Shown here in pieces: positions 1 through 64,000 of a stretch of DNA of 64,000 nucleotides; the stretch's first letter is position 1, and each line of letters opens with the position of its first letter. The stretch covers positions 124,001 to 188,000 of the forward strand of contig DATNEW010000027.1 in assembly GCA_035606695.1 (NCBI GenBank), in the 5' to 3' direction. The translations under genes were made by a program, and so were the position numbers. Source of the DNA: Gemmatimonadaceae bacterium (lineage in GTDB: Bacteria > Gemmatimonadota > Gemmatimonadetes > Gemmatimonadales > Gemmatimonadaceae). Under the pieces are notes generated by a model. The model did not search any database and had not been told where the DNA came from. It worked only from the letters and a program-made list of their open reading frames with translations.

Positions 1-771
1 CAGCGTCACGGTCGCGTCGAAGGTGAAGACGCCGAGCATCATCACCCACGACACGATCGGGACGGCATGAGCATTCTCTGAACCCACGGCGAGTGCGCCG
101 AACAGAAAGCCGAGCAGGCCGGAGCTCGTGTCGCCCATGAATATCTTCGCGGGCTGCCAATTCCACACGAGGAAGCCGAGGCACGCGGCGCTCGTCAGCG
201 CGGCGATCGCCGCGAGTCCCGCGGCACCGGCGGAAGCTAGCACGAGGCTCGCGGCCCCGCCGACCACGGCCGCTTCTCCCGCCGCAATGCCGTCGATGCC
301 GTCCATGAAGTTGTACAGGTTCGTCATCCACACGATGAACAGGACGGCGAGCACCGGACCGAGCGGCCCGAGCGGAATCGAGATCAACCCAAGGTCGATC
401 GACGAGAAACCGCCAAGCAGCCGGACCGCGAAGATTGCCGCGACGACATGGACCGCGCTTCGACTGCGCACGGACACGTCGCCACGATCGTCCATCCAGC
501 CGACGAACGCGACCAGTGCGCCGCCGCCCGCCATGGCGGCCGTCTGCGCCGCCGTGAGGATGCCGAGGACGTCCATCACGACGAGCGCGAGCAACACGAC
601 GGACGCGATCGCGACCCCGCCGCCGCGCGGAGTCGGCACGGTGTGCGAGCTGCGATGCGACGGAATATCGAGAATCTGACGCCGGCGCGCGTATCCGATG
701 TACACGCGGGTCGCCGCGAGCGTCACGACACAAACGAAGAACAGTGCGATCGCGGTCGTTGCCAATGTCAT
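1..771 (-). CDS. WecA/WbpL-family polyprenyl-phosphate sugar-1-phosphate transferase, partial
   Basis: This membrane enzyme family moves a sugar-1-phosphate from a UDP-sugar to undecaprenyl phosphate and so starts a lipid-linked glycan. The 257 visible codons contain the family signatures in order: DIPSHRSSHTVPTPRGGG after the first membrane helix, DDRGD (acidic catalytic pair), NLYNFMDGIDG, and IFMGDTSSGLLGF. The C-terminus lies beyond the left edge. The ATG at 771 overlaps the stop of the upstream epimerase as ATGA, so the two are probably translated together. The short N-terminal leader and the SHRSSH motif fit the WbpL/WecA branch better than MraY. The sugar substrate cannot be read from the sequence, although the epimerase partner suggests an N-acetylated 6-deoxyhexosamine. 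Confidence 0.9.
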   Translation of the reverse strand, partial: MTLATTAIALFFVCVVTLAATRVYIGYARRRQILDIPSHRSSHTVPTPRGGGVAIASVVLLALVVMDVLGILTAAQTAAMAGGGALVAFVGWMDDRGDVSVRSRSAVHVVAAIFAVRLLGGFSSIDLGLISIPLGPLGPVLAVLFIVWMTNLYNFMDGIDGIAAGEAAVVGGAASLVLASAGAAGLAAIAALTSAACLGFLVWNWQPAKIFMGDTSSGLLGFLFGALAVGSENAHAVPIVSWVMMLGVFTFDATVTL

Positions 772-1739
772 CGCGGCCGCGCCAGCGCGCCTTCATACCA
801 CATCGCCGTTTCTTGGAGCGCGTCACGCATGGGGATCGGCGTATAGTGTGTCGTCTTGCGCAGTCGCGTGATGTCCACTTGAAGCGATTCCGTCAGGCGC
901 GCGATAGCCGGTCGCATGGCCGGCAGGCCAAACAGGCCATGCATTGGATCAACGATTCGCGCTCCGGCGCGCAGCATCCAAAGCGGCACGGGAACGAGTC
1001 GCGCCGGCCGGCCCATCGCCGCGGCGATTCGCCGGACGAGCTCCGCCGCGGATACATCGTCGTCATCGCTCACGAAAAACACCGACCCCGCCGCCGCATC
1101 GCTCGCGAGCACCGCGTCGACGGCTCGCACTGCGTTGCCGCTGTAGAGGAAACTGCGCCGATTGTGAACGGCGCCGAGCGGAACGGGAATGCCTCGCTTC
1201 ACGAGGGCGAAGAGCTGCGGAATGTTTCCTTTCATCTGCGGGCCGTACACCGCCGGTAGCCGCAACACGGACACGGCCATGTCATGTGCACACGACAGCG
1301 CGAGACGTTCTGCCTCGAGTTTGCTTCGGCCGTAGGCGTCGAGCGGCTCTGGTGGCGTGAGCTCGGTCCACGGACGCTCACTGCGTTCGCCGACCGCCTT
1401 GACGGAACTCGTAATTACGACTTTCTCGACGCCGGCATGCGTCGCGGCAGATAACACGGCCCGCGTACCCTCGACGTTCACGGCCCGATACTGCGCCTCG
1501 GCGTCGGCTGACGTTTCGCGCATCTGGTGAACGCGAGCCGCCAGATGCACGACGACGCCTGCCCCATGCATCCCACGGCGCAGGCTGTCTTCATCGCGAA
1601 GATCGTCGCCGAACACCGGCTCGACGCCGGAGGGAATCTTGGATCCGCGACGAATGAACCCGCGAACATGGAGTCCGCGCTCAACCCATTCCTTGCACAA
1701 CGCGTGGCCGAGGAAGCCGCTCGCTCCCGTCACGAACAT
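768..1739 (-). CDS. NAD-dependent epimerase/reductase, WbpV/WreQ-like
   Basis: An extended short-chain dehydrogenase of 323 residues. It starts directly with the nucleotide-binding motif MFVTGASGFLGH, has LAARVH and the substrate-loop motif ITSSVKAVGE, and carries the catalytic YGRSK (Tyr-x-x-x-Lys). The SSVKAVGE region and the pairing with a WbpL-type transferase resemble WbpV/WreQ proteins, which reduce UDP-4-keto-6-deoxy-GlcNAc to a 6-deoxy-HexNAc; that substrate is inferred. The start was placed at the ATG that begins the Rossmann fold. An ATG 21 bases upstream (1760) is possible, and the longer reading frame before it looks unrelated. Its stop overlaps the next gene, so the pair forms an operon running off the left edge. 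Confidence 0.82.
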   Translation of the reverse strand: MFVTGASGFLGHALCKEWVERGLHVRGFIRRGSKIPSGVEPVFGDDLRDEDSLRRGMHGAGVVVHLAARVHQMRETSADAEAQYRAVNVEGTRAVLSAATHAGVEKVVITSSVKAVGERSERPWTELTPPEPLDAYGRSKLEAERLALSCAHDMAVSVLRLPAVYGPQMKGNIPQLFALVKRGIPVPLGAVHNRRSFLYSGNAVRAVDAVLASDAAAGSVFFVSDDDDVSAAELVRRIAAAMGRPARLVPVPLWMLRAGARIVDPMHGLFGLPAMRPAIARLTESLQVDITRLRKTTHYTPIPMRDALQETAMWYEGALARPR

Positions 1740-1848
1740 GAATGACACGAGGTCAAACATAACCGGCGGAACGGCTCGCTTGCCTATATTTCCCGCGCGG
1801 CACGTGAAGGAAAGAAGCGCACGCCGCGCGGCCGGTAGCCAAGGGCAA

Positions 1849-3003
1849 ATGACCAAGACCGTTCTCTTCGTTCAGCACGCGAACACGGACTATTACCCGA
1901 CGACTTACAACGCGTCGCGTCTGCTGGCCGGTGAAGGGTTTCATGTAATCGTGTGCTGCCGGGGTGACCGTCAGGTAGTCATTCCGGAATACGGGCGAGG
2001 AATCGAGGTTCTGCGTGTTGGGTCGACCGGCGGCGGTGTGCGGTCGGTTCGCGACTTCTTTCGCCTCTCGTGGGTTGCGTGGAGGTCCGCGCGACGCACC
2101 GCCGCCTGTGTGGTGGTCGGGTTCGACATTTACGGTGGCGTAATCGCGTATCTCATCAGCCGCCTGACGAAGATTCCGTTCTTCTATCACTGTTACGACG
2201 TTTTCTCGGCGTCCGAGGGAATCGGGCGATTTACCCGCGCGCTAAAACCCTTGGAGCGTCGCGCCGCGTTCGCCGCGACGCGAGTGGTGCTGCCGTCGGA
2301 GAGCAAGGCCGAACGATTCGAGGCCGAAGTCGGCGCGGGGTTCGAGCGCACGATCGTCGCCAACGCGCCGCCACTCCAACCGCGGAAACGCACAGACGTG
2401 CTGCGGCGCATGCTCGCCGAGCGGGGTGCGCCGTTCGAATATGTCGTGTATTACCACGGATCGATTGCGGCGGACAAAGGTCTGCTACAGGTGCTTCGCT
2501 CGATGGTTCGTTGGCCCGCAACGTCCTCGTTCGTTCTGGTGGGCCCGGCCTACGATGCAGCGTTCATGGCCCGGTTCATGGAAGCGGCGCGCAACCTCGG
2601 TCTCACCTCTCGCGTGATGCGCTTGGACATGATGCCGCTCACCGAGTTGCTGGATCTGACGCGGTCGGCGGATGTGGGTGTGTTCGTTCCGGAGCCGGAC
2701 AGCATCATCAACGTGTACTCCGGCGCAGCCGTGGTGAAGTTGAACGACTACCTCGCGTGTGCGCTGCCGTTCGTCACGAGTCGTATCCCGCCACTCGAGG
2801 CGCTTGTCCTGACAACCGGCGCAGGCATCGTCGTCGATCCGCAGGACACCGCGTCGATGGGTGATGAAGTCGCCGCGCTGCTCACCGACACTCGCCGCCG
2901 CGCGACCATGGCCGACAACGCGTATCGCGCGCACCGCGAGTCTTACAATCTCGAGCGGCAGTACGCAACGACGCTCGAGACCATCCGCACGATTTGCGGG
3001 TGA
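1849..3003 (+). CDS. Glycosyltransferase, GT-B fold (GT4/GT1-like)
   Basis: A 384-residue protein starting MTKTVLFVQHANTDYYPTTY, a typical first beta strand of a GT-B glycosyltransferase acting on nascent surface glycan at the inner membrane. The N-terminal half has the acceptor-side region with FFYHCYDVFSAS. The C-terminal half carries VVYYHGSIAADKGL, FVLVGPAYDA and the donor-binding EPDSIINVYSGAAVVKLNDYLA, where the usual E-x7-E contact region would lie. The ATG at 1849 is preceded by an AAGGG-type ribosome binding site, while the upstream in-frame codons overlap the divergent epimerase and were rejected. It is divergent from the epimerase across about 109 bases. Donor and acceptor are unknown. 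Confidence 0.85.
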   Translation: MTKTVLFVQHANTDYYPTTYNASRLLAGEGFHVIVCCRGDRQVVIPEYGRGIEVLRVGSTGGGVRSVRDFFRLSWVAWRSARRTAACVVVGFDIYGGVIAYLISRLTKIPFFYHCYDVFSASEGIGRFTRALKPLERRAAFAATRVVLPSESKAERFEAEVGAGFERTIVANAPPLQPRKRTDVLRRMLAERGAPFEYVVYYHGSIAADKGLLQVLRSMVRWPATSSFVLVGPAYDAAFMARFMEAARNLGLTSRVMRLDMMPLTELLDLTRSADVGVFVPEPDSIINVYSGAAVVKLNDYLACALPFVTSRIPPLEALVLTTGAGIVVDPQDTASMGDEVAALLTDTRRRATMADNAYRAHRESYNLERQYATTLETIRTICG

Positions 3004-3072
3004 CGTCAGGAATCCGGTCCGTGATGCGTTTGTCCGGCGCGCGCGAGTTCAACAGCCTGACCGACCCCAAGG

Positions 3073-4089
3073 TTGAGTGAATCGGGCGTCGCATCGCACG
3101 CGAGCGACGCACGCGTCACCGCGCTCCTCACTGCGTGCGTCGCCCTCGGCGCCCTCATAGGCGTCGCGCTCGCGCTCGCGGCGTTCGGCCGCGTTCCGAC
3201 CGAGCTTCGCCGAGTCACGGTGATCATGCACGCGATGCGTTCGCCGGGTGTGCCCCCGACGATCGCCGTCGGAAACAGCGTCGTCATGAACGGCATCGAC
3301 GCGCGCCTTCTCGGTACGACGCCTGCCGGCCGGCCGGCCGCATGGAATTTCGCGACCACCGGTCAACTCGTCTCGGAAAGCCTGGTGATCGCCGATGCGC
3401 TTCCTGCCGAGGTTCACCGCGTGGTCCTCGGCATTACGATCGACGAGCTGACGCACGGCGCGCCGGTGGTGCCGCTCAACAAATACCTGGCGTTCCTGCT
3501 CAGTGGCTACCGCCCGTCGCAAGAATTGTCATCGCTCGTCGCGCGCGATACGGCGCTGGACGCCATGCTGCACACGCCCGAGTGGCGAGGGGCGCTGCAG
3601 TCGCGGTGGGTGTTTCGATCCGTCGCTGATTTTTACTTGAGAAGTGTGCTGCGCCGCGACCTCGATTTCGAGCGCGCGCAATCCGATCTCTATCATCCGG
3701 CGCCATTCACGCGGCCGGTGCGCGGCGATGCGCTGACGCATTTGCTGCAACTCGACGCGGCGCGGCACGCGACGTTTGCCCCGAGCTCCGCCATCCTTCG
3801 ACAGATCCTGGACATGAACGCGCTACTGCGCGCGCGCGGCAAACAGTTCACGGTCGTGATCATGCCGGAGCATCCACTGCGGTTGCGAAGCGCAACCGCA
3901 ACGTATCTCGATGAACTGCGAACGTGGATCGCGAGCGCGCCGGCGCTCGGCCTCGACGTGCTGGATCTGCACGATCGACTGGGCGCCTCGGACTTTGTCG
4001 ACGACGTCCATCCGTCGGCGAGCGGGTCGCGCATCGTGACGCGGGCGCTTGCCGCCGCGCTGTCGCCGATATCCGTCGCAGCGCCGTAA
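3073..4089 (+). CDS. AlgX/DltD-like SGNH-type membrane-anchored protein, partner of MBOAT
   Basis: A 338-residue protein with one N-terminal hydrophobic helix (about residues 15-38) followed by an extracytoplasmic domain. It has AVGNSVV (residues 65-71), which fits the serine block of an SGNH hydrolase fold, and DDVHPSASG (310-318), which fits the Asp-x-x-His block. Such proteins (AlgX, AlgJ, DltD) work beside MBOAT enzymes to place acyl groups on exported polysaccharide. The next gene, two bases away, is an MBOAT. The only in-frame start after the stop at 3058 is TTG at 3073. No specific family name is claimed, and the acyl donor and polymer are unknown. Confidence 0.75.
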   Translation: MSESGVASHASDARVTALLTACVALGALIGVALALAAFGRVPTELRRVTVIMHAMRSPGVPPTIAVGNSVVMNGIDARLLGTTPAGRPAAWNFATTGQLVSESLVIADALPAEVHRVVLGITIDELTHGAPVVPLNKYLAFLLSGYRPSQELSSLVARDTALDAMLHTPEWRGALQSRWVFRSVADFYLRSVLRRDLDFERAQSDLYHPAPFTRPVRGDALTHLLQLDAARHATFAPSSAILRQILDMNALLRARGKQFTVVIMPEHPLRLRSATATYLDELRTWIASAPALGLDVLDLHDRLGASDFVDDVHPSASGSRIVTRALAAALSPISVAAP

Positions 4090-4091
4090 CG

Positions 4092-5531
4092 ATGCTTTTC
4101 CACACGACGGCGTTTCTCGTCTTTTTCTCGATCACGGTCGCGCTCATCGCGATCGCGCGGCAGCACCGCAATCAGAAAGTCGTGCTGCTCCTTGCCAGCG
4201 CCGTGTTCTACATGTGGTGGAATCCGGCGTTCATTCTCCTGATTCTCACGTCCGCGACGATCGACTACTGGGCCGCCGATCGCATCGACCGCAGCGAGAG
4301 CGACGGTCGGCGCAAGTTCTTTCTCACCATCAGCGTCGTGGCCAACCTCGGCCTGCTGGCGTTCTTCAAGTACGCCAATTTCTTCGAGCACAACCTGCTG
4401 TTCGGGTTTCGCCTGCTGGGCTACCGGCCGAACTGGACTGATTTCGACATCGTTCTCCCCGTTGGGATTTCGTTCTACACGTTCAACACGATCAGCTACA
4501 CCGTGGACGTGTATCGTCGCCGGCTTGCGCCGTGTCGATCGATGCTCGACTACGCGGTGTTCGTCACGTTCTTTCCGCACCTCGTCGCCGGCCCGATCGT
4601 GCGCGCGACGGACTTTCTCTATCAGCTCGAGGCGCCGCGCCGCATCACCTTCGATCGCGAGGCGCTGTTCCTGTTTCTGCGCGGCCTGGTGAAGAAGGTG
4701 ATCGTCGCCGACGGCGTGAGCATGTTCGCCGACACGATCTTCCGCGCACCGGGCGACTGGAGCAGCGTCGTCATCTGGCTCGCCGCGATCTGCTTCTACG
4801 TGCAGATCTACTGCGACTTCTCCGGCTACACCGACATGGCGATCGCGGTCGCGCGCGTCGTCGGCTACAAGCTGCCTCAGAACTTCGATCGGCCGTACGT
4901 CGCGGCGAGTCCGCCCGAGTTCTGGCGGCGGTGGCACATCACACTTTCCTCATGGCTGCGCGATTACCTCTACATCCCGCTCGGCGGCAACCGGCGCGGG
5001 CGGTTGATCACGTTCCGGAACCTGATGCTGACGATGCTCATCGGCGGATTGTGGCACGGGGCGAGCTGGAACTTCGTGCTCTGGGGCGCGCTGCACGGGC
5101 TCGCGCTCGTGGTGCACCGGGGCTGGAATCGCGTGAAGGGACGGATTGGCGTCACACCGGCGGTTGAAACGCGGCGCTGGTATCGCATTGCCGCGACGGT
5201 ACTGATGCAATACTGGATTCTCCTGACCTGGATTCCGTTCCGCGTCAGCGGCACGCACAACATGGTTCTGGCATTGCGCAAGTTCATGCTGTTCGACGGA
5301 AACTTTCACCTCGCCGAAGTGGGCCTTGGCGCGCTCACTCCATTCACCACGCTACTGATCGTGACGGGGTTCCTGATCGTCCACTGGTGGTCGGCACGCT
5401 TCGGCGGCCTGGACGAACGATTGCGGCGCGCTTCGCCGATCGCGGCGGCCGCGGCGTGTGTCGTCGTCGGTGCCGCATTGTTCCTTCTGTGGCCGCCCGC
5501 CGAGGCGCCGTTCATCTACTTCCAGTTCTGA
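4092..5531 (+). CDS. MBOAT family membrane-bound O-acyltransferase
   Basis: A 479-residue polytopic membrane protein of the AlgI/DltB group, which moves acyl groups across the membrane to extracytoplasmic glycans. Visible signatures are FFKYANFFEHN, PVGISFYTFNTISY, the active-site neighbourhood DFSGYTDMAIA, PPEFWRRWHITLSSWLRDYL, IPLGGNRRG, and the conserved histidine block GGLWHGASW with His322. The ATG at 4092 lies two bases after the SGNH-like gene, giving a tight two-gene unit. The much longer open frame upstream is read-through of the neighbour in another frame. MBOATs of this type commonly use acetyl-CoA, but a carrier-bound aminoacyl donor (as for DltB) is also conceivable given the carrier and adenylation genes 8 kb away. 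Confidence 0.93.
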   Translation: MLFHTTAFLVFFSITVALIAIARQHRNQKVVLLLASAVFYMWWNPAFILLILTSATIDYWAADRIDRSESDGRRKFFLTISVVANLGLLAFFKYANFFEHNLLFGFRLLGYRPNWTDFDIVLPVGISFYTFNTISYTVDVYRRRLAPCRSMLDYAVFVTFFPHLVAGPIVRATDFLYQLEAPRRITFDREALFLFLRGLVKKVIVADGVSMFADTIFRAPGDWSSVVIWLAAICFYVQIYCDFSGYTDMAIAVARVVGYKLPQNFDRPYVAASPPEFWRRWHITLSSWLRDYLYIPLGGNRRGRLITFRNLMLTMLIGGLWHGASWNFVLWGALHGLALVVHRGWNRVKGRIGVTPAVETRRWYRIAATVLMQYWILLTWIPFRVSGTHNMVLALRKFMLFDGNFHLAEVGLGALTPFTTLLIVTGFLIVHWWSARFGGLDERLRRASPIAAAAACVVVGAALFLLWPPAEAPFIYFQF

Positions 5532-5533
5532 CG

Positions 5534-7333
5534 CTACCGCTGCGCGAATCGATCGTAGACGAACCGCGCCCACCCGCGTAGTCCGCGGCCGGCGTATTTC
5601 GCGCCATGCTCTCCAACGAGCCATTCGCGCGTCGGAATCTCGAAGCCCGTCTTCGGCCGCGACAACACCGCGGCGGGCAGCGGACGCCGCGGCGTTTCGG
5701 CGATCGCGCGCTTGGGCAAACTTCCCGGACATGCCGCGATGAGCGGTGCCACCGCGCGCCAGAACGTCCAATCGACGAGTGGCACGCGCACCTCGAGCGA
5801 ATGGCTCATGCTCGCCCAATCCGTGTCGCGCAAAAGCTGATTGCGCATGTACCACGACGCCTCGAGGGCCGACACCTTGAGACGCGGCGCCTCGATGCCA
5901 TCCACGATCGCGTCGAGTCGCGCGAACTGTTGCAGCTCGCGCCATCCCTCGCGCGCGAGATCCGCGTCCATCACGTCCGGCAACTCCCACGGCATGTACA
6001 TACCGCGGCGCAGCAGATACGCGCCGCCCCACGTGCCGCCATATTCGAGAACGCTCGCGTACTTCGGTGACGTGAGCTGGCCGACGATCGGCGCTGCGAT
6101 GAACCGAAGCCCCCGTCCGACGGTCTCCGTTCCGGGAACGCCGCCGAGCGCGCGCACGAGACGCGGCACGTCGCGAAAACTTGGATAGCCGCCGAATAGC
6201 TCGTCGCCTCCCAAGCCGGAAAGCGCCACTTTCAGTCCCGTCTTCGCCGCGGCGCGCGCGACGAAATAGCTGTTCACGCCGTCCACCGACGGTTGATCCA
6301 TGCGCTCGAGCAGCCGATTCGACTGCTCTTTGAAATCGGTGCTTCCGATCCACACGGTCTGGTGATCGGCGCCGCACGATCTCGCGACTTCTTCCGCAAG
6401 CGGCGTTTCATCGAAGGCGGTTCCGCGAAACTCGGTGAAGCCGAGCGTGACGGTCTTGAGCGTCCCGCCATTCTCCGACGCGAGCGCGGTCAGCGTGCTC
6501 GAGTCGATTCCCGCCGAGAGAAATACACCCACGGGCACGTCGGCCACGAGATGATGGCGCACCGTATCGCGCAACGCGTCGCCGAGTCGCTGCTCGAGCT
6601 CACCGGGATGCAGGCGCGGCGCGCGCTCCTCCGCGTTCCGCAGCAAGGCGGTGACGTCGGCGTACTTCACCGGCGCCGACGCACCCGCGGCGTCGATCCA
6701 CATGGTTGATCCTGCGGGCAGCGCGCGAATGCCGCGGTACATCGTGTACGGCTCGGGGACATGGCCCCACAGGAAAAAGCCCGCATGCGCCGCCGGCTCG
6801 GCGGAACGATCGACGCCGCTGCCGCGCAACAACGCCCGCACTTCCGACGCCGCGCGCACGGTCGCGCCATCGTCGGCGTAATACAGCGGCTTGATCCCGA
6901 AGTGATCGCGGGCGAGCAGTACGCCGCCGCGCCGCGCGTCGAAGAGCGCGAAGGCGAACATCCCGCGCAGCTCGTGGACCATGTCGGCGCCATGCTCCAT
7001 GTACAGATGGAGCAGCACTTCGGTGTCGGACTGCGTGGTGAAGGAATGGCCGCGCCGCTCGAGACGATCGCGCAGCGCGCGGAAGTTGTAGATCTCGCCG
7101 TTGAACGTGATGACCAACGCGCCGTCGGGCGTCGACATCGGCTGTGCGGCGAGATCGCTGAGATCGATGATCGCGAGCCGGCGATGCGCAAGCGCGACAC
7201 GCCGGTCGTCGCTCACCCACTCGCCATGCCCGTCAGGACCGCGACAATCCATTCCATCGCGAATGCGCACGAGCTCCTCGAGCTCGACCGGTGCGCCGCC
7301 GCGATAGTTGAAGATCGACGCAATGCCGCACAT
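5534..7333 (-). CDS. asnB: Asparagine synthase (glutamine-hydrolysing), AsnB-like
   Basis: A 599-residue two-domain amidotransferase. The N-terminal class II glutaminase begins MCGIASIFNY with catalytic Cys2 and has RGPDGHGEW, RRLAIIDLS and FNGEIYNF. The C-terminal ATP-pyrophosphatase domain has SAGIDSS at 273-279, a variant of the usual SGGxDS loop, and LSGLGGDELFGGY. It activates a carboxylate with ATP and amidates it with ammonia from glutamine. Paralogues in surface-glycan loci often amidate uronic acids or other acids rather than aspartate, so the substrate here is open. The gene ends 2 bases from the convergent MBOAT and lies 15 bases downstream of fcl, in the gmd-fcl-asnB transcription direction. 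Confidence 0.9.
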   Translation of the reverse strand: MCGIASIFNYRGGAPVELEELVRIRDGMDCRGPDGHGEWVSDDRRVALAHRRLAIIDLSDLAAQPMSTPDGALVITFNGEIYNFRALRDRLERRGHSFTTQSDTEVLLHLYMEHGADMVHELRGMFAFALFDARRGGVLLARDHFGIKPLYYADDGATVRAASEVRALLRGSGVDRSAEPAAHAGFFLWGHVPEPYTMYRGIRALPAGSTMWIDAAGASAPVKYADVTALLRNAEERAPRLHPGELEQRLGDALRDTVRHHLVADVPVGVFLSAGIDSSTLTALASENGGTLKTVTLGFTEFRGTAFDETPLAEEVARSCGADHQTVWIGSTDFKEQSNRLLERMDQPSVDGVNSYFVARAAAKTGLKVALSGLGGDELFGGYPSFRDVPRLVRALGGVPGTETVGRGLRFIAAPIVGQLTSPKYASVLEYGGTWGGAYLLRRGMYMPWELPDVMDADLAREGWRELQQFARLDAIVDGIEAPRLKVSALEASWYMRNQLLRDTDWASMSHSLEVRVPLVDWTFWRAVAPLIAACPGSLPKRAIAETPRRPLPAAVLSRPKTGFEIPTREWLVGEHGAKYAGRGLRGWARFVYDRFAQR

Positions 7334-7348
7334 GAACCGTGCGTCGCG

Positions 7349-8320
7349 CTAGCGCGCGGCGACTCGCTCAGCGGGCGCCGGCTCGGCGGCATCCGCGACC
7401 GCGCGCACATACCAGGCGTACGTGTCGCGCAATCCTTGCTGCAATCCGATCGTTGGCCGCCAACCAAGACCGGTCAGTTTGCTGATGTCCAGGAGCTTCT
7501 GCGGCGTTCCATCGGGCTTCGACGTATCGAACACGATCTCGCCGTCGTAGCCGACGACCTCCGCAATGAGTTGCGCGAGCTGCGCGATCGTCAGGTCCTC
7601 ACCGAAGCCGATGTTGACGATCTCCGACGAATCGTACCGCTCCATCACGAACGTGCACGCCGCCGCCAGATCGTCGACGTGCAGGAATTCGCGGCGCGCC
7701 CGGCCGGTGCCCCACACCGTCACGCTCGGCGATCCCGACGTCTTTGCTTCGTGAAATTTCCGAAGCAGCGCCGGGAGCACATGACTGTTCTGCAAATCGA
7801 AGTTGTCGCCCGGCCCGTAGAGATTGGTCGGCATGACGCTGACGTAGTTCGTGCCGAACTGCCGGTTGTACGAGCGGCACAACTCGAGGCCCGCGATCTT
7901 CGCGATGGCGTACGGCCGGTTGGTCGGCTCGAGCTCGCCGCTCAGCAGATACTCTTCCTTGATCGGCTGCGGCGCGTGCTTGGGATAGATGCACGAGCTG
8001 CCGAGGAAAAGCAGCTTCTTCACGTCGAAGCGATACGCGGCTTCGAGCACGTTGAGCTGAACCGCCAGATTGCTGCGAATGAAATCGGCCGGGAAGGTGT
8101 TGTTGGCCATGATGCCACCCACCTTCGCCGCCGCGAGCAGCACGTACTCCGGGCGCTCCTCGGCGAAAAAGCGCATGACGCTCGTCTGGTTTTCCAGGTC
8201 GAGCTCTTCATGCGTTCGCGCGATCAGTTTTGAGAAGCCGCGTGCTCGCAGATGCCGCAGCAGCGCCGACCCAACCAGACCGCGGTGGCCGGCCACATAC
8301 ACGCGACTATCGAGTTGCAT
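7349..8320 (-). CDS. fcl: GDP-L-fucose synthase
   Basis: A 323-residue extended SDR enzyme that epimerises and reduces GDP-4-keto-6-deoxy-D-mannose to GDP-L-fucose with NADPH. It has [15 protein letters not shown] at the N-terminus, [28 protein letters not shown] and the catalytic [13 protein letters not shown] and [17 protein letters not shown] are typical of the family. The ATG at 8320 ([12 protein letters not shown]) is chosen because it starts just before the nucleotide-binding motif; a further 20 residues upstream look non-conserved. The start overlaps the end of gmd by 14 bases, so translation is probably coupled. Together with gmd it supplies GDP-fucose for the glycan made by this locus. 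Confidence 0.95.
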
Positions 8321-9386
8321 GCGCGAATTCGTGTACGGGATGCTTGTTCGCCGCGCGAACGCCGAGTGCCGCGCGTTCACCCGCGGCGCGCTCGAGATCC
8401 TCGCGGACCATCATGCGCACCAAGTCCTTGAACGAAACGCGGGGTTCCCACCCGAGCTCGGTCCGCGCCTTGGACGAGTCGCCGAGCAGATAGTCGACTT
8501 CCGCGGGGCGGTAGTAGCGCGGATCGATCTCGACGTGCTCCCGCCAGTCGAGCTCCGCCTGCTCGAACGCCATCTCCAGAAATTCGCGGACGCTGTGCGC
8601 CTCGCCGGTGGCGATGACGAAATCGCCCGGCGCCGGCGCCTGCAGCATGCGCCACATCGCGTCGACGTAGTCGCCCGCAAAGCCCCAGTCGCGCTTCGCG
8701 TCGAGATTGCCCAGAAAGAGCTTCTGCTGCAGGCCGTGCTTGATGCGGCCGACGGCGCGCGTGATCTTGCGCGTCACGAACGTCTCGCCGCGACGCGGCG
8801 ATTCGTGATTGAACAGAATGCCGTTCGAGATGAACATCCCGTACGATTCGCGATAGTTGATCGCGAACCAGTGCGCGGCCACCTTGCTGACGGCGTACGG
8901 GCTGCGCGGATAGAACGGCGTGGCCTCACTCTGCGGCGGCGAGGCGGCGCCGAACATCTCCGACGAGCCGGCTTGATACACGCGCACGTCGTTGCCGGTG
9001 CGCTGCCGGTAGTCCCGCACCGCCTCGAACATGCGCAGCGCGCCGACGCCGACGACGTCGGCCGTGTATTCCGGCTGGTCGAACGAGACGCGTACGTGCG
9101 ACTGCGCCGCGAGATGATAAATCTCTGATGGCTCGACTGCCTCGAGGATGCGCCGCAGGCCGGACGCGTCGGACAGATCCCCGTAGTGCAGGAACAGCCG
9201 CGTCGATTGGTCGTGCGGATCGCGGTAGAGGTGCTCCAGCCGTTCCGTGTTGAACGTGGAAGCCCGCCGGATGATCCCGTGCACCTCGTAGCCCTTCTCG
9301 AGGAGCAGCTCCGTGAGATACGAGCCGTCCTGCCCCGTTATTCCGGTTATCAGAGCACGGCGCGGCGATCCGCCAACAACAGACAT
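8307..9386 (-). CDS. gmd: GDP-mannose 4,6-dehydratase
   Basis: A 359-residue extended SDR enzyme converting GDP-D-mannose to GDP-4-keto-6-deoxy-D-mannose, the first step to GDP-fucose, GDP-rhamnose or GDP-perosamine. The sequence shows [48 protein letters not shown] (catalytic Tyr-x-x-x-Lys) and [16 protein letters not shown], all diagnostic of Gmd. The ATG at 9386 is preceded by a GAGG ribosome binding site at good spacing; a GTG 21 bases upstream is less likely. It heads the gmd-fcl-asnB transcription direction and is divergent from the flippase gene across a 189-base intergenic region. Direct coupling to fcl makes fucose the likely product. Confidence 0.96.
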
Positions 9387-9575
9387 TCGGTCCTCGTTCG
9401 GGTACACGCAAACAGCGCGGTTCAGGGTCAGTCAAATATGTATTCCCGTACAAGCTGTGGCGAGGACGTGAGACACTTTAGCCACCGTGAAATCCCCGCT
9501 GGAGAGTGTACCTACCGTCGCCACAGGCGTACTTTGCGAGTCTAATTCCCGGTCCGTGTTACCCGCCTCCCCCGA
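9387..9575. promoter_or_regulatory. Divergent intergenic region between gmd and flippase with nested inverted repeats
   Basis: This 189-base region must hold the promoters for gmd (leftward) and the flippase (rightward). It contains a perfect 9-base inverted repeat, CTGTGGCGA at 9455-9463 and TCGCCACAG at 9518-9526, and inside it a second pair, ACACT at 9473-9477 and AGTGT at 9505-9509. On the leftward strand a TTGACT hexamer near 9435 could be a -35 element, but no convincing -10 follows. The repeat pairs could form a leader hairpin or a spaced operator; which one cannot be told from sequence alone. Confidence 0.45.
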
Positions 9576-10931
9576 ATGACCCATACTCCGGCCGAAAAGC
9601 GCCTGCACGCTACTGAATCGTGGGCAGCGGCTGTCGCGGGGAACCTGGCGGTCCGGTTGTGCGGGTTGATCGGCGGAATCTTCATCGCGCGCGCGCTCGG
9701 TCCGACAGGCAAGGGCGTCATTACCTCGGCCACGATCTGGCCGACGGTCGCCTTGAGCGTCGGCGCCGTGATCAACGTCCAGACGGTCACCTATTTCACG
9801 GCGCGCCAGGGTGAGCGCGGGCTGCAGGCCTGCCTGTACCTGGCGATTGGTTTCGCCGTCGCACTGCTGCCGGCGTCGCTGCTCCTGAATTGGCTCGGTC
9901 TGGGGCTCACCCATCGCGGCAGCTTGCGCGCGGCGAACGCGTATGCGCTATCGGTTCCGTTCTCGGTGTTGGCCGGCGTGTTCTCCGCCGCGCTGCTGGC
10001 CGAAGGCCGCGTGGTGATGTACTGGCTCATGAAGGTCATCGGCGCCGCGTTGCTAATGGTGCCGATTGTCGTGCTCGCGCTGGCCGGGCACTTGACCGTT
10101 CGCGTGTACGTGATCGCGGCGATCGCCGGAACGGCGGCGACCGCCCTGCTCACGGCGTTCGCGCAGCGTACGACGCGCGTGCGTTTGACCAAGCCCGACG
10201 GAGCACTCGCGAAGTCGATTCTGTCATTCGGCGCGAAGACGACGTTCACGCTCGTGCCGTATCAGTTGAACCTGCGGCTCGACCAGCTCCTGATGTCGGC
10301 GATCGCGCCGCTCGAGGTGCTCGGCGCGTACAACGTGGCGTTCGCGTGGTCGTCGACGCTGTCGATGGTCGGCAGCGGCTTTTCGAGCGTGGTGCTCGCG
10401 CGCAGCGCGCGCATCGATCCCGAGCGGACGGACGACTTGCACGCCGCGGCGCGAACGCTGCGTCGGGCGTTCATCGTGCTGTTTCTCGCGGGCACCATCG
10501 CGGCGCTGGTTTCGCCGATTGCGGTGCCGCTGCTCTTCGGCCAGGACTTCCGGGCGGGCGTGACGCCGGCCGTCATTCTGTGCGTCGCGGCGATTCCGCT
10601 GTATGCCAACTTGCTGCTGCACGAGTTTCTTCGCGGGCTGGGGTATCCCGGGCTTGGCGGCATGCCGGAGATGATTGGTCTCGTGGTGAGCGCCGTGGGA
10701 CTCGCTGTGCTGTTTCCGCGGTTCGGCGCCACGGGAGCGGCCATCGCGTCGCTCGCGAGTTACCTGATCGTGATGGGTACGCTCGTGACGCGCGCCGTGC
10801 GGAGAATTCCGGGTTTTTCAGCGGTGTGGCTGGTGCCGCGACTCGGCGATCTGCGCGCGATCGTCATTGCCGGCGCCGCGTTCGCGCGGCGTCGCACCCG
10901 GTCAGCTTTCGGTCACGCGGTTTCCAGATAG
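9576..10931 (+). CDS. Oligosaccharide flippase family protein (Wzx-like)
   Basis: A 451-residue polytopic membrane protein of the MOP/Wzx superfamily, expected to flip undecaprenyl-linked oligosaccharide from the cytosolic to the periplasmic face. Early residues show GNLAVRLCGLIGGIFIARALGPTGKG, the usual N-terminal signature (first helix pair with the RALGP turn). About twelve to fourteen hydrophobic segments follow, with GAYNVAFAWSS in the middle and LRGLGYPGLGGMPEMIG near the C-terminus. The ATG at 9576 opens the frame. The 3' end overlaps the convergent WbqC-like gene by 19 bases. Presence of a flippase argues for a Wzx/Wzy-type export route, though no Wzy polymerase was recognised in the window. 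Confidence 0.88.
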   Translation: MTHTPAEKRLHATESWAAAVAGNLAVRLCGLIGGIFIARALGPTGKGVITSATIWPTVALSVGAVINVQTVTYFTARQGERGLQACLYLAIGFAVALLPASLLLNWLGLGLTHRGSLRAANAYALSVPFSVLAGVFSAALLAEGRVVMYWLMKVIGAALLMVPIVVLALAGHLTVRVYVIAAIAGTAATALLTAFAQRTTRVRLTKPDGALAKSILSFGAKTTFTLVPYQLNLRLDQLLMSAIAPLEVLGAYNVAFAWSSTLSMVGSGFSSVVLARSARIDPERTDDLHAAARTLRRAFIVLFLAGTIAALVSPIAVPLLFGQDFRAGVTPAVILCVAAIPLYANLLLHEFLRGLGYPGLGGMPEMIGLVVSAVGLAVLFPRFGATGAAIASLASYLIVMGTLVTRAVRRIPGFSAVWLVPRLGDLRAIVIAGAAFARRRTRSAFGHAVSR

Positions 10932-11644
10932 CGGCGCGCCGCGTCGCCGGCACACAGCAATACATCGACGATCGAGACTTCGTGCACGAACGGACCCCAT
11001 GGCTGCGGATACTCGGGATAGGGCCCGTACGACATCCACACCACCTCGATGTCGCTCGAGCGGAAGCGCTGTTCGTCCAGATATGCCCGCGCGGCAGGAC
11101 CCGAGAGATAGCGCGTGGCGCCGAGCGCGGTGCAGAGCTCCACGAGTCGTTCCGTCGCGTCCATGTCGGCGAGCGCGGAGCGACCGAGCACGTCGATGTC
11201 GCGCCGAACCGTGGTGGTGATTCCGAGTCGGTTCGCAATACCGCGCAACAGAAACTCGTTGAGGTCCGTCAGGCGGCTGTGCGGCGCCGCCGCATCGAAC
11301 AACTCGTGCAACCATGGCGCCGTGCTCGAAAACTCCGCCGCGCGCGCGTAGTTGCTCTCGATGTTGCGCCAGTGATCGCGCGCCCACGCCTTCGACGCGA
11401 TCTGCACGTCGTCGATCGGCTGAGCGTACCGGCCCTTCACCTCCACCGGAATGGTGAGCCATTGCGGGCCACGCGGCGTCTTGATGCGATTGCGATTGCG
11501 CCAGTCGCGGCGCGTGAATTGAACGGAGTCGAAGATCACGAACTCATCGCAGCGCGCGAGCAGATCGAAGTAGCCCTTCCACGGGATGTAGTTGGACTGG
11601 CTGATGGCGACGGTCTTGCCACCGTTGCTGTGCACCGTCATCAC
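10913..11644 (-). CDS. WbqC-like family protein
   Basis: A 243-residue cytosolic protein with the family opening VAISQSNYIPWKGYFDLLARCDEFVIFDSVQFTRRDWRNRN, here at about residues 12-52, and LTIPVEVKGRY shortly after. Further features are LNEFLLRGIANRLGI and a C-terminal YLSGPAARAYLD and YPEYPQPWGPFVHEVSIVDVLL. WbqC-like proteins are frequent in O-antigen loci, often near sugar aminotransferases; their reaction is not firmly established, and an amino-sugar transfer or acylation role is only a proposal. ATG 11644 is followed at once by a second ATG (11641). It is convergent with the flippase, overlapping by 19 bases, and divergent from the methyltransferase with only 14 bases between starts. 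Confidence 0.85.
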   Translation of the reverse strand: MMTVHSNGGKTVAISQSNYIPWKGYFDLLARCDEFVIFDSVQFTRRDWRNRNRIKTPRGPQWLTIPVEVKGRYAQPIDDVQIASKAWARDHWRNIESNYARAAEFSSTAPWLHELFDAAAPHSRLTDLNEFLLRGIANRLGITTTVRRDIDVLGRSALADMDATERLVELCTALGATRYLSGPAARAYLDEQRFRSSDIEVVWMSYGPYPEYPQPWGPFVHEVSIVDVLLCAGDAARRYLETA

Positions 11645-11658
11645 CGATCACACTCCGT

Positions 11659-12474
11659 ATGCCGCAATCGCTGATCGCGCTCGCACGAAGCGGCGGTCGT
11701 CTTCCCGCCCTCGATGTTGCGTCGGTCCACTATCCGGCCGAGGGCGCCGCGGCGCTCGCGAGCATCGAAGCGAGTCATTTCTGGTTCACGTCGCGACGTG
11801 CCGCCGTATGGCGTCTCCTTCGGCGCGCGCTCGGTCCGAGCGACCCCGCGGGTCGCATCGTTGGGCTCGACATCGGCTGCGGCTCGGGATACACCGCCGC
11901 GTGGCTCACCGATCGCGGCGCGCCGACGCTCGGCGTCGATGCGATGCCCGCACCGAGTTGGCCGGCGTTGGCCGACCGCACGCTCGGGTTGCTCCCCGGC
12001 GACATCACGGCGATCGATCCGGCGCAGGAATTCGACTTCGTCCTGCTGCTCGACGTGCTCGAGCACATCGACGACGATGCGGCCTTCCTTGCGCACGCGC
12101 TGGGATTTCTGAAGCCCATGGGCGTCGCCATCGTGACGATGCCGGCGTTCGCCTGGCTCTGGTCGCCGATTGACGCATATTCGGGACACCGCCGCCGCTA
12201 CACGCGCGCGATGGTTCGCTCGCTGGTCGATCGGATTGGGCCCGGCGCACGGTTGGAGTTGGCGAGCTACTTCTACGCCACGACATTCCTGCCGTTCGCC
12301 GTCAGCCGGCTCCGCCGGCGTGAGGTTCGCCGAGCTATTCACGACGAAAGCTCGCCGCCCGCGTGGATCAACGCCACGCTCGCGGCGCTCCTCCGCGCCG
12401 AGGCCCGCATCGTTTCGTTCGGCGTCGTCCCCTTTGGATCCTCGGTCGTCGGCGTTGTTCGCAAATACTCATGA
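11659..12474 (+). CDS. Class I SAM-dependent methyltransferase
   Basis: A 271-residue Rossmann-fold methyltransferase. Motif I is IVGLDIGCGSGYTAAWL (near residues 67-83), the acidic loop after strand 2 is LGVDAM, and LLLDVLEHIDDD is the motif II/III region typical of this group. The segment SPIDAYSGHRRRYTR follows strand 5, a pattern frequent in methyltransferases of glycan loci. The C-terminal part has a short hydrophobic stretch. The gene abuts the convergent aminotransferase (stop codons overlap by three bases) and is divergent from WbqC. A sugar or lipid-linked intermediate is a plausible substrate, but nothing in the sequence fixes it. Confidence 0.85.
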   Translation: MPQSLIALARSGGRLPALDVASVHYPAEGAAALASIEASHFWFTSRRAAVWRLLRRALGPSDPAGRIVGLDIGCGSGYTAAWLTDRGAPTLGVDAMPAPSWPALADRTLGLLPGDITAIDPAQEFDFVLLLDVLEHIDDDAAFLAHALGFLKPMGVAIVTMPAFAWLWSPIDAYSGHRRRYTRAMVRSLVDRIGPGARLELASYFYATTFLPFAVSRLRRREVRRAIHDESSPPAWINATLAALLRAEARIVSFGVVPFGSSVVGVVRKYS

Positions 12475-13632
12475 GGCGCGCCAGGAACGGACGGAGTCGA
12501 GCACGTACGCGAGCTCGCTCTCGGTCATGTCCGCGTACATCGGCAAGCGCAGCAAACGCTCGGAGACCGACTCCGCCACGGGCAGCGAGACGTTGCCCAC
12601 GAGTCGCTGCCCCATTTCCGATTGATGCAGCGGAATGTAGTGAAACACCGCGGAGACACTGCGTTCGGCGAGGTGCGCGATCAAGCCGGTCCGCGCCTCG
12701 GCCGTCGGCATGACGAGATAGTACATGTGCCAACTCTGATCGCAGTGCGGCGGCACCGTGGGTTGAGCGACACCGTGTGTCGCGGCCCACGCCGCGAGCT
12801 CGCGATGGTACGTGTTCCACACCGCACGCCGGCGATGCTGGATGTCGTCGAGCGCTTCGAGCTGCGCCAACAGGTATGCGGCGAGCATATCCGAGGGCAG
12901 ATAGCTCGACCCCACGTCGACCCACGTGTACTTGTCGATTTGCCCGCGATGAAAGCGGCTTCGATTCGTGCCCTTCTCGCGCAGGATCTCGGCGCGCTCG
13001 ACGAGATTGGCGTCGTTGATCAATAACGCGCCGCCCTCGCCGCACGTGACATTCTTCGTTTCGTGGAAACTCAGCGACGCCGTGCTGCCGAACGTGCCGA
13101 GCATGCGTCCGCGATACGCCGACAGCAGCGCGTGAGCGGTGTCCTCGACGATGGCGATCTTGTGCGCGTTGGCGAGCGCGACGATCGCGTCCATCTCGCA
13201 TGCCACGCCGGCGTAGTGCACGAGCGCGATCGCCCGCGTGCGCCGCGTGATGAGCGATTCGATCTGCCGTTCGTCGATGTTGAGCGTGTCGGCGCGCGAA
13301 TCGGCGAACACGGGCGTCGCGCCTCGCAACACGAACGCGTTCGCGGTCGACACGAACGTGAATGTGGGAATGATGACTTCGTCGCCCGGGCCGACATCCA
13401 GCAGGAGCGCGGCCATCTCCAGCGCATGCGTACACGACGTCGTCAGCAACGACGTCTCGACGCCGAGCCGTGCCTGCAGCAACTGCTGGCATCGATGCGT
13501 GAAGGGACCGTCGCCAGAGAGCCAGCGCTGCTCGATCGCTTGCGCGATGTACTCCGCCTCTCGGCCCGTGACGAGCGGGCGATTGAACGGTATCCGTGCA
13601 CGCGCTCCCGCTATCGGCGACGGCGACGCCAT
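12469..13632 (-). CDS. wecE: dTDP-4-amino-4,6-dideoxygalactose transaminase (WecE/RffA-like)
   Basis: A 387-residue PLP-dependent sugar aminotransferase of the DegT/DnrJ/EryC1 family, close in length to E. coli RffA (376). It opens with RIPFNRPLVTGREAEYI, has SCTHALEMAALLL, GDEVIIPTFTFVSTANAFVL, the PLP-contact region VEDTAHAL and the Schiff-base lysine in SFHETKNV (Lys193). The SFHETKN form of this motif is characteristic of RffA/WecE, which puts an amino group on C4 of dTDP-4-keto-6-deoxyglucose to give dTDP-Fuc4N. The dTDP-sugar genes rmlA/rmlB are not in the window. The ATG at 13632 is chosen over longer upstream frames because the conserved region begins at once. Divergent from the carrier protein gene with 51 bases between. 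Confidence 0.92.
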   Translation of the reverse strand: MASPSPIAGARARIPFNRPLVTGREAEYIAQAIEQRWLSGDGPFTHRCQQLLQARLGVETSLLTTSCTHALEMAALLLDVGPGDEVIIPTFTFVSTANAFVLRGATPVFADSRADTLNIDERQIESLITRRTRAIALVHYAGVACEMDAIVALANAHKIAIVEDTAHALLSAYRGRMLGTFGSTASLSFHETKNVTCGEGGALLINDANLVERAEILREKGTNRSRFHRGQIDKYTWVDVGSSYLPSDMLAAYLLAQLEALDDIQHRRRAVWNTYHRELAAWAATHGVAQPTVPPHCDQSWHMYYLVMPTAEARTGLIAHLAERSVSAVFHYIPLHQSEMGQRLVGNVSLPVAESVSERLLRLPMYADMTESELAYVLDSVRSWRAS

Positions 13633-13683
13633 TATACATTCACTCCCGACGGACTCGTGGCTTTTCATCGAAGGTAATCTCGA

Positions 13684-13899
13684 ATGGACGCGCAGGCACT
13701 GGTGGCCGCGATCGTGGAGCAGCAACTGCCACCACTGGCGCCGCGGACGCCGCTGAACGCAATACAAGGATGGGACTCGCTCGCGACGGTGCTGCTGGTC
13801 GGCCGATTGGAGGAGATCCTCGGACGTGAGCTCGATGAAACGGAATTGGAGCGCTTGGTCACGCTCGAAGATATCGAGAATCTGCTCCAGGTGAGGTGA
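13684..13899 (+). CDS. Small acyl/aminoacyl carrier protein
   Basis: A 71-residue acidic protein with the carrier-protein fold. The phosphopantetheine attachment site is GWDSLAT with Ser32, followed by a helix LEEILGRELDE and the C-terminal helix LEDIENLL. The length is close to DltC and to the free-standing ACPs found in flagellin and O-antigen acylation islands. A GAAGG ribosome binding site precedes the ATG. The next two genes, an SDR reductase (6 bases away) and an adenylating ligase, are the expected partners: the ligase would load Ser32 with a carboxylic acid or amino acid as a thioester. No ketosynthase accompanies it, so a role in bulk fatty-acid synthesis is unlikely. Confidence 0.88.
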   Translation: MDAQALVAAIVEQQLPPLAPRTPLNAIQGWDSLATVLLVGRLEEILGRELDETELERLVTLEDIENLLQVR

Positions 13900-13905
13900 C
13901 CGCGC

Positions 13906-14640
13906 ATGGCTGCCGAGCAACGGCAGTGGATCGTGGTCGCGGGCGGCGCCGGGTCGCTCGGCGACGCGATCGTTCGTCGCTACGGCGAGCGTCGCGAACG
14001 GGTCCTCGTGCTCGACCGAACGCCGGCACACACGACGTTCGAGACCGTCGTTGCACGCACGGTCGATTTGACGTCAGCGCCCGAGGTGAAAGAGGCGATC
14101 GACGCAGCGATTCCCCGTTCCGATCGCATTACTCTGCTGGTGAACGCCGCCGGAATGATCTGGAACGAACCGATGGTCTCCGTTCGAGGCGGTGCACTCC
14201 AGCCACACTCGATCGACCACTGGCGCGCCGTGCTCGACGCGAATCTCACGACCGTGTTCGTCGTATCGTCGCACGTTGCGGCGCGCATGGTTCGCACACG
14301 CGGTGGCGCCATCGTCAACTTCAGCTCTCTGTCGGCGCGCGGCAATGCGGGGCAGACCGCGTATGCGGCCGCGAAAGCGGGTGTCGAAGGCCTCACGCGT
14401 GCAATGGCGGCCGAGCTCGGCCCCGCGGGAATTCGCGTCAATGCGATCGCTCCCGGATTCGTCGACGTCGCGTCGACTCGCGCGGCGGTGGCCGATGAAC
14501 GCCTCTCATCGCTCGCGAAAGCGACTCCGCTGCGCCGGCTCGGTCGGGCCGACGAGATCGCCGACGCGGTCGAGGCGCTTGCATCGAACACGTTCATCAA
14601 CGGAGTCGTGCTGGATGTCGATGGTGGGCTACGACTCTGA
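13906..14640 (+). CDS. Short-chain dehydrogenase/reductase (FabG-like)
   Basis: A 244-residue classical SDR. GGAGSLGDAI (residues 13-22) binds the dinucleotide, NAAG is at 80-83, a structural Asn lies in DANLTT (Asn113), and the catalytic residues are Ser140/141 in NFSSLSARG, Tyr153 and Lys157 in YAAAKAG. LGPAGIRVNAIAPGF is the usual post-catalytic segment. The Asp in LVLDRTP after strand 2 favours NAD over NADP. Placed between a carrier protein and an adenylation enzyme, it may reduce or oxidise the carrier-bound acyl group, or act on the sugar precursor. It overlaps the adenylation gene by 20 bases if the ATG at 14621 is used. Confidence 0.88.
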   Translation: MAAEQRQWIVVAGGAGSLGDAIVRRYGERRERVLVLDRTPAHTTFETVVARTVDLTSAPEVKEAIDAAIPRSDRITLLVNAAGMIWNEPMVSVRGGALQPHSIDHWRAVLDANLTTVFVVSSHVAARMVRTRGGAIVNFSSLSARGNAGQTAYAAAKAGVEGLTRAMAAELGPAGIRVNAIAPGFVDVASTRAAVADERLSSLAKATPLRRLGRADEIADAVEALASNTFINGVVLDVDGGLRL

Positions 14641-16204
14641 CCTTCGGAGCGCCTCTCGCGTCCTGGCGTCGTCGCGTGCGAGCGTGACGCTCTGGGACGC
14701 ATTCGAGGAGACGGTGCGTCGTGGCCCGAGCGCGCCGGCGCTCGTGCTGCACGACACGACGGTCACGTTCGCCGAACTGCGCCACGATGCCGAGCGATGC
14801 GCAAGCTGGCTCGCGCGGCGCGGCATTGTGCGCGGCGACGTCGTCGCGCTGCAACTGCCAAAGCGACGCGAGACGTACGCACTGTGGCTCGCCTGCGTTC
14901 GTCAGGGCGCGCCTTACGTGTTCATCGATCCACGGCAACCAGAAGCGCGCACGCTCCGTGTGCTCGACCGCGTCGGAGCGCGACTCCTCGTAACGGCGAC
15001 GCCGGGCCAATTCGCAGATCAGGTCCTGCTGGAAGATGCCGACTCGGGGTCGCGGTGGCTCGGGGAATTGGCGGACGATGATGTGCCGGCGCCAGCGGCG
15101 CTGCACTCGCAATCGCCGGCGTACGTGATGTTCACCTCCGGATCGACCGGCGAACCGAAGGGCGCCGTCATTCCACACGGTGGCGTGCTCGCCCTCATGC
15201 GTTGGGCGGAGCGCAATGTCGGAACTGGAATGGATCAGCGCTACGCCAACCTCAATCCGCTGCACTTCGACAACTCCGTGTTCGATTTGTATTGCGGTCT
15301 GTTGAGCGGCGCCGCACTCATTCCGGTGGAGACGGCCGGCGAAGCCAATCCCGCGGTGTGGGTCAAGTCGCTGCGCGAGGGTGCGGCCACAGTCGTATTC
15401 GCCGTTCCAACGTTATTTCTCACGCTCGCGCGTCTGCGGCTGCTGCGGCCTCGGTCCCTTCCGAGCGTGCGCACGTTCCTGTTTGGCGGTGAAGGGTTTC
15501 CGATCGACGAGCTGCGCGCCTTTCATGAAGCGTTCGCGGGGCATGCGCGTTTGATCAACGTCTATGGCCCGACAGAGACGAGCTGCATCTGCGCGAGCCT
15601 CGAGATCGACGGCGCAGCATTGGCCGCCGCGGGGACCGGTTTGGCGGCGCTCGGCCGAATGCATGAAGAATTCGAATACGCCGTGCTCGATGCCGATGGC
15701 GCACCCGTCGCGCGAAACGATGTGGGCGAGCTTTGGATCGGCGGGCCGTGCGTCGGGCTCGGCTACTACGCCGCGCCGGAGGAGACCGCCGCGCGTTTTC
15801 GCCAGGATCCGCGGCAGGAATCGTATCGTTCGGTTTGGTTTCGATCGGGCGACCTCGTTCGCGAGGACGCGGACCGCCTCCTTTGGTTCCACGGTCGAGC
15901 GGACAATCAAGTGAAAGTCCGTGGCCACCGAATCGAGCTCGAGGAAATCGAGCTCGTCATACAGAGCGTGGCCGGCGTTCGGCGTGCGGTCTGTGTCGTG
16001 GTTCGAGACGGCATGGCGGCCGAGCTCCGTGCCGCGTTTGCCTGCGATGAGGACGACGTAACAGCCCACGTGCAGGCCGCGTGTGCCGCGCGGTTGCCGG
16101 GATACATGCAACCGGCACACCTGATCCGAGTTGCCGACCTTCCGATTAACGCCAACGGCAAGGTCGATCGTCGAGCGGTGCGCGCGATGATGGAATCCTC
16201 ATGA
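14621..16204 (+). CDS. Amino acid adenylation enzyme (stand-alone, DltA/NRPS A-domain-like)
   Basis: A 527-residue AMP-forming ligase that should activate a carboxylate with ATP and load it on the adjacent carrier protein. Core motifs are complete: A3 MFTSGSTGEPKG (170-181), A4 HFDNSVFD (215-222), A5 NVYGPTE (313-319), A7 RSGDLV (408-413), A8 NQVKVRGHRIELEEIE (429-444) and A10 NANGKVD with Lys514. In amino-acid-activating members (GrsA, DltA) the Asp of the A4 FDxSV motif binds the substrate alpha-amino group, and it is present here (Asp217). This favours an amino acid over a simple fatty acid. Start choice: ATG 14621, or GTG 14684 just before the conserved TLWDAFEE. Its stop overlaps the next GT2 gene as ATGA. 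Confidence 0.9.
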   Translation: MVGYDSDLRSASRVLASSRASVTLWDAFEETVRRGPSAPALVLHDTTVTFAELRHDAERCASWLARRGIVRGDVVALQLPKRRETYALWLACVRQGAPYVFIDPRQPEARTLRVLDRVGARLLVTATPGQFADQVLLEDADSGSRWLGELADDDVPAPAALHSQSPAYVMFTSGSTGEPKGAVIPHGGVLALMRWAERNVGTGMDQRYANLNPLHFDNSVFDLYCGLLSGAALIPVETAGEANPAVWVKSLREGAATVVFAVPTLFLTLARLRLLRPRSLPSVRTFLFGGEGFPIDELRAFHEAFAGHARLINVYGPTETSCICASLEIDGAALAAAGTGLAALGRMHEEFEYAVLDADGAPVARNDVGELWIGGPCVGLGYYAAPEETAARFRQDPRQESYRSVWFRSGDLVREDADRLLWFHGRADNQVKVRGHRIELEEIELVIQSVAGVRRAVCVVVRDGMAAELRAAFACDEDDVTAHVQAACAARLPGYMQPAHLIRVADLPINANGKVDRRAVRAMMESS

Positions 16205-17205
16205 CGACTACTCCGCCCGTGCTCTCGATCGTCACGACCGTGTACAACTCGGCGGATACGCTCGAGAGCTTCTACGAGCGCATGTCGAAATCCGCGGCGA
16301 GCATCACCGCGGATTTCGAGATCGTGATCGTCGATGACGGATCGCCGGACGACTCGCTCGCCATGGCGCGCGGTCTCGCCGCCCGAGACCCGCGCGTTGT
16401 CGTCGTCGAGCTGTCGCGAAATTTCGGGCATCACAAAGCGCTCATGACGGGCCTGGACTTCGCGCGCGGAGAAATCTGTCTGTTCATCGACAGCGATCTC
16501 GAGGAACCGCCCGAGTTGCTGCCGACGTTCTGGACGATGCTGCACCAGACGGACGCCGACGTGATTTACGGCTATCAGGTACTGCGCGGCGGCAACGTCG
16601 TTCGTCGCCTGACCGGTGGAATCGCGTTCTGGCTGTTCAAGGCACTCATTCCGTACGACGTCCCGCGAAATCTCATCACGCTGCGCCTCATGCGGCGCTC
16701 GTACGTCGACTCGCTGCTGTTGCATCGCGAGCGGCAAACCGTGATTGGCGGCCTGTGGGTCATTACCGGGTACAAACAGCTAGGCGTTCCGGTCGAAAAG
16801 GAGATGCGACGCCGGACGACGTACGGCCTTCGGCGGCGTTGGAGTTTGCTCATCGACTCGATCACCTCGTTCAGCGAAGTCCCGCTCATCGGCATTTTCT
16901 ATCTCGGCATGATCATCTCGCTGCTCGCCGCCGCGATGGGCATCTGGCTGCTGATCCGCAAAGCTGTGAGCGGCGTGGGTGTCGAAGGGTGGGTCTCGGT
17001 GATGCTGTCGGTGTGGTTCCTGGGCGGGCTTTCGATTTTTTGCCTCGGCATCATCGGCATCTATCTCTCGAAGATTTTCATCGAGACGAAGCAGCGCCCC
17101 TATACGCTCGTCCGCGCGGTTTACGGCGGCGCTGCTGACGCACGAACGTTGGGCCGTCGCGATGACCCTCGCATCTCGGTTGCATCGGACACCGGGCGGC
17201 GATGA
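16201..17205 (+). CDS. GT2 glycosyltransferase, GtrB/DPM1-like with two C-terminal TM helices
   Basis: A 334-residue GT-A enzyme. The N-terminal catalytic domain has LSIVTTVYNSADTLESFY, VIVDDGSPDDSL, LSRNFGHHKALMTGLD and FIDSDLEEPPEL, where DSD is the metal-binding DXD motif. Two hydrophobic helices near residues 230-255 and 265-290 anchor it in the membrane. This layout is that of GtrB/PglC-like polyprenyl-phosphate hexosyltransferases, which make undecaprenyl-phosphate-sugar for later transfer on the outer face of the membrane. It overlaps both neighbours by four bases (ATGA), so it is probably co-translated with the adenylation enzyme and the following methyltransferase. Confidence 0.9.
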   Translation: MTTTPPVLSIVTTVYNSADTLESFYERMSKSAASITADFEIVIVDDGSPDDSLAMARGLAARDPRVVVVELSRNFGHHKALMTGLDFARGEICLFIDSDLEEPPELLPTFWTMLHQTDADVIYGYQVLRGGNVVRRLTGGIAFWLFKALIPYDVPRNLITLRLMRRSYVDSLLLHRERQTVIGGLWVITGYKQLGVPVEKEMRRRTTYGLRRRWSLLIDSITSFSEVPLIGIFYLGMIISLLAAAMGIWLLIRKAVSGVGVEGWVSVMLSVWFLGGLSIFCLGIIGIYLSKIFIETKQRPYTLVRAVYGGAADARTLGRRDDPRISVASDTGRR

Positions 17206-18374
17206 CCGCGAGCCACTGTCACGCATGCGGGGCTTCCGAATGGTGGGCGCTGCCTGATCCGGCGCCCGACCGTTCCATCACGACCGCCGGATTGATCCTC
17301 GACCGACCACTCGCGAAGGCGCAGTGCGCCCGATGTGGATTCGTGCAGCGAACGCGCGACCGTTTCGTCGGCGAATCCGACTACTATGCAGAGCGCTATG
17401 CGTCGTATTACGCGCGACCCGGCGCGACCACGTACGATGCGGAGCGGTATCGCGTCATGGCTGAATGGATTGGAGCGTCCATCGCAATTTCGGCCCCGGC
17501 GAAAATCCTGGACGTCGGCTGCGGCGCGGGTTGGGCGATGGATGCTCTGCGCCGTGTCTATCCCGCCGCGACGATCGAGGGGATCGAACCGTCCATCGCG
17601 AACGCCGAAGCCGCGCGCAGCCGCGGGTTGTCTGTGCGCACCGGTACGCTCGACGAAGACCTTCGTTCGTCGACCGGCGATGACGGCTATGACCTCGTGT
17701 ACTCGATCAACGTGCTGCAGCATGTTCTCGATCCGGTCGCGTTTCTCCGCGGGATCGCCGAGCGGCTCCATCCTCGCGGACGCGTTGTTCTCATCTTGCC
17801 CGACGCCACTCGTCCAACGAACGAAATCCTGTGGGCCGATCACAACTTCTCATTCGAGCCTCGGCATGTCGCCATGGTTGCCGACCGTGCCGGGCTGGCC
17901 GTGGTGGGGTGGTTCGGTCAACCGGAACACATCAGCATTCTCGACAAGCAACTCGTCGTCCTCGCTCGTACGGATCTCGCCCCGTCGCCGGAACTTGCCA
18001 AGCTGCGCCATCCTGAGGACTCGTTCGCGGACCGCGAGGCCTATCTGCGAGAGTGGAGTGACGTGCGCGCTCGGCTGCGAGACGCTACTGTCGGATTCCG
18101 ACAGGTGGCGAATTTCGGCGCCAGCATGTGGACCTTTCTGCTGGCGGGCTACGCACCTGAATACTGGGGCCGAGTGGACTATTGTGTGGTCGACGGATTC
18201 GCGGGAACATGCCTGGACAAGACCGTGCGGCCGTTCGCGGCAGACACGTTCAGCGCCGAGGATTGTATCGTTCTGGGAGTACACCCGCGCTCGCAGCCGG
18301 CGCTGGAACAGCGACTGGCGCCGACCGGTTCCCGAGTGATCGCCTGGGCGGATTGCGTGCCGCACGACTCATGA
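17202..18374 (+). CDS. Zinc-ribbon class I methyltransferase, sugar C-methyltransferase-like
   Basis: A 390-residue protein in three parts. An N-terminal zinc-binding module has Cys6, Cys9, Cys42 and Cys45 in CHACG and CARCG pairs. A Rossmann methyltransferase domain has motif I ILDVGCGAGWAMDAL (from about residue 102) and VYSINVLQHVLDP. A C-terminal domain has NFGASMWTFLLAGYAPEYW and DGFAGTCLDK. The same order occurs in C-methyltransferases that modify dTDP-4-keto-6-deoxysugars (EvaC and TylCIII type), which would suit a locus with a WecE-type aminotransferase; that substrate is an inference. It starts at the ATGA overlap with the GT2 gene and ends 16 bases before the acyltransferase. Confidence 0.82.
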   Translation: MTASHCHACGASEWWALPDPAPDRSITTAGLILDRPLAKAQCARCGFVQRTRDRFVGESDYYAERYASYYARPGATTYDAERYRVMAEWIGASIAISAPAKILDVGCGAGWAMDALRRVYPAATIEGIEPSIANAEAARSRGLSVRTGTLDEDLRSSTGDDGYDLVYSINVLQHVLDPVAFLRGIAERLHPRGRVVLILPDATRPTNEILWADHNFSFEPRHVAMVADRAGLAVVGWFGQPEHISILDKQLVVLARTDLAPSPELAKLRHPEDSFADREAYLREWSDVRARLRDATVGFRQVANFGASMWTFLLAGYAPEYWGRVDYCVVDGFAGTCLDKTVRPFAADTFSAEDCIVLGVHPRSQPALEQRLAPTGSRVIAWADCVPHDS

Positions 18375-18390
18375 TGAAACACTCATCGAC

Positions 18391-19095
18391 ATGACAGAGG
18401 CCGAGTCGCCTTCGAGGGCGCATCGCGTCGTGATCTTCGGAGCCGGGCAGGGCGCCCGCACCGCGACGCGCTATTTGCACGACGACACGGATCACGAGGT
18501 CGTCGGCTACGTCGTCGACGCCGAGTTCGTCGGCAACGGTTCGCTCGACGGCAAGCCCGTGGTGGCGGTCGGCGACGCGACATCCGCGTTTCCGCCCGCC
18601 ACTGTCCACGCTTTCGTTCCGCTCGGCTCGACCAACCTCAACGCCCTGCGCGCCGAGAAGTATGCTCTTCTCAAGACGCTGGGCTATCGGTTCATCAGCT
18701 ACGTCCACTCATCCGTCCGCGCGTATCCCGATTTCGTCTGCGGCGAGAACTGCTTCATTCTCGATGGCCAAACCGTGAACTATGGCGTCTCGATCGGGGC
18801 GAACGTCGTGATGTGGAGCGGCTGTCATCTCGGCGACGGCAGCCGAATCGAGGACGACGCGTTCCTGGCGTCGCATGTCGTTCTCAACGGCGAGGTCGTC
18901 ATCGGGCGTGGCTCGTTTCTCGGGAGCAATTGCACGATTTCGAGAGGCATCACGCTAGGCGCCGAGTCGTTCATCGGAGCAAACGCGCTGATCACCGCCG
19001 ACACCGCGCCGGGTGCCGTGCACATCGTGCAAGCCACGCCGGCCGCGCCCATGACCAGCCGCAAGTTCGTCAAGTTAATGCGGAACCGTTTCTAG
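18391..19095 (+). CDS. Sugar O/N-acyltransferase, PglD/NeuD-like hexapeptide protein
   Basis: A 234-residue acyltransferase. The N-terminal Rossmann-like PglD_N domain begins RVVIFGAGQGARTATRYL and should bind the nucleotide-sugar. The C-terminal half is a left-handed beta helix with imperfect hexapeptide repeats (VSIGANVVMWSGCHLGDGSRI, then IGRGSFLGSNCTI and ITLGAESFIGANALI). NeuD and PglD use acetyl-CoA to acylate a hydroxyl or a C4 amino group; PglD acts on UDP-4-amino-sugars. With the WecE-type enzyme upstream, N-acylation of a 4-amino-4,6-dideoxyhexose is a reasonable inference. The usual catalytic His of PglD is not obvious at the expected site (SHVVL may be it), so confidence in activity is moderate. 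Confidence 0.82.
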   Translation: MTEAESPSRAHRVVIFGAGQGARTATRYLHDDTDHEVVGYVVDAEFVGNGSLDGKPVVAVGDATSAFPPATVHAFVPLGSTNLNALRAEKYALLKTLGYRFISYVHSSVRAYPDFVCGENCFILDGQTVNYGVSIGANVVMWSGCHLGDGSRIEDDAFLASHVVLNGEVVIGRGSFLGSNCTISRGITLGAESFIGANALITADTAPGAVHIVQATPAAPMTSRKFVKLMRNRF

Positions 19096-19105
19096 AGATG
19101 ATTGC

Positions 19106-20047
19106 GTGTCCGTCTATCTAGATCCACGTGCGGCGACACGCAGGCTTGGTCTCGTCCAGGGACCGACCGGTGTGCCGTGGCACGTGACGCACTGTCAGAA
19201 TCCGTTTCCGCAGGCGCTCGGCGGCGGGCGGTATCGAATTCACTTTTCGGCGCGCGACGCGCGCAATCGATCTCGCGGCGCGTGGGTGGATGTGCACGTC
19301 GCGGGCGATCAAATCATCACAGAGCACGTCGCACCCATTCCATCGCTGGAGCTCGGACGTCTGGGCGCGTTCGACGACGCGGGCGCGATGCCGGGTTGTC
19401 TCGTCGACACTCCCGACGGACTGCGGATGTACTACACGGGCTGGACGCTCGGCGGAACAGTGCCGTTCCAATTCGAAATCGGCTGCGCGATCTCGACCGA
19501 CGGCGGCGCAACGTTTACCCGCATATCCGAGGCGCCGATTCTCGGTCGCAACCACCATGACCCATTCGTTGTCGGTGCACCGTGGGTACTCCGTGACGGC
19601 GACGGGTATCGCATGTGGTACGCCGCCGGTACGGAATGGAAGTCGGACGCCGCCGGCGCCGGCAAACCGGTGCACTATTACACCATCAAGCACGCGTCGA
19701 GCGACGACGGCCTCACGTGGCGAACATCAGGTCATCGATGCATCGACTATGGCGAGGGCGAGCACGCGATCGCGCGACCTGTCGTCATCCCCGACGGCGA
19801 CCGCCTGCTGATGTTCTATTCAGCTCGTCGCCTCGGTGAAGCCTATCGAGTGTACGTGGCTGTCTCTCGCGACGGTCTGTTGTGGGAGCGGAAGCCACGA
19901 CCATTCCTCGACGTCGGCAGCGCCGCGTGGGAGAACGAGATGGTCTGCTACGCGGCTCCGCTTCAGGCGGATGACCGCTCGTTCGTGTTGTATAACGGCA
20001 ACGGTTACGGCAGCGCGGGAGTCGGCGCGCTCCTCGTCACAGCTTGA
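19106..20047 (+). CDS. Glycosidase-like five-bladed beta-propeller protein (GH32/43/130-like)
   Basis: A 313-residue protein without signal peptide, so probably cytosolic. It shows repeated propeller blade elements: DAGAMPGCLVDTPDGLRMYYTGW, CAISTDGGATFTR, GRNHHDPFVVGAPWVLRDG, YRMWYAAG, HASSDDGLTW and VAVSRDGLLWERK, each with the S-x-D-G-x-x-F/W signature. This is the fold of GH32, GH43, GH68 and GH130. A glycoside phosphorylase or hydrolase, or a non-catalytic sugar-binding protein, would all fit; the catalytic acids were not identified. The start is a GTG at 19106, ten bases after the acyltransferase stop. Enzymes of this fold are unusual in glycan export loci, so its role here is unknown. 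Confidence 0.72.
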   Translation: MSVYLDPRAATRRLGLVQGPTGVPWHVTHCQNPFPQALGGGRYRIHFSARDARNRSRGAWVDVHVAGDQIITEHVAPIPSLELGRLGAFDDAGAMPGCLVDTPDGLRMYYTGWTLGGTVPFQFEIGCAISTDGGATFTRISEAPILGRNHHDPFVVGAPWVLRDGDGYRMWYAAGTEWKSDAAGAGKPVHYYTIKHASSDDGLTWRTSGHRCIDYGEGEHAIARPVVIPDGDRLLMFYSARRLGEAYRVYVAVSRDGLLWERKPRPFLDVGSAAWENEMVCYAAPLQADDRSFVLYNGNGYGSAGVGALLVTA

Positions 20048-20080
20048 GCTCTCCTTCGTTCGTTCTCTTCTTCCTCGCCT

Positions 20081-20473
20081 ATGCGTTCCGCATCGATCTC
20101 TCCTCCGTTCACGGGCTATCTCTACGTCCTCGGCTGCGTGCTCTTCACCGTGTACGGCCAGCTGATTCTGAAATGGCAAGTCGGCCGCGCCGGTTCGCTG
20201 CCCGTCGGCTTCGCCGACAAGGCGCGCTACATGATCGCGCTGGTGCTCATGCCGTGGATGTTGACGAGCGTCATCGCGGCGTTTCTCGCGTTCGTGTGTT
20301 GGGCTGCGGCCATGACGAAGCTCGATCTCTCCTACGCGTACCCGTTCACCAGCCTGTCCTTCGTGCTCGTGAGCGTGCTCAGCGTCGCGGTGTTTCGCGA
20401 GACCGTGCCGCCCACCCGCGTTCTGGGATTGGCGCTGATCGTCGTCGGCATCATCATCGGTAGCCGCGCGTGA
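20081..20473 (+). CDS. Small four-helix EamA/SMR-type membrane protein (ArnE/ArnF-like)
   Basis: A 130-residue protein with four predicted membrane helices: GYLYVLGCVLFTVYGQLIL, a helix around MIALVLMPWMLTSVIAAFLAFV, AYPFTSLSFVLVSVLSVAVF and VLGLALIVVGIIIG. The motif SYAYPFTSLSFVLV and the final helix after RETVPPTRVLG match half-size drug/metabolite transporters such as ArnE/ArnF, which flip undecaprenyl-phosphate-aminoarabinose. It is probably a homodimer that flips an undecaprenyl-phosphate-sugar, perhaps the product of the GtrB-like GT2 four genes upstream. Its stop overlaps the GTG start of the next gene (GTGA), a large GT-C-like membrane protein, which supports a common function. Confidence 0.82.
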   Translation: MRSASISPPFTGYLYVLGCVLFTVYGQLILKWQVGRAGSLPVGFADKARYMIALVLMPWMLTSVIAAFLAFVCWAAAMTKLDLSYAYPFTSLSFVLVSVLSVAVFRETVPPTRVLGLALIVVGIIIGSRA

Positions 20474-22068
20474 CCGATGCGGCCGTTCTCGATCGGAAGG
20501 AGGCCGTTGCAGCCGACCAACCTCCGTTGTCTCGATACGGCATCCTGCCGCTCGCGCTCGTGGCCGTGGTGTTCGCGCTCGCGTTCCAACAATCGCCGCT
20601 CTACACGCTCAACCAGAACGCCGCGTTCCTCCGCGGCCTCGCCAAAGGCGGCCTCGGTTTTCTGAGCGCGGATTGGGAAGTGCAGCGGCAGGAAGCGTTG
20701 CCGAGTTTCACGTGGCTCGTGACGGCAACGTATCGCGCGCACTTCGAGAACGCGTTCTATCTGTATTATCTGCCGCTGCTCGCGATCTACGCCTATGCGC
20801 TGTCCGAGCTCGTGCGGCGGCTGGTTGGCCTGCGCCGGTATTCGGCGCCGCATCTCCTCTTTCTCGCAACGTTCCTCGCGCTTCATTGTAGCCTCGCGTT
20901 CGAGCTTGCGAGTCCGTTCGGCCGCGCCAGCCGATTGTTGCATCCGGAAGGTCCGCTCCTCGCGGGTCTGGGCGGCATGTACGCGTTGGGCTCGTACTTT
21001 CAGCCGTCGTGCTTCGGCGTGCTGCTGTTCCTCTCGATGTTGTGTTTCGTCGAGAATCGACCGATGATCGCGGCCGCGGTTGCCGCCCTGACCGCGACGA
21101 TTCATCCGACGTTCGGACTCAGCGCCGCGTTTCTCATTGCGACATACAGCGCGATCATTCTGCTCCGCGACCGGAATCTCGCTCGCGCACTGTGGGTAGG
21201 CGTGTGCGGCGCGGTATTGATGCTGCCGATCGCGGTCTACGTCTTGAACACCTTTGGCCCCTCGTCGAAGGAGCTCTGGGCGCAAGCGACCTACATCCTG
21301 GCATTCGTCCGCATTCCGCATCACGCGCGTCCCGCGGTGTGGTTCGGCTACAAGGCCGCCGCGCAGTGTCTCGTGATGGTTGGCGCGGTTTGGTTGCTGC
21401 GGCGTGACGTGCGCGGCCTGCTCCTGGCGATTCCGCTCGGACTGTCGCTGTGTCTGACCGCCATGGCGGCGATCGTCGACAAGCCGTGGTTCTCGCTGAT
21501 GTTTCCGTGGCGCATCACCGCGTTCCTGCTTCCGCTATCCACGTGCGTCATTCTGGCGTGGCTCGCCGCATGGCTGGCGTCGCGACTCCAGCGGACGTCG
21601 TGGTTCAGGCCTGCGTCAGTCGCCGTGACCGCGGTCGTCGTCGCCTGGCTCGCCATCGTGGGTGTCGCGCAGGTGTGGCGTCTCGTTCGCTCGACGCCGC
21701 GCGTGCCGTCGGACGCAGCGCTCGCGTTCGCGCGGCAGACCGCGCGCAAGGGCGACGTCTACGTCATCCCGATCGATCTCGAGGAATTTCGCCTGGCGAC
21801 GGGCGTCCCGATCGTCGCCGACTGGAAGACAGCGCCGACACAGGACACCGACCTGCTCGAATGGTATTCGCGCATCGAGCGCATCAAGCGATTCTATGCC
21901 GAGCACGGCGCCGGCGCCTGCCGACACTTGAGCGAACTGCAAACCGCCTATGCGGTGACCCATGTACTGCTGCCGGCGCCCGCCGAATTATCCTGCGCCT
22001 TTGCACGGCTCGTGTTTCGCGACCGCGCGTTCACGGTGTATGCGCTCACACCGTCATTTGCGGACTAG
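20470..22068 (+). CDS. Polytopic membrane protein, GT-C glycosyltransferase-like
   Basis: A 532-residue membrane protein with about ten to twelve hydrophobic helices and a hydrophilic C-terminal domain (from about residue 415) that includes YVIPIDLEEFRLATGVPIVADWKT. The first large periplasmic loop has SPLYTLNQNAAFLRGLAKGG and FLSADWEVQRQE. The overall shape is that of GT-C glycosyltransferases, but the usual DD/DE loop motif is not clear, so the family assignment is tentative. A GTG start overlaps the upstream ArnF-like gene by four bases. A job as acceptor transferase using a flipped polyprenyl-phosphate-sugar would fit this coupling. The last 15 bases overlap the convergent methyltransferase. 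Confidence 0.68.
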   Translation: MTDAAVLDRKEAVAADQPPLSRYGILPLALVAVVFALAFQQSPLYTLNQNAAFLRGLAKGGLGFLSADWEVQRQEALPSFTWLVTATYRAHFENAFYLYYLPLLAIYAYALSELVRRLVGLRRYSAPHLLFLATFLALHCSLAFELASPFGRASRLLHPEGPLLAGLGGMYALGSYFQPSCFGVLLFLSMLCFVENRPMIAAAVAALTATIHPTFGLSAAFLIATYSAIILLRDRNLARALWVGVCGAVLMLPIAVYVLNTFGPSSKELWAQATYILAFVRIPHHARPAVWFGYKAAAQCLVMVGAVWLLRRDVRGLLLAIPLGLSLCLTAMAAIVDKPWFSLMFPWRITAFLLPLSTCVILAWLAAWLASRLQRTSWFRPASVAVTAVVVAWLAIVGVAQVWRLVRSTPRVPSDAALAFARQTARKGDVYVIPIDLEEFRLATGVPIVADWKTAPTQDTDLLEWYSRIERIKRFYAEHGAGACRHLSELQTAYAVTHVLLPAPAELSCAFARLVFRDRAFTVYALTPSFAD

Positions 22069-22680
22069 AATGGTGAACTCGTAGAGGTCATAGTCGTGCA
22101 GCAGCGCCACCTTCTTCGAGAAGCGTTGTTTGCACGCGGCGAAGATCTCGGACGGGTTCGCGTAGTACAAATCGCTTCGCATGCGCCCCGGATCGCTGTA
22201 CGAGGTCAGCATGTTGAACGCGAACCCGCGCGTCGAGAGCGCGTCGAGACGCTCCAGCGTCGAGTCGATATGCGCGCGCCAGGCGTCGTCGGACACGCCG
22301 AGGCGCACGTTGAAGATGCCGCTCGCCACGACGTAGTCGGCGGCGGAAACGCGGCTCGCGTCGCTCGTCAACTCTTCGTGGGCCACGTCGACGAGCTGCT
22401 CCCGTGCCGCGGCGATCATCTCCGGAGCGACGTCGTAGCCGGAATATCTCGCCGGCCACCGGTGCTGGGAGAGGTACAGGCCGAGCGCGCCGTATCCGCA
22501 GCCGTAGTCGAGCAGAGCGAACTCGCGGCTCGGGTCGCAAACCTTCAACAACTGCTCGAATCGCAGGGATTGCGACGCCGCGTCGTTCCAATCCACGCCG
22601 CGCGGCACCGGGCCGTGCGTGCGCAACGCCGCGGTGTAGTAGTCGCGAACGAGATCGATTGGCGATTCGTGCGTGCTCAT
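22054..22680 (-). CDS. Class I SAM-dependent methyltransferase
   Basis: A 208-residue Rossmann methyltransferase. Motif I is ALLDYGCGYGALGLYLS (near residue 55), followed by YSGYDVAPEMIAAAR with the ribose-binding Asp, and YVVASGIFNVR as the motif after strand 4. The C-terminal half has FNMLTSYSDPGRMRSDLYYANP, a segment seen in small methyltransferases linked to surface-glycan or lipid pathways. Substrate unknown. It lies 11 bases downstream of the transketolase gene on the same strand, so it probably shares its transcript, and its 3' end overlaps the convergent GT-C-like gene by 15 bases. Confidence 0.82.
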   Translation of the reverse strand: MSTHESPIDLVRDYYTAALRTHGPVPRGVDWNDAASQSLRFEQLLKVCDPSREFALLDYGCGYGALGLYLSQHRWPARYSGYDVAPEMIAAAREQLVDVAHEELTSDASRVSAADYVVASGIFNVRLGVSDDAWRAHIDSTLERLDALSTRGFAFNMLTSYSDPGRMRSDLYYANPSEIFAACKQRFSKKVALLHDYDLYEFTILVRK

Positions 22681-22691
22681 TCGCGCTGCCG

Positions 22692-24704
22692 CTACGCGCC
22701 CTTCGCCAGCCCCTTCGCCGCATCGATCACCTTCTGGACGGTGATCCCAAGATGCTCATATATCAACTCATACGGCGCGCTCGCCCCGAACCGCTCCAGC
22801 CCGAGCACGACCCCGTTCCCGCCGATCCACTCGTACCACGACATCGGATGCGCCGCCTCGATCGCGATGCGCGCCGACCCCGGCGGAAGCACCGAGTCGC
22901 GATAGTCCTTCGATTGCCGCGAGAACAAATCCATGCTCGGCATGCTCACCACGCGCGTCGGAATTCCTTGCTCGGCCAGCTTTTGGTGCGCCTGGAGTAT
23001 CAGCGCGACCTCGGACCCCGACGACATCAGCACCACTTTCGGCTCGGCGCCGCTCGGCGGATCGGCGAGCACGTAGCCGCCGCGCTCCAACCCTTCCGCC
23101 GACGCATACGTCTCGCGGTCGATGAAGCCGAGCTTCTGCCGCGTGAGCACGAGCGCGACGGGTCCACCATTGTAGTTGACCGCGAACTTCCACGCGACCG
23201 CGGTCTCCGTGGCGTCGGCGGGACGCACCAGCAACATGTTCGGAATGGCGCGCAGCGCCGACAGCTGCTCGATCGGTTGATGCGTCGGGCCGTCTTCGCC
23301 CAGCCCGATCGAATCATGCGTGTAGATGTAAATCACGTGCTGCTTCATGAACGCGGCCAGACGCACCGCCGGCCGCATGTAATCGGAGAAAATCAGGAAC
23401 GTGCCGCCGTACGGCAGAATGCCGCCGTGCACGGCCATGCCGTTCATGATCGCCGCCATTCCATGTTCTCTAATACCAAAATGCACATAGCGCGCGGCAT
23501 AGTCCTCGGGCGAGAAGTTCTTCCACGCCTTGACGGAGGTGTTGTTCGACGGCGTCAGATCGGCCGAGCCGCCGACGAGCTCCGGCAAGAGCTCCGCCGT
23601 TGCGTTGAGCACCGCGCCGAACGCCGCGCGGCTCGCCACGTTGCCGTTCTCCTTCGTGAACGACGGAATCTTCTTCTCCCAACCCTCGGGACGCTTGCCC
23701 GAGAGCCGGCGCTCGAGATCGCGCGCGTCGTCCGCGAATGCCGTCTTGTACGCGCTCCACTGCTTGTCCCAGTCGGCATGCAGCTTCGCGCCCTTCTCCT
23801 TCGTCTTCCGCCAATGCGCGAGCGCCTCATCCGGCACGAAGAACGGCTCCATGCTCGGCCAGCCGAGATTCTTCTTCGTCAGCAGCACCTCGTCCTTGCC
23901 GAGTGCCTCGCCGTGCGCCTTCGAGGTATCCTGCTTGTTCGGGCTCCCGTAGCCGATGTGCGTGCGCGTCACGATCAACGTCGGCCGCTCGGTGTCCGAC
24001 TGCGCTTCGCCGAGCGCGGCTTCGATCGCGTCGAGATCGTTGACGTCGCTGATGTGCAGCACCTGCCACCCGTACGCCTCGAACCGCTTGCCCGCGTCGT
24101 CGGTGTAGGTGAGCTCCGTCGGCCCGTCGATCGTGATGTGATTGTCGTCGTAAAAGCCGATCAGCTTTCCAAGCTTGTAGTGCCCCGCGAACGACGCCGC
24201 TTCGTGCGAGATGCCTTCCATCAAATCGCCGTCGCTGCAGATGAAGTACGTGTAATGGTCGATGACGTCGTGGCCCGACTTGTTGAACGTCGCCGCCAGG
24301 TGCGCCTCGGCCACCGCCATGCCGACCGCGTTGCCAATGCCCTGACCGAGCGGGCCGGTGGTCGTCTCGACACCGGGCGTGTAGCCATACTCGGGATGCC
24401 CCGGCGTGCGGCTCTCCCACTGGCGGAACTGCTTCAGGTCCTCGAGGCTCAGGTCGTATCCCGTGAGATAGAGACAGGAGTAGAGGAGCATCGACGCGTG
24501 GCCGCACGACAACACGAAGCGGTCGCGATTCGTCCAGTGCGGATCGGCGGGATCGTGGCGCATCGTGCGCGTGAAGAGCACATAGCCGATCGGCGCGAGC
24601 GCCATTGGCGTTCCGGGATGGCCGGATTCAGCTTTCTGCACCGCATCCATCGCGAGCGTGCGAACAGTATTGATGCAGAGCAGATCGAGATCGCTGGTAG
24701 GCAT
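22692..24704 (-). CDS. tkt: Transketolase
   Basis: A 670-residue thiamine-diphosphate enzyme of full family length (E. coli TktA 663). It exchanges two-carbon units in the non-oxidative pentose phosphate pathway. Visible elements: ESGHPGTPMALAPIGYVLF, GPLGQGIGNAVGMA, the ThDP/metal motif CSDGDLMEGISHEAASFAG and DDNHITIDG in the N-terminal domain; the pyrimidine-domain HFGIREHGMAAIMNG; SIGLGEDGPTHQPIEQL; and the C-terminal domain with SMPSMDLFSRQ. AGGAAG precedes the ATG at good spacing. It is divergent from the YdcF gene with 38 bases between. A short stretch around 23461-23492, encoding HFGIREHGM, uses unusually AT-rich codons compared with the rest of the gene. Confidence 0.97.
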   Translation of the reverse strand: MPTSDLDLLCINTVRTLAMDAVQKAESGHPGTPMALAPIGYVLFTRTMRHDPADPHWTNRDRFVLSCGHASMLLYSCLYLTGYDLSLEDLKQFRQWESRTPGHPEYGYTPGVETTTGPLGQGIGNAVGMAVAEAHLAATFNKSGHDVIDHYTYFICSDGDLMEGISHEAASFAGHYKLGKLIGFYDDNHITIDGPTELTYTDDAGKRFEAYGWQVLHISDVNDLDAIEAALGEAQSDTERPTLIVTRTHIGYGSPNKQDTSKAHGEALGKDEVLLTKKNLGWPSMEPFFVPDEALAHWRKTKEKGAKLHADWDKQWSAYKTAFADDARDLERRLSGKRPEGWEKKIPSFTKENGNVASRAAFGAVLNATAELLPELVGGSADLTPSNNTSVKAWKNFSPEDYAARYVHFGIREHGMAAIMNGMAVHGGILPYGGTFLIFSDYMRPAVRLAAFMKQHVIYIYTHDSIGLGEDGPTHQPIEQLSALRAIPNMLLVRPADATETAVAWKFAVNYNGGPVALVLTRQKLGFIDRETYASAEGLERGGYVLADPPSGAEPKVVLMSSGSEVALILQAHQKLAEQGIPTRVVSMPSMDLFSRQSKDYRDSVLPPGSARIAIEAAHPMSWYEWIGGNGVVLGLERFGASAPYELIYEHLGITVQKVIDAAKGLAKGA

Positions 24705-24742
24705 ACGCTTCCTGACGTGAAGAGCAACATGGCTTGAACTCC

Positions 24743-25549
24743 ATGAAATTAGCGAGACAGGGAGCCGCGCGAACGGCGGCCGCGGGCGCGTTGCTGGGAG
24801 CGCTTGGCGGGCGGCTCTTCGCCGACCTGGGGCTTGCCATCGCCACGGGCCAATCCACGATCGCGGTGATCTTCGCCGGTCTGTTGGTCGGCGTCGTCAT
24901 CGGTTGGCTGGCCGCGCTGAAATGGCTCCTCATTGGCGACGCCGTTCTGCTCGCGGCGTACACCGTGATCGCGCTGACGCCGCTGGCCGCGCACTGGTCG
25001 GCGGAATGGGTGCGCAGCGACTCCGTGCCCGCGCACGTCGACGCGATCGTCGTACCGTCCTCGGGCGTCACCTCCGACACGACGCTCGACGTCCAGGGAC
25101 TCGACCGTCTGATCGAAGGCTTGGCGCTCATTCACGCCGGCGTGTCGGACCGCCTCATTACCACGCGCGCCGTCGCCACACTCGGGTCACAGCAACTGAG
25201 CACCGAGATCGACGAGCGCCGGATGATCGCCCTGGTCGGCGCGCCGCGATGGGACGTCGTCGATACCGTGCACACCACGCGCGACGAGGCCGAGCGTGTC
25301 GCGCGGCTGTTGCCGGCGAACGGCCCAGGAGGATCGCGGCTCATCGTGCTGGTCACGAGCCCAATGCACACACGGAGGGCATGCGCCACGTTCGAGAAGG
25401 TGGGCCTCCACGTCGTTTGCGTTCCGGCGCGCGAGCACGATGCGTCTCGCTGGCACCCGCGAACGCCGGACGAGCGCCTGGCGGCGTTCAGATCGTACGT
25501 GTACGAGCGCCTGGCGATGGTGAAGTACCGCTTCAAGCACTGGGTCTGA
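24743..25549 (+). CDS. YdcF/ElyC/SanA family (DUF218) membrane protein
   Basis: A 268-residue protein with three N-terminal hydrophobic segments (roughly residues 10-85) and a DUF218 domain. The domain shows DAIVVPSSGV, LIEGLALIHAG, LITTRAV, the TTRDEAERVARLLP element and LVTSPMHTRRACATFEKVGLHVVCVP, where TSPMHTRRA is the most conserved family block. Members act on envelope metabolism (ElyC affects undecaprenyl-phosphate carrier use), but their biochemical activity is not settled. An ATG at 24743 is preferred over a TTG nine bases earlier. It precedes the six-gene glycan chain by 48 bases and may belong to the same transcript. Confidence 0.83.
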   Translation: MKLARQGAARTAAAGALLGALGGRLFADLGLAIATGQSTIAVIFAGLLVGVVIGWLAALKWLLIGDAVLLAAYTVIALTPLAAHWSAEWVRSDSVPAHVDAIVVPSSGVTSDTTLDVQGLDRLIEGLALIHAGVSDRLITTRAVATLGSQQLSTEIDERRMIALVGAPRWDVVDTVHTTRDEAERVARLLPANGPGGSRLIVLVTSPMHTRRACATFEKVGLHVVCVPAREHDASRWHPRTPDERLAAFRSYVYERLAMVKYRFKHWV

Positions 25550-25597
25550 GTGCGCGAAAGCCGGTAACGTCCGCCCGCCGCGAATCGTCGTAAGCAC

Positions 25598-26743
25598 GTG
25601 TCCACGCCCGCACCCACGCCGGCACCAACGCCCGCATCCGCGCGGAAATCAACGGCTCGATACGACGCGCTGATCGTCGGCGGCGGCTTCTACGGCGCTC
25701 GCCTGGCGCTCATGCTGCGCCGTCGATTCGATCGCGTGCTGCTCGTCGAGCGCGAAGCGATCCTGCTCGGCCGCGCCTCGCTGAACAATCAGGCGCGCGT
25801 GCACGGCGGATATCACTATCCGCGCAGTATTCTGACGTCGCTCCGGTCGCGCCACAACTATCCGCGGTTCGTAGATGAATACGGCGACTGCATCGATCGC
25901 TCGTTTCCGCATTACTACGCCGTCGCGCGTGGCGTGTCGAAGGTGACGGGCAACCAGTTCGCCGAATTCTGCCGCCGGATCGAAGCGCCGCTGTCGAAGG
26001 CGCCGGCCGCGGTGGCGCGCCTGTTCGATTCCACCCGCGTCGATGCCGTGTTCGAGGTACAGGAATGTGCGTTCGACGCCGTGAAGCTGCGCGAACGGAC
26101 CAGCCGCGAGCTCGTTGACACGGGCGTCGAAGTGCGCACGTCGACGGAAGCCGTGAGCGTGCGCAACGCACCGGACGGAGCGCGCGTCACCTTGCGACAC
26201 GCCGGCGCGGAAAGCGAGGTCCTGTCATCGCTCGTGCTGAACTGCACCTACTCGCGCGGCAATCAGCTGCTCGAGCATTCGGCGGCGGCACGCATTCCCA
26301 TGAAGCATGAGCTGACGGAGATGGCCATCGTTCACCCACCCGATGAGCTCCAGGGCGCGGCCGTCACCGTGATGGACGGTCCCTTCTTTTCGCTCATGCC
26401 GTATCCGCCGCGCGGATTGTTTTCCTTGAGCCACGTTCGATACACGCCGCATTGCAGCTGGGACGACAATCGGTCGGCGGAACAGGCGCTCGCCTGCGCC
26501 CAATCGCGATTCTCGCACATGGCGCACGACGCGGCGCGCTACCTTCCGTGCATGCGCAACACGCGCTACGTCGATTCACTGTGGGAGATCAAAACGGTGA
26601 TGCCGCGCAGCGAGCAGGACGACAGCCGGCCGATTCTCTTCCGCCGCAGCGCCGAGCTGCCGGCGGTGATCACCGTCCTCGGTGCGAAGATCGACAGTGT
26701 GTACGACGTCGAGGACGCTTTGGCGCAGGCGCACAGCTCGTGA
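25598..26743 (+). CDS. FAD-dependent oxidoreductase (DAO-like) of a glycan operon
   Basis: A 381-residue flavoprotein. After a Pro/Thr/Ala-rich start it has the dinucleotide motif ALIVGGGFYGARLAL (about 24-38) and VLLVEREAILLGRASLNNQARVHGGYHYPRS, the FAD ribose and isoalloxazine contact region of DAO-like oxidases. Further conserved pieces are LVLNCTYSRGNQ, FFSLMPYPPRGLFSLSHVRYTPH and a C-terminal GAKIDSVYDVED. No signal peptide, so it acts in the cytosol. The substrate is unknown; homologues with the NNQARVHGGYHYPRS motif are familiar to me only as unassigned enzymes. It starts with GTG and overlaps the following GT2 by four bases (GTGA). Confidence 0.78.
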   Translation: MSTPAPTPAPTPASARKSTARYDALIVGGGFYGARLALMLRRRFDRVLLVEREAILLGRASLNNQARVHGGYHYPRSILTSLRSRHNYPRFVDEYGDCIDRSFPHYYAVARGVSKVTGNQFAEFCRRIEAPLSKAPAAVARLFDSTRVDAVFEVQECAFDAVKLRERTSRELVDTGVEVRTSTEAVSVRNAPDGARVTLRHAGAESEVLSSLVLNCTYSRGNQLLEHSAAARIPMKHELTEMAIVHPPDELQGAAVTVMDGPFFSLMPYPPRGLFSLSHVRYTPHCSWDDNRSAEQALACAQSRFSHMAHDAARYLPCMRNTRYVDSLWEIKTVMPRSEQDDSRPILFRRSAELPAVITVLGAKIDSVYDVEDALAQAHSS

Positions 26744-27681
26744 TCGAATCGCTCGTCTCCATCGTTGCTCCGCTCGACAACGACGACACGAGCGCCGTCG
26801 AGGCGTTCGTCGCCGAAACCGTCGAGGTGCTGCGCAATCTCGTGACGCACTACGAGATCGTGCTGGTGGACGATGGCGCGCCCGAAGCCACCGTCGCGAG
26901 TGTCCGCGCGCTCCTCGGCCGCTACGACTTCGTTCGGTTCCTGCGCTTGTCGCGCCACTTCGGCGAAGAGACGGCGATCGCCGCGGGGCTCGATGCGGCC
27001 ATCGGCGACTACGCGGTCGTCATGCTGCCGAACATGGATCCGCCGTCGCTCATCCCGGAATTTCTCGACCGCGTCCGCGGCGGCGCGGACATCGTGTACG
27101 GCGTGCGGCTCCATCGAAAGGCGGAGCCGTTCTGGTATCGCGTGGGCGCGCGCGTGTTCTACTGGTACATCAATTCCGTCGTCAAAGCGGGCATCCCGAA
27201 GGATTCGACGCAGTTCCGCTGCATGACGCGGCAGGTCGTCAACGCCATCGGACAGATCCGCGCGCCCGATCAGTACCTCCGCCTGTTGACGTCGTACGTC
27301 GGCTTTCGGAAGCACGCGCTGCCATACTCGCCGATCAACCGCTCGGGACGCGCCAACGTGCGGCCCAAGGGCGAAGCGCTCGAGCTGGCGCGCGCGTTGG
27401 TGATGGACCACACGACGCACCCGCTCCGGGCGGTCGTGCGGATTGGACTGCTGATCGCGCTCGTGGACTTTGTCTGGACCCTCGTCGACCGCGGCGTCGA
27501 TCCCGCGTCGCGGCACATCGCGTTCGCGCTGTTCATCATCGCGTGCATGATCACGATGCTCGCCGAATACGTCGGCGGTTTGTCGCGCCGCATGCGCGAC
27601 CGGCCGGCCTATTACGTCCGCGAAGAACAGACGAGCTCCGTGATGCTGCGCGAGGAGCGTCGCAACGTGGTGTCGCAGTGA
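26740..27681 (+). CDS. GT2 glycosyltransferase with C-terminal TM helices
   Basis: A 313-residue GT-A protein with SIVAPLDNDD at the start, EIVLVDDGAPEATVASVR, FLRLSRHFGEETAIAAGLDAAIGDY and YAVVMLPNMDPPSLIPEFL. In most DPM1-like enzymes the last block reads DxDxQ-P-P; here it is PNMDPP, so the canonical first Asp is replaced by Asn. Two hydrophobic helices near residues 225-275 suggest a GtrB-like membrane anchor. The enzyme may therefore use a different metal geometry or a different donor. GTG start; both ends overlap the neighbours by four bases (GTGA), so the gene is translationally coupled to the FAD enzyme and the GT-C protein. Confidence 0.85.
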   Translation: MIESLVSIVAPLDNDDTSAVEAFVAETVEVLRNLVTHYEIVLVDDGAPEATVASVRALLGRYDFVRFLRLSRHFGEETAIAAGLDAAIGDYAVVMLPNMDPPSLIPEFLDRVRGGADIVYGVRLHRKAEPFWYRVGARVFYWYINSVVKAGIPKDSTQFRCMTRQVVNAIGQIRAPDQYLRLLTSYVGFRKHALPYSPINRSGRANVRPKGEALELARALVMDHTTHPLRAVVRIGLLIALVDFVWTLVDRGVDPASRHIAFALFIIACMITMLAEYVGGLSRRMRDRPAYYVREEQTSSVMLREERRNVVSQ

Positions 27682-29402
27682 CGGACGATTCCGCCGAGGC
27701 GAGATCCTGGATTCGTCTGGCGTCGTTCGCGACCCTGGTGCTGTGTGTCGCCGGCTTCGTCGCCATTCCCGATTCGAACCGGCACCTGCTGCAGTATCGC
27801 AGTCTGTTCTACGAGCAATTCGCGCGCTTCGAGCCGCCTGCGTTGGTGTTGATTGCCGCGTTCGCGGTCGCCGCGCTGATCCTGAGCTTTCGCGCGCCAC
27901 AAGCACCCGAGCCCGACGCAGAACCACGCGTCTTGAACTGGCTCTCCACCGATCGGCGCGCCCTGTGGCTCACGGCGGCGTTCGCCGCGGTCGTCGTGTT
28001 CCTCGGCTTCGCTTTCATATTTCATCATTACTTCCTCGCCGACGACGAGAACGCCGGCTGGGTGCAGGCGCTCATCTTCGCGCACGGGAAGACGAGCGCG
28101 GTCGTTCCGCAGCCGTGGTGCCGCTGGATTGGCGCGATGACGCCAACGACCGTTGCGATCACGCCGCCGTGCGGCTGGAACCTGCAGTTCTTTCTGCCTG
28201 TCCACTCGCTGATTCGAAGCTGGTTCATCGCGCTGCACGTTGACTGGCTCGCCGGACCGCTCACCGCGGTCGTGACGCTGGTGCTCGTGTGGTCGACCGC
28301 GCGCATCGCATGGCCCGAGCGCCGCGACCGCGCCGTCATGAGCGTGCTCGTCGTCGCGTTGTCGACGCAGTTCCTCTTCATGTCGATGACGATGTTCTCC
28401 GGTCCAACGGACCTCCTGTTCTCGGCGCTCTGGCTATGGCTGTACGTGCAGCGGCGAACGTGGGCAACGCTGTTGTTCCCGTGGGTTGGATTTCTCGCGT
28501 TCGGCGTGCACAACCCGCTCACGCACGCGCTGTGGGTGGCGCCGTTCGCGCTGCGCATTCTTCGCCGCCGCGAGTGGAGAACCGTCGCGTATCTCACGAT
28601 CGTGTATGTCATCGCGATCGCGTTCTGGGCGCATCAGCTGAAGCTCGCGGGGACGGCGGCGTCGGCTAGCACCGGCGTCGTCGCGAAGAGCATCACGTCG
28701 GTCACGGTCGGTGGCGCCGCGGTCCGATCGCATTTCGCGGTTCCCGACCTGCTCGACTTGCTCACCACGGCGATGCACGTCACGCTCATCGCCACCTGGA
28801 ACTCGCCGATTCTGATTCTGGTGCTCTTTCTCTGCGCGCTCGACTGGTCTGGGTTGGACGACCTCGGGCGCGATCTGCTGCTCGGCGTCCTCGTCATGAT
28901 CGCGGTGCGCGCCGTCGAGCCCGTGACGCAGGGAGAAGGCTGGGGATACCGGTTCGTATATCCAGGAGTCATCAACTTCGGGCTGCTCGCCGCGCTCGGC
29001 ATCGATACGATCGCCAGCGCGATCGGACGCAGGCGCGCGTATGCATTCGCGGCGGCATCGCTCGTCGCGAGTCTCGTGATTCAGCTCCCCATGCGCGCCG
29101 TGCAGGTCGAGCATCTCGTCGGGCCGTACGCGCGCACCTATCAGTGGGTCGCCAGTCGCAACGCCGACGTCGTCGTCTTTCCGCTGCAGTACGTTCGCTG
29201 GGGAAGGCAGATGCTTCGCAACGACCCGTTCCTGCGCAATTCGCCGAAGCTCGTCGACGCCTATGAGCTCGACAAGGCAAACCTCGCCGCCCTGCAAGCA
29301 CAGTTTCCCGGGCGGGTGCTGGTGCTCACGCGAAAAGACGTGCTGCAATTTGGCGCGGAGACGGCGCCGATCATCGTCGGCGGTTTGATCCTGACGCAGT
29401 GA
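27678..29402 (+). CDS. GT-C fold membrane glycosyltransferase (ArnT/PMT-like)
   Basis: A 574-residue polytopic protein with roughly eleven membrane helices. Between the early helices lies FHHYFLADDENAGWVQALI, with Asp122-Asp123-Glu124 in the first periplasmic loop, the catalytic acidic motif of GT-C enzymes such as ArnT, PMTs and GT39/GT83 members. These transfer a sugar from a polyprenyl-phosphate carrier to lipid, glycan or protein on the outer face. The C-terminal periplasmic part has YQWVASRNADVVVFPLQYVRWG. A GTG start overlaps the upstream GT2 gene (GTGA). The coupling of a GtrB-like GT2 to a GT-C enzyme indicates a donor-synthesis and transfer pair. Acceptor unknown. Confidence 0.85.
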   Translation: MTDDSAEARSWIRLASFATLVLCVAGFVAIPDSNRHLLQYRSLFYEQFARFEPPALVLIAAFAVAALILSFRAPQAPEPDAEPRVLNWLSTDRRALWLTAAFAAVVVFLGFAFIFHHYFLADDENAGWVQALIFAHGKTSAVVPQPWCRWIGAMTPTTVAITPPCGWNLQFFLPVHSLIRSWFIALHVDWLAGPLTAVVTLVLVWSTARIAWPERRDRAVMSVLVVALSTQFLFMSMTMFSGPTDLLFSALWLWLYVQRRTWATLLFPWVGFLAFGVHNPLTHALWVAPFALRILRRREWRTVAYLTIVYVIAIAFWAHQLKLAGTAASASTGVVAKSITSVTVGGAAVRSHFAVPDLLDLLTTAMHVTLIATWNSPILILVLFLCALDWSGLDDLGRDLLLGVLVMIAVRAVEPVTQGEGWGYRFVYPGVINFGLLAALGIDTIASAIGRRRAYAFAAASLVASLVIQLPMRAVQVEHLVGPYARTYQWVASRNADVVVFPLQYVRWGRQMLRNDPFLRNSPKLVDAYELDKANLAALQAQFPGRVLVLTRKDVLQFGAETAPIIVGGLILTQ

Positions 29403-29412
29403 TGAAGCGCTG

Positions 29413-30198
29413 ATGCTCGTCCCACAGGCTCCAGGCATTCCAGCGCACGAGCGCCACATCTTTGCCCCTCGGCGATACAGATATTGTGTCGCTGTTTTCT
29501 GTATCAACGAAGGCGAGCGCATTCGCGCTCAGCTCCGCGGGATGTCGGCGTTGGCCGATACGATCGACATCGTCGTCGCCGACGGCGGCAGCACCGACGG
29601 GTCGCTCGACGTCCCGACACTCGGGGAGTTCCGCCTGCGCGCGCTGCTCGTCAAGCGCGGGCCCGGAAAGCTCAGCGCACAGATGCGCATGGCCATCGCG
29701 TTCGCGCTCGAGGAAGGATACGACGGACTGATCGTGATCGACGGCAACGGCAAGGACGACTTCACCGCCATTCCGCGGTTCATCGAGCTGCTCGACCAGG
29801 GCTTCGACCACATTCAGGGCTCGCGCTACATCCCGGGCGGCCACGGCATCAACACGCCGCGCAGCCGCACGCTCGGTGTGAAGCTGTTGCATGCTCCGCT
29901 CATCAGTCTCGCCGCCGGCGCGCGATACACCGACACGACGAACGGCTTTCGCGCCTACAGCCGGCGATTGCTCGCGGACCCGCGCGTGGCGCCGCTCCGC
30001 GACATATTCACGGGGTACGAGCTGCACTACTATCTCGCCATCCGCGCCGCTCGGCTTGGGCTCAGGGTGACCGAAACACCGGTCACGCGACGCTATCCCG
30101 AGCGCGGCGCCATACCGACCAAGATCAGCCCCGTGAAAGGAAATCTTCTCATTCTTCGCACGCTCGCCGCGGCGGCGCTCGGGCGATACAACCCATGA
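29413..30198 (+). CDS. GT2 family glycosyltransferase (DPM1-like, soluble)
   Basis: A 261-residue GT-A protein without membrane helices. It has YCVAVFCINEGERIRAQL, IDIVVADGGSTDGSLD, KRGPGKLSAQMRMAIAFAL and GLIVIDGNGKDDFTAIPRFI, where DGNGKDD takes the place of the usual D-x-D-x-Q. This is the layout of the polyprenyl-phosphate-glycosyl synthases resembling the DPM1-like group. The C-terminal part has YTDTTNGFRAYSRRLL and IFTGYELHYYLAIRAARLG. The first 20 residues before the fold are not conserved-looking, so the true start might be an internal codon. The stop overlaps the next gene (ATGA). Donor and acceptor are not recognisable. Confidence 0.85.
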   Translation: MLVPQAPGIPAHERHIFAPRRYRYCVAVFCINEGERIRAQLRGMSALADTIDIVVADGGSTDGSLDVPTLGEFRLRALLVKRGPGKLSAQMRMAIAFALEEGYDGLIVIDGNGKDDFTAIPRFIELLDQGFDHIQGSRYIPGGHGINTPRSRTLGVKLLHAPLISLAAGARYTDTTNGFRAYSRRLLADPRVAPLRDIFTGYELHYYLAIRAARLGLRVTETPVTRRYPERGAIPTKISPVKGNLLILRTLAAAALGRYNP

Positions 30199-30971
30199 GC
30201 GACGATCGAAGCGCCGCCATCATCGGCCACACAGGCTTCGTCGGCAGCAACCTGCTGCGCCAGCGCTCGTTCGACGACTGCTTCAATTCGCGGAACATCG
30301 ACCAGATCGACGGACGCAGCTTCGACCTGCTCATCGTCTCGGGCGCGCGCGCCGAAAAGTGGAAGGCGAACGCCGAGCCCGAACGCGACCTCGACAACAT
30401 CGAACAGCTGTTCAAGGCATTGAGCCACGTCAATGCACGCAAAGTCGTGCTGATCTCCACGGTCGACGTGTTCATTCAACCAGTCGGCGTCGACGAAGAC
30501 TCGCCGACGCCAATGGACGGTCTGCACGCCTACGGCCGGCATCGGCGCCGACTGGAGCAGCTCGTCTCCGCGCGCTTCGACGCGCTCGTCGTGCGACTCG
30601 CCGCGCTCTACGGCCCCGGTCTCAAGAAGAACGTCATCTTCGATTTCCTGCACGATAACGACGTGCGGAAGATCGATTCGCGGGCCGTATTCCAGTTCTA
30701 TGATATCGGCCGCTTGTGGCGCGACATCAGGATCGCCATGAACAACGAGCTTCCGCTCGTGCATCTGCCCACGGAGCCCGTCACCGCCGCCGAGGTCGCG
30801 CGCGCGGCGTTCGACCTCGATTTCGAGAACGAGGTTGCCGAGCGGCCCGCGCGCTACGACGTGCAGACGCGATACGCGCATCTCTTCGGCGGAGAAGGGC
30901 GCTACGTCGAGGACAAACCGCGCGAGCTGCAAGGCATCGCCGAGTTCGTGCGGCAAGAACGTTCGAAATGA
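30195..30971 (+). CDS. Short NAD(P)-dependent epimerase/dehydratase-like protein
   Basis: A 258-residue Rossmann protein, shorter than typical extended SDR epimerases (about 310-340). It has AAIIGHTGFVGSNLL (a GxTGxxGS variant of the dinucleotide motif), VVLISTVDVF in place of the usual catalytic serine region, and a possible catalytic Tyr in LHAYGRHRRRLE, where the usual YxxxK lysine is Arg. RLAALYGPGLKKNVIFDFL follows. The altered catalytic motif suggests a reductase with changed chemistry or a non-catalytic sugar-binding role. ATGA overlaps on both sides couple it to the GT2 and to the TIM-barrel protein. Confidence 0.78.
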   Translation: MSDDRSAAIIGHTGFVGSNLLRQRSFDDCFNSRNIDQIDGRSFDLLIVSGARAEKWKANAEPERDLDNIEQLFKALSHVNARKVVLISTVDVFIQPVGVDEDSPTPMDGLHAYGRHRRRLEQLVSARFDALVVRLAALYGPGLKKNVIFDFLHDNDVRKIDSRAVFQFYDIGRLWRDIRIAMNNELPLVHLPTEPVTAAEVARAAFDLDFENEVAERPARYDVQTRYAHLFGGEGRYVEDKPRELQGIAEFVRQERSK

Positions 30972-31777
30972 AGGGCCTCGCGGTCTCGAACATTGCGTGG
31001 ACGCCTGAAGAGGACGAGGCGATGGCGGCAATGCTTCGCGACGAAGGCGTTACGGCGATCGAGCTCGCCCCAACCGCCTGGCGAAGCGAACCCTACGACG
31101 CGTCACACGCCGACGTGCTCGCGTTGCGCGACACCTGGAAGAACCGCGGGCTGAGTGTCGTGTCGCTCCAATCGCTGCTGTTTGGCCGCCCCGACCTGCA
31201 ACTGTTCGGCGACGATAGCGTGCGGCGAGCGCTCGCGGAGTACATGAGGCGCGCAATGGACTTCGCGCGCACGCTCGGCGCGCGCACGCTCGTGTTCGGC
31301 TCGCCGAAGAATCGCCGCCGAGGCGATTTGCCGCTCGCCAATGCGCTCGAGATCGCCGCCGACTTCTTTCGCGATCTTGGCCCGTACGCCGCGAACGCCG
31401 ATGTCACGATCTGCATCGAGGCGAACCCAGCCGACTACGGGGGCGACTTCATTCTCACAACTGACGAAGCCGTCGAGCTGGCCCGTTCGGTCGATCACCC
31501 GAACATTCGAGTGAACGGCGACCTCGGCGGGATGATGCTTGCGGGTGACGACATCGCTCGAACGATCGCGAGCTCGGCGCCATGGCTCGCGCACTTTCAT
31601 GCGAGTGAGCCGGCGCTTGCCGAATTGTCAAATGCGGCGACACACGAGCTTGCCGGTACCGCGCTCGAGCAGGCCGGCTACACCGGCTGGGTGAGTATCG
31701 AAATGCGTCGCGCGGCGAGCGGGTCGAATGTCGACGCCGTCCGCCGCGCGATTCGTGTGGCCAGTCGCTCGTATTAG
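30968..31777 (+). CDS. Sugar phosphate isomerase/epimerase-like TIM barrel protein
   Basis: A 269-residue protein of the xylose-isomerase-like TIM barrel superfamily (AP endonuclease family 2 fold). It shows VSNIAWTPEEDEAM, VTAIELAPTAW, LSVVSLQSLLFG, ARTLVFGSPKNRRRG, VTICIEANPADYGGDFILTTDEAVEL, RVNGDLGGMMLAG, HFHASEPALAEL and VSIEMRR, with metal-ligand candidates in the IEANP, NGDLGG, HFHASEP and SIEM strands. Members isomerise or epimerise sugars and cyclitols; the exact substrate here is unknown. It is the last gene of the chain and ends 22 bases before the convergent peptidase, so the operon probably ends here. Confidence 0.82.
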   Translation: MKGLAVSNIAWTPEEDEAMAAMLRDEGVTAIELAPTAWRSEPYDASHADVLALRDTWKNRGLSVVSLQSLLFGRPDLQLFGDDSVRRALAEYMRRAMDFARTLGARTLVFGSPKNRRRGDLPLANALEIAADFFRDLGPYAANADVTICIEANPADYGGDFILTTDEAVELARSVDHPNIRVNGDLGGMMLAGDDIARTIASSAPWLAHFHASEPALAELSNAATHELAGTALEQAGYTGWVSIEMRRAASGSNVDAVRRAIRVASRSY

Positions 31778-31799
31778 GAACGACTCGTCATCTATACCT

Positions 31800-32912
31800 T
31801 CACCGCCGCGACGCGGTTCGCGTCACCAACCGCGTGTCGCGCGTTCCGACGTAGAGCATGCGTGATTCGGTCGCTCGCGTGTCGCGCAGCACGTTGGCCG
31901 TCGCGCTCGACTTGAGCTCGTCCGCGACGTCGTCGGGCGTCGCGTTCGGATGCGTCTCGAGATAGAGCGCCGCCGCACCGCTCACATATCCCGCCGACAT
32001 CGACGTGCCGTTCCACAACTGCGTGATCGGCGCGAACGAGCGATCGAGGCTCGGCAGCAGTACCGAGTCGCCCGGCGCGTACAGGTCGATGCACGCACCG
32101 AACGCCGTGCCCGGCGAGCGGCGATCGATCATCTGCGTACCGCCGTTCGGCAGCGGCTCCGACGTCACGGCCGACGCGCCGACGACGATCGTGCCCTGCG
32201 CGTTCCCCGGCGACACCTTGCACGCATCGATGTCGAGATTGCCCGCGGACACGATCACCGGAATGCCCGCCGCGCGCAGTTCATTCACCGCACTGTCCAG
32301 TGCGGGGATTCGCGAGGCGGTATCGGCGATGAACGACCAGTTCGCGATCGCCGGTCCCGGATGTTGCTTGTGATCTTCGATCACCCACCGGGCGCCGTCG
32401 ACGATCGCGCGAATCGTCCCACGGAGCTTCTCGCACTGCACCATCTTCACGTCGACGATCTCCGCATCGGGCGCGACGCCGAGTGTCGAACCGGCGATCG
32501 CGCCGGCAACGGCGGTGCCGTGCGCGTTGCAGATCTTTGGATCATCCGGGAATCCGGAGAAGCCAATGCGAACGCGGCCGGCGAGCTCGGGATGCGTTGT
32601 CGAGACGCCGCCGTCGAACACGTACACGGTCACGCCCTTGCCCGTTGCCGGATGCCGATATGTGTGATCGAGCGGCAACCCGCGTTGATCGATGCGATCG
32701 AGCGCGAACGAGATGGTGGACGTCGAGTAGACGATGGCCGGCCGGGCGCTGCTGCTTGCAAGACTGTAGATGCTGCTCGACTCATCGAGCGACGGCGTCG
32801 TGCTCGCCAGGCCCGGCCGCGACACGTGCGCACACCCAGCCAGAATCGCGGCGGCGCTCAATGCTCCGAGGCCGAACGAGATGCTGTTGTGGGTCAGAAC
32901 GCGGAGACGCAT
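31800..32912 (-). CDS. S8 family serine peptidase (subtilisin-like lipoprotein)
   Basis: A 370-residue exported protease. The N-terminal signal ends in the lipobox LAGC (Cys27), so it should be lipid-anchored. The catalytic triad is complete: Asp100 in VYVFDGGVS, His131 in NAHGTAVAGA and Ser304 in WNGTSMSAGYVSG; the oxyanion Asn is in VSAGN (Asn225). No extra C-terminal domain is present. A short region before Asp100 (about residues 30-75) may be a remnant propeptide. The ATG at 32912 directly precedes the signal peptide; the upstream in-frame ATG at 33023 adds 37 non-hydrophobic residues and was rejected. It converges with the glycan operon and is read away from the intergenic stretch to its right. 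Confidence 0.93.
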   Translation of the reverse strand: MRLRVLTHNSISFGLGALSAAAILAGCAHVSRPGLASTTPSLDESSSIYSLASSSARPAIVYSTSTISFALDRIDQRGLPLDHTYRHPATGKGVTVYVFDGGVSTTHPELAGRVRIGFSGFPDDPKICNAHGTAVAGAIAGSTLGVAPDAEIVDVKMVQCEKLRGTIRAIVDGARWVIEDHKQHPGPAIANWSFIADTASRIPALDSAVNELRAAGIPVIVSAGNLDIDACKVSPGNAQGTIVVGASAVTSEPLPNGGTQMIDRRSPGTAFGACIDLYAPGDSVLLPSLDRSFAPITQLWNGTSMSAGYVSGAAALYLETHPNATPDDVADELKSSATANVLRDTRATESRMLYVGTRDTRLVTRTASRR

Positions 32913-33282
32913 GAGACAGCCGGTTTGAAGTTCCCTGCTCGCGAGGCATCTGCGATGCGGCCGCGAGACTTCCTGCGAATACGTGCTAAAGGAATTGGCG
33001 TGCCACGCCGACGTGCGCGTCATGAGTTTCGCTTTTCACGTGTCGTCCCGAGCGACGTGGTACGCTCGATGCTTTATCGACAGGCGCTCGGGGCGAGCGG
33101 TAGTGGCGGCGGTGTGGCGGCGGGGCGGGCGCTTTAGCTCGAGTGAGATGAGAGCACGTTGAGACGAACGGCAACGGCGGAGCACCTGTCGAGGTGCTCC
33201 GCCGCTTGTTTGTGTTTCTGAATGGTGCGTCGTTCCAGTTCTCTCGTTCGCTCTCGCTCGCTCTCGTTCGCTCTCGCTCGCT
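32913..33282. other. 370-base stretch without a gene; promoter side of the peptidase gene
   Basis: No open frame here has a credible start or product. The part next to the peptidase should hold its promoter; a short palindrome GGCGTG-C-CACGCC at 32997-33009 could be an operator. The middle contains GC-rich sequence followed by a strong hairpin (33175-33204), and the right end carries a 10-bp tandem repeat that runs into the stop codon of the small minus-strand gene. No RNA gene was recognised. Confidence 0.5.
33175..33217 (+). terminator. Rho-independent-type hairpin
   Basis: A perfect 13-base-pair stem, CGGCGGAGCACCT at 33175-33187 and AGGTGCTCCGCCG at 33192-33204, closes a 4-base loop. The T-rich tail CTTGTTTGTGTTT follows at 33205-33217 on the plus strand; no gene precedes it directly on that strand. 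The minus-strand small gene ends 66 bases to the right, so the hairpin could also stop its transcript, although the minus-strand tail is only weakly T-rich. Confidence 0.6.
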
Positions 33283-33290
33283 CTATTTCG
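33241..33290. repeat. 10-bp tandem repeat (five units)
   Basis: Five adjacent 10-base units: two alternating forms, CTCTCGTTCG and CTCTCGCTCG, occur twice each in strict order, making a 20-base unit repeated twice, followed by a degenerate fifth unit CTCTATTTCG. The fifth unit includes the TAG stop of the small minus-strand gene. A slippage-prone simple repeat is the plainest reading. Confidence 0.85.
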
Positions 33291-33498
33291 CTCCACCGTG
33301 CGGTCCGCCGCCGCCGTAGTTGCTCTGATGCTCGTCGTCGTGCTCACCCGGTGGAACGCCGCGACGGGCTTCCTGTCCCGCCTCCGTACCGCCTGAGCCT
33401 TGCCGCGATGTGTCGTGCACGTCAGACCGCTTTGCCGCACCGCCCGCGTCATGCGCGGCCGCGGTGTCACCGTCGTTACCACGCGTCTCATCGGCCAT
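33283..33498 (-). CDS. Small hydrophilic protein, Gly/Asp/His-rich, function unknown
   Basis: A 71-residue protein, MADETRGNDGDTAAAHDAGG at the N-terminus and a Gly/His tail ending GGGGPHGGAK. It has no hydrophobic segment and looks disordered. It is supported as a gene by a GGGAG ribosome binding site seven bases before the ATG and by an 11-base overlap with the end of the upstream lhgO-like gene, which suggests coupled translation. The last codons run into a 10-bp tandem repeat. I do not recognise a family. It may be a stress-type disordered peptide; this is a guess from composition only. Confidence 0.6.
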   Translation of the reverse strand: MADETRGNDGDTAAAHDAGGAAKRSDVHDTSRQGSGGTEAGQEARRGVPPGEHDDEHQSNYGGGGPHGGAK

Positions 33499-34756
33499 TC
33501 AGATCTCCCGTTGGATGCGACGCGTTGTGGGGCAACGACGGTGCCAGCCCCGGCAGCAGCACGCCCGCTGCCGCCTCGGTGAGCCGAGCCACCTCGTCGC
33601 CGATCGCCAGCGACGCGGTCGCCGCGGGACTCGGCGCGTTGAGCACGTGCACGGCATTTTCACGCACGACGAGTTGAAAGTCCTGCACGAGATCGCCATT
33701 CGGCAGCATCGCTTGCGCGCGAACGCCCGTCGGCCCGGGCACGAGGTCGCCGCGGCGAAGCTCCGGCACCAGCCGCCTGAGCGACTTGAGGAACAAGCGG
33801 CGGCTGAATGAGCGCGCCACTTCGTAGGTAACGACGCTCGGATAGCGGGCGATGAATCGCCAGAGGCCGCGAAACGTCACCGCCTCGGCGAGATCGCGCA
33901 CGTTGACGTCCCGCTTCCGATACCCCTCGCGTGCCCAAGCGAGCACGGCGTTCGGACCTGCCTCGATGCCGCCGTGAATCAAGCGTGTGAGGTGTACGCC
34001 AAGAAAGGGAAAGGCTGGATTAGGAACCGGATATATCAGATTCCTAACGAGCGATGCGCGGTCCGCCCGTAGCGTGTAATACTCGCCGCGAAACGGCACG
34101 ATGCGCACGTCCGTCTTCTCGCCGGCCAGGCGCGCGACACGGTCGGCGTGCAGTCCGGCGCAATTGACAATTGTATTGACGTCGATATATCCGCGCCCGG
34201 TGCCGATTCTCCACCCACCGTTCGTCCGCTCGAGGGACGCGACGCGGGCATCGAGCACGACCTCGCCGCCGCGCGCGAGGATGAGCCGTTTGAGCGCCTG
34301 CGCGACACCGGCGTAGTCCGCGATCCCTTCTTCAGGAACGTGAACCGCCGCGATGCCGCGAGCATGTGGCTCGATCTCACGCAACTCGCGCGCGTCCAGA
34401 CGCCGCAGTCCCTGCAACCCGTTCGCGTGCCCACGTTCGAGCAGCGTGGCGAGTCGCTCGAGCTCGGAGTCCTCCGTCGCGACGACGACCTTGCCGCATT
34501 GCTCGTGCGCGACGCCCTGTTCCCGGCAAAAGGCGACCATCGCACGCAATCCACGCACGGCCAGCCGCGCCTTGAGCGATCCCGGCGTGTAGTACAAGCC
34601 CGCGTGCAACACACCGCTGTTGTGCGTGGACTGGTGTCGGGCGACATCCGGCTCCTTGTCCAGGAGCAGGACGCGATCGAACCGTCCGCCCGCCAGCAGC
34701 TCCTGCGCGCTCGCGAGGCCCACCAGACCGCCCCCAATGACCGCGACCGTCGGCAT
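33488..34756 (-). CDS. lhgO: L-2-hydroxyglutarate oxidase (LhgO-like)
   Basis: A 422-residue FAD enzyme, the same length as E. coli LhgO, which oxidises L-2-hydroxyglutarate to 2-oxoglutarate and passes electrons to the membrane quinone pool. It starts MPTVAVIGGGLVGLASAQEL (FAD motif) and has STHNSGVLHAGLYYTPGSLKA, CGKVVVA, PEEGIADYAGV, VNCAGLHAD, the family hallmark LIYPVPNPAFPFLGVHLTR, and GPTGVRAQA with MLPNGDLVQDF at the C-terminus. The ATG at 34756 starts directly at the FAD fold; the longer frame upstream overlaps the divergent VWA gene. A stretch around 34001-34050 encoding the LIYPVPNPAFPFLG motif is notably AT-rich. Confidence 0.93.
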   Translation of the reverse strand: MPTVAVIGGGLVGLASAQELLAGGRFDRVLLLDKEPDVARHQSTHNSGVLHAGLYYTPGSLKARLAVRGLRAMVAFCREQGVAHEQCGKVVVATEDSELERLATLLERGHANGLQGLRRLDARELREIEPHARGIAAVHVPEEGIADYAGVAQALKRLILARGGEVVLDARVASLERTNGGWRIGTGRGYIDVNTIVNCAGLHADRVARLAGEKTDVRIVPFRGEYYTLRADRASLVRNLIYPVPNPAFPFLGVHLTRLIHGGIEAGPNAVLAWAREGYRKRDVNVRDLAEAVTFRGLWRFIARYPSVVTYEVARSFSRRLFLKSLRRLVPELRRGDLVPGPTGVRAQAMLPNGDLVQDFQLVVRENAVHVLNAPSPAATASLAIGDEVARLTEAAAGVLLPGLAPSLPHNASHPTGDLNGR

Positions 34757-34840
34757 GGGCTGAAAATAAGCGTCGATGTGCAAATCGCCCACGACACGGC
34801 GTCTCCCTCTGTGACAACTGGCCACATGCCGAGGCGTTCC

Positions 34841-37105
34841 ATGCAGACCCGACTCTCGTTCGCCGCGCGTTTCGCGCTTTCTCTCCTCTGTACCGCGCCG
34901 GTCGGCGCTGCTCTCGGCGCGCAAGGGTGGATCATTCCACGTCCCTGCGTGAGCTGGACGCCGATGACCGAGCGGCCGGGAGTGACCGTGCCGATTCGCG
35001 ACTGCGCGACCAACATCGCGCGCACGCGAAGCGACGTACACGTCGAGCTCACCGATCGCGTGCTGCACTATGAGGTCGAAGAGCGATTCGTGAATCGCGG
35101 CGCCGGGCTTGGCGAGGCGGACTACATCTTCCCGCTGCCCGCGAACGCGGCGTTTCAGGATCTCAAGCTGTCGATCAATGGCGAGCTGGTCTCGGGCGAA
35201 ACGATGAATGCCGCGGACGCACGGCGCATCTATGAGAACATCGTGCGCACGCAGCGCGATCCCGCGCTCGTCGAGTGGATGGGCCGCGGCCTGGTTCGCG
35301 CGCGCATCTTTCCGCTCAACCCCGGAGAAGAAAAGCGGGTCGTCATTCGCTTTCAGAGCGTCGCGCCGCGCGAAGGCGACGCGCTGCGCATCGACTACTT
35401 CCGCGCCGCCGGCGTGTCGTCGTCGAACGTGCACGACGACGGAAGCCGCAGTTTCACGCTGACGTATTCGCCGGGCGCCGGCCTTGGGAATGCGTATTCA
35501 CCCACGCATTCGCTCGACGTCAGCGACCGCGGCGGCCGCCGTGAGGTGTCGGTGCGCGGCGATGCGCGCGATGTCACGCTCCTCGTGCCCGTACGCCGCA
35601 CCGACGCTTCGTCGGTGGGAATGCTGCCCTACGCGCCGGGCGGCGAAGACGGCTTCGCGTTGTTCACCGTCACGCCGCCCGCGGTTTCCGCCACGGAGAG
35701 CTCGCCGCGAGACATCACGCTCGTACTCGACGTATCCGGCTCGATGTCGGGACGCAAGATCGAACAAGCGCGCGCGGCGGGCGTGCAACTGCTTTCCACA
35801 CTGCGTCCGAGCGATCGATTCCGTTTGATCGACTTCTCGAGCGACGTTCACAATTTCCGCGACGAGTTCGTCTCCGCCACTGCGGAGAACGTGCGTGCCG
35901 CGCGACGATACCTCGAGTCGCTCGAGGCCGACGGCGGCACGAACATCGAAGCGGCGTTGCGCGAAGCGCTGCGTCCCGCCGTCACGAATGGCCGCCTGCC
36001 GCTGGTGCTGTTCGTCACCGACGGCGAGCCGAGCGTCGGCGAGCGCTCGCCGGATCGCTTGACCGCGATCGCCGTCGAGGCGAACGCGCACGCCGCGACA
36101 CCGCGACGGATCTTCACCTTCGGTCTGGGGTCCGACGTGAACGTGAGCTTGCTCGAGCAGCTCGCCCTCGAGGGGCGCGGGACGTCGCAGTTCGTGCGGC
36201 CGGACGAATCGGTCGAGCGCATGGTTGGTGTCGTGGCGCATCGGCTCGTCGATCCGGTGCTCACCGACGTTCGTGTGCGCGTGGACGGTGACGTGCAGCT
36301 GGCGAAGATGCTGCCGACACAGCCCGCGGACGTATTCGCCGATGCCGATCTCGTCCTCCTCGCGCGATACTCGGGTCACGGATCGGCACGCGTCGTCGTC
36401 GAGGGAAATCGCCGCGGTGCGCCGGTCCGCTGGACGTCGACCGTCGACTTTCCGGAACGCGATCGCTCGAGTCCGTACGTCGCACGCTTGTGGGCAACGC
36501 AGCGCGTCGGATTTCTGAGCGCCGAGCGTCATCGCAACGGTGCCTCGCCGGAGCTCGACGACGAGATCAAATCGCTCGGCGAGCGCTATGGCATTCCGAC
36601 GGAGTTCACCTCGTACCTCGTCACCGAGCCGCGGTTTGCCGCGAACATCGGCGTGATGAGAGGGGCGTTGAACGGCGCCGCGGGATCACCGGCAGCGGCG
36701 GCCGCGCCCGCACCAGTCCAACTCCGCGATCTTCGGTTCGAGGCCGCGAAAGCAGCGGCGGAGCAGCGCGCGGTCACGACGACGGTGGCGCTGGACTCCA
36801 TGCTGGCGAGAGGCAGCGGCGGCGCGAACGGCGCGGCAATGCGGCATGTCGGCAGCCGTGCGTTCGCGCTGCGCGACGGCGTGTGGACCGATGTCCGCTA
36901 TCAGCCGGGCATGAAGAAGCTGATCATCAAACCATTCAGCCGGGCGTACTTCGACATCCTCGACGCCATCCCCGAATTGCGGAACGCGTTTGCGCTCGGC
37001 ACCCGCGTCGCGATCGCCGGCAAGTCGCAAGCGATCGTGCTGGCCGACGACGGCGCGACGGAGCTTTCGTCCCAGGCACTCGCGGCCATCGCGAAAGAGT
37101 GGTAA
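34841..37105 (+). CDS. Secreted VIT and VWA domain protein
   Basis: A 754-residue protein with an N-terminal signal peptide (MQTRLSFAARFALSLLCTAP, cleavage near ALGAQG). A VIT domain spans about residues 40-185 (VELTDRVLHYEVEERFVNRG, EADYIFPLPANAAFQDL). A VWA domain with complete MIDAS motif DVSGSMS (Asp297, Ser299, Ser301) and TDGEPSVGE follows. The C-terminal third has an Ala/Pro-rich linker and a compact end domain (VRYQPGMKKLIIKPFSRAYFDIL). Related inter-alpha-trypsin-inhibitor-like proteins bind metal-dependently to other surface proteins; the partner is unknown. ATG 34841 has a GAGG site; an ATG 15 bases upstream is less likely. Ten bases separate it from the sigma factor gene, so they are probably co-transcribed. 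Confidence 0.9.
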   Translation: MQTRLSFAARFALSLLCTAPVGAALGAQGWIIPRPCVSWTPMTERPGVTVPIRDCATNIARTRSDVHVELTDRVLHYEVEERFVNRGAGLGEADYIFPLPANAAFQDLKLSINGELVSGETMNAADARRIYENIVRTQRDPALVEWMGRGLVRARIFPLNPGEEKRVVIRFQSVAPREGDALRIDYFRAAGVSSSNVHDDGSRSFTLTYSPGAGLGNAYSPTHSLDVSDRGGRREVSVRGDARDVTLLVPVRRTDASSVGMLPYAPGGEDGFALFTVTPPAVSATESSPRDITLVLDVSGSMSGRKIEQARAAGVQLLSTLRPSDRFRLIDFSSDVHNFRDEFVSATAENVRAARRYLESLEADGGTNIEAALREALRPAVTNGRLPLVLFVTDGEPSVGERSPDRLTAIAVEANAHAATPRRIFTFGLGSDVNVSLLEQLALEGRGTSQFVRPDESVERMVGVVAHRLVDPVLTDVRVRVDGDVQLAKMLPTQPADVFADADLVLLARYSGHGSARVVVEGNRRGAPVRWTSTVDFPERDRSSPYVARLWATQRVGFLSAERHRNGASPELDDEIKSLGERYGIPTEFTSYLVTEPRFAANIGVMRGALNGAAGSPAAAAAPAPVQLRDLRFEAAKAAAEQRAVTTTVALDSMLARGSGGANGAAMRHVGSRAFALRDGVWTDVRYQPGMKKLIIKPFSRAYFDILDAIPELRNAFALGTRVAIAGKSQAIVLADDGATELSSQALAAIAKEW

Positions 37106-37115
37106 GGATTCACTC

Positions 37116-37643
37116 ATGACCGATCTGGATCGTCTCTTTCGCGAGTATCATCAACCGCTCGTCAGATATCTGACGCGGCGGTTGGGCGATCGCGATTGGG
37201 CGGAAGAGATGGTCCAGGAGACGTTCCTTCGCGCCGCGCGGCAGGATTCGATCGTGAGCGAACGCTCATGGCTTTTCGCGGTGGCGACCAACCTGGTGCG
37301 CGACGAAGCACGCAAGGACGCGCGCCGCCGCCGGCATCTCGAGTTGTTGCGCGAGCAGGCGAAAGCCGACGACGTGGTTGAGCCGGAGCCCCTCACGATC
37401 GAGCGCGCGGAAGAAGCGGCGTTGGCGCGCCGCGCGCTGGAAATGCTCGCGGAGCGTGATCGCGAAGCGCTGTTGATGCGCGAGGAAGGGTTGGACTACA
37501 CGGAGATCGCGAGCGCGTTGAACCTGTCGATTGGATCGGTTGGAACGACGCTGGCGCGCGCGCGCCGCCGGTTGGTGGAAGCGTATGAATCATTGCAGCC
37601 GCGCGAGAGTGCGGCTCGAGGACCGCATGCAGCATCTCGATGA
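37116..37643 (+). CDS. ECF RNA polymerase sigma factor (sigma-70 family)
   Basis: A 175-residue sigma factor with the two-domain ECF layout. Sigma-2 contains FREYHQPLVRYLTRRLGDRDWAEEMVQETFLRA and SWLFAVATNLVRDEARKDARRR. Sigma-4 contains LAERDREALLMREEGLDYTEIASALNLSIGSVGTTLARARRRLVEAYE, with the helix-turn-helix that reads the -35 element. AAGGA precedes the ATG. The stop overlaps the anti-sigma gene by 17 bases, the usual coupling of a sigma/anti-sigma pair. The location directly after a secreted VIT-VWA gene suggests that the VWA protein belongs to its signalling or output. Target promoters are unknown. Confidence 0.95.
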   Translation: MTDLDRLFREYHQPLVRYLTRRLGDRDWAEEMVQETFLRAARQDSIVSERSWLFAVATNLVRDEARKDARRRRHLELLREQAKADDVVEPEPLTIERAEEAALARRALEMLAERDREALLMREEGLDYTEIASALNLSIGSVGTTLARARRRLVEAYESLQPRESAARGPHAASR

Positions 37644-38679
37644 AGGAACCATTCACGCGTGGCTCGACGGCGCGTTGAACGACGAGGAAACGACGGCGAT
37701 CGCGAGACACCTCGTCGAGTGCGCGACGTGCACGGCGCAGGTCGCCGAGGCGCGGGGGATGATCGCGGGCGCGTCGCGGATCGTGTCGTCGCTGGACGTG
37801 GTTCGCGGGAACGTGATTCCGCCCGCCGCGCCGGTGCGCGCGGGCTCGGTATGGCGTCGGTTGCGACTGACGCCGGCTCGCGCGGCACTCGCGGCAAGTG
37901 TTCTCCTGGCGGTGTCGGCGATGCTCGCGGTACGCCACGACACGCCGAACAAAATGGTGCCGAAGACGGTCGTCTCCGGTCCTGACGCTCGCGTTTCGGC
38001 GCCGGCCGCGGCGACTGCTCCGGCGCCGGCTACTGCTGTTCCGGCTCGTTCCGTTTCCGTTGTGCGCCCGGACAGCGCCGCGGCGCAACCGCGCGCTGAA
38101 ACTACCGCGACGGCCGCGCCACCGGCAAAGGCGGCGATGAGCACCGCCGCGGCAAATCAAGCAGTCGCGGCATCGGCCGGCACGGCGGTTGATACCGTGA
38201 AGCCGCACGACGAAAAGGCCGCGCGTATTGTCGCGGCGCCACAGTCGTTCTCTCCCGCTGCGACGGCAGCTGCCGCCGGCGCACCGGGTTTCGCCAGCGC
38301 GCAAGGCGTCAGCGCGCGACCGGCGATGAACGAGATGCGCTCGGCCGCGCTCGGGGCACTCACACCGGGCTGCTATCTCGTCGAGCGCGACAGCAGCGCG
38401 TGGCTGCGAGTCATTCCGCCGCGTTTCGCGCTCGTTCGTGACGACGCCGCGCAACGCAACGTCGTTCGCGCGATCACGCTTGATGCGCACATCGACAGTG
38501 TGGTGCCCGGCAGTGCGTGGCGCGAAATCCCAAATCGCGGCATCGTCGTGGACTTTCGTGCGCAGCCGGAGCTGCGGCCGGTGTCGCTGACGCTGTCGGC
38601 CTCGGGTCGCGTCGCGGAAGCGACCTCTGGCGCTGAGAGCAGGCCGGTCGAAGTACGGCGCGTGGGCTGCCCACACTAA
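37627..38679 (+). CDS. Zinc-binding anti-sigma factor with long extracytoplasmic tail
   Basis: A 350-residue membrane protein. The cytosolic ZAS domain shows the H-x3-C-x2-C motif in HLVECATC (His28, Cys32, Cys35) within the first 45 residues. One membrane helix follows (about residues 78-100, around RAALAASVLLAVSAMLAV). The extracytoplasmic part starts with about 130 residues rich in Ala/Pro/Val, then a compact C-terminal domain with AALGALTPGCYLVERDSSAWLRVIPPRFALV. Typical anti-sigma factors of this group lack such a domain, so the tail may be a ligand or stress sensor. The gene overlaps the sigma gene by 17 bases; ATG 37627 is chosen because it begins the ZAS domain. Confidence 0.87.
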   Translation: MQHLDEGTIHAWLDGALNDEETTAIARHLVECATCTAQVAEARGMIAGASRIVSSLDVVRGNVIPPAAPVRAGSVWRRLRLTPARAALAASVLLAVSAMLAVRHDTPNKMVPKTVVSGPDARVSAPAAATAPAPATAVPARSVSVVRPDSAAAQPRAETTATAAPPAKAAMSTAAANQAVAASAGTAVDTVKPHDEKAARIVAAPQSFSPAATAAAAGAPGFASAQGVSARPAMNEMRSAALGALTPGCYLVERDSSAWLRVIPPRFALVRDDAAQRNVVRAITLDAHIDSVVPGSAWREIPNRGIVVDFRAQPELRPVSLTLSASGRVAEATSGAESRPVEVRRVGCPH

Positions 38680-38745
38680 GAGCCAATAGCGCTCGGGGAA
38701 TCGCGCCGAATCGCGGGCACGCGTTGTGATCTTTAGTCAGGCTGC

Positions 38746-39492
38746 ATGCAACAACGGCCAAGCTTCGCGACGCGAGGCGTTCCCCACACAAAATCCGCCC
38801 TCGTCCGACTCGGCGTCCTGGCGCTGATCCTCGTTGTGGCCGGACTTGCCGGATGGAAGCTTGGCTGGTTCGACTATCGCCACGCCCTCGAACACGTCGC
38901 TCGCCTGCGCCGCTCTCACAGCTTCGTCGCGTTCGCCGTCGGATTCGTCATCGTGTTCGCTATCGGGACGTCGGTCGGCGTACCCGGAATGCCTTTCACC
39001 GTCGCGGCCGGCGTGCTCTTCGGTACCCTGCTCGGCAGCGTGCTCGCCTGGATCGGCGCGATGCTCGGTTCGCTCACTGGTTACTGGCTCGCGCGCACGA
39101 TTGCGCACGACGTCGTGCTGCGGTGGGTGCATCGCTTCAAGAAGGCGGCGGCCGCGGTCGAGGACTCTCGCGACTTCGACGGAATGCTGCGCCTCCGCCT
39201 GGTGCCCGTGATCCCGCTCGGCACGGTGAATTTCATCGGCGGGTTGGCGCGCGCGCCGCTCGGTTCCTACCTGGCCGCGACGGCGATCGGCGTTCTGCCC
39301 TCGACACTGATCTACACGTATTTCGCGGACAGTCTGCTCGAGGGTGTAGGCAACGGCCGGCGTCAGGCGACCACGAGCCTCATCATCGCCAGCGTTCTGC
39401 TCATCCTGCTGTCTCTTGCGCCAAAGCTGTGGACGCGCTTGTCGCAGCGGGGCGAGGTTGTCATTCATCGGGAAGCGCGGAATCTTCCGTAG
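38746..39492 (+). CDS. TVP38/TMEM64 family (DedA-superfamily) membrane protein
   Basis: A 248-residue polytopic protein. It has a first helix (VRLGVLALILVVAGLAGWKLG) and the core of the SNARE-associated/VTT domain: GFVIVFAIGTSVGVPGMPFTVAAGVLFGTLLGSVLAWIGAMLGSLTGYWLARTI, then LRLRLVPVIPLGTVNFIGGLARAPLGSYLAATAIGVLPST. The VVPVIPLG-NF region and the GxxxG-rich re-entrant loops match this family, whose members act in lipid scrambling or membrane homeostasis; polyprenyl-phosphate recycling has been shown for DedA relatives. Its own specificity is unknown. It stands between the sigma operon and the glucan genes without obvious coupling to either. Confidence 0.85.
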   Translation: MQQRPSFATRGVPHTKSALVRLGVLALILVVAGLAGWKLGWFDYRHALEHVARLRRSHSFVAFAVGFVIVFAIGTSVGVPGMPFTVAAGVLFGTLLGSVLAWIGAMLGSLTGYWLARTIAHDVVLRWVHRFKKAAAAVEDSRDFDGMLRLRLVPVIPLGTVNFIGGLARAPLGSYLAATAIGVLPSTLIYTYFADSLLEGVGNGRRQATTSLIIASVLLILLSLAPKLWTRLSQRGEVVIHREARNLP

Positions 39493-39567
39493 GCCCGCGC
39501 GGCAGTAACCGTTCGCCGGAATATTTGTTGCGACGGGCGGTTACGCTTCCACCCCGCTTCTGGCACC

Positions 39568-41658
39568 ATGCCCCAAAGAAAAACCGACCGGCGGTCTTCG
39601 GCACGCCGGCTCGAATACATCGTCATCGAGTGCGTTACACCTGAGCTCGACGGCGGCCGTCATTCCGTCAAGCGCATCGTTGGCGACGTCGTCAGCGTCG
39701 GGGCCGACATCATCAAGGAGGGCCACGATCTCGTTGCCGCGCGCGTGATCTATCGCGCGCCGGGCGAGAGCGAGTGGTCTGCCAGCCCGCTGGTCTACGA
39801 CTTCGACAGCGACCGCTGGTTCGGTGCGTTCACGGTCGATCGCATCGGCCGGTGGACGTTCGCCGTGGAAGCATGGACGGACCGCTTCGCCACCTGGCGC
39901 GCGGGGCTCGAGAAGAAAGTGAGCGCGGGGCAGGACGTGCAGCTCGAGCTCGCGGAAGGTGCGCAGCTCGCGCGCACGGCGGCGCGCTCGACGAGGTCCG
40001 CCGCCGCGAAAGCGTCGCTCCTGATGACCGCCAAGCTTCTCGAGGACCGGCGCGACTCGGCGATCGAAAAACGAATTCAACGCGCGCTCGACGAGGACTT
40101 GAGCGCGCTGATGCACGATCACTACAAGCCGTCGGACGTCACGCGTTCTCGCCACGAGCTGACCATCACGGTCGACCGCGAGCGAGCGCGATTCGCGTCG
40201 TGGTACGAGATGTTCCCGCGATCGCAGACGGCGCCGACGCCCGGACAACCGCCGCGCCACGGCACGTTCATGGACGCTGCCGCGCGCCTGCCGCACGTCG
40301 CACAGCTCGGATTCGACGTGGTGTATTTGCCGCCGATTCATCCGATCGGCCACAAGTTTCGCAAGGGAAAGAACAACTCGCTCACACCGGAGCCCGACGA
40401 CGTCGGCAGTCCGTGGGCGATCGGCAACGAGCATGGCGGCCACACGGCGATCGAGCCGGCGCTCGGGACCATCGAGGATTTCGATCGCTTCGTCGAGACC
40501 GCGCATGGCCTCGGCCTCGAGATCGCGCTCGACTATGCGCTCCAGTGTTCGCCCGATCATCCGTGGGTGAAGGAGCATCCGGACTGGTTTCACGTTCGCC
40601 CCGACGGCTCGATCCAGTACGCGGAGAATCCGCCGAAGAAGTATCAGGACATCTATCCGCTGAACTTCTGGTGCGAGGATCGCGAAGGCTTGTGGAATGC
40701 CTGTCGCGACGTGCTCCTCTACTGGATTCGACACGGCGTGAAGATCTTCCGTGTGGACAACCCGCACACGAAGGCGTTCGCGTTCTGGGAGTGGGTCATC
40801 CGCGAGGTGCAGAAGGATCATCCCGACGCGATCTTCTTCGCCGAAGCGTTCACGCGGCCGAAGCGCATGAACGCGCTCGCGAAGCTCGGCTTCACGATGT
40901 CGTACACCTACTTCACGTGGAAGAACGCCGAGTGGGATCTGCGGCCCTATCTCGAGGAGCTGACGCAGACTCCGATGGTGGAGTACTACCGCGGCAATCT
41001 GTTCGCGAATACACCAGATATCTTGAATGAGTATTTAGTAACCGGCGGCCGGCCGGCGTTTCGCATTCGGTTGCTGCTGGCGGCGACATTGTCGCCGCTC
41101 TACGGCATCTACAGCGGGTTCGAGCTCGGCGAGAACGTTCCGGTGCGCCCGGGCAGCGAGGAGTACCTCGACTCCGAGAAGTATCAATTGCGCCCGCGCG
41201 ACTACGCGGCGCACGGCAATATCAACGACGACATTGAGACGTTGAATCGCATTCGGCGCGAGCAGCCCGCGCTGCAGCGCTATGCCAATCTGTCGTTTCA
41301 CACGAGCGAAAACCCGTCGGTCCTGTTCTATCGCAAGGCACCGGTCGATCCCGCCGAGCAGTGGACGGGAACGCGGCCAACGCCGGTGCCGCGCAAGATC
41401 GCGCAATCGCTTGGGCTCGGTCTACCCAGCGGCGCGAGTCATCTGCTCATCGCCGTCGCCACCGATCCGCATCACGTGCAGGAGACGATGGTGCACGTCC
41501 CGATTCACGAGATGGGAATCGACGACGAACAGTCGTACGTGGTGCACGATCTGCTGTCGGGCGCGCGCTACACATGGCGCGGCGTGCGAAACTACGTTCG
41601 GCTCGATCCAGCCCTTCAGCCGGGGCATCTCTTTGTCGTGGAGAATGTATCGTCGTGA
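39568..41658 (+). CDS. glgE: Alpha-1,4-glucan:maltose-1-phosphate maltosyltransferase
   Basis: A 696-residue GH13 subfamily 3 enzyme that extends alpha-1,4-glucan with maltosyl units from maltose-1-phosphate. It has the N-terminal domain with RIVGDVVSVGADIIKEGHD and the GlgE insert VSAGQDVQLEL. The catalytic barrel shows YLPPIHPIGHKFRKGKNN, PWAIGNEHGGH, the nucleophile Asp397 in FRVDNPHTK and the acid Glu426 in FFAEAFTRPK. NTPDILNEYL and GGRPAFRIRLLLAATLSP are family signatures. It is followed at 46 bases by treS and then mak, which make its substrate. A brief AT-rich patch occurs at 41006-41040 (NTPDILNEYLV). Glycogen synthase and GlgC/GlgM are not in the window. Confidence 0.96.
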   Translation: MPQRKTDRRSSARRLEYIVIECVTPELDGGRHSVKRIVGDVVSVGADIIKEGHDLVAARVIYRAPGESEWSASPLVYDFDSDRWFGAFTVDRIGRWTFAVEAWTDRFATWRAGLEKKVSAGQDVQLELAEGAQLARTAARSTRSAAAKASLLMTAKLLEDRRDSAIEKRIQRALDEDLSALMHDHYKPSDVTRSRHELTITVDRERARFASWYEMFPRSQTAPTPGQPPRHGTFMDAAARLPHVAQLGFDVVYLPPIHPIGHKFRKGKNNSLTPEPDDVGSPWAIGNEHGGHTAIEPALGTIEDFDRFVETAHGLGLEIALDYALQCSPDHPWVKEHPDWFHVRPDGSIQYAENPPKKYQDIYPLNFWCEDREGLWNACRDVLLYWIRHGVKIFRVDNPHTKAFAFWEWVIREVQKDHPDAIFFAEAFTRPKRMNALAKLGFTMSYTYFTWKNAEWDLRPYLEELTQTPMVEYYRGNLFANTPDILNEYLVTGGRPAFRIRLLLAATLSPLYGIYSGFELGENVPVRPGSEEYLDSEKYQLRPRDYAAHGNINDDIETLNRIRREQPALQRYANLSFHTSENPSVLFYRKAPVDPAEQWTGTRPTPVPRKIAQSLGLGLPSGASHLLIAVATDPHHVQETMVHVPIHEMGIDDEQSYVVHDLLSGARYTWRGVRNYVRLDPALQPGHLFVVENVSS

Positions 41659-41704
41659 AGAGCGCCGTTTCCATTCGCAGTTCCGCCGCCTTTTGAAGAG
41701 CACG

Positions 41705-43375
41705 ATGCCCGATAACGACTCCTTGTGGTACAAAGACGCCATCATCTATCAGCTGCACATCAAGAGCTACCGCGACTCCAATGCGGACGGCTTTGGTGAC
41801 TTTCGCGGACTGATCGAGAAGCTCGACTACATCCACCAGCTCGGCGCCAACACGATCTGGCTGCTGCCGTTCTATCCGTCGCCGCTCAAGGATGACGGCT
41901 ACGACATCGCGTCGTACGAGGAAATCAATCCGACGTACGGCACGATCACCGACTTCCGCACGTTCCTCGAGGAGGCGCATCAACGGAACATTCGCGTGAT
42001 CACCGAGCTCGTGATCAACCACACGTCGGATCAACATCCGTGGTTTCAGCGCGCCCGGCGCGCGCCAAAGGATTCACCGGATCGCAACTGGTACGTGTGG
42101 AGCGACGACCCGAACAAGTTCGCCGAGACGCGCATCATCTTCACGGATACGGAGAAGTCGAACTGGAGCTGGGATCCCGAGGCGCAGCAGTTCTACTGGC
42201 ATCGCTTCTTCAGCCACCAACCCGATCTCAACTTCGACAATCCCGACGTGCTGGAGGCAGTCAAGAACGTCATGCGCTTCTGGCTGCGCATGGGCGTCGA
42301 CGGCCTGCGCCTGGACGCCATTCCGTACATCATCGAGCGCGAGGGCACGAACTGCGAGAACCTGCCCGAGACGCACGAAGTGCTGAAGGATCTGCGCCGC
42401 GCGCTCGACGCCGAGTTTCCAGGCCGCATCTTTCTCGCCGAAGCCAATCAGTGGCCGAGCGACGTGCGGCCGTACTTCGGCGACAACGACGAATGCCACA
42501 TGGCGTTCCACTTCCCGGTCATGCCGCGCATGTACATGGCCCTGCGCAAGGAAGATCGCACGCCGATCGTGGACATCATGCGGCAGACGCCGGACATCCC
42601 GCCGGAATGCCAGTGGGCGATCTTCCTGCGCAACCACGATGAGCTCACGCTCGAGATGGTGACGAACGAAGAGCGCGACTACATGTATCGCGAGTACGCG
42701 CGCGATCCGCGCATGCGCATCAACGTCGGCATTCGCCGGCGCCTGTCGCCGCTCATGGAAAGCGGCCGACGCCAGATCGAGCTGATGAACGCGCTCCTCA
42801 TGTCGATGCCCGGCACGCCGATCATCTACTACGGCGATGAGATCGGCATGGGCGACAACATCTATCTCGGCGATCGTAATGGCGTGCGCACACCCATGCA
42901 GTGGAGCGCCGATCGCAACGCGGGCTTCAGCGAAGCCGATACCGCCGCGCTCTACTCGCCGCTCATCGTCGATCCGCCGTACGGCTATCACACGGTGAAC
43001 GTCGCGGCGCAGGAACGCGTGCCGACGTCGCTGTTGCGCTGGATGCGCCGCGTCATCGCGGTGCGCCAGGAATACCAGGCATTCGGCCGCGGCACGTGGG
43101 AGCCGGTCGACGCGGCGAATCGCCGAGTGCTCGTGTTCATCCGCCGCTATCGCGACGAAACGATACTGTGCGTCAACAACCTCTCGCGCTTCGCGCAGTA
43201 CGTCGAGCTCGATCTGCACGAGTTCAACGGGATGATTCCGCTCGAGCTGTGGAGCAAGAACTGCTTTCCGCCGATCGGCGAGCTGCCGTATCTCCTCACG
43301 CTCGGACCGCACAACTTTCTCTGGTTCCGCATACTCTCGCCGCAGGTGGCGAAGGAATTCCAGCGGTCGACATGA
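41705..43375 (+). CDS. treS: Trehalose synthase (maltose/trehalose isomerase)
   Basis: A 556-residue GH13 subfamily 16 enzyme that interconverts maltose and trehalose by intramolecular transglucosylation. Sequence shows WYKDAIIYQLHIKSYRDSN, GANTIWLLPFYPSPLKDDGYDI, VINHTSDQHPWFQRAR, the nucleophile Asp204 in GLRLDAIPY, the acid Glu246 in FLAEANQWP and Asp312 in NHDEL. HMAFHFPVMPRMYMAL is a TreS hallmark. The ATG at 41705 is the first plausible start after glgE. The stop overlaps the maltokinase start as ATGA. In the GlgE pathway TreS supplies maltose from trehalose. No C-terminal maltokinase fusion is present, unlike some TreS proteins. Confidence 0.97.
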   Translation: MPDNDSLWYKDAIIYQLHIKSYRDSNADGFGDFRGLIEKLDYIHQLGANTIWLLPFYPSPLKDDGYDIASYEEINPTYGTITDFRTFLEEAHQRNIRVITELVINHTSDQHPWFQRARRAPKDSPDRNWYVWSDDPNKFAETRIIFTDTEKSNWSWDPEAQQFYWHRFFSHQPDLNFDNPDVLEAVKNVMRFWLRMGVDGLRLDAIPYIIEREGTNCENLPETHEVLKDLRRALDAEFPGRIFLAEANQWPSDVRPYFGDNDECHMAFHFPVMPRMYMALRKEDRTPIVDIMRQTPDIPPECQWAIFLRNHDELTLEMVTNEERDYMYREYARDPRMRINVGIRRRLSPLMESGRRQIELMNALLMSMPGTPIIYYGDEIGMGDNIYLGDRNGVRTPMQWSADRNAGFSEADTAALYSPLIVDPPYGYHTVNVAAQERVPTSLLRWMRRVIAVRQEYQAFGRGTWEPVDAANRRVLVFIRRYRDETILCVNNLSRFAQYVELDLHEFNGMIPLELWSKNCFPPIGELPYLLTLGPHNFLWFRILSPQVAKEFQRST

Positions 43376-44823
43376 ACAACGTGCTCGCGGCGCTCGAGTC
43401 ACTGCCTGGCGACGCGCTGCTTGGCTACTTGCAACGCCAGCGGTGGTTCGGCGCGAAAGGCGCGGTGCCTTCGGCCGCGCACGTTCAAGACGCCGTAGTA
43501 CTGCCGTGGGGCGACGGCGCGTTTGCGATCGCGCGCATCGCGGTCGAGTTGGGCGACGGAACACGACAGACATACCAGCTTCCGGTGACGACACGCGCGA
43601 GCGGCGATGCAATCGGCGCGGGCCTGAGCGAAGCGTCCCGCGACGATGATTTTCGTCGCGGACTCATCGACGCACTAAAGCGCGGCGCGTCGGCCGAGAC
43701 GAACGGCCTGAGGTGGATCGCGGAGTCGGCGAGCAACGTCGATCTGCCCGCGGAATCCACAGTTGGATCGGCCGAGCAAAGCAATACGTCGATCGTGATC
43801 GGAGACCGCGCGATCCTCAAGTTGTTTCGCATGCTGAAGCCCGGCGTGCAGCCCGACGTCGAGGTGACGAGGTTCCTGACGCGTGTTGGTTTCGAGAACA
43901 CGCCGAAGCTGTTGGGCAGCATTCGGTTCGAGCGCGGCAACGAAGTGACGACCGCCGGGATGCTGCAGACGTATCTGGCCGGGTCATCCGACGCGTGGAG
44001 TCATGCGCTCGAGACGGGGCGCGCGTACTTCGCGGCGCCGATGAACGTCGAGCCCTCGAACGCCTTTCTCGACGACGCGAAACGGCTCGGCGTGATCACG
44101 CGCAGCCTGCATGAAGCGCTCGCGAGCGACGACGACGATCCCGCGTTCGAGCCCGAGCCGATCGAGCCCGAAGATCTCGACCGCTGGTCGCATCGCACGC
44201 AGCAGAGCATTCGGGATTCACTCGAGTTGCTCGAGCGGCAGCTCCCATCGAAGACGTTTCCCGCCGAGCGGCGCGCGGAAGCCGAGGCGCTCCTGCGCCG
44301 AAAGGATCACTATCTCGGGTGGATCGACGAGATCAACGACTATCTCGGCGACGATGTCGGCGTGCGCATTCGCGTGCATGGCGACTATCATCTCGGCCAG
44401 GTGCTGCGGACGGCGTCGAACGATTTCATGGTCATCGACTTCGAGGGCGAGCCGTCACGGTCGCTGGACGAGCGCCGCGAGAAGACCTCGGCGTTACGGG
44501 ATGTGGCGGGGATGCTGCGCAGTTTTGCGTACGCCGCGGCAACGCTCGGCATGGAGGCGGGGAAGGCGATCGACCCGCGCACGCGCGAGATTCGCATGGC
44601 GCGCTGGGAGCGGGACGTGCGGCTCGCGTATCTCGAGGGGTATCTCTCGGCGGCGGTTGGCGACGAGTCCGACATCCTCCCCGAGGACCAGTCGCACATC
44701 AAGCAGCTCATTGCGCTGTTCGAGACGGAGAAGGCGTTTTATGAGCTTGCGTATGAGCTCAACAACCGTCCGGCGTGGGCGTGGATTCCCATGAGAGGCA
44801 TCTCGAAGCTGTTCACGGCGTGA
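43372..44823 (+). CDS. mak: Maltokinase (Pep2-like)
   Basis: A 483-residue aminoglycoside-phosphotransferase-fold kinase that makes maltose-1-phosphate from maltose and ATP for GlgE. The N-terminal cap has GYLQRQRWFGAKG; the core has NTSIVIGDRAILKLFRML with the ATP-contact Lys, PDVEVTRFL, then the catalytic loop VRIRVHGDYHLGQVLR (HGDxHxxQ) and the metal motif MVIDFEGEPSRSLDERREK, which is diagnostic for Mak among APH-like kinases. The final block is AWAWIPMRGI. Overlaps treS by four bases; together glgE, treS and mak form one transcription unit. After the stop lies the inverted-repeat element at 44846. Confidence 0.95.
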   Translation: MNNVLAALESLPGDALLGYLQRQRWFGAKGAVPSAAHVQDAVVLPWGDGAFAIARIAVELGDGTRQTYQLPVTTRASGDAIGAGLSEASRDDDFRRGLIDALKRGASAETNGLRWIAESASNVDLPAESTVGSAEQSNTSIVIGDRAILKLFRMLKPGVQPDVEVTRFLTRVGFENTPKLLGSIRFERGNEVTTAGMLQTYLAGSSDAWSHALETGRAYFAAPMNVEPSNAFLDDAKRLGVITRSLHEALASDDDDPAFEPEPIEPEDLDRWSHRTQQSIRDSLELLERQLPSKTFPAERRAEAEALLRRKDHYLGWIDEINDYLGDDVGVRIRVHGDYHLGQVLRTASNDFMVIDFEGEPSRSLDERREKTSALRDVAGMLRSFAYAAATLGMEAGKAIDPRTREIRMARWERDVRLAYLEGYLSAAVGDESDILPEDQSHIKQLIALFETEKAFYELAYELNNRPAWAWIPMRGISKLFTA

Positions 44824-44929
44824 GGCGCGGGAAGATAAAAAGCCTACCACGGACAAACGGCGGACAACTGCGGACGGGCACGGAGACCGCGTCAACTGCG
44901 GTCAACTGCCGTTTAGAGACCTTTTTTAA

Positions 44930-44976
44930 GAACACCCTCGGGAGGCTTCAAGAACCGAAGCGGCCCGAGGGTGTTC
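44930..44976. terminator. Inner hairpin 1 of the inverted-repeat element
   Basis: A 13-base perfect stem, GAACACCCTCGGG at 44930-44942 and CCCGAGGGTGTTC at 44964-44976. Inside it a second stem, GCTTC at 44945-44949 and GAAGC at 44957-44961, closes a 7-base loop. A T-run appears 18 bases later (44995-44999), which is too far for a textbook terminator of mak, but the fold is strong in either strand. Confidence 0.6.
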
Positions 44977-45005
44977 CTAAGAAAGAACTGATTCTTTTTG
45001 AACAG

Positions 45006-45040
45006 CCTCGGGATGCTTTGCAGCTCGAAGCATCCTGAGG
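45006..45040. terminator. Inner hairpin 2 of the inverted-repeat element
   Basis: A 13-base stem with one G-T-type mismatch, CCTCGGGATGCTT at 45006-45018 and AAGCATCCTGAGG at 45028-45040, around a 9-base loop. The CCTCGGG core is shared with hairpin 1. Downstream on the plus strand is GATTTCTAGAAAGATTTTC, T-rich in part. Read from the minus-strand peptidase gene, the hairpin lies about 115 bases after its stop. Confidence 0.6.
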
Positions 45041-45153
45041 GATTTCTAGAAAGATTTTCACAACGGTCGTTAACTGCAGTTCACGCCGTCTCCGTGCCCG
45101 TCCGCCGTTGTCCGCCGTTTGTCCGTGGTCAACGGCCCGGGCGCGACGACACC

Positions 45154-46017
45154 TTATCCTCGCACGTCCGCAAACGTATCGCACGCCTTCGGATCCCCGG
45201 AATCAAACCCTTTCCTGAACCACGACGATCGCTGCGCCGACGACCCGTGCGTGAACGAATCGATGTTCACGTGCCCCGTCGCCTGCTGTTGCAGCCGATC
45301 GTCTCCGACCGCCGACGCCGCGCGCAACCCATCGTCGATGTCGCCGGGATCGAGAATGTTCTCATTCTGCATTTCGTGGCCGAACACGCCGGCGTAGCAG
45401 TCCGCCTGTAGCTCCAGCCGCACCGACAGCGCGTTCGCCTCGCCCGGGTTCGACTGCTGTAACCGACGCACTTGGCGATCGAGCCCATTGATGTGCTGCA
45501 CGTGATGCCCCAGTTCGTGGGCAAGCACATACGCTTGCGCGAATTCACCCGGCGCGCCGAACCGCGTACGCAACTCGTCGTAGAACGCCAGGTCGATATA
45601 CACCTTCTCATCGTTCGGACAATAGAACGGTCCCATCGTCTCCTGGCCCACGCCGCATCCCGTCTGTGTCGCGTTGCGATAGAGCACGAGCTTCGCATCA
45701 TGCCACGGCTGGCCGAAGGCGCGTGGCTCGAGGCGCGACCACACCGCTTGCGCGGAGTCGAGCACGAACGACACGAATTGGACTTCGCGTGCCTCTTCGG
45801 GCGACTGCTGCGCCGGCGCGACGTCGCCGCTCGCCGTTTGTTGAGGGCCCGGATTCGTGTCACCGCCGCCGCCCACGAAGTTGCGTCCGAAGATGAGACT
45901 CAACACGATGAGCACCAGCGTTCCACCAATTCCCATTGGCGCCATGCCGAAGCCGCCGCCGCTCGAGCCGCGCCTGTCTTCGATGTTTCCGCTTTCACCG
46001 CCCGGTGTCCACCGCAT
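45154..46017 (-). CDS. Neutral zinc metallopeptidase (YpfJ family)
   Basis: A 287-residue membrane-anchored protease. The N-terminus starts MRWTPGGESGNIEDRRGSS, then a membrane helix (GGTLVLIVLSLIFGRNFVG), a linker, and the peptidase domain with FYCPNDEKVYIDLAFYDEL, the zinc motif HELGHHVQH (His167, Glu168, His171) and LELQADCYAGVF, whose Glu is the likely third ligand. SWFRKGFDSGDPKACDTF closes the protein. This family is widespread and its substrate unknown. The start at 46017 has a GGGAG site and gives the standard MRW N-terminus; the longer upstream frame (to 46425) overlaps the GNAT gene and was rejected. Confidence 0.92.
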   Translation of the reverse strand: MRWTPGGESGNIEDRRGSSGGGFGMAPMGIGGTLVLIVLSLIFGRNFVGGGGDTNPGPQQTASGDVAPAQQSPEEAREVQFVSFVLDSAQAVWSRLEPRAFGQPWHDAKLVLYRNATQTGCGVGQETMGPFYCPNDEKVYIDLAFYDELRTRFGAPGEFAQAYVLAHELGHHVQHINGLDRQVRRLQQSNPGEANALSVRLELQADCYAGVFGHEMQNENILDPGDIDDGLRAASAVGDDRLQQQATGHVNIDSFTHGSSAQRSSWFRKGFDSGDPKACDTFADVRG

Positions 46018-46079
46018 CCCGTATCTCCCGTTATCTCCCGTCAGTTCGGTTCGCTCGACTGCAGTCGAACGCAGGAGAA

Positions 46080-46616
46080 TCACAAGTTTTGCGCCATGAC
46101 GTAGTCGTGCTGCAGATCCGACCCCAACTGGAATGTCTTGACCCCGACGCGCCGAAGCCCGCACTTCTCGTAGAACGCGATCGCGCGCGGGTTCCGTTGC
46201 CAGACCGCGAGCCACAGAACGTCGCACGACCACTCGCGCGCCTGAACGGTGCACGCCCGCATCATCACGTTGGCCACGCCGCGTCCGTGATAGGGTCGGT
46301 CGACGTAAATGCGCTGAATTTCCGCGGGATGCTTTGCATCCACCGATTCCGTGCGGCTGTCGCGCCACAGCATCACATAACCCATCGGCTCGCCAGCATC
46401 GTCTTCGGCGAACCATACGCGGCATCGGTCGTCGGCGAGCTCGGCAGCCTGCGCGTCGGCATGAAAGGTCTGCGCGAGATACGCGGCCATGTCGTCGGCG
46501 GTGTTGGCCGCGGCGAAGGTTTGTTCGAACAATCGCGCGCCGAGGCGTGAGAGGAGCGCGGCGTCATCGGTGGTCGCTCGACGCAGCCGAACGCCAGTCG
46601 GTGTATCGTTGTGCAT
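46080..46616 (-). CDS. GNAT family N-acetyltransferase
   Basis: A 178-residue GCN5-related acetyltransferase. It begins MHNDTPTGVRLRRATTDDAALLSRLGARLFEQTF, has CRVWFAEDDAGEPMGYVMLW, IQRIYVDRPYHGRGVANVMM with the acetyl-CoA-binding RGVAN loop (a Q/RxxGxA variant), and the C-terminal AVWQRNPRAIAFYEKCGLRRVG, which is the usual NxxAxxFYxxxGF block. The acceptor is unknown. The gene follows the zinc peptidase direction (minus strand, upstream of it by 62 bases) and is divergent from treZ across 95 bases, so it is not part of the trehalose unit. Confidence 0.9.
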   Translation of the reverse strand: MHNDTPTGVRLRRATTDDAALLSRLGARLFEQTFAAANTADDMAAYLAQTFHADAQAAELADDRCRVWFAEDDAGEPMGYVMLWRDSRTESVDAKHPAEIQRIYVDRPYHGRGVANVMMRACTVQAREWSCDVLWLAVWQRNPRAIAFYEKCGLRRVGVKTFQLGSDLQHDYVMAQNL

Positions 46617-46711
46617 GATGAAATTTGTACTCGACCGGACGATTGACGCACCAACGATTGGGGCGCGTCTCTTGCTCCTTCCCTGCGTCCATCCAACCCA
46701 CGACGCCGCTC

Positions 46712-48640
46712 ATGAACGACCTCTGGACCCTGCAGCGAGGGGCCCAGCTCCAGCCAGATAATTCGGTTCGATTCTCCGTGTGGGCGCCGCGTGCGAAGCA
46801 GCCGCGCGTGCGCATCGGTCGTGGATCGAACGCGCGCGATCATGTATTGGCGCGCGCCGCCGGAGAGTGTGGCGTGTGGAGCGTGACGGTGCCGAACGTC
46901 GGCGCGAATGCCGAGTACACGTTCGTGCACGACGATGGACGCGCGCTGCCCGATCCCGTGAGTCGGTGGCAGCCCGAAGGTGTGCATGGAGCCTCGCGCG
47001 TCATTCGGCCGGACGCGTTCCATTGGACCGATGTGGCGTGGCGCGGCGTCGCGCTCGACGAATTGGTGATTTACGAATTGCACGTCGGCACGTTCACGCC
47101 GGAAGGCACGTTCGCGGCGATCGTTCCGCGCTTGGTCGAGCTCAAATCGCTCGGCATCTCCGCGATCGAGATCATGCCCGTCGCGCAATTTCCCGGCGAT
47201 CGCAACTGGGGTTATGACGGCGTCGGATTGTACGCCGTGCAGCAGAGCTACGGCGGTCCGAACGAGTTGAAGCAGCTCGTCGACGCCGCGCACTCCGTGG
47301 GTCTTGGCGTCATCCTCGACGTCGTCTACAATCACGTCGGACCGGAAGGCAACTATCTCGACGCGTACGGTCCGTACTTCACCGAGAAATACAAAACGCC
47401 GTGGGGCCGGGCGCTCAACTACGACGATGCGGGCTCCGACGAGGTGCGCCGGTTCATCGTCGACAATGCGTTGTACTGGGTGACCGAGTACCACGTCGAC
47501 GGACTGCGGCTCGACGCGGTGCATGGCATCTTCGATTTCAGCGCGCTGCATCTCCTGCAGGAAATCAGCACCTCGGTGCACGACGAGGCGGCTCGTCTCG
47601 GGCGCGGCGTCGTGGTGATCGCCGAGAGCGACTTGAATGATCCGAAGTTGATTCGCTCGCCGGACGCGTACGGATACGGACTCGATGCCCAGTGGAGCGA
47701 CGACTTCCATCACGCGGTGCACGCGGCGCTCACCGGCGAGCGTAACGGCTATTACGCGGACTTCGGTGGCGTGAGCGCCATCGCCGCGTCGCTTCGGGAG
47801 CCATTCGTCTATGACGGACGGTTCTCACGGCATCGCCACCGGCGCCACGGCGGATCCTCGGTCGGTCTTCCGCGCCGGCGGTTCGTCGTCGCCATTCAGA
47901 ATCACGATCAAGTCGGCAATCGCGCCGAGGGCGACCGGCTATCGCGCACGTTGACGCCGGCGCAGCTTCGGCTCGCCGCGGCGCTGCTGTTACTTTCGCC
48001 CTACGTCCCGCTGGTCTTCATGGGTGAGGAGTACGGCGAGACGAATCCGTTTCACTACTTCATCAGCCACGGCGACGAGGCGCTTGCCACCGCGGTTCGC
48101 GAAGGCCGCCGCAAGGAATTCGAGACTTTCGGCTGGGGCGACGCCGTTCCCGATCCGCAGGCGCGCGAAACGTTCGAGCGGTCGCGCATCGACTGGGCAA
48201 AGCGCCAGGTCGCCGAACATCAGCAACTTCTCATGGTGTACCGCGACCTGCTTGCGCTGCGACGGGAAGAGCCGCTGCTGCGGCCCGACGGCGCGCGCGT
48301 GTCGGTCGCGGATGGCGACCCCGGCTGGATTACCTTGCTTCGGGAGCCGCTCGACGACGACGCGGGAAGCGGTTGGGGTGAATTACTCGCGGTCTTCAAC
48401 TGTTCGGGAGAGGCGGTGAATGTCCCGGTACCGGCGCCCGATGCGCGCGCATGGACCCTGCGTCTGTCGACGGATGCGTCCGGTTACGGCGGCGCGGACG
48501 AGGTCGTTCCGGCGATTGCGGCCGGTCCGGCGCCGGGCGCGCCGCGCCGGCTCCTCGAACCGGAGCGCGATGCCAGCCGGCGCTCGGTGCGCATGCCGCC
48601 GTGGACCGCCGCGCTCTATGCGGCAATCACAAATTACTAG
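46712..48640 (+). CDS. treZ: Malto-oligosyltrehalose trehalohydrolase
   Basis: A 642-residue GH13 subfamily 10 enzyme that releases trehalose from the reducing end of malto-oligosyltrehalose made by TreY. An N-terminal CBM48-like domain (VRFSVWAPRAKQPRVRI) precedes the barrel with ELHVGTFTPEGTF, IEIMPVAQFPGDRNWGYDGV, ILDVVYNHVGPEGNYL, nucleophile Asp268 in GLRLDAVHGIFD, acid Glu305 in VIAESDLNDPKL and the third Asp in QNHDQVGNRAEGDRL. The Asp-rich loops and length match TreZ of about 600 residues. The ATG at 46712 lacks a strong ribosome site but starts the conserved domain. It opens the second glucan unit and is followed by glgX after 14 bases. Confidence 0.96.
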   Translation: MNDLWTLQRGAQLQPDNSVRFSVWAPRAKQPRVRIGRGSNARDHVLARAAGECGVWSVTVPNVGANAEYTFVHDDGRALPDPVSRWQPEGVHGASRVIRPDAFHWTDVAWRGVALDELVIYELHVGTFTPEGTFAAIVPRLVELKSLGISAIEIMPVAQFPGDRNWGYDGVGLYAVQQSYGGPNELKQLVDAAHSVGLGVILDVVYNHVGPEGNYLDAYGPYFTEKYKTPWGRALNYDDAGSDEVRRFIVDNALYWVTEYHVDGLRLDAVHGIFDFSALHLLQEISTSVHDEAARLGRGVVVIAESDLNDPKLIRSPDAYGYGLDAQWSDDFHHAVHAALTGERNGYYADFGGVSAIAASLREPFVYDGRFSRHRHRRHGGSSVGLPRRRFVVAIQNHDQVGNRAEGDRLSRTLTPAQLRLAAALLLLSPYVPLVFMGEEYGETNPFHYFISHGDEALATAVREGRRKEFETFGWGDAVPDPQARETFERSRIDWAKRQVAEHQQLLMVYRDLLALRREEPLLRPDGARVSVADGDPGWITLLREPLDDDAGSGWGELLAVFNCSGEAVNVPVPAPDARAWTLRLSTDASGYGGADEVVPAIAAGPAPGAPRRLLEPERDASRRSVRMPPWTAALYAAITNY

Positions 48641-48654
48641 TTAAGAGATACTAA

Positions 48655-50778
48655 ATGCGCGTTTGGCCAGGCAATCCCTATCCCCTCGGCGCCACATGGG
48701 ACGGACAGGGAGTCAACTTCGCGATCTTCTCGGAGAACGCCACCGGCGTCGAGCTCTGCTTGTTCAGCGCCGCCGACGACGGCACGGAGTCCGACAAGAT
48801 CATGATGCGTGAACGCACCGACCAGGTCTGGCATTGCTACCTGCCCGACGTGCGGCCCGGACAGTTTTACGGCTTCCGCGTGCACGGGCCATACGATCCG
48901 AATGCCGGCAATCGATTCAATCCCGCCAAGCTGCTCATCGACCCGTACGCGAAGGCGATCACGGGGTCGATCAAATGGAGCAACGCGTTGTTCGCGTACA
49001 AAGTCGGCAGTTCGGACGAGGATCTCGAGCCCGATCCCGACAACAGCGCCGGCGGCGTCCCGAAGTCGGTCGTCATCGATCCCGCGTTCACGTGGGAAGA
49101 CGACCGTCCGCTGCACATTCCGTGGAATCGCACGATCATCTACGAGTGCCACGTCAAAGGGATGACGAAGCTGCACCCCGACGTCCCGGAAGGGTTGCGC
49201 GGCACGTATCTGGGCTTATGCAGCGATCCGATGATCGAGTACTTCCTCGGTCTCGGAATTACCGCGATCGAGCTGCTGCCGGTGCATCAGTTCGTCGTCG
49301 ATCGCCATCTCGCGGAGCGCGGCCTCACCAACTACTGGGGCTATAACTCGATCGGCTTCTTTGCGCCCGACGTGCGCTATGCCGCCAAGGGGCTCGGCAA
49401 TCAGGTGTACGAGTTCAAGAGCATGGTGAAGACGCTTCACTCGGCGGGGATCGAAGTGATTCTCGACGTCGTGTACAACCACACCGGTGAAGGGAATCAT
49501 CTTGGGCCGACGCTCTCGCTGCGGGGCATCGACAACCAGGCGTATTATCGGCTCGCGCCGAACAAACGGTACTACACGGATTTCACCGGCACCGGCAACA
49601 GTCTCAACATGCAGCACCCGCGCACCATCCAGCTCATCATGGATTCGCTGCGCTACTGGGTGAACGACATGCATGTGGACGGCTTTCGCTTCGACCTGGC
49701 GCCGGTGCTCGCGCGGGAATTGCACGACGTCGACAAGCTTTCATCGTTCTTCGACATCATCCATCAGGATCCGACGCTGGCGAACGTCAAGCTCATCGCC
49801 GAGCCGTGGGATGTCGGACCCGGCGGCTATCAGGTCGGCAACTTCCCGATTCGGTGGGCGGAATGGAATGGCCGCTACCGCGACGTCATTCGCCACTACT
49901 GGAAGGGCGATCCCGGCTACGTGCCCGAGCTCGCGTCGCGGCTCGCCGGATCGAGCGACATCTACGAGCCGAGCGGCCGCGGCGCGTACGCCAGCGTGAA
50001 CTTCATTACCGCACACGACGGCTACACGATGTACGACCTCGTGAGCTACGAGCAGAAGCACAACGAGGCGAACGGCGAGAACAACAACGACGGACACAAC
50101 GACAACATCAGCCGCAACTGGGGCGTCGAGGGCGAAACTGACGATTCCAAGATCCTCGACATGCGATTCCGCCTGATGCGTGACCTGATCGCGACATTAG
50201 CCTTCTCGCAAGGCGTACCGATGCTGTCGCACGGCGACGAGATCGGACGCACGCAGTCCGGCAACAACAACGCGTACGCCCAGGACAACGAGCTCACCTG
50301 GATGCACTGGGATCTCGATGAGCGGCGCAAACAGCTCCTGGCGTTTACACGGAAGTGCTTGAACCTGCGGCACAGCCACGCCGTGTTACGGCGGCGGCAC
50401 TTCTTTAGCGGCGAACCAACGTTCAAGGGTGGGCCGAAGGATCTCTGCTGGATTCGGCCCGACGGACAGGAAATGAATGACGGCGACTGGCACAACGGCG
50501 AGAACCACGCGCTCGGCATGCTCATCTATGGCGAATCCACCGATGAGACGGACGATCGCGGCCGTCCGATCAAGGGCGACACGCTGTTGTTGATCACCAA
50601 CGCCACCGATCAGGCAATCGCGTTCACGATGCCGACGATCGAAGGCGATGGCATGTGGGCCGAGATGATCGACGCGGCGCATCGCGAGCTGCGCGTCATT
50701 ACGGGGCAGGTCGAAGTTTCCCCCTACTCGCTCGCGCTGCTGCGCTATGGCGAGAACAGACGAATGACCGATGGCTGA
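48655..50778 (+). CDS. glgX: Glycogen debranching enzyme (GlgX/TreX type)
   Basis: A 707-residue GH13 subfamily 11 isoamylase-type enzyme that cuts alpha-1,6 branches. It starts MRVWPGNPYPLGATWDGQG (CBM48 domain) and has RVHGPYDPNAGNRFNPAKLLIDPYAKAI, ECHVKGMTKLHP, LLPVHQFVVDRHL, VVYNHTGEGNHLGPTLS, nucleophile Asp347 in GFRFDLAPVLARE, acid Glu383 in LIAEPWDVGPGGYQVGNFP and ITAHDGYTMYDLVSYEQKHNEANGE. It feeds linear chains to TreY, MalQ and GlgP. The last bases overlap the glgB start by eight bases, so translation is probably coupled. Confidence 0.97.
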   Translation: MRVWPGNPYPLGATWDGQGVNFAIFSENATGVELCLFSAADDGTESDKIMMRERTDQVWHCYLPDVRPGQFYGFRVHGPYDPNAGNRFNPAKLLIDPYAKAITGSIKWSNALFAYKVGSSDEDLEPDPDNSAGGVPKSVVIDPAFTWEDDRPLHIPWNRTIIYECHVKGMTKLHPDVPEGLRGTYLGLCSDPMIEYFLGLGITAIELLPVHQFVVDRHLAERGLTNYWGYNSIGFFAPDVRYAAKGLGNQVYEFKSMVKTLHSAGIEVILDVVYNHTGEGNHLGPTLSLRGIDNQAYYRLAPNKRYYTDFTGTGNSLNMQHPRTIQLIMDSLRYWVNDMHVDGFRFDLAPVLARELHDVDKLSSFFDIIHQDPTLANVKLIAEPWDVGPGGYQVGNFPIRWAEWNGRYRDVIRHYWKGDPGYVPELASRLAGSSDIYEPSGRGAYASVNFITAHDGYTMYDLVSYEQKHNEANGENNNDGHNDNISRNWGVEGETDDSKILDMRFRLMRDLIATLAFSQGVPMLSHGDEIGRTQSGNNNAYAQDNELTWMHWDLDERRKQLLAFTRKCLNLRHSHAVLRRRHFFSGEPTFKGGPKDLCWIRPDGQEMNDGDWHNGENHALGMLIYGESTDETDDRGRPIKGDTLLLITNATDQAIAFTMPTIEGDGMWAEMIDAAHRELRVITGQVEVSPYSLALLRYGENRRMTDG

Positions 50779-53092
50779 GAAAAAGAAACCGACGGACGAC
50801 GCGAAACCGCGCGCCCCGAGAAAAAAGGCCGCGCCCAGAAAGAGCGCGGCAAAGAAAGCGGTGGCCGCCGTCGCTGCCCCGGAGCGCGCCGCGACGGAAA
50901 TCTCCCGCGCCGACATTGAGCGTTTGATCAATGGCGACCACGCGAGTCCGCATTCGTTCCTTGGCGCGCATCCGTTGACGCTGTTCGGCGAGCAAGGCGC
51001 GGTCGTGCGAACGCTTGCGCCGAACGCGAAGCGCGTCGAGTGCGTGCTGCAAGACGGGCGCTCGGTCGAGCTGGAGCGCATCGCGGAAGGCCTGTCGGAT
51101 TTGTATCAGTGTTTCATCCCGGGAATGACGCCGCCGTTCGCGTATCGCTTGCGCTTTACGTATCACGACGGGGCGGTGTGGGAGCGCGACGATCCGTATC
51201 GCTTCCTGCCGACGGTCGGCGAGATGGATCTCCATCTCTTCAACGAGGGCACGCATCGCGCGTTGTGGAAGAAGCTTGGTGCGCACGTACGCACGGAAAA
51301 CGGCGTGTCCGGCGTGAGCTTCGCCGTGTGGGCGCCGAATGCCAAGCGCGTGAGTGTCGTCGGCGATTTCTGCGGATGGGACGGCCGAATTTTTCCCATG
51401 CGCATGCTGGGCAGCTCCGGCGTGTGGGAATTGTTCGTCCCTGAAATTCAGCCCGGTGCGTTGTACAAGTTCGAGTTGCTGACCCGCGAAGGATTGATTC
51501 GCGTGAAGACGGACCCCTTCGCGGCAAAGCAGGAGCAGGCGCCGGGGACCGCGTCGATCGTGCAGCTCGAGGACAACTACGAGTGGAGCGACAACGCGTG
51601 GATGTCGTCGCGCCGCAAGACGGATCTCGTTCGCTCGCCCCTTTCGATTTACGAAGTACACCTCGGCTCGTGGGCGCGCGTTCCCGAAGACGGTAATCGC
51701 GCGCTGTCCTATCGTGGGATCGCGCCGCGGCTCGCCGAGCATGTGAGGAATCTCGGGTTCACGCACGTGGAGCTGATGCCGATCATGGAGCATCCGTTCT
51801 ACGGATCGTGGGGCTATCAGGTGAGCGGGTACTACGCGCCGACATCGCGGTATGGTACGCCCGACGATTTTCGATACTTCGTCGATGTGATGCACCAGCA
51901 CGGCATCGGCGTCATTCTCGACTGGGTGCCGGCGCACTTCCCGAAAGACGACTACGCGCTTCGCCGCTTCGACGGCACCGCGCTCTACGAGCACGAGGAT
52001 CCGCGGCTGGGCGAGCATCCCGATTGGGGAACGCTCATCTTCAATTACGGGCGCAATGAGGTGCGAAACTTCCTCGTCGCCAACGCGCTGTACTGGTTGA
52101 ACGACTTTCACTGCGACGGCCTGCGCGTGGACGCCGTCGCGTCGATGCTGTACCTCGACTATAGTCGCAAAGCCGGGCAATGGATTCCCAACGCCAAGGG
52201 CGGCCGCGAGAATCTCGAGGCGATCGACTTTCTGCGGCAATTCACCGAAACGGTCGCCGCCGACGCGCCGGGGTGCGTCACGATCGCCGAAGAATCCACC
52301 GCGTGGCCCGGGGTGACGACGCCGGTGAACGAGGGCGGACTCGGATTCACCTTCAAGTGGAACATGGGTTGGATGCATGACACGCTCGCATACTTCGCGC
52401 GCGATCCCGTGCACCGTCGCTTTCATCAGGACCGGCTCACGTTCGCGATGCTCTACGAGTACAGCGAGCGATTCATCATGCCGCTGTCGCACGACGAGGT
52501 CGTGCACCTCAAGGGTTCGCTGCTGCACAAGATGCCGGGCGACGATTGGCAGAAGCTCGCCAATCTCCGCGTGCTGTATACGTACATGTTCACGCGGCCC
52601 GGCAAAAAGTTGCTGTTCATGGGAAGCGAGCTCGCGCCGTGGACGGAATGGAATCACGACACGAGTCTCGATTGGCATCTGCGCGACTACCCCGGGCATG
52701 CCGGCATGGAGCGCTTCGTCAGTCGTCTCGCGTCGGTCTACAAGCAGGAACCGGCCTTCTGGCGCGAGGACCACAGCTGGGATGGTTTCAGTTGGATCGA
52801 CGTGGCCGACAAGGAGAACTCCGTCGTATCGTACGTCCGCCGCGCCGGTGACGCGCACGCCGTCGTCGTGCTGAATCTCACGCCGGTGCCGCGCGAGCGA
52901 TATCGCATTGGTGTGCCGTCCGCGGGACCATATCGGATCGCGTTGTCGAGCGACGATGCGGAGTGGGGCGGCGGCGGCTACGGCTCGGCATCCGAGCTCG
53001 AGACGCAGCGGTCCGGCTTTCATGGATACGAGCAGTCGCTCGAGGTCACCCTTCCGCCGTTGGCGGCGTTGATTCTGAAACCAGCGCGCTAA
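50771..53092 (+). CDS. glgB: 1,4-alpha-glucan branching enzyme with basic N-terminal tail
   Basis: A 773-residue GH13 subfamily 9 enzyme that makes alpha-1,6 branches in the glucan built by GlgE. It contains the CBM48 region (FLGAHPLTLFGEQGAVV), FAVWAPNAKRVSVVGDFCGWDGR, YEVHLGSW, HVELMPIMEHPFYGSWGYQV, nucleophile Asp454 in GLRVDAVASMLYLDYSR, acid Glu507 in TIAEESTAWPGVT and PLSHDEVVH. The first 40 residues are not part of the fold: they are Lys/Ala/Pro-rich (for example APRKKAAPRKSAAKKA), like a histone H1 tail, and look disordered. The start is directly supported by an ATG and the overlap with glgX; the stop overlaps malQ (TAATG). Confidence 0.97.
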   Translation: MAEKKKPTDDAKPRAPRKKAAPRKSAAKKAVAAVAAPERAATEISRADIERLINGDHASPHSFLGAHPLTLFGEQGAVVRTLAPNAKRVECVLQDGRSVELERIAEGLSDLYQCFIPGMTPPFAYRLRFTYHDGAVWERDDPYRFLPTVGEMDLHLFNEGTHRALWKKLGAHVRTENGVSGVSFAVWAPNAKRVSVVGDFCGWDGRIFPMRMLGSSGVWELFVPEIQPGALYKFELLTREGLIRVKTDPFAAKQEQAPGTASIVQLEDNYEWSDNAWMSSRRKTDLVRSPLSIYEVHLGSWARVPEDGNRALSYRGIAPRLAEHVRNLGFTHVELMPIMEHPFYGSWGYQVSGYYAPTSRYGTPDDFRYFVDVMHQHGIGVILDWVPAHFPKDDYALRRFDGTALYEHEDPRLGEHPDWGTLIFNYGRNEVRNFLVANALYWLNDFHCDGLRVDAVASMLYLDYSRKAGQWIPNAKGGRENLEAIDFLRQFTETVAADAPGCVTIAEESTAWPGVTTPVNEGGLGFTFKWNMGWMHDTLAYFARDPVHRRFHQDRLTFAMLYEYSERFIMPLSHDEVVHLKGSLLHKMPGDDWQKLANLRVLYTYMFTRPGKKLLFMGSELAPWTEWNHDTSLDWHLRDYPGHAGMERFVSRLASVYKQEPAFWREDHSWDGFSWIDVADKENSVVSYVRRAGDAHAVVVLNLTPVPRERYRIGVPSAGPYRIALSSDDAEWGGGGYGSASELETQRSGFHGYEQSLEVTLPPLAALILKPAR

Positions 53093-55221
53093 TGAGCTCA
53101 GCGCTTCGCGAGCTTGCCGATCGCGCCGGCATCATTCCCGAGTACGTCGACCAGACTGGCCGAGAGACGCGCGTCGCGAGCGACGAGACGCGGCGGTTGC
53201 TGCTCGCGGCGATGGGACTCGACGCGAGCAGCGACGACGCGGCGCGCGAGACACTCGCGGCACTGGATGCCGAAGAACGCGACGCGCTCATCGATCCGGT
53301 GCGCGTCGTCGAGATCGACGGCGACGACGCGCGCCGGGTTCGCGTGCGTGCGCCGGCGTCGCGCGCCAGCAGCGGTCCATGGCGGCTCGAGGTGGTGCTC
53401 GAGAATGGCGAGCGTGCGGTGACCGAAGGGCCGTGGCGCGGCGACGCAACCATCGAGCTGAGTCTCCCCGAGCTGCCACTCGGCTACCACACGCTGCGGC
53501 TCTCGATGAATGCCGGCGGCAGCGAATGGAGTGCCGAGCAGCGGCTCATCGTCGTGCCTTCACGCTGCGTGGTTCCTGATGACCTGTTGAACGGCGACAA
53601 TGCGTTCGGCGTAATCGCGAACCTCTATACGGTACGCAGCACGACGAATTGGGGTGTTGGCGATCTCTCTGATCTCGCGACCCTGGCGCGATGGAGCGGC
53701 TCGGTCGGCGCGGATTTCGTTGGCGTGAATCCATTGCACGCGTTGATGAACCGAGGCCACGAGATCAGTCCGTACAGTCCCGTCAGTAGATTGTTTCGCA
53801 ACCCGATCTATATCGATCCGGCGCGCGTTCCCGAGGTGCACGCCGACGCGGCGCTGCGCGAGCGAATTGCATCGCCGGAGTTCCAGACCGAGGGCGAGGC
53901 GCTGCGTGAGTCGCGCGACGTGCGCTACGCGCAGGTGATGGCGGTCAAGGGCCTCGTGCTCGATGCGGCATTCCGGTTCTTTGATTCGCAATCGCGTGAC
54001 GGCGATCGCGCGCGCGCGTTCCAGGCGTATTGCCGAGCCAACGAGCCCGCATTGACGCGCTTCGCGCTGTGGATGGCGCTCGCCGAAGAGCACGGCGGCG
54101 ATTGGCGGCGGTGGCCGGACGACTTGCGCGATGCGCGCGGCCCGGCGGTCGAAGCCGCGCGAACGCGCTTGACTCAGCGCGTCGAATATCACCGATGGCT
54201 GCAGTTCGAGGTGGATCGGCAGTTAGGGGATGCCTGCGTCGCCGCGCGCGAGGCGGGGATGCGCATTGGCCTCTATCAGGACCTCGCGATCGGCACGTCG
54301 CCGAGCGGGGCGGATGCGTGGGCGTTTCCGGAGCTGTTCGTGCGCGGCGTCAGCATCGGCGCGCCGCCCGACCCGTATTCCGCCACGGGACAGAATTGGG
54401 GCCTGCCGCCGATCTTTCCGCGCGCACTCAAACGCAACGGCTACGCGTACTTCATAGATCTCATACGCAGTGGCTTTCGGCATGCCGGTGCGTTGCGGAT
54501 CGATCACGTGATGGGCCTGTTTCGCCTCTTCTGGATTCCAGAAGGAAAGAGCGGCGCCGACGGGGCGTACGTGCGCTCACCGTCATACGACTTGCTCGGC
54601 ATCGTCGCACTGGAGAGCGTGCGTCATCGCGCGATCGTCGTCGGCGAAGACCTTGGCACCGTACCGCCCGACGTGCCTCCGGCGCTGAATAAATGGGGCG
54701 TGTTGTCGTCGAAGGTGCTGTACTTCGAGCGCGGTGACCATGGCTCGTTCCGTCCGGGCGCCCAGTATCCGCGCCTGTCGCTCGCGACCGCGAACACGCA
54801 CGACATGCCGACGCTCGCGGGTTTCTGGCAGGGACGCGACATCGACGTCCGGCGGAGCGTAGGGCTCATCGAGAGTGACGACGACGCCGACCAGGCGCGT
54901 GCCGACCGTGAGGTCGATCGCGCGCAATTGCTGCGACGGTTGTCCGAGGAGCGCGTGCTGCCGGAAGACCACGTGTCGCCGACGTCGGCCGAGTTGCGCG
55001 CGGCGGTGCACGGGTTTCTGTGTCGCTCGCCCGCGCAGCTCGTTGGGCTGTCGCTGGACGACGTCGCGGGCGAAACGGACGCGGTCAACGTTCCCGGGGT
55101 CGGTCCCGACAAGTTCCCGAGTTGGACGCGCAAGATGCGCGAGCCGCTCGAGATCATCATGACGAGCGAGACGGCCGCGATCGCGATGCGCTGTGACGGG
55201 AGACGCGGTGTCCGGCCGTAA
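53092..55221 (+). CDS. malQ: 4-alpha-glucanotransferase (amylomaltase)
   Basis: A 709-residue GH77 enzyme that transfers maltosyl or longer units between malto-oligosaccharides and releases glucose. The N-terminal extension (ALRELADRAGIIPEYVDQTG, DETRRLLLAAMGLD) is that of E. coli-type MalQ. The catalytic part has WGVGDLSDL, DFVGVNPLHALM, SPYSPVSRLFRNPIYID, GQNWGLPPIFP, nucleophile Asp471 in ALRIDHVMGLFRLFWIPEG, acid Glu519 in VGEDLGTVPPDV and TANTHDMPTLAGFW. It overlaps glgB at TAATG and treY by 14 bases, a sign of coupled translation within the second glucan unit. Confidence 0.96.
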   Translation: MSSALRELADRAGIIPEYVDQTGRETRVASDETRRLLLAAMGLDASSDDAARETLAALDAEERDALIDPVRVVEIDGDDARRVRVRAPASRASSGPWRLEVVLENGERAVTEGPWRGDATIELSLPELPLGYHTLRLSMNAGGSEWSAEQRLIVVPSRCVVPDDLLNGDNAFGVIANLYTVRSTTNWGVGDLSDLATLARWSGSVGADFVGVNPLHALMNRGHEISPYSPVSRLFRNPIYIDPARVPEVHADAALRERIASPEFQTEGEALRESRDVRYAQVMAVKGLVLDAAFRFFDSQSRDGDRARAFQAYCRANEPALTRFALWMALAEEHGGDWRRWPDDLRDARGPAVEAARTRLTQRVEYHRWLQFEVDRQLGDACVAAREAGMRIGLYQDLAIGTSPSGADAWAFPELFVRGVSIGAPPDPYSATGQNWGLPPIFPRALKRNGYAYFIDLIRSGFRHAGALRIDHVMGLFRLFWIPEGKSGADGAYVRSPSYDLLGIVALESVRHRAIVVGEDLGTVPPDVPPALNKWGVLSSKVLYFERGDHGSFRPGAQYPRLSLATANTHDMPTLAGFWQGRDIDVRRSVGLIESDDDADQARADREVDRAQLLRRLSEERVLPEDHVSPTSAELRAAVHGFLCRSPAQLVGLSLDDVAGETDAVNVPGVGPDKFPSWTRKMREPLEIIMTSETAAIAMRCDGRRGVRP

Positions 55222-57802
55222 GCTCACGGCGACATACCGCCTTCAAATGAACGCGAAGTTCACCTTCGCGCAGGCGCGCGCGCAGCTCGACTACTTCGCA
55301 TCGCTCGGCGTCTCGCATCTCTATCTCTCGCCAATCCTCGCGGCGCGCCGCGGCAGCATGCACGGCTACGACACCGTCGATCCGACACGCGTCAACCCCG
55401 AGCTCGGCACTGAAGCGGACTTACGAGATCTCGCAAGCGCGCTTCACGCGCGTGACATGGGGCTCGTCGTCGATATCGTGCCGAACCACATGGGGATCGG
55501 ACCCGAGAACCTCTACTGGGACGACGTCCTCACGTACGGCGAGCGGTCGCGCTTCGCGAAGTGGTTCGACATCGCGTGGTCGGCGCACCCACAGCACAAG
55601 CTCGTATTGCCCGTCCTGGGTGACGAGCTCGAGAACGTGCTGGAGCGCGGCGAGCTCTCGGTGAAAGTTCAGGAAGGCGAGACACCGCGCGTTGTGTACT
55701 TCGGGCAATCGTTCCCCGTCGATCCCGCGTCATTACCACCCGAGCTGCAGCTCGCCGCGATCGATCCCGAGGAAACCGGCGAGCTCGCCGATCTCTTTTC
55801 CGGGACCGCGGGACGCGATCGGTTGCGCGCGCTCCTCGACGTTCAGCATTACCAGCTGGTCTTCTGGCGTCGTGGCCCAACGGAGATCAACTACCGCCGC
55901 TTCTTCGACGTCAACGATCTCGCCGCGCTGCGCATGGAAGACCAGGACGTCTTCCGCGCGACGCACGAGTTGATCCTGGGCTTTGTGCGCGACGGCGTGG
56001 TCGACGGGCTGCGTGTCGATCACGTCGACGGCCTGCTCGACCCGCGCGCCTATCTCGGCCGCCTTCGTGACGCCGTCGGACCGACGACGCCGATCGTCGT
56101 CGAGAAGATCCTGTCGCCGGGCGAGCAGTTGCGAACGGACTGGCCGATTCAAGGCACGACGGGATACGAATTCCTCAACGATCTCGAGGACGTGTTCCTC
56201 GACGCGCCGGGGTACGCCGAGATCGATTCGACGTATCGTCGCATGCGGCGGTTTGGCGCCACGACGTTTCACGATCTCGCGCGTGCCGGCAAGATCGCCG
56301 TCCTGAATGGAGCAATGCGCGCGGAGGTACTGCGTCTTGCAACGCGCCTGCAACCGATCGCGCGCGGCGGAGGACATCGGTGGTCACCGACCGAGCTTGC
56401 GACCGCGCTGACCGAATTCATGGCGTCGCTGCCAGTGTATCGGACGTACATCGATGGCCGGCCCGAAATCGAGCAAGCGGACCGTGCGCTCGTTGACGCA
56501 GCATCCTGCGACGCGCGGGAGCATGCACCGCAAAGTGCCGCGATCATCGCGTTCATCGCCGACGTTCTGCTCGACAACGTCTCCGGCGCCGCACCCGACC
56601 AGCGTCTCGCGTTCGTGCAACGCCTGCAACAAGTCAGTGGGCCGGCAACCGCCAAGGGCGTTGAAGACACGGCCCTGTATCAGTACAAGCCGCTCGCCTC
56701 GCGCAACGAAGTCGGTGGCGGGCCAGATCGCCCGCTCGACGACGTCGTCGGGCGCTTTCATCGCGCCAACATCGAGCGCCGCGAGCGTTGGCCGAGCGCG
56801 CTGATCACGACGAACACGCACGACACCAAGCGCAGCGCGGACGTGCGTGCGCGCCTCGACGTGATCTCGGAGTCGCCACGCGAATGGGTGCGTGCGGTCA
56901 AACGGTGGCGTCGTCTGAACGACAAGCATCGTCGCCCGGTCAAAGGCCGCATGGCTCCGGATACCAACGCCGAATACTTGTTGTATCAAATGCTCGTGGC
57001 GATCTGGCCGGCCCCGCGTGCTGCACGACGCGTGGATGATCTTCCCGACCGTGCCTGGCGCGACGCGGCGCGCGAGCGACTGAAGCAGTACATGATCAAA
57101 GCCGTGCGCGAAGCGAAGACGCGCACGAGTTGGGTCGATCCCGACGCCGAGTACGAAAAGGCGATGGAAGCATTCATCGCCGCCGTGCTCGAGCCGCGCG
57201 ATGACGCGCCGTTTCTGTCGGACGTCGCGCGCTTCGTGTCGCGTATCGCGCTACCCGCCGCGTGGAATTCACTCTCACGCATCGCGCTGCATCTGACCTC
57301 GCCCGGCGTGCCCGACATCTACCAGGGCGACGAAGCGTGGAACTTCGCCCTGGTCGATCCCGACAATCGGCGACCGGTCGACTATGCGATGCGCGCCAAG
57401 ATTCTCTCGAAGCCGCTGCCGGAGCAGCTCGACCCGTTCGACAACCAGACCAAGCTCGGGCTCACGCGCGCCTTGTTGCAGGTGCGCCGCTCGAACCCCG
57501 AGTTGTTCGCGGAAGGAGTGTATCGCCCGCTCATCGTGACCGGCGCACGCGCCGCACACGTGGTCGCATTCGTGCGCAGCCTCGGAACGACTCACTGCGT
57601 CACGATCGCCGGGCGCTTGTTGTGCACGCTTGCCACGTCGACACCGGAAGAATGGTGGGGAAACACGACGGTGGAGCTTCCGGCCGAGTTGCAGGGTATC
57701 GAATGGAGCTCGCAACTCGGATCGCAGCGGATCGCAGCGACGCGCGAAATTCGCATCGCTCCTCTGCTCTCAGCGCTTCCAACCGCTGTGCTCGCAAACT
57801 AG
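55208..57802 (+). CDS. treY: Malto-oligosyltrehalose synthase
   Basis: An 864-residue GH13 subfamily 26 enzyme that turns the reducing-end maltose unit of malto-oligosaccharides into a trehalose unit, the substrate of TreZ. Signatures: LTATYRLQMNAKFTFAQAR, LYLSPILAARRGSMHGYD, VVDIVPNHMGIGPEN, nucleophile Asp271 in GLRVDHVDGLLDP, acid Glu299 in VVEKILSPGEQL, QGTTGYEFLN, VEDTALYQYKPLASRNEVGG and TNTHDTKRSADVRARL. The GTG at 55208 has a GGGAG site five bases upstream; a GTG at 55193 without such a site is the alternative. Being long (about 860 residues) is normal for TreY. Its gene overlaps malQ by 14 bases. Confidence 0.96.
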   Translation: MSGRKLTATYRLQMNAKFTFAQARAQLDYFASLGVSHLYLSPILAARRGSMHGYDTVDPTRVNPELGTEADLRDLASALHARDMGLVVDIVPNHMGIGPENLYWDDVLTYGERSRFAKWFDIAWSAHPQHKLVLPVLGDELENVLERGELSVKVQEGETPRVVYFGQSFPVDPASLPPELQLAAIDPEETGELADLFSGTAGRDRLRALLDVQHYQLVFWRRGPTEINYRRFFDVNDLAALRMEDQDVFRATHELILGFVRDGVVDGLRVDHVDGLLDPRAYLGRLRDAVGPTTPIVVEKILSPGEQLRTDWPIQGTTGYEFLNDLEDVFLDAPGYAEIDSTYRRMRRFGATTFHDLARAGKIAVLNGAMRAEVLRLATRLQPIARGGGHRWSPTELATALTEFMASLPVYRTYIDGRPEIEQADRALVDAASCDAREHAPQSAAIIAFIADVLLDNVSGAAPDQRLAFVQRLQQVSGPATAKGVEDTALYQYKPLASRNEVGGGPDRPLDDVVGRFHRANIERRERWPSALITTNTHDTKRSADVRARLDVISESPREWVRAVKRWRRLNDKHRRPVKGRMAPDTNAEYLLYQMLVAIWPAPRAARRVDDLPDRAWRDAARERLKQYMIKAVREAKTRTSWVDPDAEYEKAMEAFIAAVLEPRDDAPFLSDVARFVSRIALPAAWNSLSRIALHLTSPGVPDIYQGDEAWNFALVDPDNRRPVDYAMRAKILSKPLPEQLDPFDNQTKLGLTRALLQVRRSNPELFAEGVYRPLIVTGARAAHVVAFVRSLGTTHCVTIAGRLLCTLATSTPEEWWGNTTVELPAELQGIEWSSQLGSQRIAATREIRIAPLLSALPTAVLAN

Positions 57803-57911
57803 GTTGCTGTCGTTCGTCTCACCGCACTCCCTCCTTGCGCCAGGCTGATCCGTTCCGCTGGCACGAAATACTCGGGGCAACGCCATTTTTCATTTGCTTG
57901 CCGAGGCCTGA

Positions 57912-59627
57912 ATGAACACTTCGTCGTCGACAGTCGCTTATTTCTCGATGGAGATTGCACTCCACAAGGCAATCCCCACCTATAGCGGCGGACTCGGCGT
58001 TCTTGCCGGTGACACGCTGCGCTCGATGGCCGATCTCGCCGTACCGGTCGTCGGTATCACGCTGCTCCATCGCAAAGGCTACTTCGAGCAGCATCTCGAC
58101 GAGCAGGGCAATCAGACCGAACAGCCCGTCATCTGGCGGCCTGAAGACATGCTGGAGTTGGTCGATGCACGGGCCTCGGTGCAGATCGAAGGACGCACGG
58201 TGCATCTGCGCGCGTGGAAGTTCACCGTGAAAGGCCACGGCGGATACGAGCTTCCCGTCTATCTCCTCGACACGCAGCTTCCCGAGAACAGCGAGTGGGA
58301 TCGCACGCTCACCGACTATCTCTACGGCGGCGACAGCCACTACCGACTCTGTCAGGAAGTCGTGCTCGGCATGGGCGGTGCGGCGCTGCTCGACGCGCTT
58401 GGCTGCCCGGCCGAGACGTATCACTTGAATGAAGGCCACTCGGCACTGCTCACGTTGTGCTTGCTCGAGTGGCAGCTCGACGGGCGCAAGTCGTTCGAGC
58501 TCGACGAGAGCGACATCGAGGAAGTTCGCCGGCATTGCGTGTTCACGACGCACACGCCGGTGCCCGCGGGCCACGATCGCTTTCCGAACGATATGGTCCG
58601 TGGCGTGTTGGGCGACGAACAAGTTGCGCTGCTCGAGGCCGCGCATTGTCTCGATGAGGGCATGCTCAACATGACACACCTCGCCCTGCGCCTCGCGCGT
58701 TTCGTGAACGGCGTGGCGATGAAGCATCGCGAAGTGTCGCAAGGGATGTTTCCGAATTTTCCGATCGACGCCATTACCAACGGCGTGCACGCGGGCACGT
58801 GGGCCGCGCCGGCGTTTCAGCGGCTGTTCGACAAGCGCATTCCCGAGTGGCGCAGCGACAATCTCTATCTCCGCTATGCCGTCGGCATTCCGCTGCCGGA
58901 CATTCGCGCCGCACATGCGGAGGCGAAGAAGGACATGATCGACGCGATCGCCCAACGCAGCGGCGTCACGCTCGATCCCAAGGTCTTCACGCTGGGTTTC
59001 GCGCGTCGCGCCACGCCGTACAAGCGCGCCGATCTCGTGTTCAGCGATCCGAACCGGCTGGTCGAGATGGCGAACGCCGTGGGCCCGATTCAAATCGTGT
59101 TCGGCGGCAAGGCGCATCCGAACGACTCGGGCGGCAAGGATCTCATTCGCCGCATTCACGCCGCGGCCGCCGAGATCTCGGCGACGATCACGGTGGTGTA
59201 CGTCGAGAACTACGAGATGGAGATCGCGGGCCGGATGGTGGCGGGCGTCGATCTGTGGCTCAACAATCCGATGAAGCCGCTGGAGGCGAGCGGCACGAGC
59301 GGCATGAAGGCGGCGCTCAACGGCGTGCCGAGCCTGAGCGTGCTCGATGGCTGGTGGATCGAGGGCCACGTCGAGGGCGTGACCGGCTGGTCGATCGGCG
59401 GCCTCGATCCCGAAGGGGATCAATCAAAGGATGCTAATGAGATTTATCTAAAGCTCGAACGGGTCATCCTGCCGCTCTATTACGGGCTGCCGTTCGCGTA
59501 CGCCGAGGTGATGCGGTCGTCCATCGCCATCAACGGGTCGTTCTTCAACACCCAGCGCATGGTCGAGCAATACGTTCGCAATGCGTACTTTCCGTATGCC
59601 GAGCCGGCTGCCGTCGCGGTGGGGTAA
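57912..59627 (+). CDS. glgP: Alpha-glucan phosphorylase family protein (GT35)
   Basis: A 571-residue GT35 enzyme that releases glucose-1-phosphate from alpha-glucan. It starts with VAYFSMEIALHKAIPTYSGGLGVLAGDTLRSMADL and has EGHSALLTLCLLE, TTHTPVPAGHDRFP, ITNGVHAGTWAAPAFQRLFD, FTLGFARRATPYKRADLVF, FGGKAHPND, and PLEASGTSGMKAALNGVPSLSVLDGWWIEG with the PLP lysine Lys466. It is a short form compared with GlgP of about 800 residues and lacks the long N-terminal regulatory part. The GAGG site precedes the ATG. It is the last gene of the second glucan unit, 109 bases after treY. A patch at 59418-59459 uses AT-rich codons. Confidence 0.93.
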   Translation: MNTSSSTVAYFSMEIALHKAIPTYSGGLGVLAGDTLRSMADLAVPVVGITLLHRKGYFEQHLDEQGNQTEQPVIWRPEDMLELVDARASVQIEGRTVHLRAWKFTVKGHGGYELPVYLLDTQLPENSEWDRTLTDYLYGGDSHYRLCQEVVLGMGGAALLDALGCPAETYHLNEGHSALLTLCLLEWQLDGRKSFELDESDIEEVRRHCVFTTHTPVPAGHDRFPNDMVRGVLGDEQVALLEAAHCLDEGMLNMTHLALRLARFVNGVAMKHREVSQGMFPNFPIDAITNGVHAGTWAAPAFQRLFDKRIPEWRSDNLYLRYAVGIPLPDIRAAHAEAKKDMIDAIAQRSGVTLDPKVFTLGFARRATPYKRADLVFSDPNRLVEMANAVGPIQIVFGGKAHPNDSGGKDLIRRIHAAAAEISATITVVYVENYEMEIAGRMVAGVDLWLNNPMKPLEASGTSGMKAALNGVPSLSVLDGWWIEGHVEGVTGWSIGGLDPEGDQSKDANEIYLKLERVILPLYYGLPFAYAEVMRSSIAINGSFFNTQRMVEQYVRNAYFPYAEPAAVAVG

Positions 59628-59666
59628 GCCGCGTTTCCATTCGCCGCTTCCACTCGCTCTTAGCCT

Positions 59667-60683
59667 TTAGGCCGTAGCCTCCTCGAACTGCTCTTCCATC
59701 TCCGCGGTCTTTCGCACCGCCCTGATCGCCGTTCCGCCCGCCACGACGGCGCCCAGGACGATGTAGATGTAAAAAGTGTAAAACCTCCACCAGAGCAACG
59801 CCGCGGCGAACAGCGCCGGCCCGATCACGCCGGCCAGTGCGGCGCGAAACGCCAGCTCGACCGCGCCGCCGCCGCCCGGCGCCGGCACTACCGCCGCGCC
59901 ATACAACAATCCGAGCGGCCACAATGCCAGCGGCGCAAGCGGCGCCGACGCTCCGGCGCCGAGCACCAATGCCGGCAACACGCAAAGACGCATGGCGACG
60001 TGAACGACGGACATGGTATACGACGCCGCGGCCCAGCGCATGTCGATGTGCTTCACGCTGTCCACTGTCGAGCGGACCTGCGCGAACCAGCGCTGAATGA
60101 GCTCCCACCGCCGGCCGCCGAGCCACATGCGCCTCGCCCATCGCGGAGCATCGTCGCCGACGTGGCGGCGCGACAACGTCACCGCCACGACCGCGATGCC
60201 GATCACGAACCCGGCATACCCGCCCACCACGCCGACCAGCGCGCCGAGCACCACTCCCGCGTGCCTGAACACGATCGCGACGACCAACACGACCGTGCCG
60301 AGCGACAGCGCCTCGAGAAATAATTCGGCGAACAACACGACGAGGGCGCTCGGCGTCGGCACACCGGCTTCCGCGAGCACGAGAAAACGAGCCGGCTCCG
60401 CCCCTGAACGCGCCGGCGTGATCGACGCACCGAAATCACCGGCCAACGTCGTGCGGAGTGCCGTGGTGAATCGCAGCTCGATGTTCGCGGCTTTCGCGCT
60501 CCACGTGATCTTGAGCGAGCGCGTGAGGATCTCGATCACGACCGCGGCGATCGCCAGCGCGTGCGCGCGCAGCGGCAGTCCGATGGCGCTGCCCGCACGC
60601 CACCAGCTCACGATGAAGTACGCCGACACCCCGATCACCGCGATGAACGACGCGATGGTAAAAGCCCAGCGCTTCCAGGTCAT
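59667..60683 (-). CDS. Lysylphosphatidylglycerol synthase TM region/UPF0104 family protein
   Basis: A 338-residue polytopic protein with about eight hydrophobic helices, starting WKRWAFTIASFIAVIGVSAYFIVSWW. It has LTRSLKITWSAKAANIELRFTTALRTTLAGDFGASITPARSGAEPARFLVL, the signature block of the AglD/UPF0104 group (the GDFGAxITPxRxGxEPAR element), and a late LYGAAVVPAPGGGGAVELAFRAAL. These proteins are membrane flippase-like or glycosyl/aminoacyl-lipid transport domains without the synthetase part; exact function unknown. The start at 60683 follows the fold; the 29 upstream residues of the longer frame overlap the hairpin and were dropped. It is read towards glgP, convergently. Confidence 0.82.
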   Translation of the reverse strand: MTWKRWAFTIASFIAVIGVSAYFIVSWWRAGSAIGLPLRAHALAIAAVVIEILTRSLKITWSAKAANIELRFTTALRTTLAGDFGASITPARSGAEPARFLVLAEAGVPTPSALVVLFAELFLEALSLGTVVLVVAIVFRHAGVVLGALVGVVGGYAGFVIGIAVVAVTLSRRHVGDDAPRWARRMWLGGRRWELIQRWFAQVRSTVDSVKHIDMRWAAASYTMSVVHVAMRLCVLPALVLGAGASAPLAPLALWPLGLLYGAAVVPAPGGGGAVELAFRAALAGVIGPALFAAALLWWRFYTFYIYIVLGAVVAGGTAIRAVRKTAEMEEQFEEATA

Positions 60684-60727
60684 GCCGCGAGGTGTCGGTT
60701 TGGCATTCCTGCATGTTAACACGCCAA

Positions 60728-60778
60728 GATGCGAGATGCCGGATGCTAGCGTGCTGCTAGCATCCGGCATCTCACATC
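60728..60778. repeat. Long intergenic hairpin (23-bp stem)
   Basis: Perfect 18-base arms, 60733-60750 and 60756-60773, flank a 5-base loop GTGCT; pairing extends four more bases outward (60728-60731 with 60775-60778) after one mismatch, giving a 23-base stem. The arm reads GAGATGCCGGATGCTAGC, and GCCGGATGC also opens the well-known E. coli REP element, although any relation is unproven. It lies 16 bases after the metalloprotease stop and 45 bases upstream of the UPF0104 start. No T-run follows on either strand. Confidence 0.9.
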
Positions 60779-60794
60779 CCGCAACTCGGTTCGC

Positions 60795-63551
60795 TTACGG
60801 CCAGCGTGAGATATTGCCTTCCTCGTCCGCCGCGGCACCCGCCGACGCTGCCGCCGCCGGCTTGATGATGTGGCTGATCTGCTGCCGCGCATCATCCAGA
60901 TGACGCTTCGTCGCAACGTCGGTCGCACGCTTCTGCGCCGTCGCCAGCTCCGCGTCGAGCTGCTTGAGCTCTCCGCGCAGCATCGACTTGATCTCGCCCG
61001 TGTTCGACGGCGGAGCCGCCGCACCACCACGTCCACCACCCGCGCCGCCACGACCGCCTGCCGCCGCACCAGCCGCCGGCGGATTGATCTTGTTGCCGAC
61101 GTCCGTCAGATAGTCGCGCTGCAGACCGCGGCGGTACGCATCGATCTTCACCGGGCCAGTGCCGTAGATCTCGGTGAATACGCCGTGGCGCAGATCGCTG
61201 AGCATCTCACCGAGCGTGTAGACGTCGCTCGGATTCTTCGCCAGCGCTTCGTTCTCGACCAGGCGCGTCATCTTCGCATCGTTCAGCAACGCGTTGATGA
61301 TCGACCCCTGCGCGTTCACGATGCGCATCACTTCGCCGTTCGGTTCCGTCTTGCGAAGGATGTCCGTATCGATCAACCACGTCGGCGTCTGGAAGCCATT
61401 CTCGGCGATGAACTTCATTGCCGCCTGCTGCTTGGCTTTCGGCACCGGCGTGAACCGGACGCCGGGCTGATCGCCGTACTTCTCCTGCGAGTTCATGCCG
61501 CCCACGACGTTCGCTACGTGGCCGAGCTCCGTGCGGAACTGGCCGACTTCGCGGTTGTAGAGCTCCGCGAGCACGTCGAAGTCGTCGGTCGGCTTCACCG
61601 TCGCCGACTCGATCCACTGCATGTTGCGCTTCAGGTTCTTGAAGCCGAGCTCCGTCGCGCGCACCGGATCGATGTCGCCGACTGCCTCGGTCTCGTCACC
61701 CGGATCCGAACCGAACGCGCCGCTCGTCGAGAAGCGGAGCCACGGCTTCGTATCCTGCTCGCGCGCCCACTTGTCGAGCGTCACTTCCTTCGCCTCGGCC
61801 GAACGAATCAACTCGGCGCCGGTGTGCGTGGCGCCCTGCTGCGCGACCTGCATCGGCGTCGCGATCGGCGCGTAACCCCAGTGCGTCGCCCAGATGTCGT
61901 ACGGACCAATCTTGGGGATCAACAGCTCCGGCGCGATGTGATCTTCCGGCTGCACGACGTAGTTGAAGCGCGAGTAGTCCATCAACGTCGACACGTGGCC
62001 CATCCGGCGCAGGAAGTCGGCGTTGCGGATGGAGTCGATCGGATACTGCGAGCTCGCCTTCATGTTGTGCTGGAAACCGATCGTGTGACCGACTTCATGC
62101 GCGAGCACGTATTCCAACAAACGCCCCATGAGCGAATCAGGATATGGGAACGTGCGGGCGCGCGGGTCGTTCGCCGCGGCCTGCGTGAAGTACCACGTAC
62201 GCGCCAGGTTCTGCACGTTCTGATAGAACTGAATGTGCGCGTTCAGAATTTCGCCGGAACGCGGATCGTGAACGTTCGGACCGCTGGCGTTCTCCGTCGT
62301 GGACGGCAACCACCGCACCACCGAGTAGCGCGCATCTTCCGGCGACCAGTCGGGATCGTTCGTCGGCGCATCCTTGGCGATGATCGCGTGGCTGAAGCCC
62401 GCCGCTTCGAACGCCGGTTGCCAATCCTCGATCGCCTTCTTGAGCCACGGGCGCCACTTCATCGGCGTGTTCGCGTCGATGTAGTAGACGATCGGCTTCA
62501 CGGGATCAGAGACCGCCGCGTTCGGATCCTTCTTCTCGAGGCGATAGCGTGTGATGAAGCAGCGCGTGTTGTTCGCCATGCGCTGGTCGTCGCCCGCGTA
62601 ATCCGTCACCGTCAGCGAGAAGTAACCGACGCGATTGTCGCACAGGCGCGGCTCCATCGGCGTGTCGGGCAGCTTGTGGAAGCTGTACGACGCAACGATC
62701 GTCGCGGTCGGCGCGCTGAAGCCGGCGCCGCCGCGACCACCGGCCGGGCCGCCACGACCACCCGCGGCCGCACCACGTCCGGCGCCGCTGCTCGTCAGCG
62801 TGAGCGTCGAATACACGTTCACGTTGTCCGGGAACGTCGCCGAACGCTCGATCCACGAGCGCGTCGCGTCGATCTGATAACCCGCGCCAACACGCTGCGC
62901 CGGCGACAGCTCGGTCGGCGGCTGCGTGAAGAGGCGCGTCACGTCGATGACCGGCGCCGAATCCGGCCCGTACGCTTCGACGTTGAAGATCGCGATCACA
63001 GGATGAACGTTCGACGCCGAGACGGCGCCCGCCACCGGCGACAGCGTGTCGCTGGCCATGATCTCGTTCGAGATGCCGCGCAGCAGCACCTTGTTCTCAC
63101 GACGCTCGAACTGCAGCATGCGGTTGCCCGCCGCCTGACCGTCGTAGCCCGCGCCCAGCGCGGTCTGCGCGATTTCCTGCACGAGCAGGATGTCCTTGTT
63201 CAACTGTGAACGAGGAATCTCGAACAACAGGCGATCGCCGATCGTGTGCGTCTTGAAGAGACCGTTCTTGGTCTTCGCCTGCGCCGTGACGACGCGGTTG
63301 TACGGAAGCGGATTCGTAGCGCCATTCTGGCCACCGGCGCCGCCACCTTGACCGCCCCGACCACCGCGGCCGGTCGCGGCCGGAGCGGGTGATTCGGGCG
63401 ATTCTTCAGGGTTGGCGGGAGCCGAAGGCTGCGGCGCCGGCCGCGTCTGGACGGGAGCGGGCGCGGGAGCGGGTGCCGGCTTTTGCGTGCAGCCGATCGC
63501 CAGGACCGCTGCTGCCGCAGAACCGAGCACGAGTGTAGAACTCGTACGCAT
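60795..63551 (-). CDS. Zinc-dependent metalloprotease lipoprotein (DUF5117/DUF5118-like)
   Basis: A 918-residue exported lipoprotein. The signal peptide ends in the lipobox AIGC, followed by a Pro/Ala-rich stretch (about residues 25-55) and a GGRGG-rich stretch. The peptidase domain has LAHEVGHTIGFQHNMKAS with zinc ligands His485 and His489 and Glu486; the Met-turn candidate is STLMDYSRFNYV. Other blocks are PVKPIVYYIDANTPMKWRPW and DARYSVVRWLPST, typical of this large metalloprotease family. The C-terminus again is Gly/Arg/Ala-rich with a final helical region. ATG at 63551 follows an AGG site; a GTG six bases upstream is possible. Probable surface or periplasmic protein degradation; substrates unknown. 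Confidence 0.9.
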   Translation of the reverse strand: MRTSSTLVLGSAAAAVLAIGCTQKPAPAPAPAPVQTRPAPQPSAPANPEESPESPAPAATGRGGRGGQGGGAGGQNGATNPLPYNRVVTAQAKTKNGLFKTHTIGDRLLFEIPRSQLNKDILLVQEIAQTALGAGYDGQAAGNRMLQFERRENKVLLRGISNEIMASDTLSPVAGAVSASNVHPVIAIFNVEAYGPDSAPVIDVTRLFTQPPTELSPAQRVGAGYQIDATRSWIERSATFPDNVNVYSTLTLTSSGAGRGAAAGGRGGPAGGRGGAGFSAPTATIVASYSFHKLPDTPMEPRLCDNRVGYFSLTVTDYAGDDQRMANNTRCFITRYRLEKKDPNAAVSDPVKPIVYYIDANTPMKWRPWLKKAIEDWQPAFEAAGFSHAIIAKDAPTNDPDWSPEDARYSVVRWLPSTTENASGPNVHDPRSGEILNAHIQFYQNVQNLARTWYFTQAAANDPRARTFPYPDSLMGRLLEYVLAHEVGHTIGFQHNMKASSQYPIDSIRNADFLRRMGHVSTLMDYSRFNYVVQPEDHIAPELLIPKIGPYDIWATHWGYAPIATPMQVAQQGATHTGAELIRSAEAKEVTLDKWAREQDTKPWLRFSTSGAFGSDPGDETEAVGDIDPVRATELGFKNLKRNMQWIESATVKPTDDFDVLAELYNREVGQFRTELGHVANVVGGMNSQEKYGDQPGVRFTPVPKAKQQAAMKFIAENGFQTPTWLIDTDILRKTEPNGEVMRIVNAQGSIINALLNDAKMTRLVENEALAKNPSDVYTLGEMLSDLRHGVFTEIYGTGPVKIDAYRRGLQRDYLTDVGNKINPPAAGAAAGGRGGAGGGRGGAAAPPSNTGEIKSMLRGELKQLDAELATAQKRATDVATKRHLDDARQQISHIIKPAAAASAGAAADEEGNISRWP

Positions 63552-63677
63552 AGACACCTATGGGGATGGGAGACTGAAACGACGAAGGGCCGAGAGCCAG
63601 CCCTCCGTCACACGAACGGCCGGAGCGCGAAAACCGTTGATTGGCGGGCGCGCACGCCACCTGCGTTGGGTCGGGAC
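63552..63677. promoter_or_regulatory. Divergent promoter region, metalloprotease / alpha-beta hydrolase
   Basis: This 126-base gap lies between two divergent genes and must contain both promoters and ribosome sites. An AGG ribosome site for the metalloprotease is visible. No clear sigma-70 hexamers or operators stand out, and no repeats were found. Confidence 0.4.
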
Positions 63678-64000
63678 ATGGCCAAGTCGACGTTCACGAG
63701 GCGAGCGGTCGAGCTCGACACCGGCGACGAGCCGGTGCCGGGAATTCTCCAGCTGCCACACGCCGACGCGCCCGCGCCGGGCGTCGTCCTGCTGCATGGC
63801 TTCAGCTCGCGGAAGGAGCGAATAGCCGACTCCATTGGTCGCGCGCTCGCCAAACGTGGTGTCGCGAGCCTGGCGATCGACCTGCCGCTGCACGGCACGC
63901 GCGAGGGCAACATCGAGAATCTGTCGCTGCGCAATCCCATGGCGCTCGTCGCGAAGTGGCGGCTCGCCGTTCGCGAAGCGCACGACGCTCTTCAATACAT
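63678..64000 (+). CDS. Alpha/beta hydrolase, partial
   Basis: The first 107 codons of an alpha/beta-hydrolase-fold protein cut by the right edge. It begins MAKSTFTRRAVELDTGDEPV, then VPGILQLPHADAPAPGVVLLHGFSSRKERIADSIGRALAKRG with the oxyanion-side HG motif (LLHGFSS), and VASLAIDLPLHGTREGN, the strand with the conserved D-x-x-x-HG turn. The nucleophile Ser and the rest of the triad lie outside the window, so hydrolase subclass cannot be given. It is divergent from the metalloprotease gene. Confidence 0.8.
   Translation, partial: MAKSTFTRRAVELDTGDEPVPGILQLPHADAPAPGVVLLHGFSSRKERIADSIGRALAKRGVASLAIDLPLHGTREGNIENLSLRNPMALVAKWRLAVREAHDALQY

Follow-up and report, generated by a model that had tools for sequence, protein, structure and literature searches.

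Dispersed palindromes are well known; they are usually short and, where they have been explained, are tied to RAYT transposases. REP sequences and REPINs are built on a palindrome of 20–40 bp with a conserved GTAG/CGTC tag, and integron attC sites carry RYYYAAC/GTTRRRY core sites at the ends of the palindrome that stands behind each cassette gene. A survey of REPs located these extragenic palindromes chiefly after coding regions and in the spaces separating unidirectional or convergent genes, and it connected both REPs and some of the TIR families with Y1 transposases (PMC3733652). The TIR families of TIRtrons (with TIRYT transposases) are moderately abundant long inverted repeats, found in Acidobacteria among others (PMC3733652). 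In the available part of a study of 40 genomes, SLS families are presented as repeated, mostly intergenic sequences with a common predicted secondary structure (Cozzuto et al. 2008; PMC2267715). Inverted repeats of E. coli are enriched just behind stop codons, including repeats that are not at mRNA ends (PMC6060812). The literature covered, outside which most subscription journals fall, yielded no account of such elements in Gemmatimonadota.

The locus considered here lies in a window of 64 kb (the whole stretch of DNA analysed) on contig C27 of a 5.9-Mb draft genome in 50 contigs, referred to below as G000. It is a near-palindrome of 284 bp (44846–45129) between two convergent genes, and it is an element of a REP/MITE-like type that lacks a defining mark of each class: it shows no target-site duplication, and it has neither the tag nor a RAYT. 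Like REPs, BIMEs and REPINs, which are thought to be non-autonomous and form species-specific families, the copies are dispersed extragenic palindromes situated mainly behind genes, a stop codon being the nearest gene end in 34 of 40 copies in G000. However, REPs measure 20–40 bp, whereas the unit here measures 120–284 bp and ends in ACCACGG/CCGTGGT, with no GTAG/CGTC tag noted. A Pfam search for Y1_Tnp (PF01797), in which positive controls worked, gave no match in G000 or in the congener G002, and a RAYT-driven REPIN or TIRtron was rejected because the genome has no Y1_Tnp.

The element also resembles the TIR families of TIRtrons in forming a moderately abundant family of long inverted repeats. 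TIRtrons, however, are tied to Y1 transposase genes, some with GGGGWSAS, and the single Y1-type transposase gene found in the genus (congener G001, L203:1100–2030) is flanked, like the TIRtrons of PMC3733652, by inverted repeats of the GGGGTCAGACCC type, which are unrelated to the element. With MITEs it shares a short, non-coding unit with terminal inverted repeats, many copies (about 43–55) and unoccupied sites in relatives, but it differs in lacking a target-site duplication and in being palindromic over nearly its whole length. As for a related autonomous element, no pair of arms enclosing a gene was seen among the matches listed from this draft assembly of 50 contigs. SLS families are likewise repeated, mostly intergenic and of common predicted structure, but separable arms and core do not figure in the available part of their description (PMC2267715). 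The inverted repeats of E. coli share the enrichment directly after stop codons, but these are short, for the most part share no sequence relationship and do not appear in that description as one dispersed family (PMC6060812). An integron attC site was rejected, since the ends are ACCACGG/CCGTGGT and convergent genes flank half of the copies.

Structure of the locus and the terminator question

The element occupies most of the space between an upstream gene on the + strand (43372–44823), presumably encoding a maltokinase-like protein, whose stop codon lies 22 bp from it, and a convergent gene on the − strand (45154–46017), which we take to encode a neutral zinc metallopeptidase with an HELGHH motif and whose stop codon lies 24 bp away. 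It has no coding capacity, and a palindrome scan of the entire 64-kb window found no other palindrome. The preliminary description had placed a nested inverted repeat at these coordinates, with two strong hairpins sharing a CCTCGGG core and a left arm built of words in register, and all of this holds. The outermost 42 bp (44846–44887 and 45088–45129) are complementary with one mismatch, and the complementarity extends to 83 nt at 83% when mismatches are allowed.

From the outside inwards, the parts, none of which is assigned to a strand, are as follows. The left outer arm (44846–44891) begins with the end motif ACCACGGAC and closes with a conserved 15-mer (44877–44891; here GGCACGGAGACCGCG, one mismatch to the family), and the right outer arm (45084–45129), its reverse complement, carries the 15-mer at 45084–45098 and the end motif GTCCGTGGT. 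The CGGA words of the left arm start at 44850, 44861, 44871 and 44881, with a mirror set in the right arm, and over 26 copies their spacing is 10 or 11 bp in 106 of 142 intervals. A left middle segment of GTCAACTG words (44892–44917) and a right one of GTTAACTGCAGTT words (45062–45083) lead from the arms to two inner hairpins with CCTCGGG in common, one at 44921–44985, with a T-run on its 5′ side and an A-run on its 3′ side, and one at about 44991–45058, an extra hairpin that only three copies possess. The predicted RNA fold of the whole element reaches −200 kcal/mol, compared with −96 ± 5 kcal/mol for shuffled sequences (z = −20.5), and that of the opposite strand gives z = −18.6.

In an intrinsic (Rho-independent) terminator a GC-rich stem leads directly into a T-run. 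The element shows the reverse order on either strand, i.e., the T-run precedes the stem and the A-run follows it, and a T-run of at least five follows the stem in only one of 26 copies. A scan for intrinsic terminators over 44700–45300 returned no site; the same scan over 40001–60000 returned no more sites than shuffled sequence and is thus a weak detector in this genome, so the orientation of the runs is the stronger argument. It rules out an intrinsic or bidirectional terminator of the canonical type, and with no 3′ T-run on either strand, the hairpins do not resemble ordinary terminators.

A dispersed family in one genome

With the element as query, about 40 separate places were found in G000, and the family consensus added three, giving at least 43 copies. 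The arm 15-mer GGCACGGAGACGGCG, with at most one mismatch, occurs 56 times per strand (reversed control, 0 and 1), from which we estimate about 55 elements in the genome, a figure drawn from motif counts in which not every arm was inspected. About 41 copies were extracted. The copies, more than 40 in number, lie on many contigs with differing flanks and share the ends ACCACGG/CCGTGGT. They fall into three size classes. First, a few copies (L075, L068, L078) consist of arms only and measure about 120 bp. Second, arms around one hairpin, about 215 bp, are the norm, and most copies measure 205–236 bp. Third, arms around two hairpins, about 280 bp, are found in the window copy and in two copies on contig C9. 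One copy (L077:378–592) has the family arms but, where the usual core would stand, a GTCATTCCGAGC...GCTCGGGATGAC hairpin; GTCATCCTGAGCGAAGCGAAGGATC hairpins, similar to that of L077, stand alone in G002 (L132:16988–17056).

Two copies, at C26:282469 (L065) and C22:2327 (L071), share 94% identity along 244 bp, and their flanks are unrelated. The match begins two bases outside ACCACGG on one side and extends to a CCGTGGT on the other, where it takes in one extra outer word of 29 bp. This end-to-end match between unrelated flanks suggests that the element spreads as a unit, a mode of dispersal that we regard as well supported by these comparisons. Pairwise identity among copies has a median of 69%, and most copies appear to be old. 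A stretch of about 590 bp at 87% identity, including a copy of the element, is shared by the start of contig C45 (L059:1–582) and the end of contig C27 (L062:2961–3548), apparently a segment duplicated at two contig ends.

Target-site duplications, named in the preliminary description as a mark to look for, were not found: direct repeats of 1–8 bp occur at chance level around 33 copies, and the young pair L065/L071 has none. When the ends are pooled, 94% have A or C as the next base outward, suggesting that the true end may lie one or two bases further out.

With genes called by our own codon-usage script rather than a standard caller, 21 of 40 copies lie between convergent genes, compared with 7 among the 48 gene pairs of the window (Fisher p = 0.0002), and divergent placements are rare. 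For the elements of congeners treated below, a stop codon is nearest in 31 of 36, and 15 of 36 are convergent, compared with 22 of 167 background pairs (p = 0.0002).

Empty junctions and differing arms in congeners

In G002 and G001 the two genes of the window junction are both present, their stop codons 16 and 30 bp apart, respectively, with no palindrome between them, while in G005 the convergent neighbour is another gene, the gap is 35 bp and the element is absent (all gaps counted by hand on the sequence). Since the element is absent from three congeners, insertion at the window site appears more likely than deletion; deletion in the relatives is a possible origin of the empty junctions. 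Five further junctions of G000 elements allowed a comparison. The site is plainly empty at one of them (L066/L132), small palindromes of other kinds, unrelated to the family, stand at two (L051/L158, L056/L187), and at two there is an element from a different family (L046/L161, L054/L190). In the reverse direction, two G002 elements (L158, L187) have unoccupied sites in G000. One of these junctions (L046:3120–3580 / L161:3180–3720) is a single gene junction with an element of the G000 family in one species and of the G002 family in the other, which could be either an insertion hot spot or a case of arms replaced in place. At another, where the G000 element stands between divergent genes (L051:2936–3256), G002 has a palindrome of GTAGACGGGTAGACAGG words at the orthologous spot (L158:5821–5976).

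Other genera of the same family contain no copy, and two congeners gave only partial matches of about 33–52 nt. Among 298 genomes of the phylum, only G002 matched a core pattern that was strict and says little about looser relatives, and an exact-pattern search of contigs returned 13 stretches, most of them inside genes or apparently unrelated. Among the rest were two contigs of a Gemmatimonadaceae MAG; G001 matches the MAG Gemmatimonadaceae bacterium GZL_HY_2_bin.4 along one shared locus, and this match, with the assignment of G001 to the same genus, probably places the window in Gemmatimonadaceae. The search for copies in the genome and its relatives proposed in the preliminary description thus returned at least 43 in G000 and none at the window junction in G002, G001 or G005. 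Of the readings offered there, that of a mobile palindromic element family gains support from the many copies with common ends, from this site unoccupied in three congeners and from the young pair with unrelated flanks.

Within 253 kb of G002 scanned for palindromes, one had the same layout (L117:1888–2120); used as query, it matched at least 30 places in G002 and none in G000. The full G002 unit measures about 290–330 bp. Its core (TTTTTCTTTGGAACAGACGCTCGGGACGC...) looks similar to the G000 core in an alignment, and its arms are dissimilar. Loci in G001, G004 and G005 hold the G002-type core in other arms (CGCAGAG, CGGAAT and CGGACT words), and three loci within G002 itself (L184, L186, L187) have CACGGACACGG-like arms around the common core. 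Since the G002-type core is found in differing arms, core and arms behave as separable modules; the congener loci were chosen for likeness to the G002 element and the cross-species matches lie mainly in the core, so that conservation of the core is partly built in.

Proposed movement, 3′-end function and protein binding

We consider it likely that the element belongs to a dispersed palindrome family that is lineage-specific, non-coding, non-autonomous and modular in build. Such an element would spread without an enzyme of its own, by a process that leaves no target-site duplication, with the conserved ends and the arm 15-mer as putative recognition sequence and the inner hairpin or hairpins as a presumably separable module. 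Insertions would persist where they are least harmful, i.e., after stop codons and most of all where genes converge. Whichever side a transcript came from, its 3′ end would bear the same very stable hairpin, which could slow 3′ exonucleases, by analogy with what has been proposed for REP sequences. Against this reading stand the age of most copies and the searches that found neither a target-site duplication nor a candidate mover; the two orthologous junctions that hold elements of different families in two species could reflect in-place replacement rather than movement, and the covariation of the inner hairpin suggests upkeep of a structure beyond the need of a passive selfish repeat.

This covariation was seen in 26 aligned single-hairpin copies, six of which have AU for CG at columns 100/141 and eight AU for GC at columns 107/134. 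The variable pairs of the hairpin fit better within a copy than across copies (0.73 vs. 0.59; 0 of 1000 shuffles). In contrast, two-sided changes were looked for in the 15-mer arm helix of the same 26 copies and none was found, and the variable words of an arm fit the opposite arm of their own copy little better than they fit the arms of others (a value that 123 of 2000 shuffles attain). The compensatory changes in the hairpin and the uncoupled arms make the hairpin look maintained as structure and the arms as sequence. Self-correction of the palindrome, e.g., by template switching at imperfect palindromes, could be another source of the hairpin covariation. The compensatory changes would fit the structured RNA from read-through suggested earlier, but Rfam gave nothing at the gathering threshold, only sub-threshold hairpin matches such as mir-4798 (26 bits vs. 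75).

The same covariation, together with the very stable fold on both strands, would fit a functional 3′-end element under selection, i.e., a non-canonical bidirectional terminator or an mRNA 3′-end stabiliser for convergent genes that was spread by duplication because it is useful. We regard this reading as unlikely. The location directly after stop codons, so often convergent, and the congeners with the same layout and position in other arms agree with it, but passive tolerance accounts equally well for the location, a copy stands at only about one in 100 genes (about 55 copies in 5.9 Mb), and the congeners manage without one at the window junction. Of the two functions, termination would in addition have to proceed with reversed runs and without an intrinsic terminator in the region.

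A good deal less probable is that the element is a putative protein-binding DNA site, at the nucleoid or a domain boundary, in which CGGA words every 10–11 bp would put the same helix face to the protein. The regular word spacing and the nearly invariant arm 15-mer, whose pairing shows no within-copy coupling, lend indirect support to this reading and to the nucleoid or recombination site envisaged earlier. However, the invariance also fits transposase recognition or common descent, the arms of G002 are entirely different, and no binder is known. That the region is a chance-evolved terminator in a single copy, without covariation or wider meaning, which the preliminary description kept as its null case, can be dismissed almost completely, as the copies number more than 40 and lie on many contigs in differing surroundings, the fold reaches z = −20.5 and the inner hairpin has compensatory changes.

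Beyond the lineage-specific, mobile palindrome preferred here, a wider reading is put forward tentatively, with the balance leaning slightly against it, namely that the genus as a whole has modular palindromes in which a recognisable hairpin core sits in arms of 9–12-bp words that are swapped wholesale between species and sometimes within a genome, with each species multiplying a combination of its own after stop codons and spreading it by a mechanism tied to no known transposase type. The case matters because families within one genus agree in layout and resemble one another in the core while differing in the arms; to this are added unoccupied sites, one sharply bounded young pair and the absence of a RAYT from the two best-covered genomes, G000 and G002. 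It makes testable what moves the elements and why turnover is faster in the arms than in the core, and it may explain part of the word-built palindromes in the intergenic DNA of other Gemmatimonadaceae.

Palindromes built of words but without the element core were also found in G020, G026, G004 and G005. Long intergenic ones occur in G020 (L215:6242–6322, L214:15037–15129, L215:4789–4879), G004 (L237:10348–10586) and G026 (L212:18076–18190). Their words measure 6–10 bp (GGGACTC, GGGCAAGA, CACGCTC, CCGAAACTG, CACAGAT), and the palindromes of these three genomes look like a wider unnamed class.
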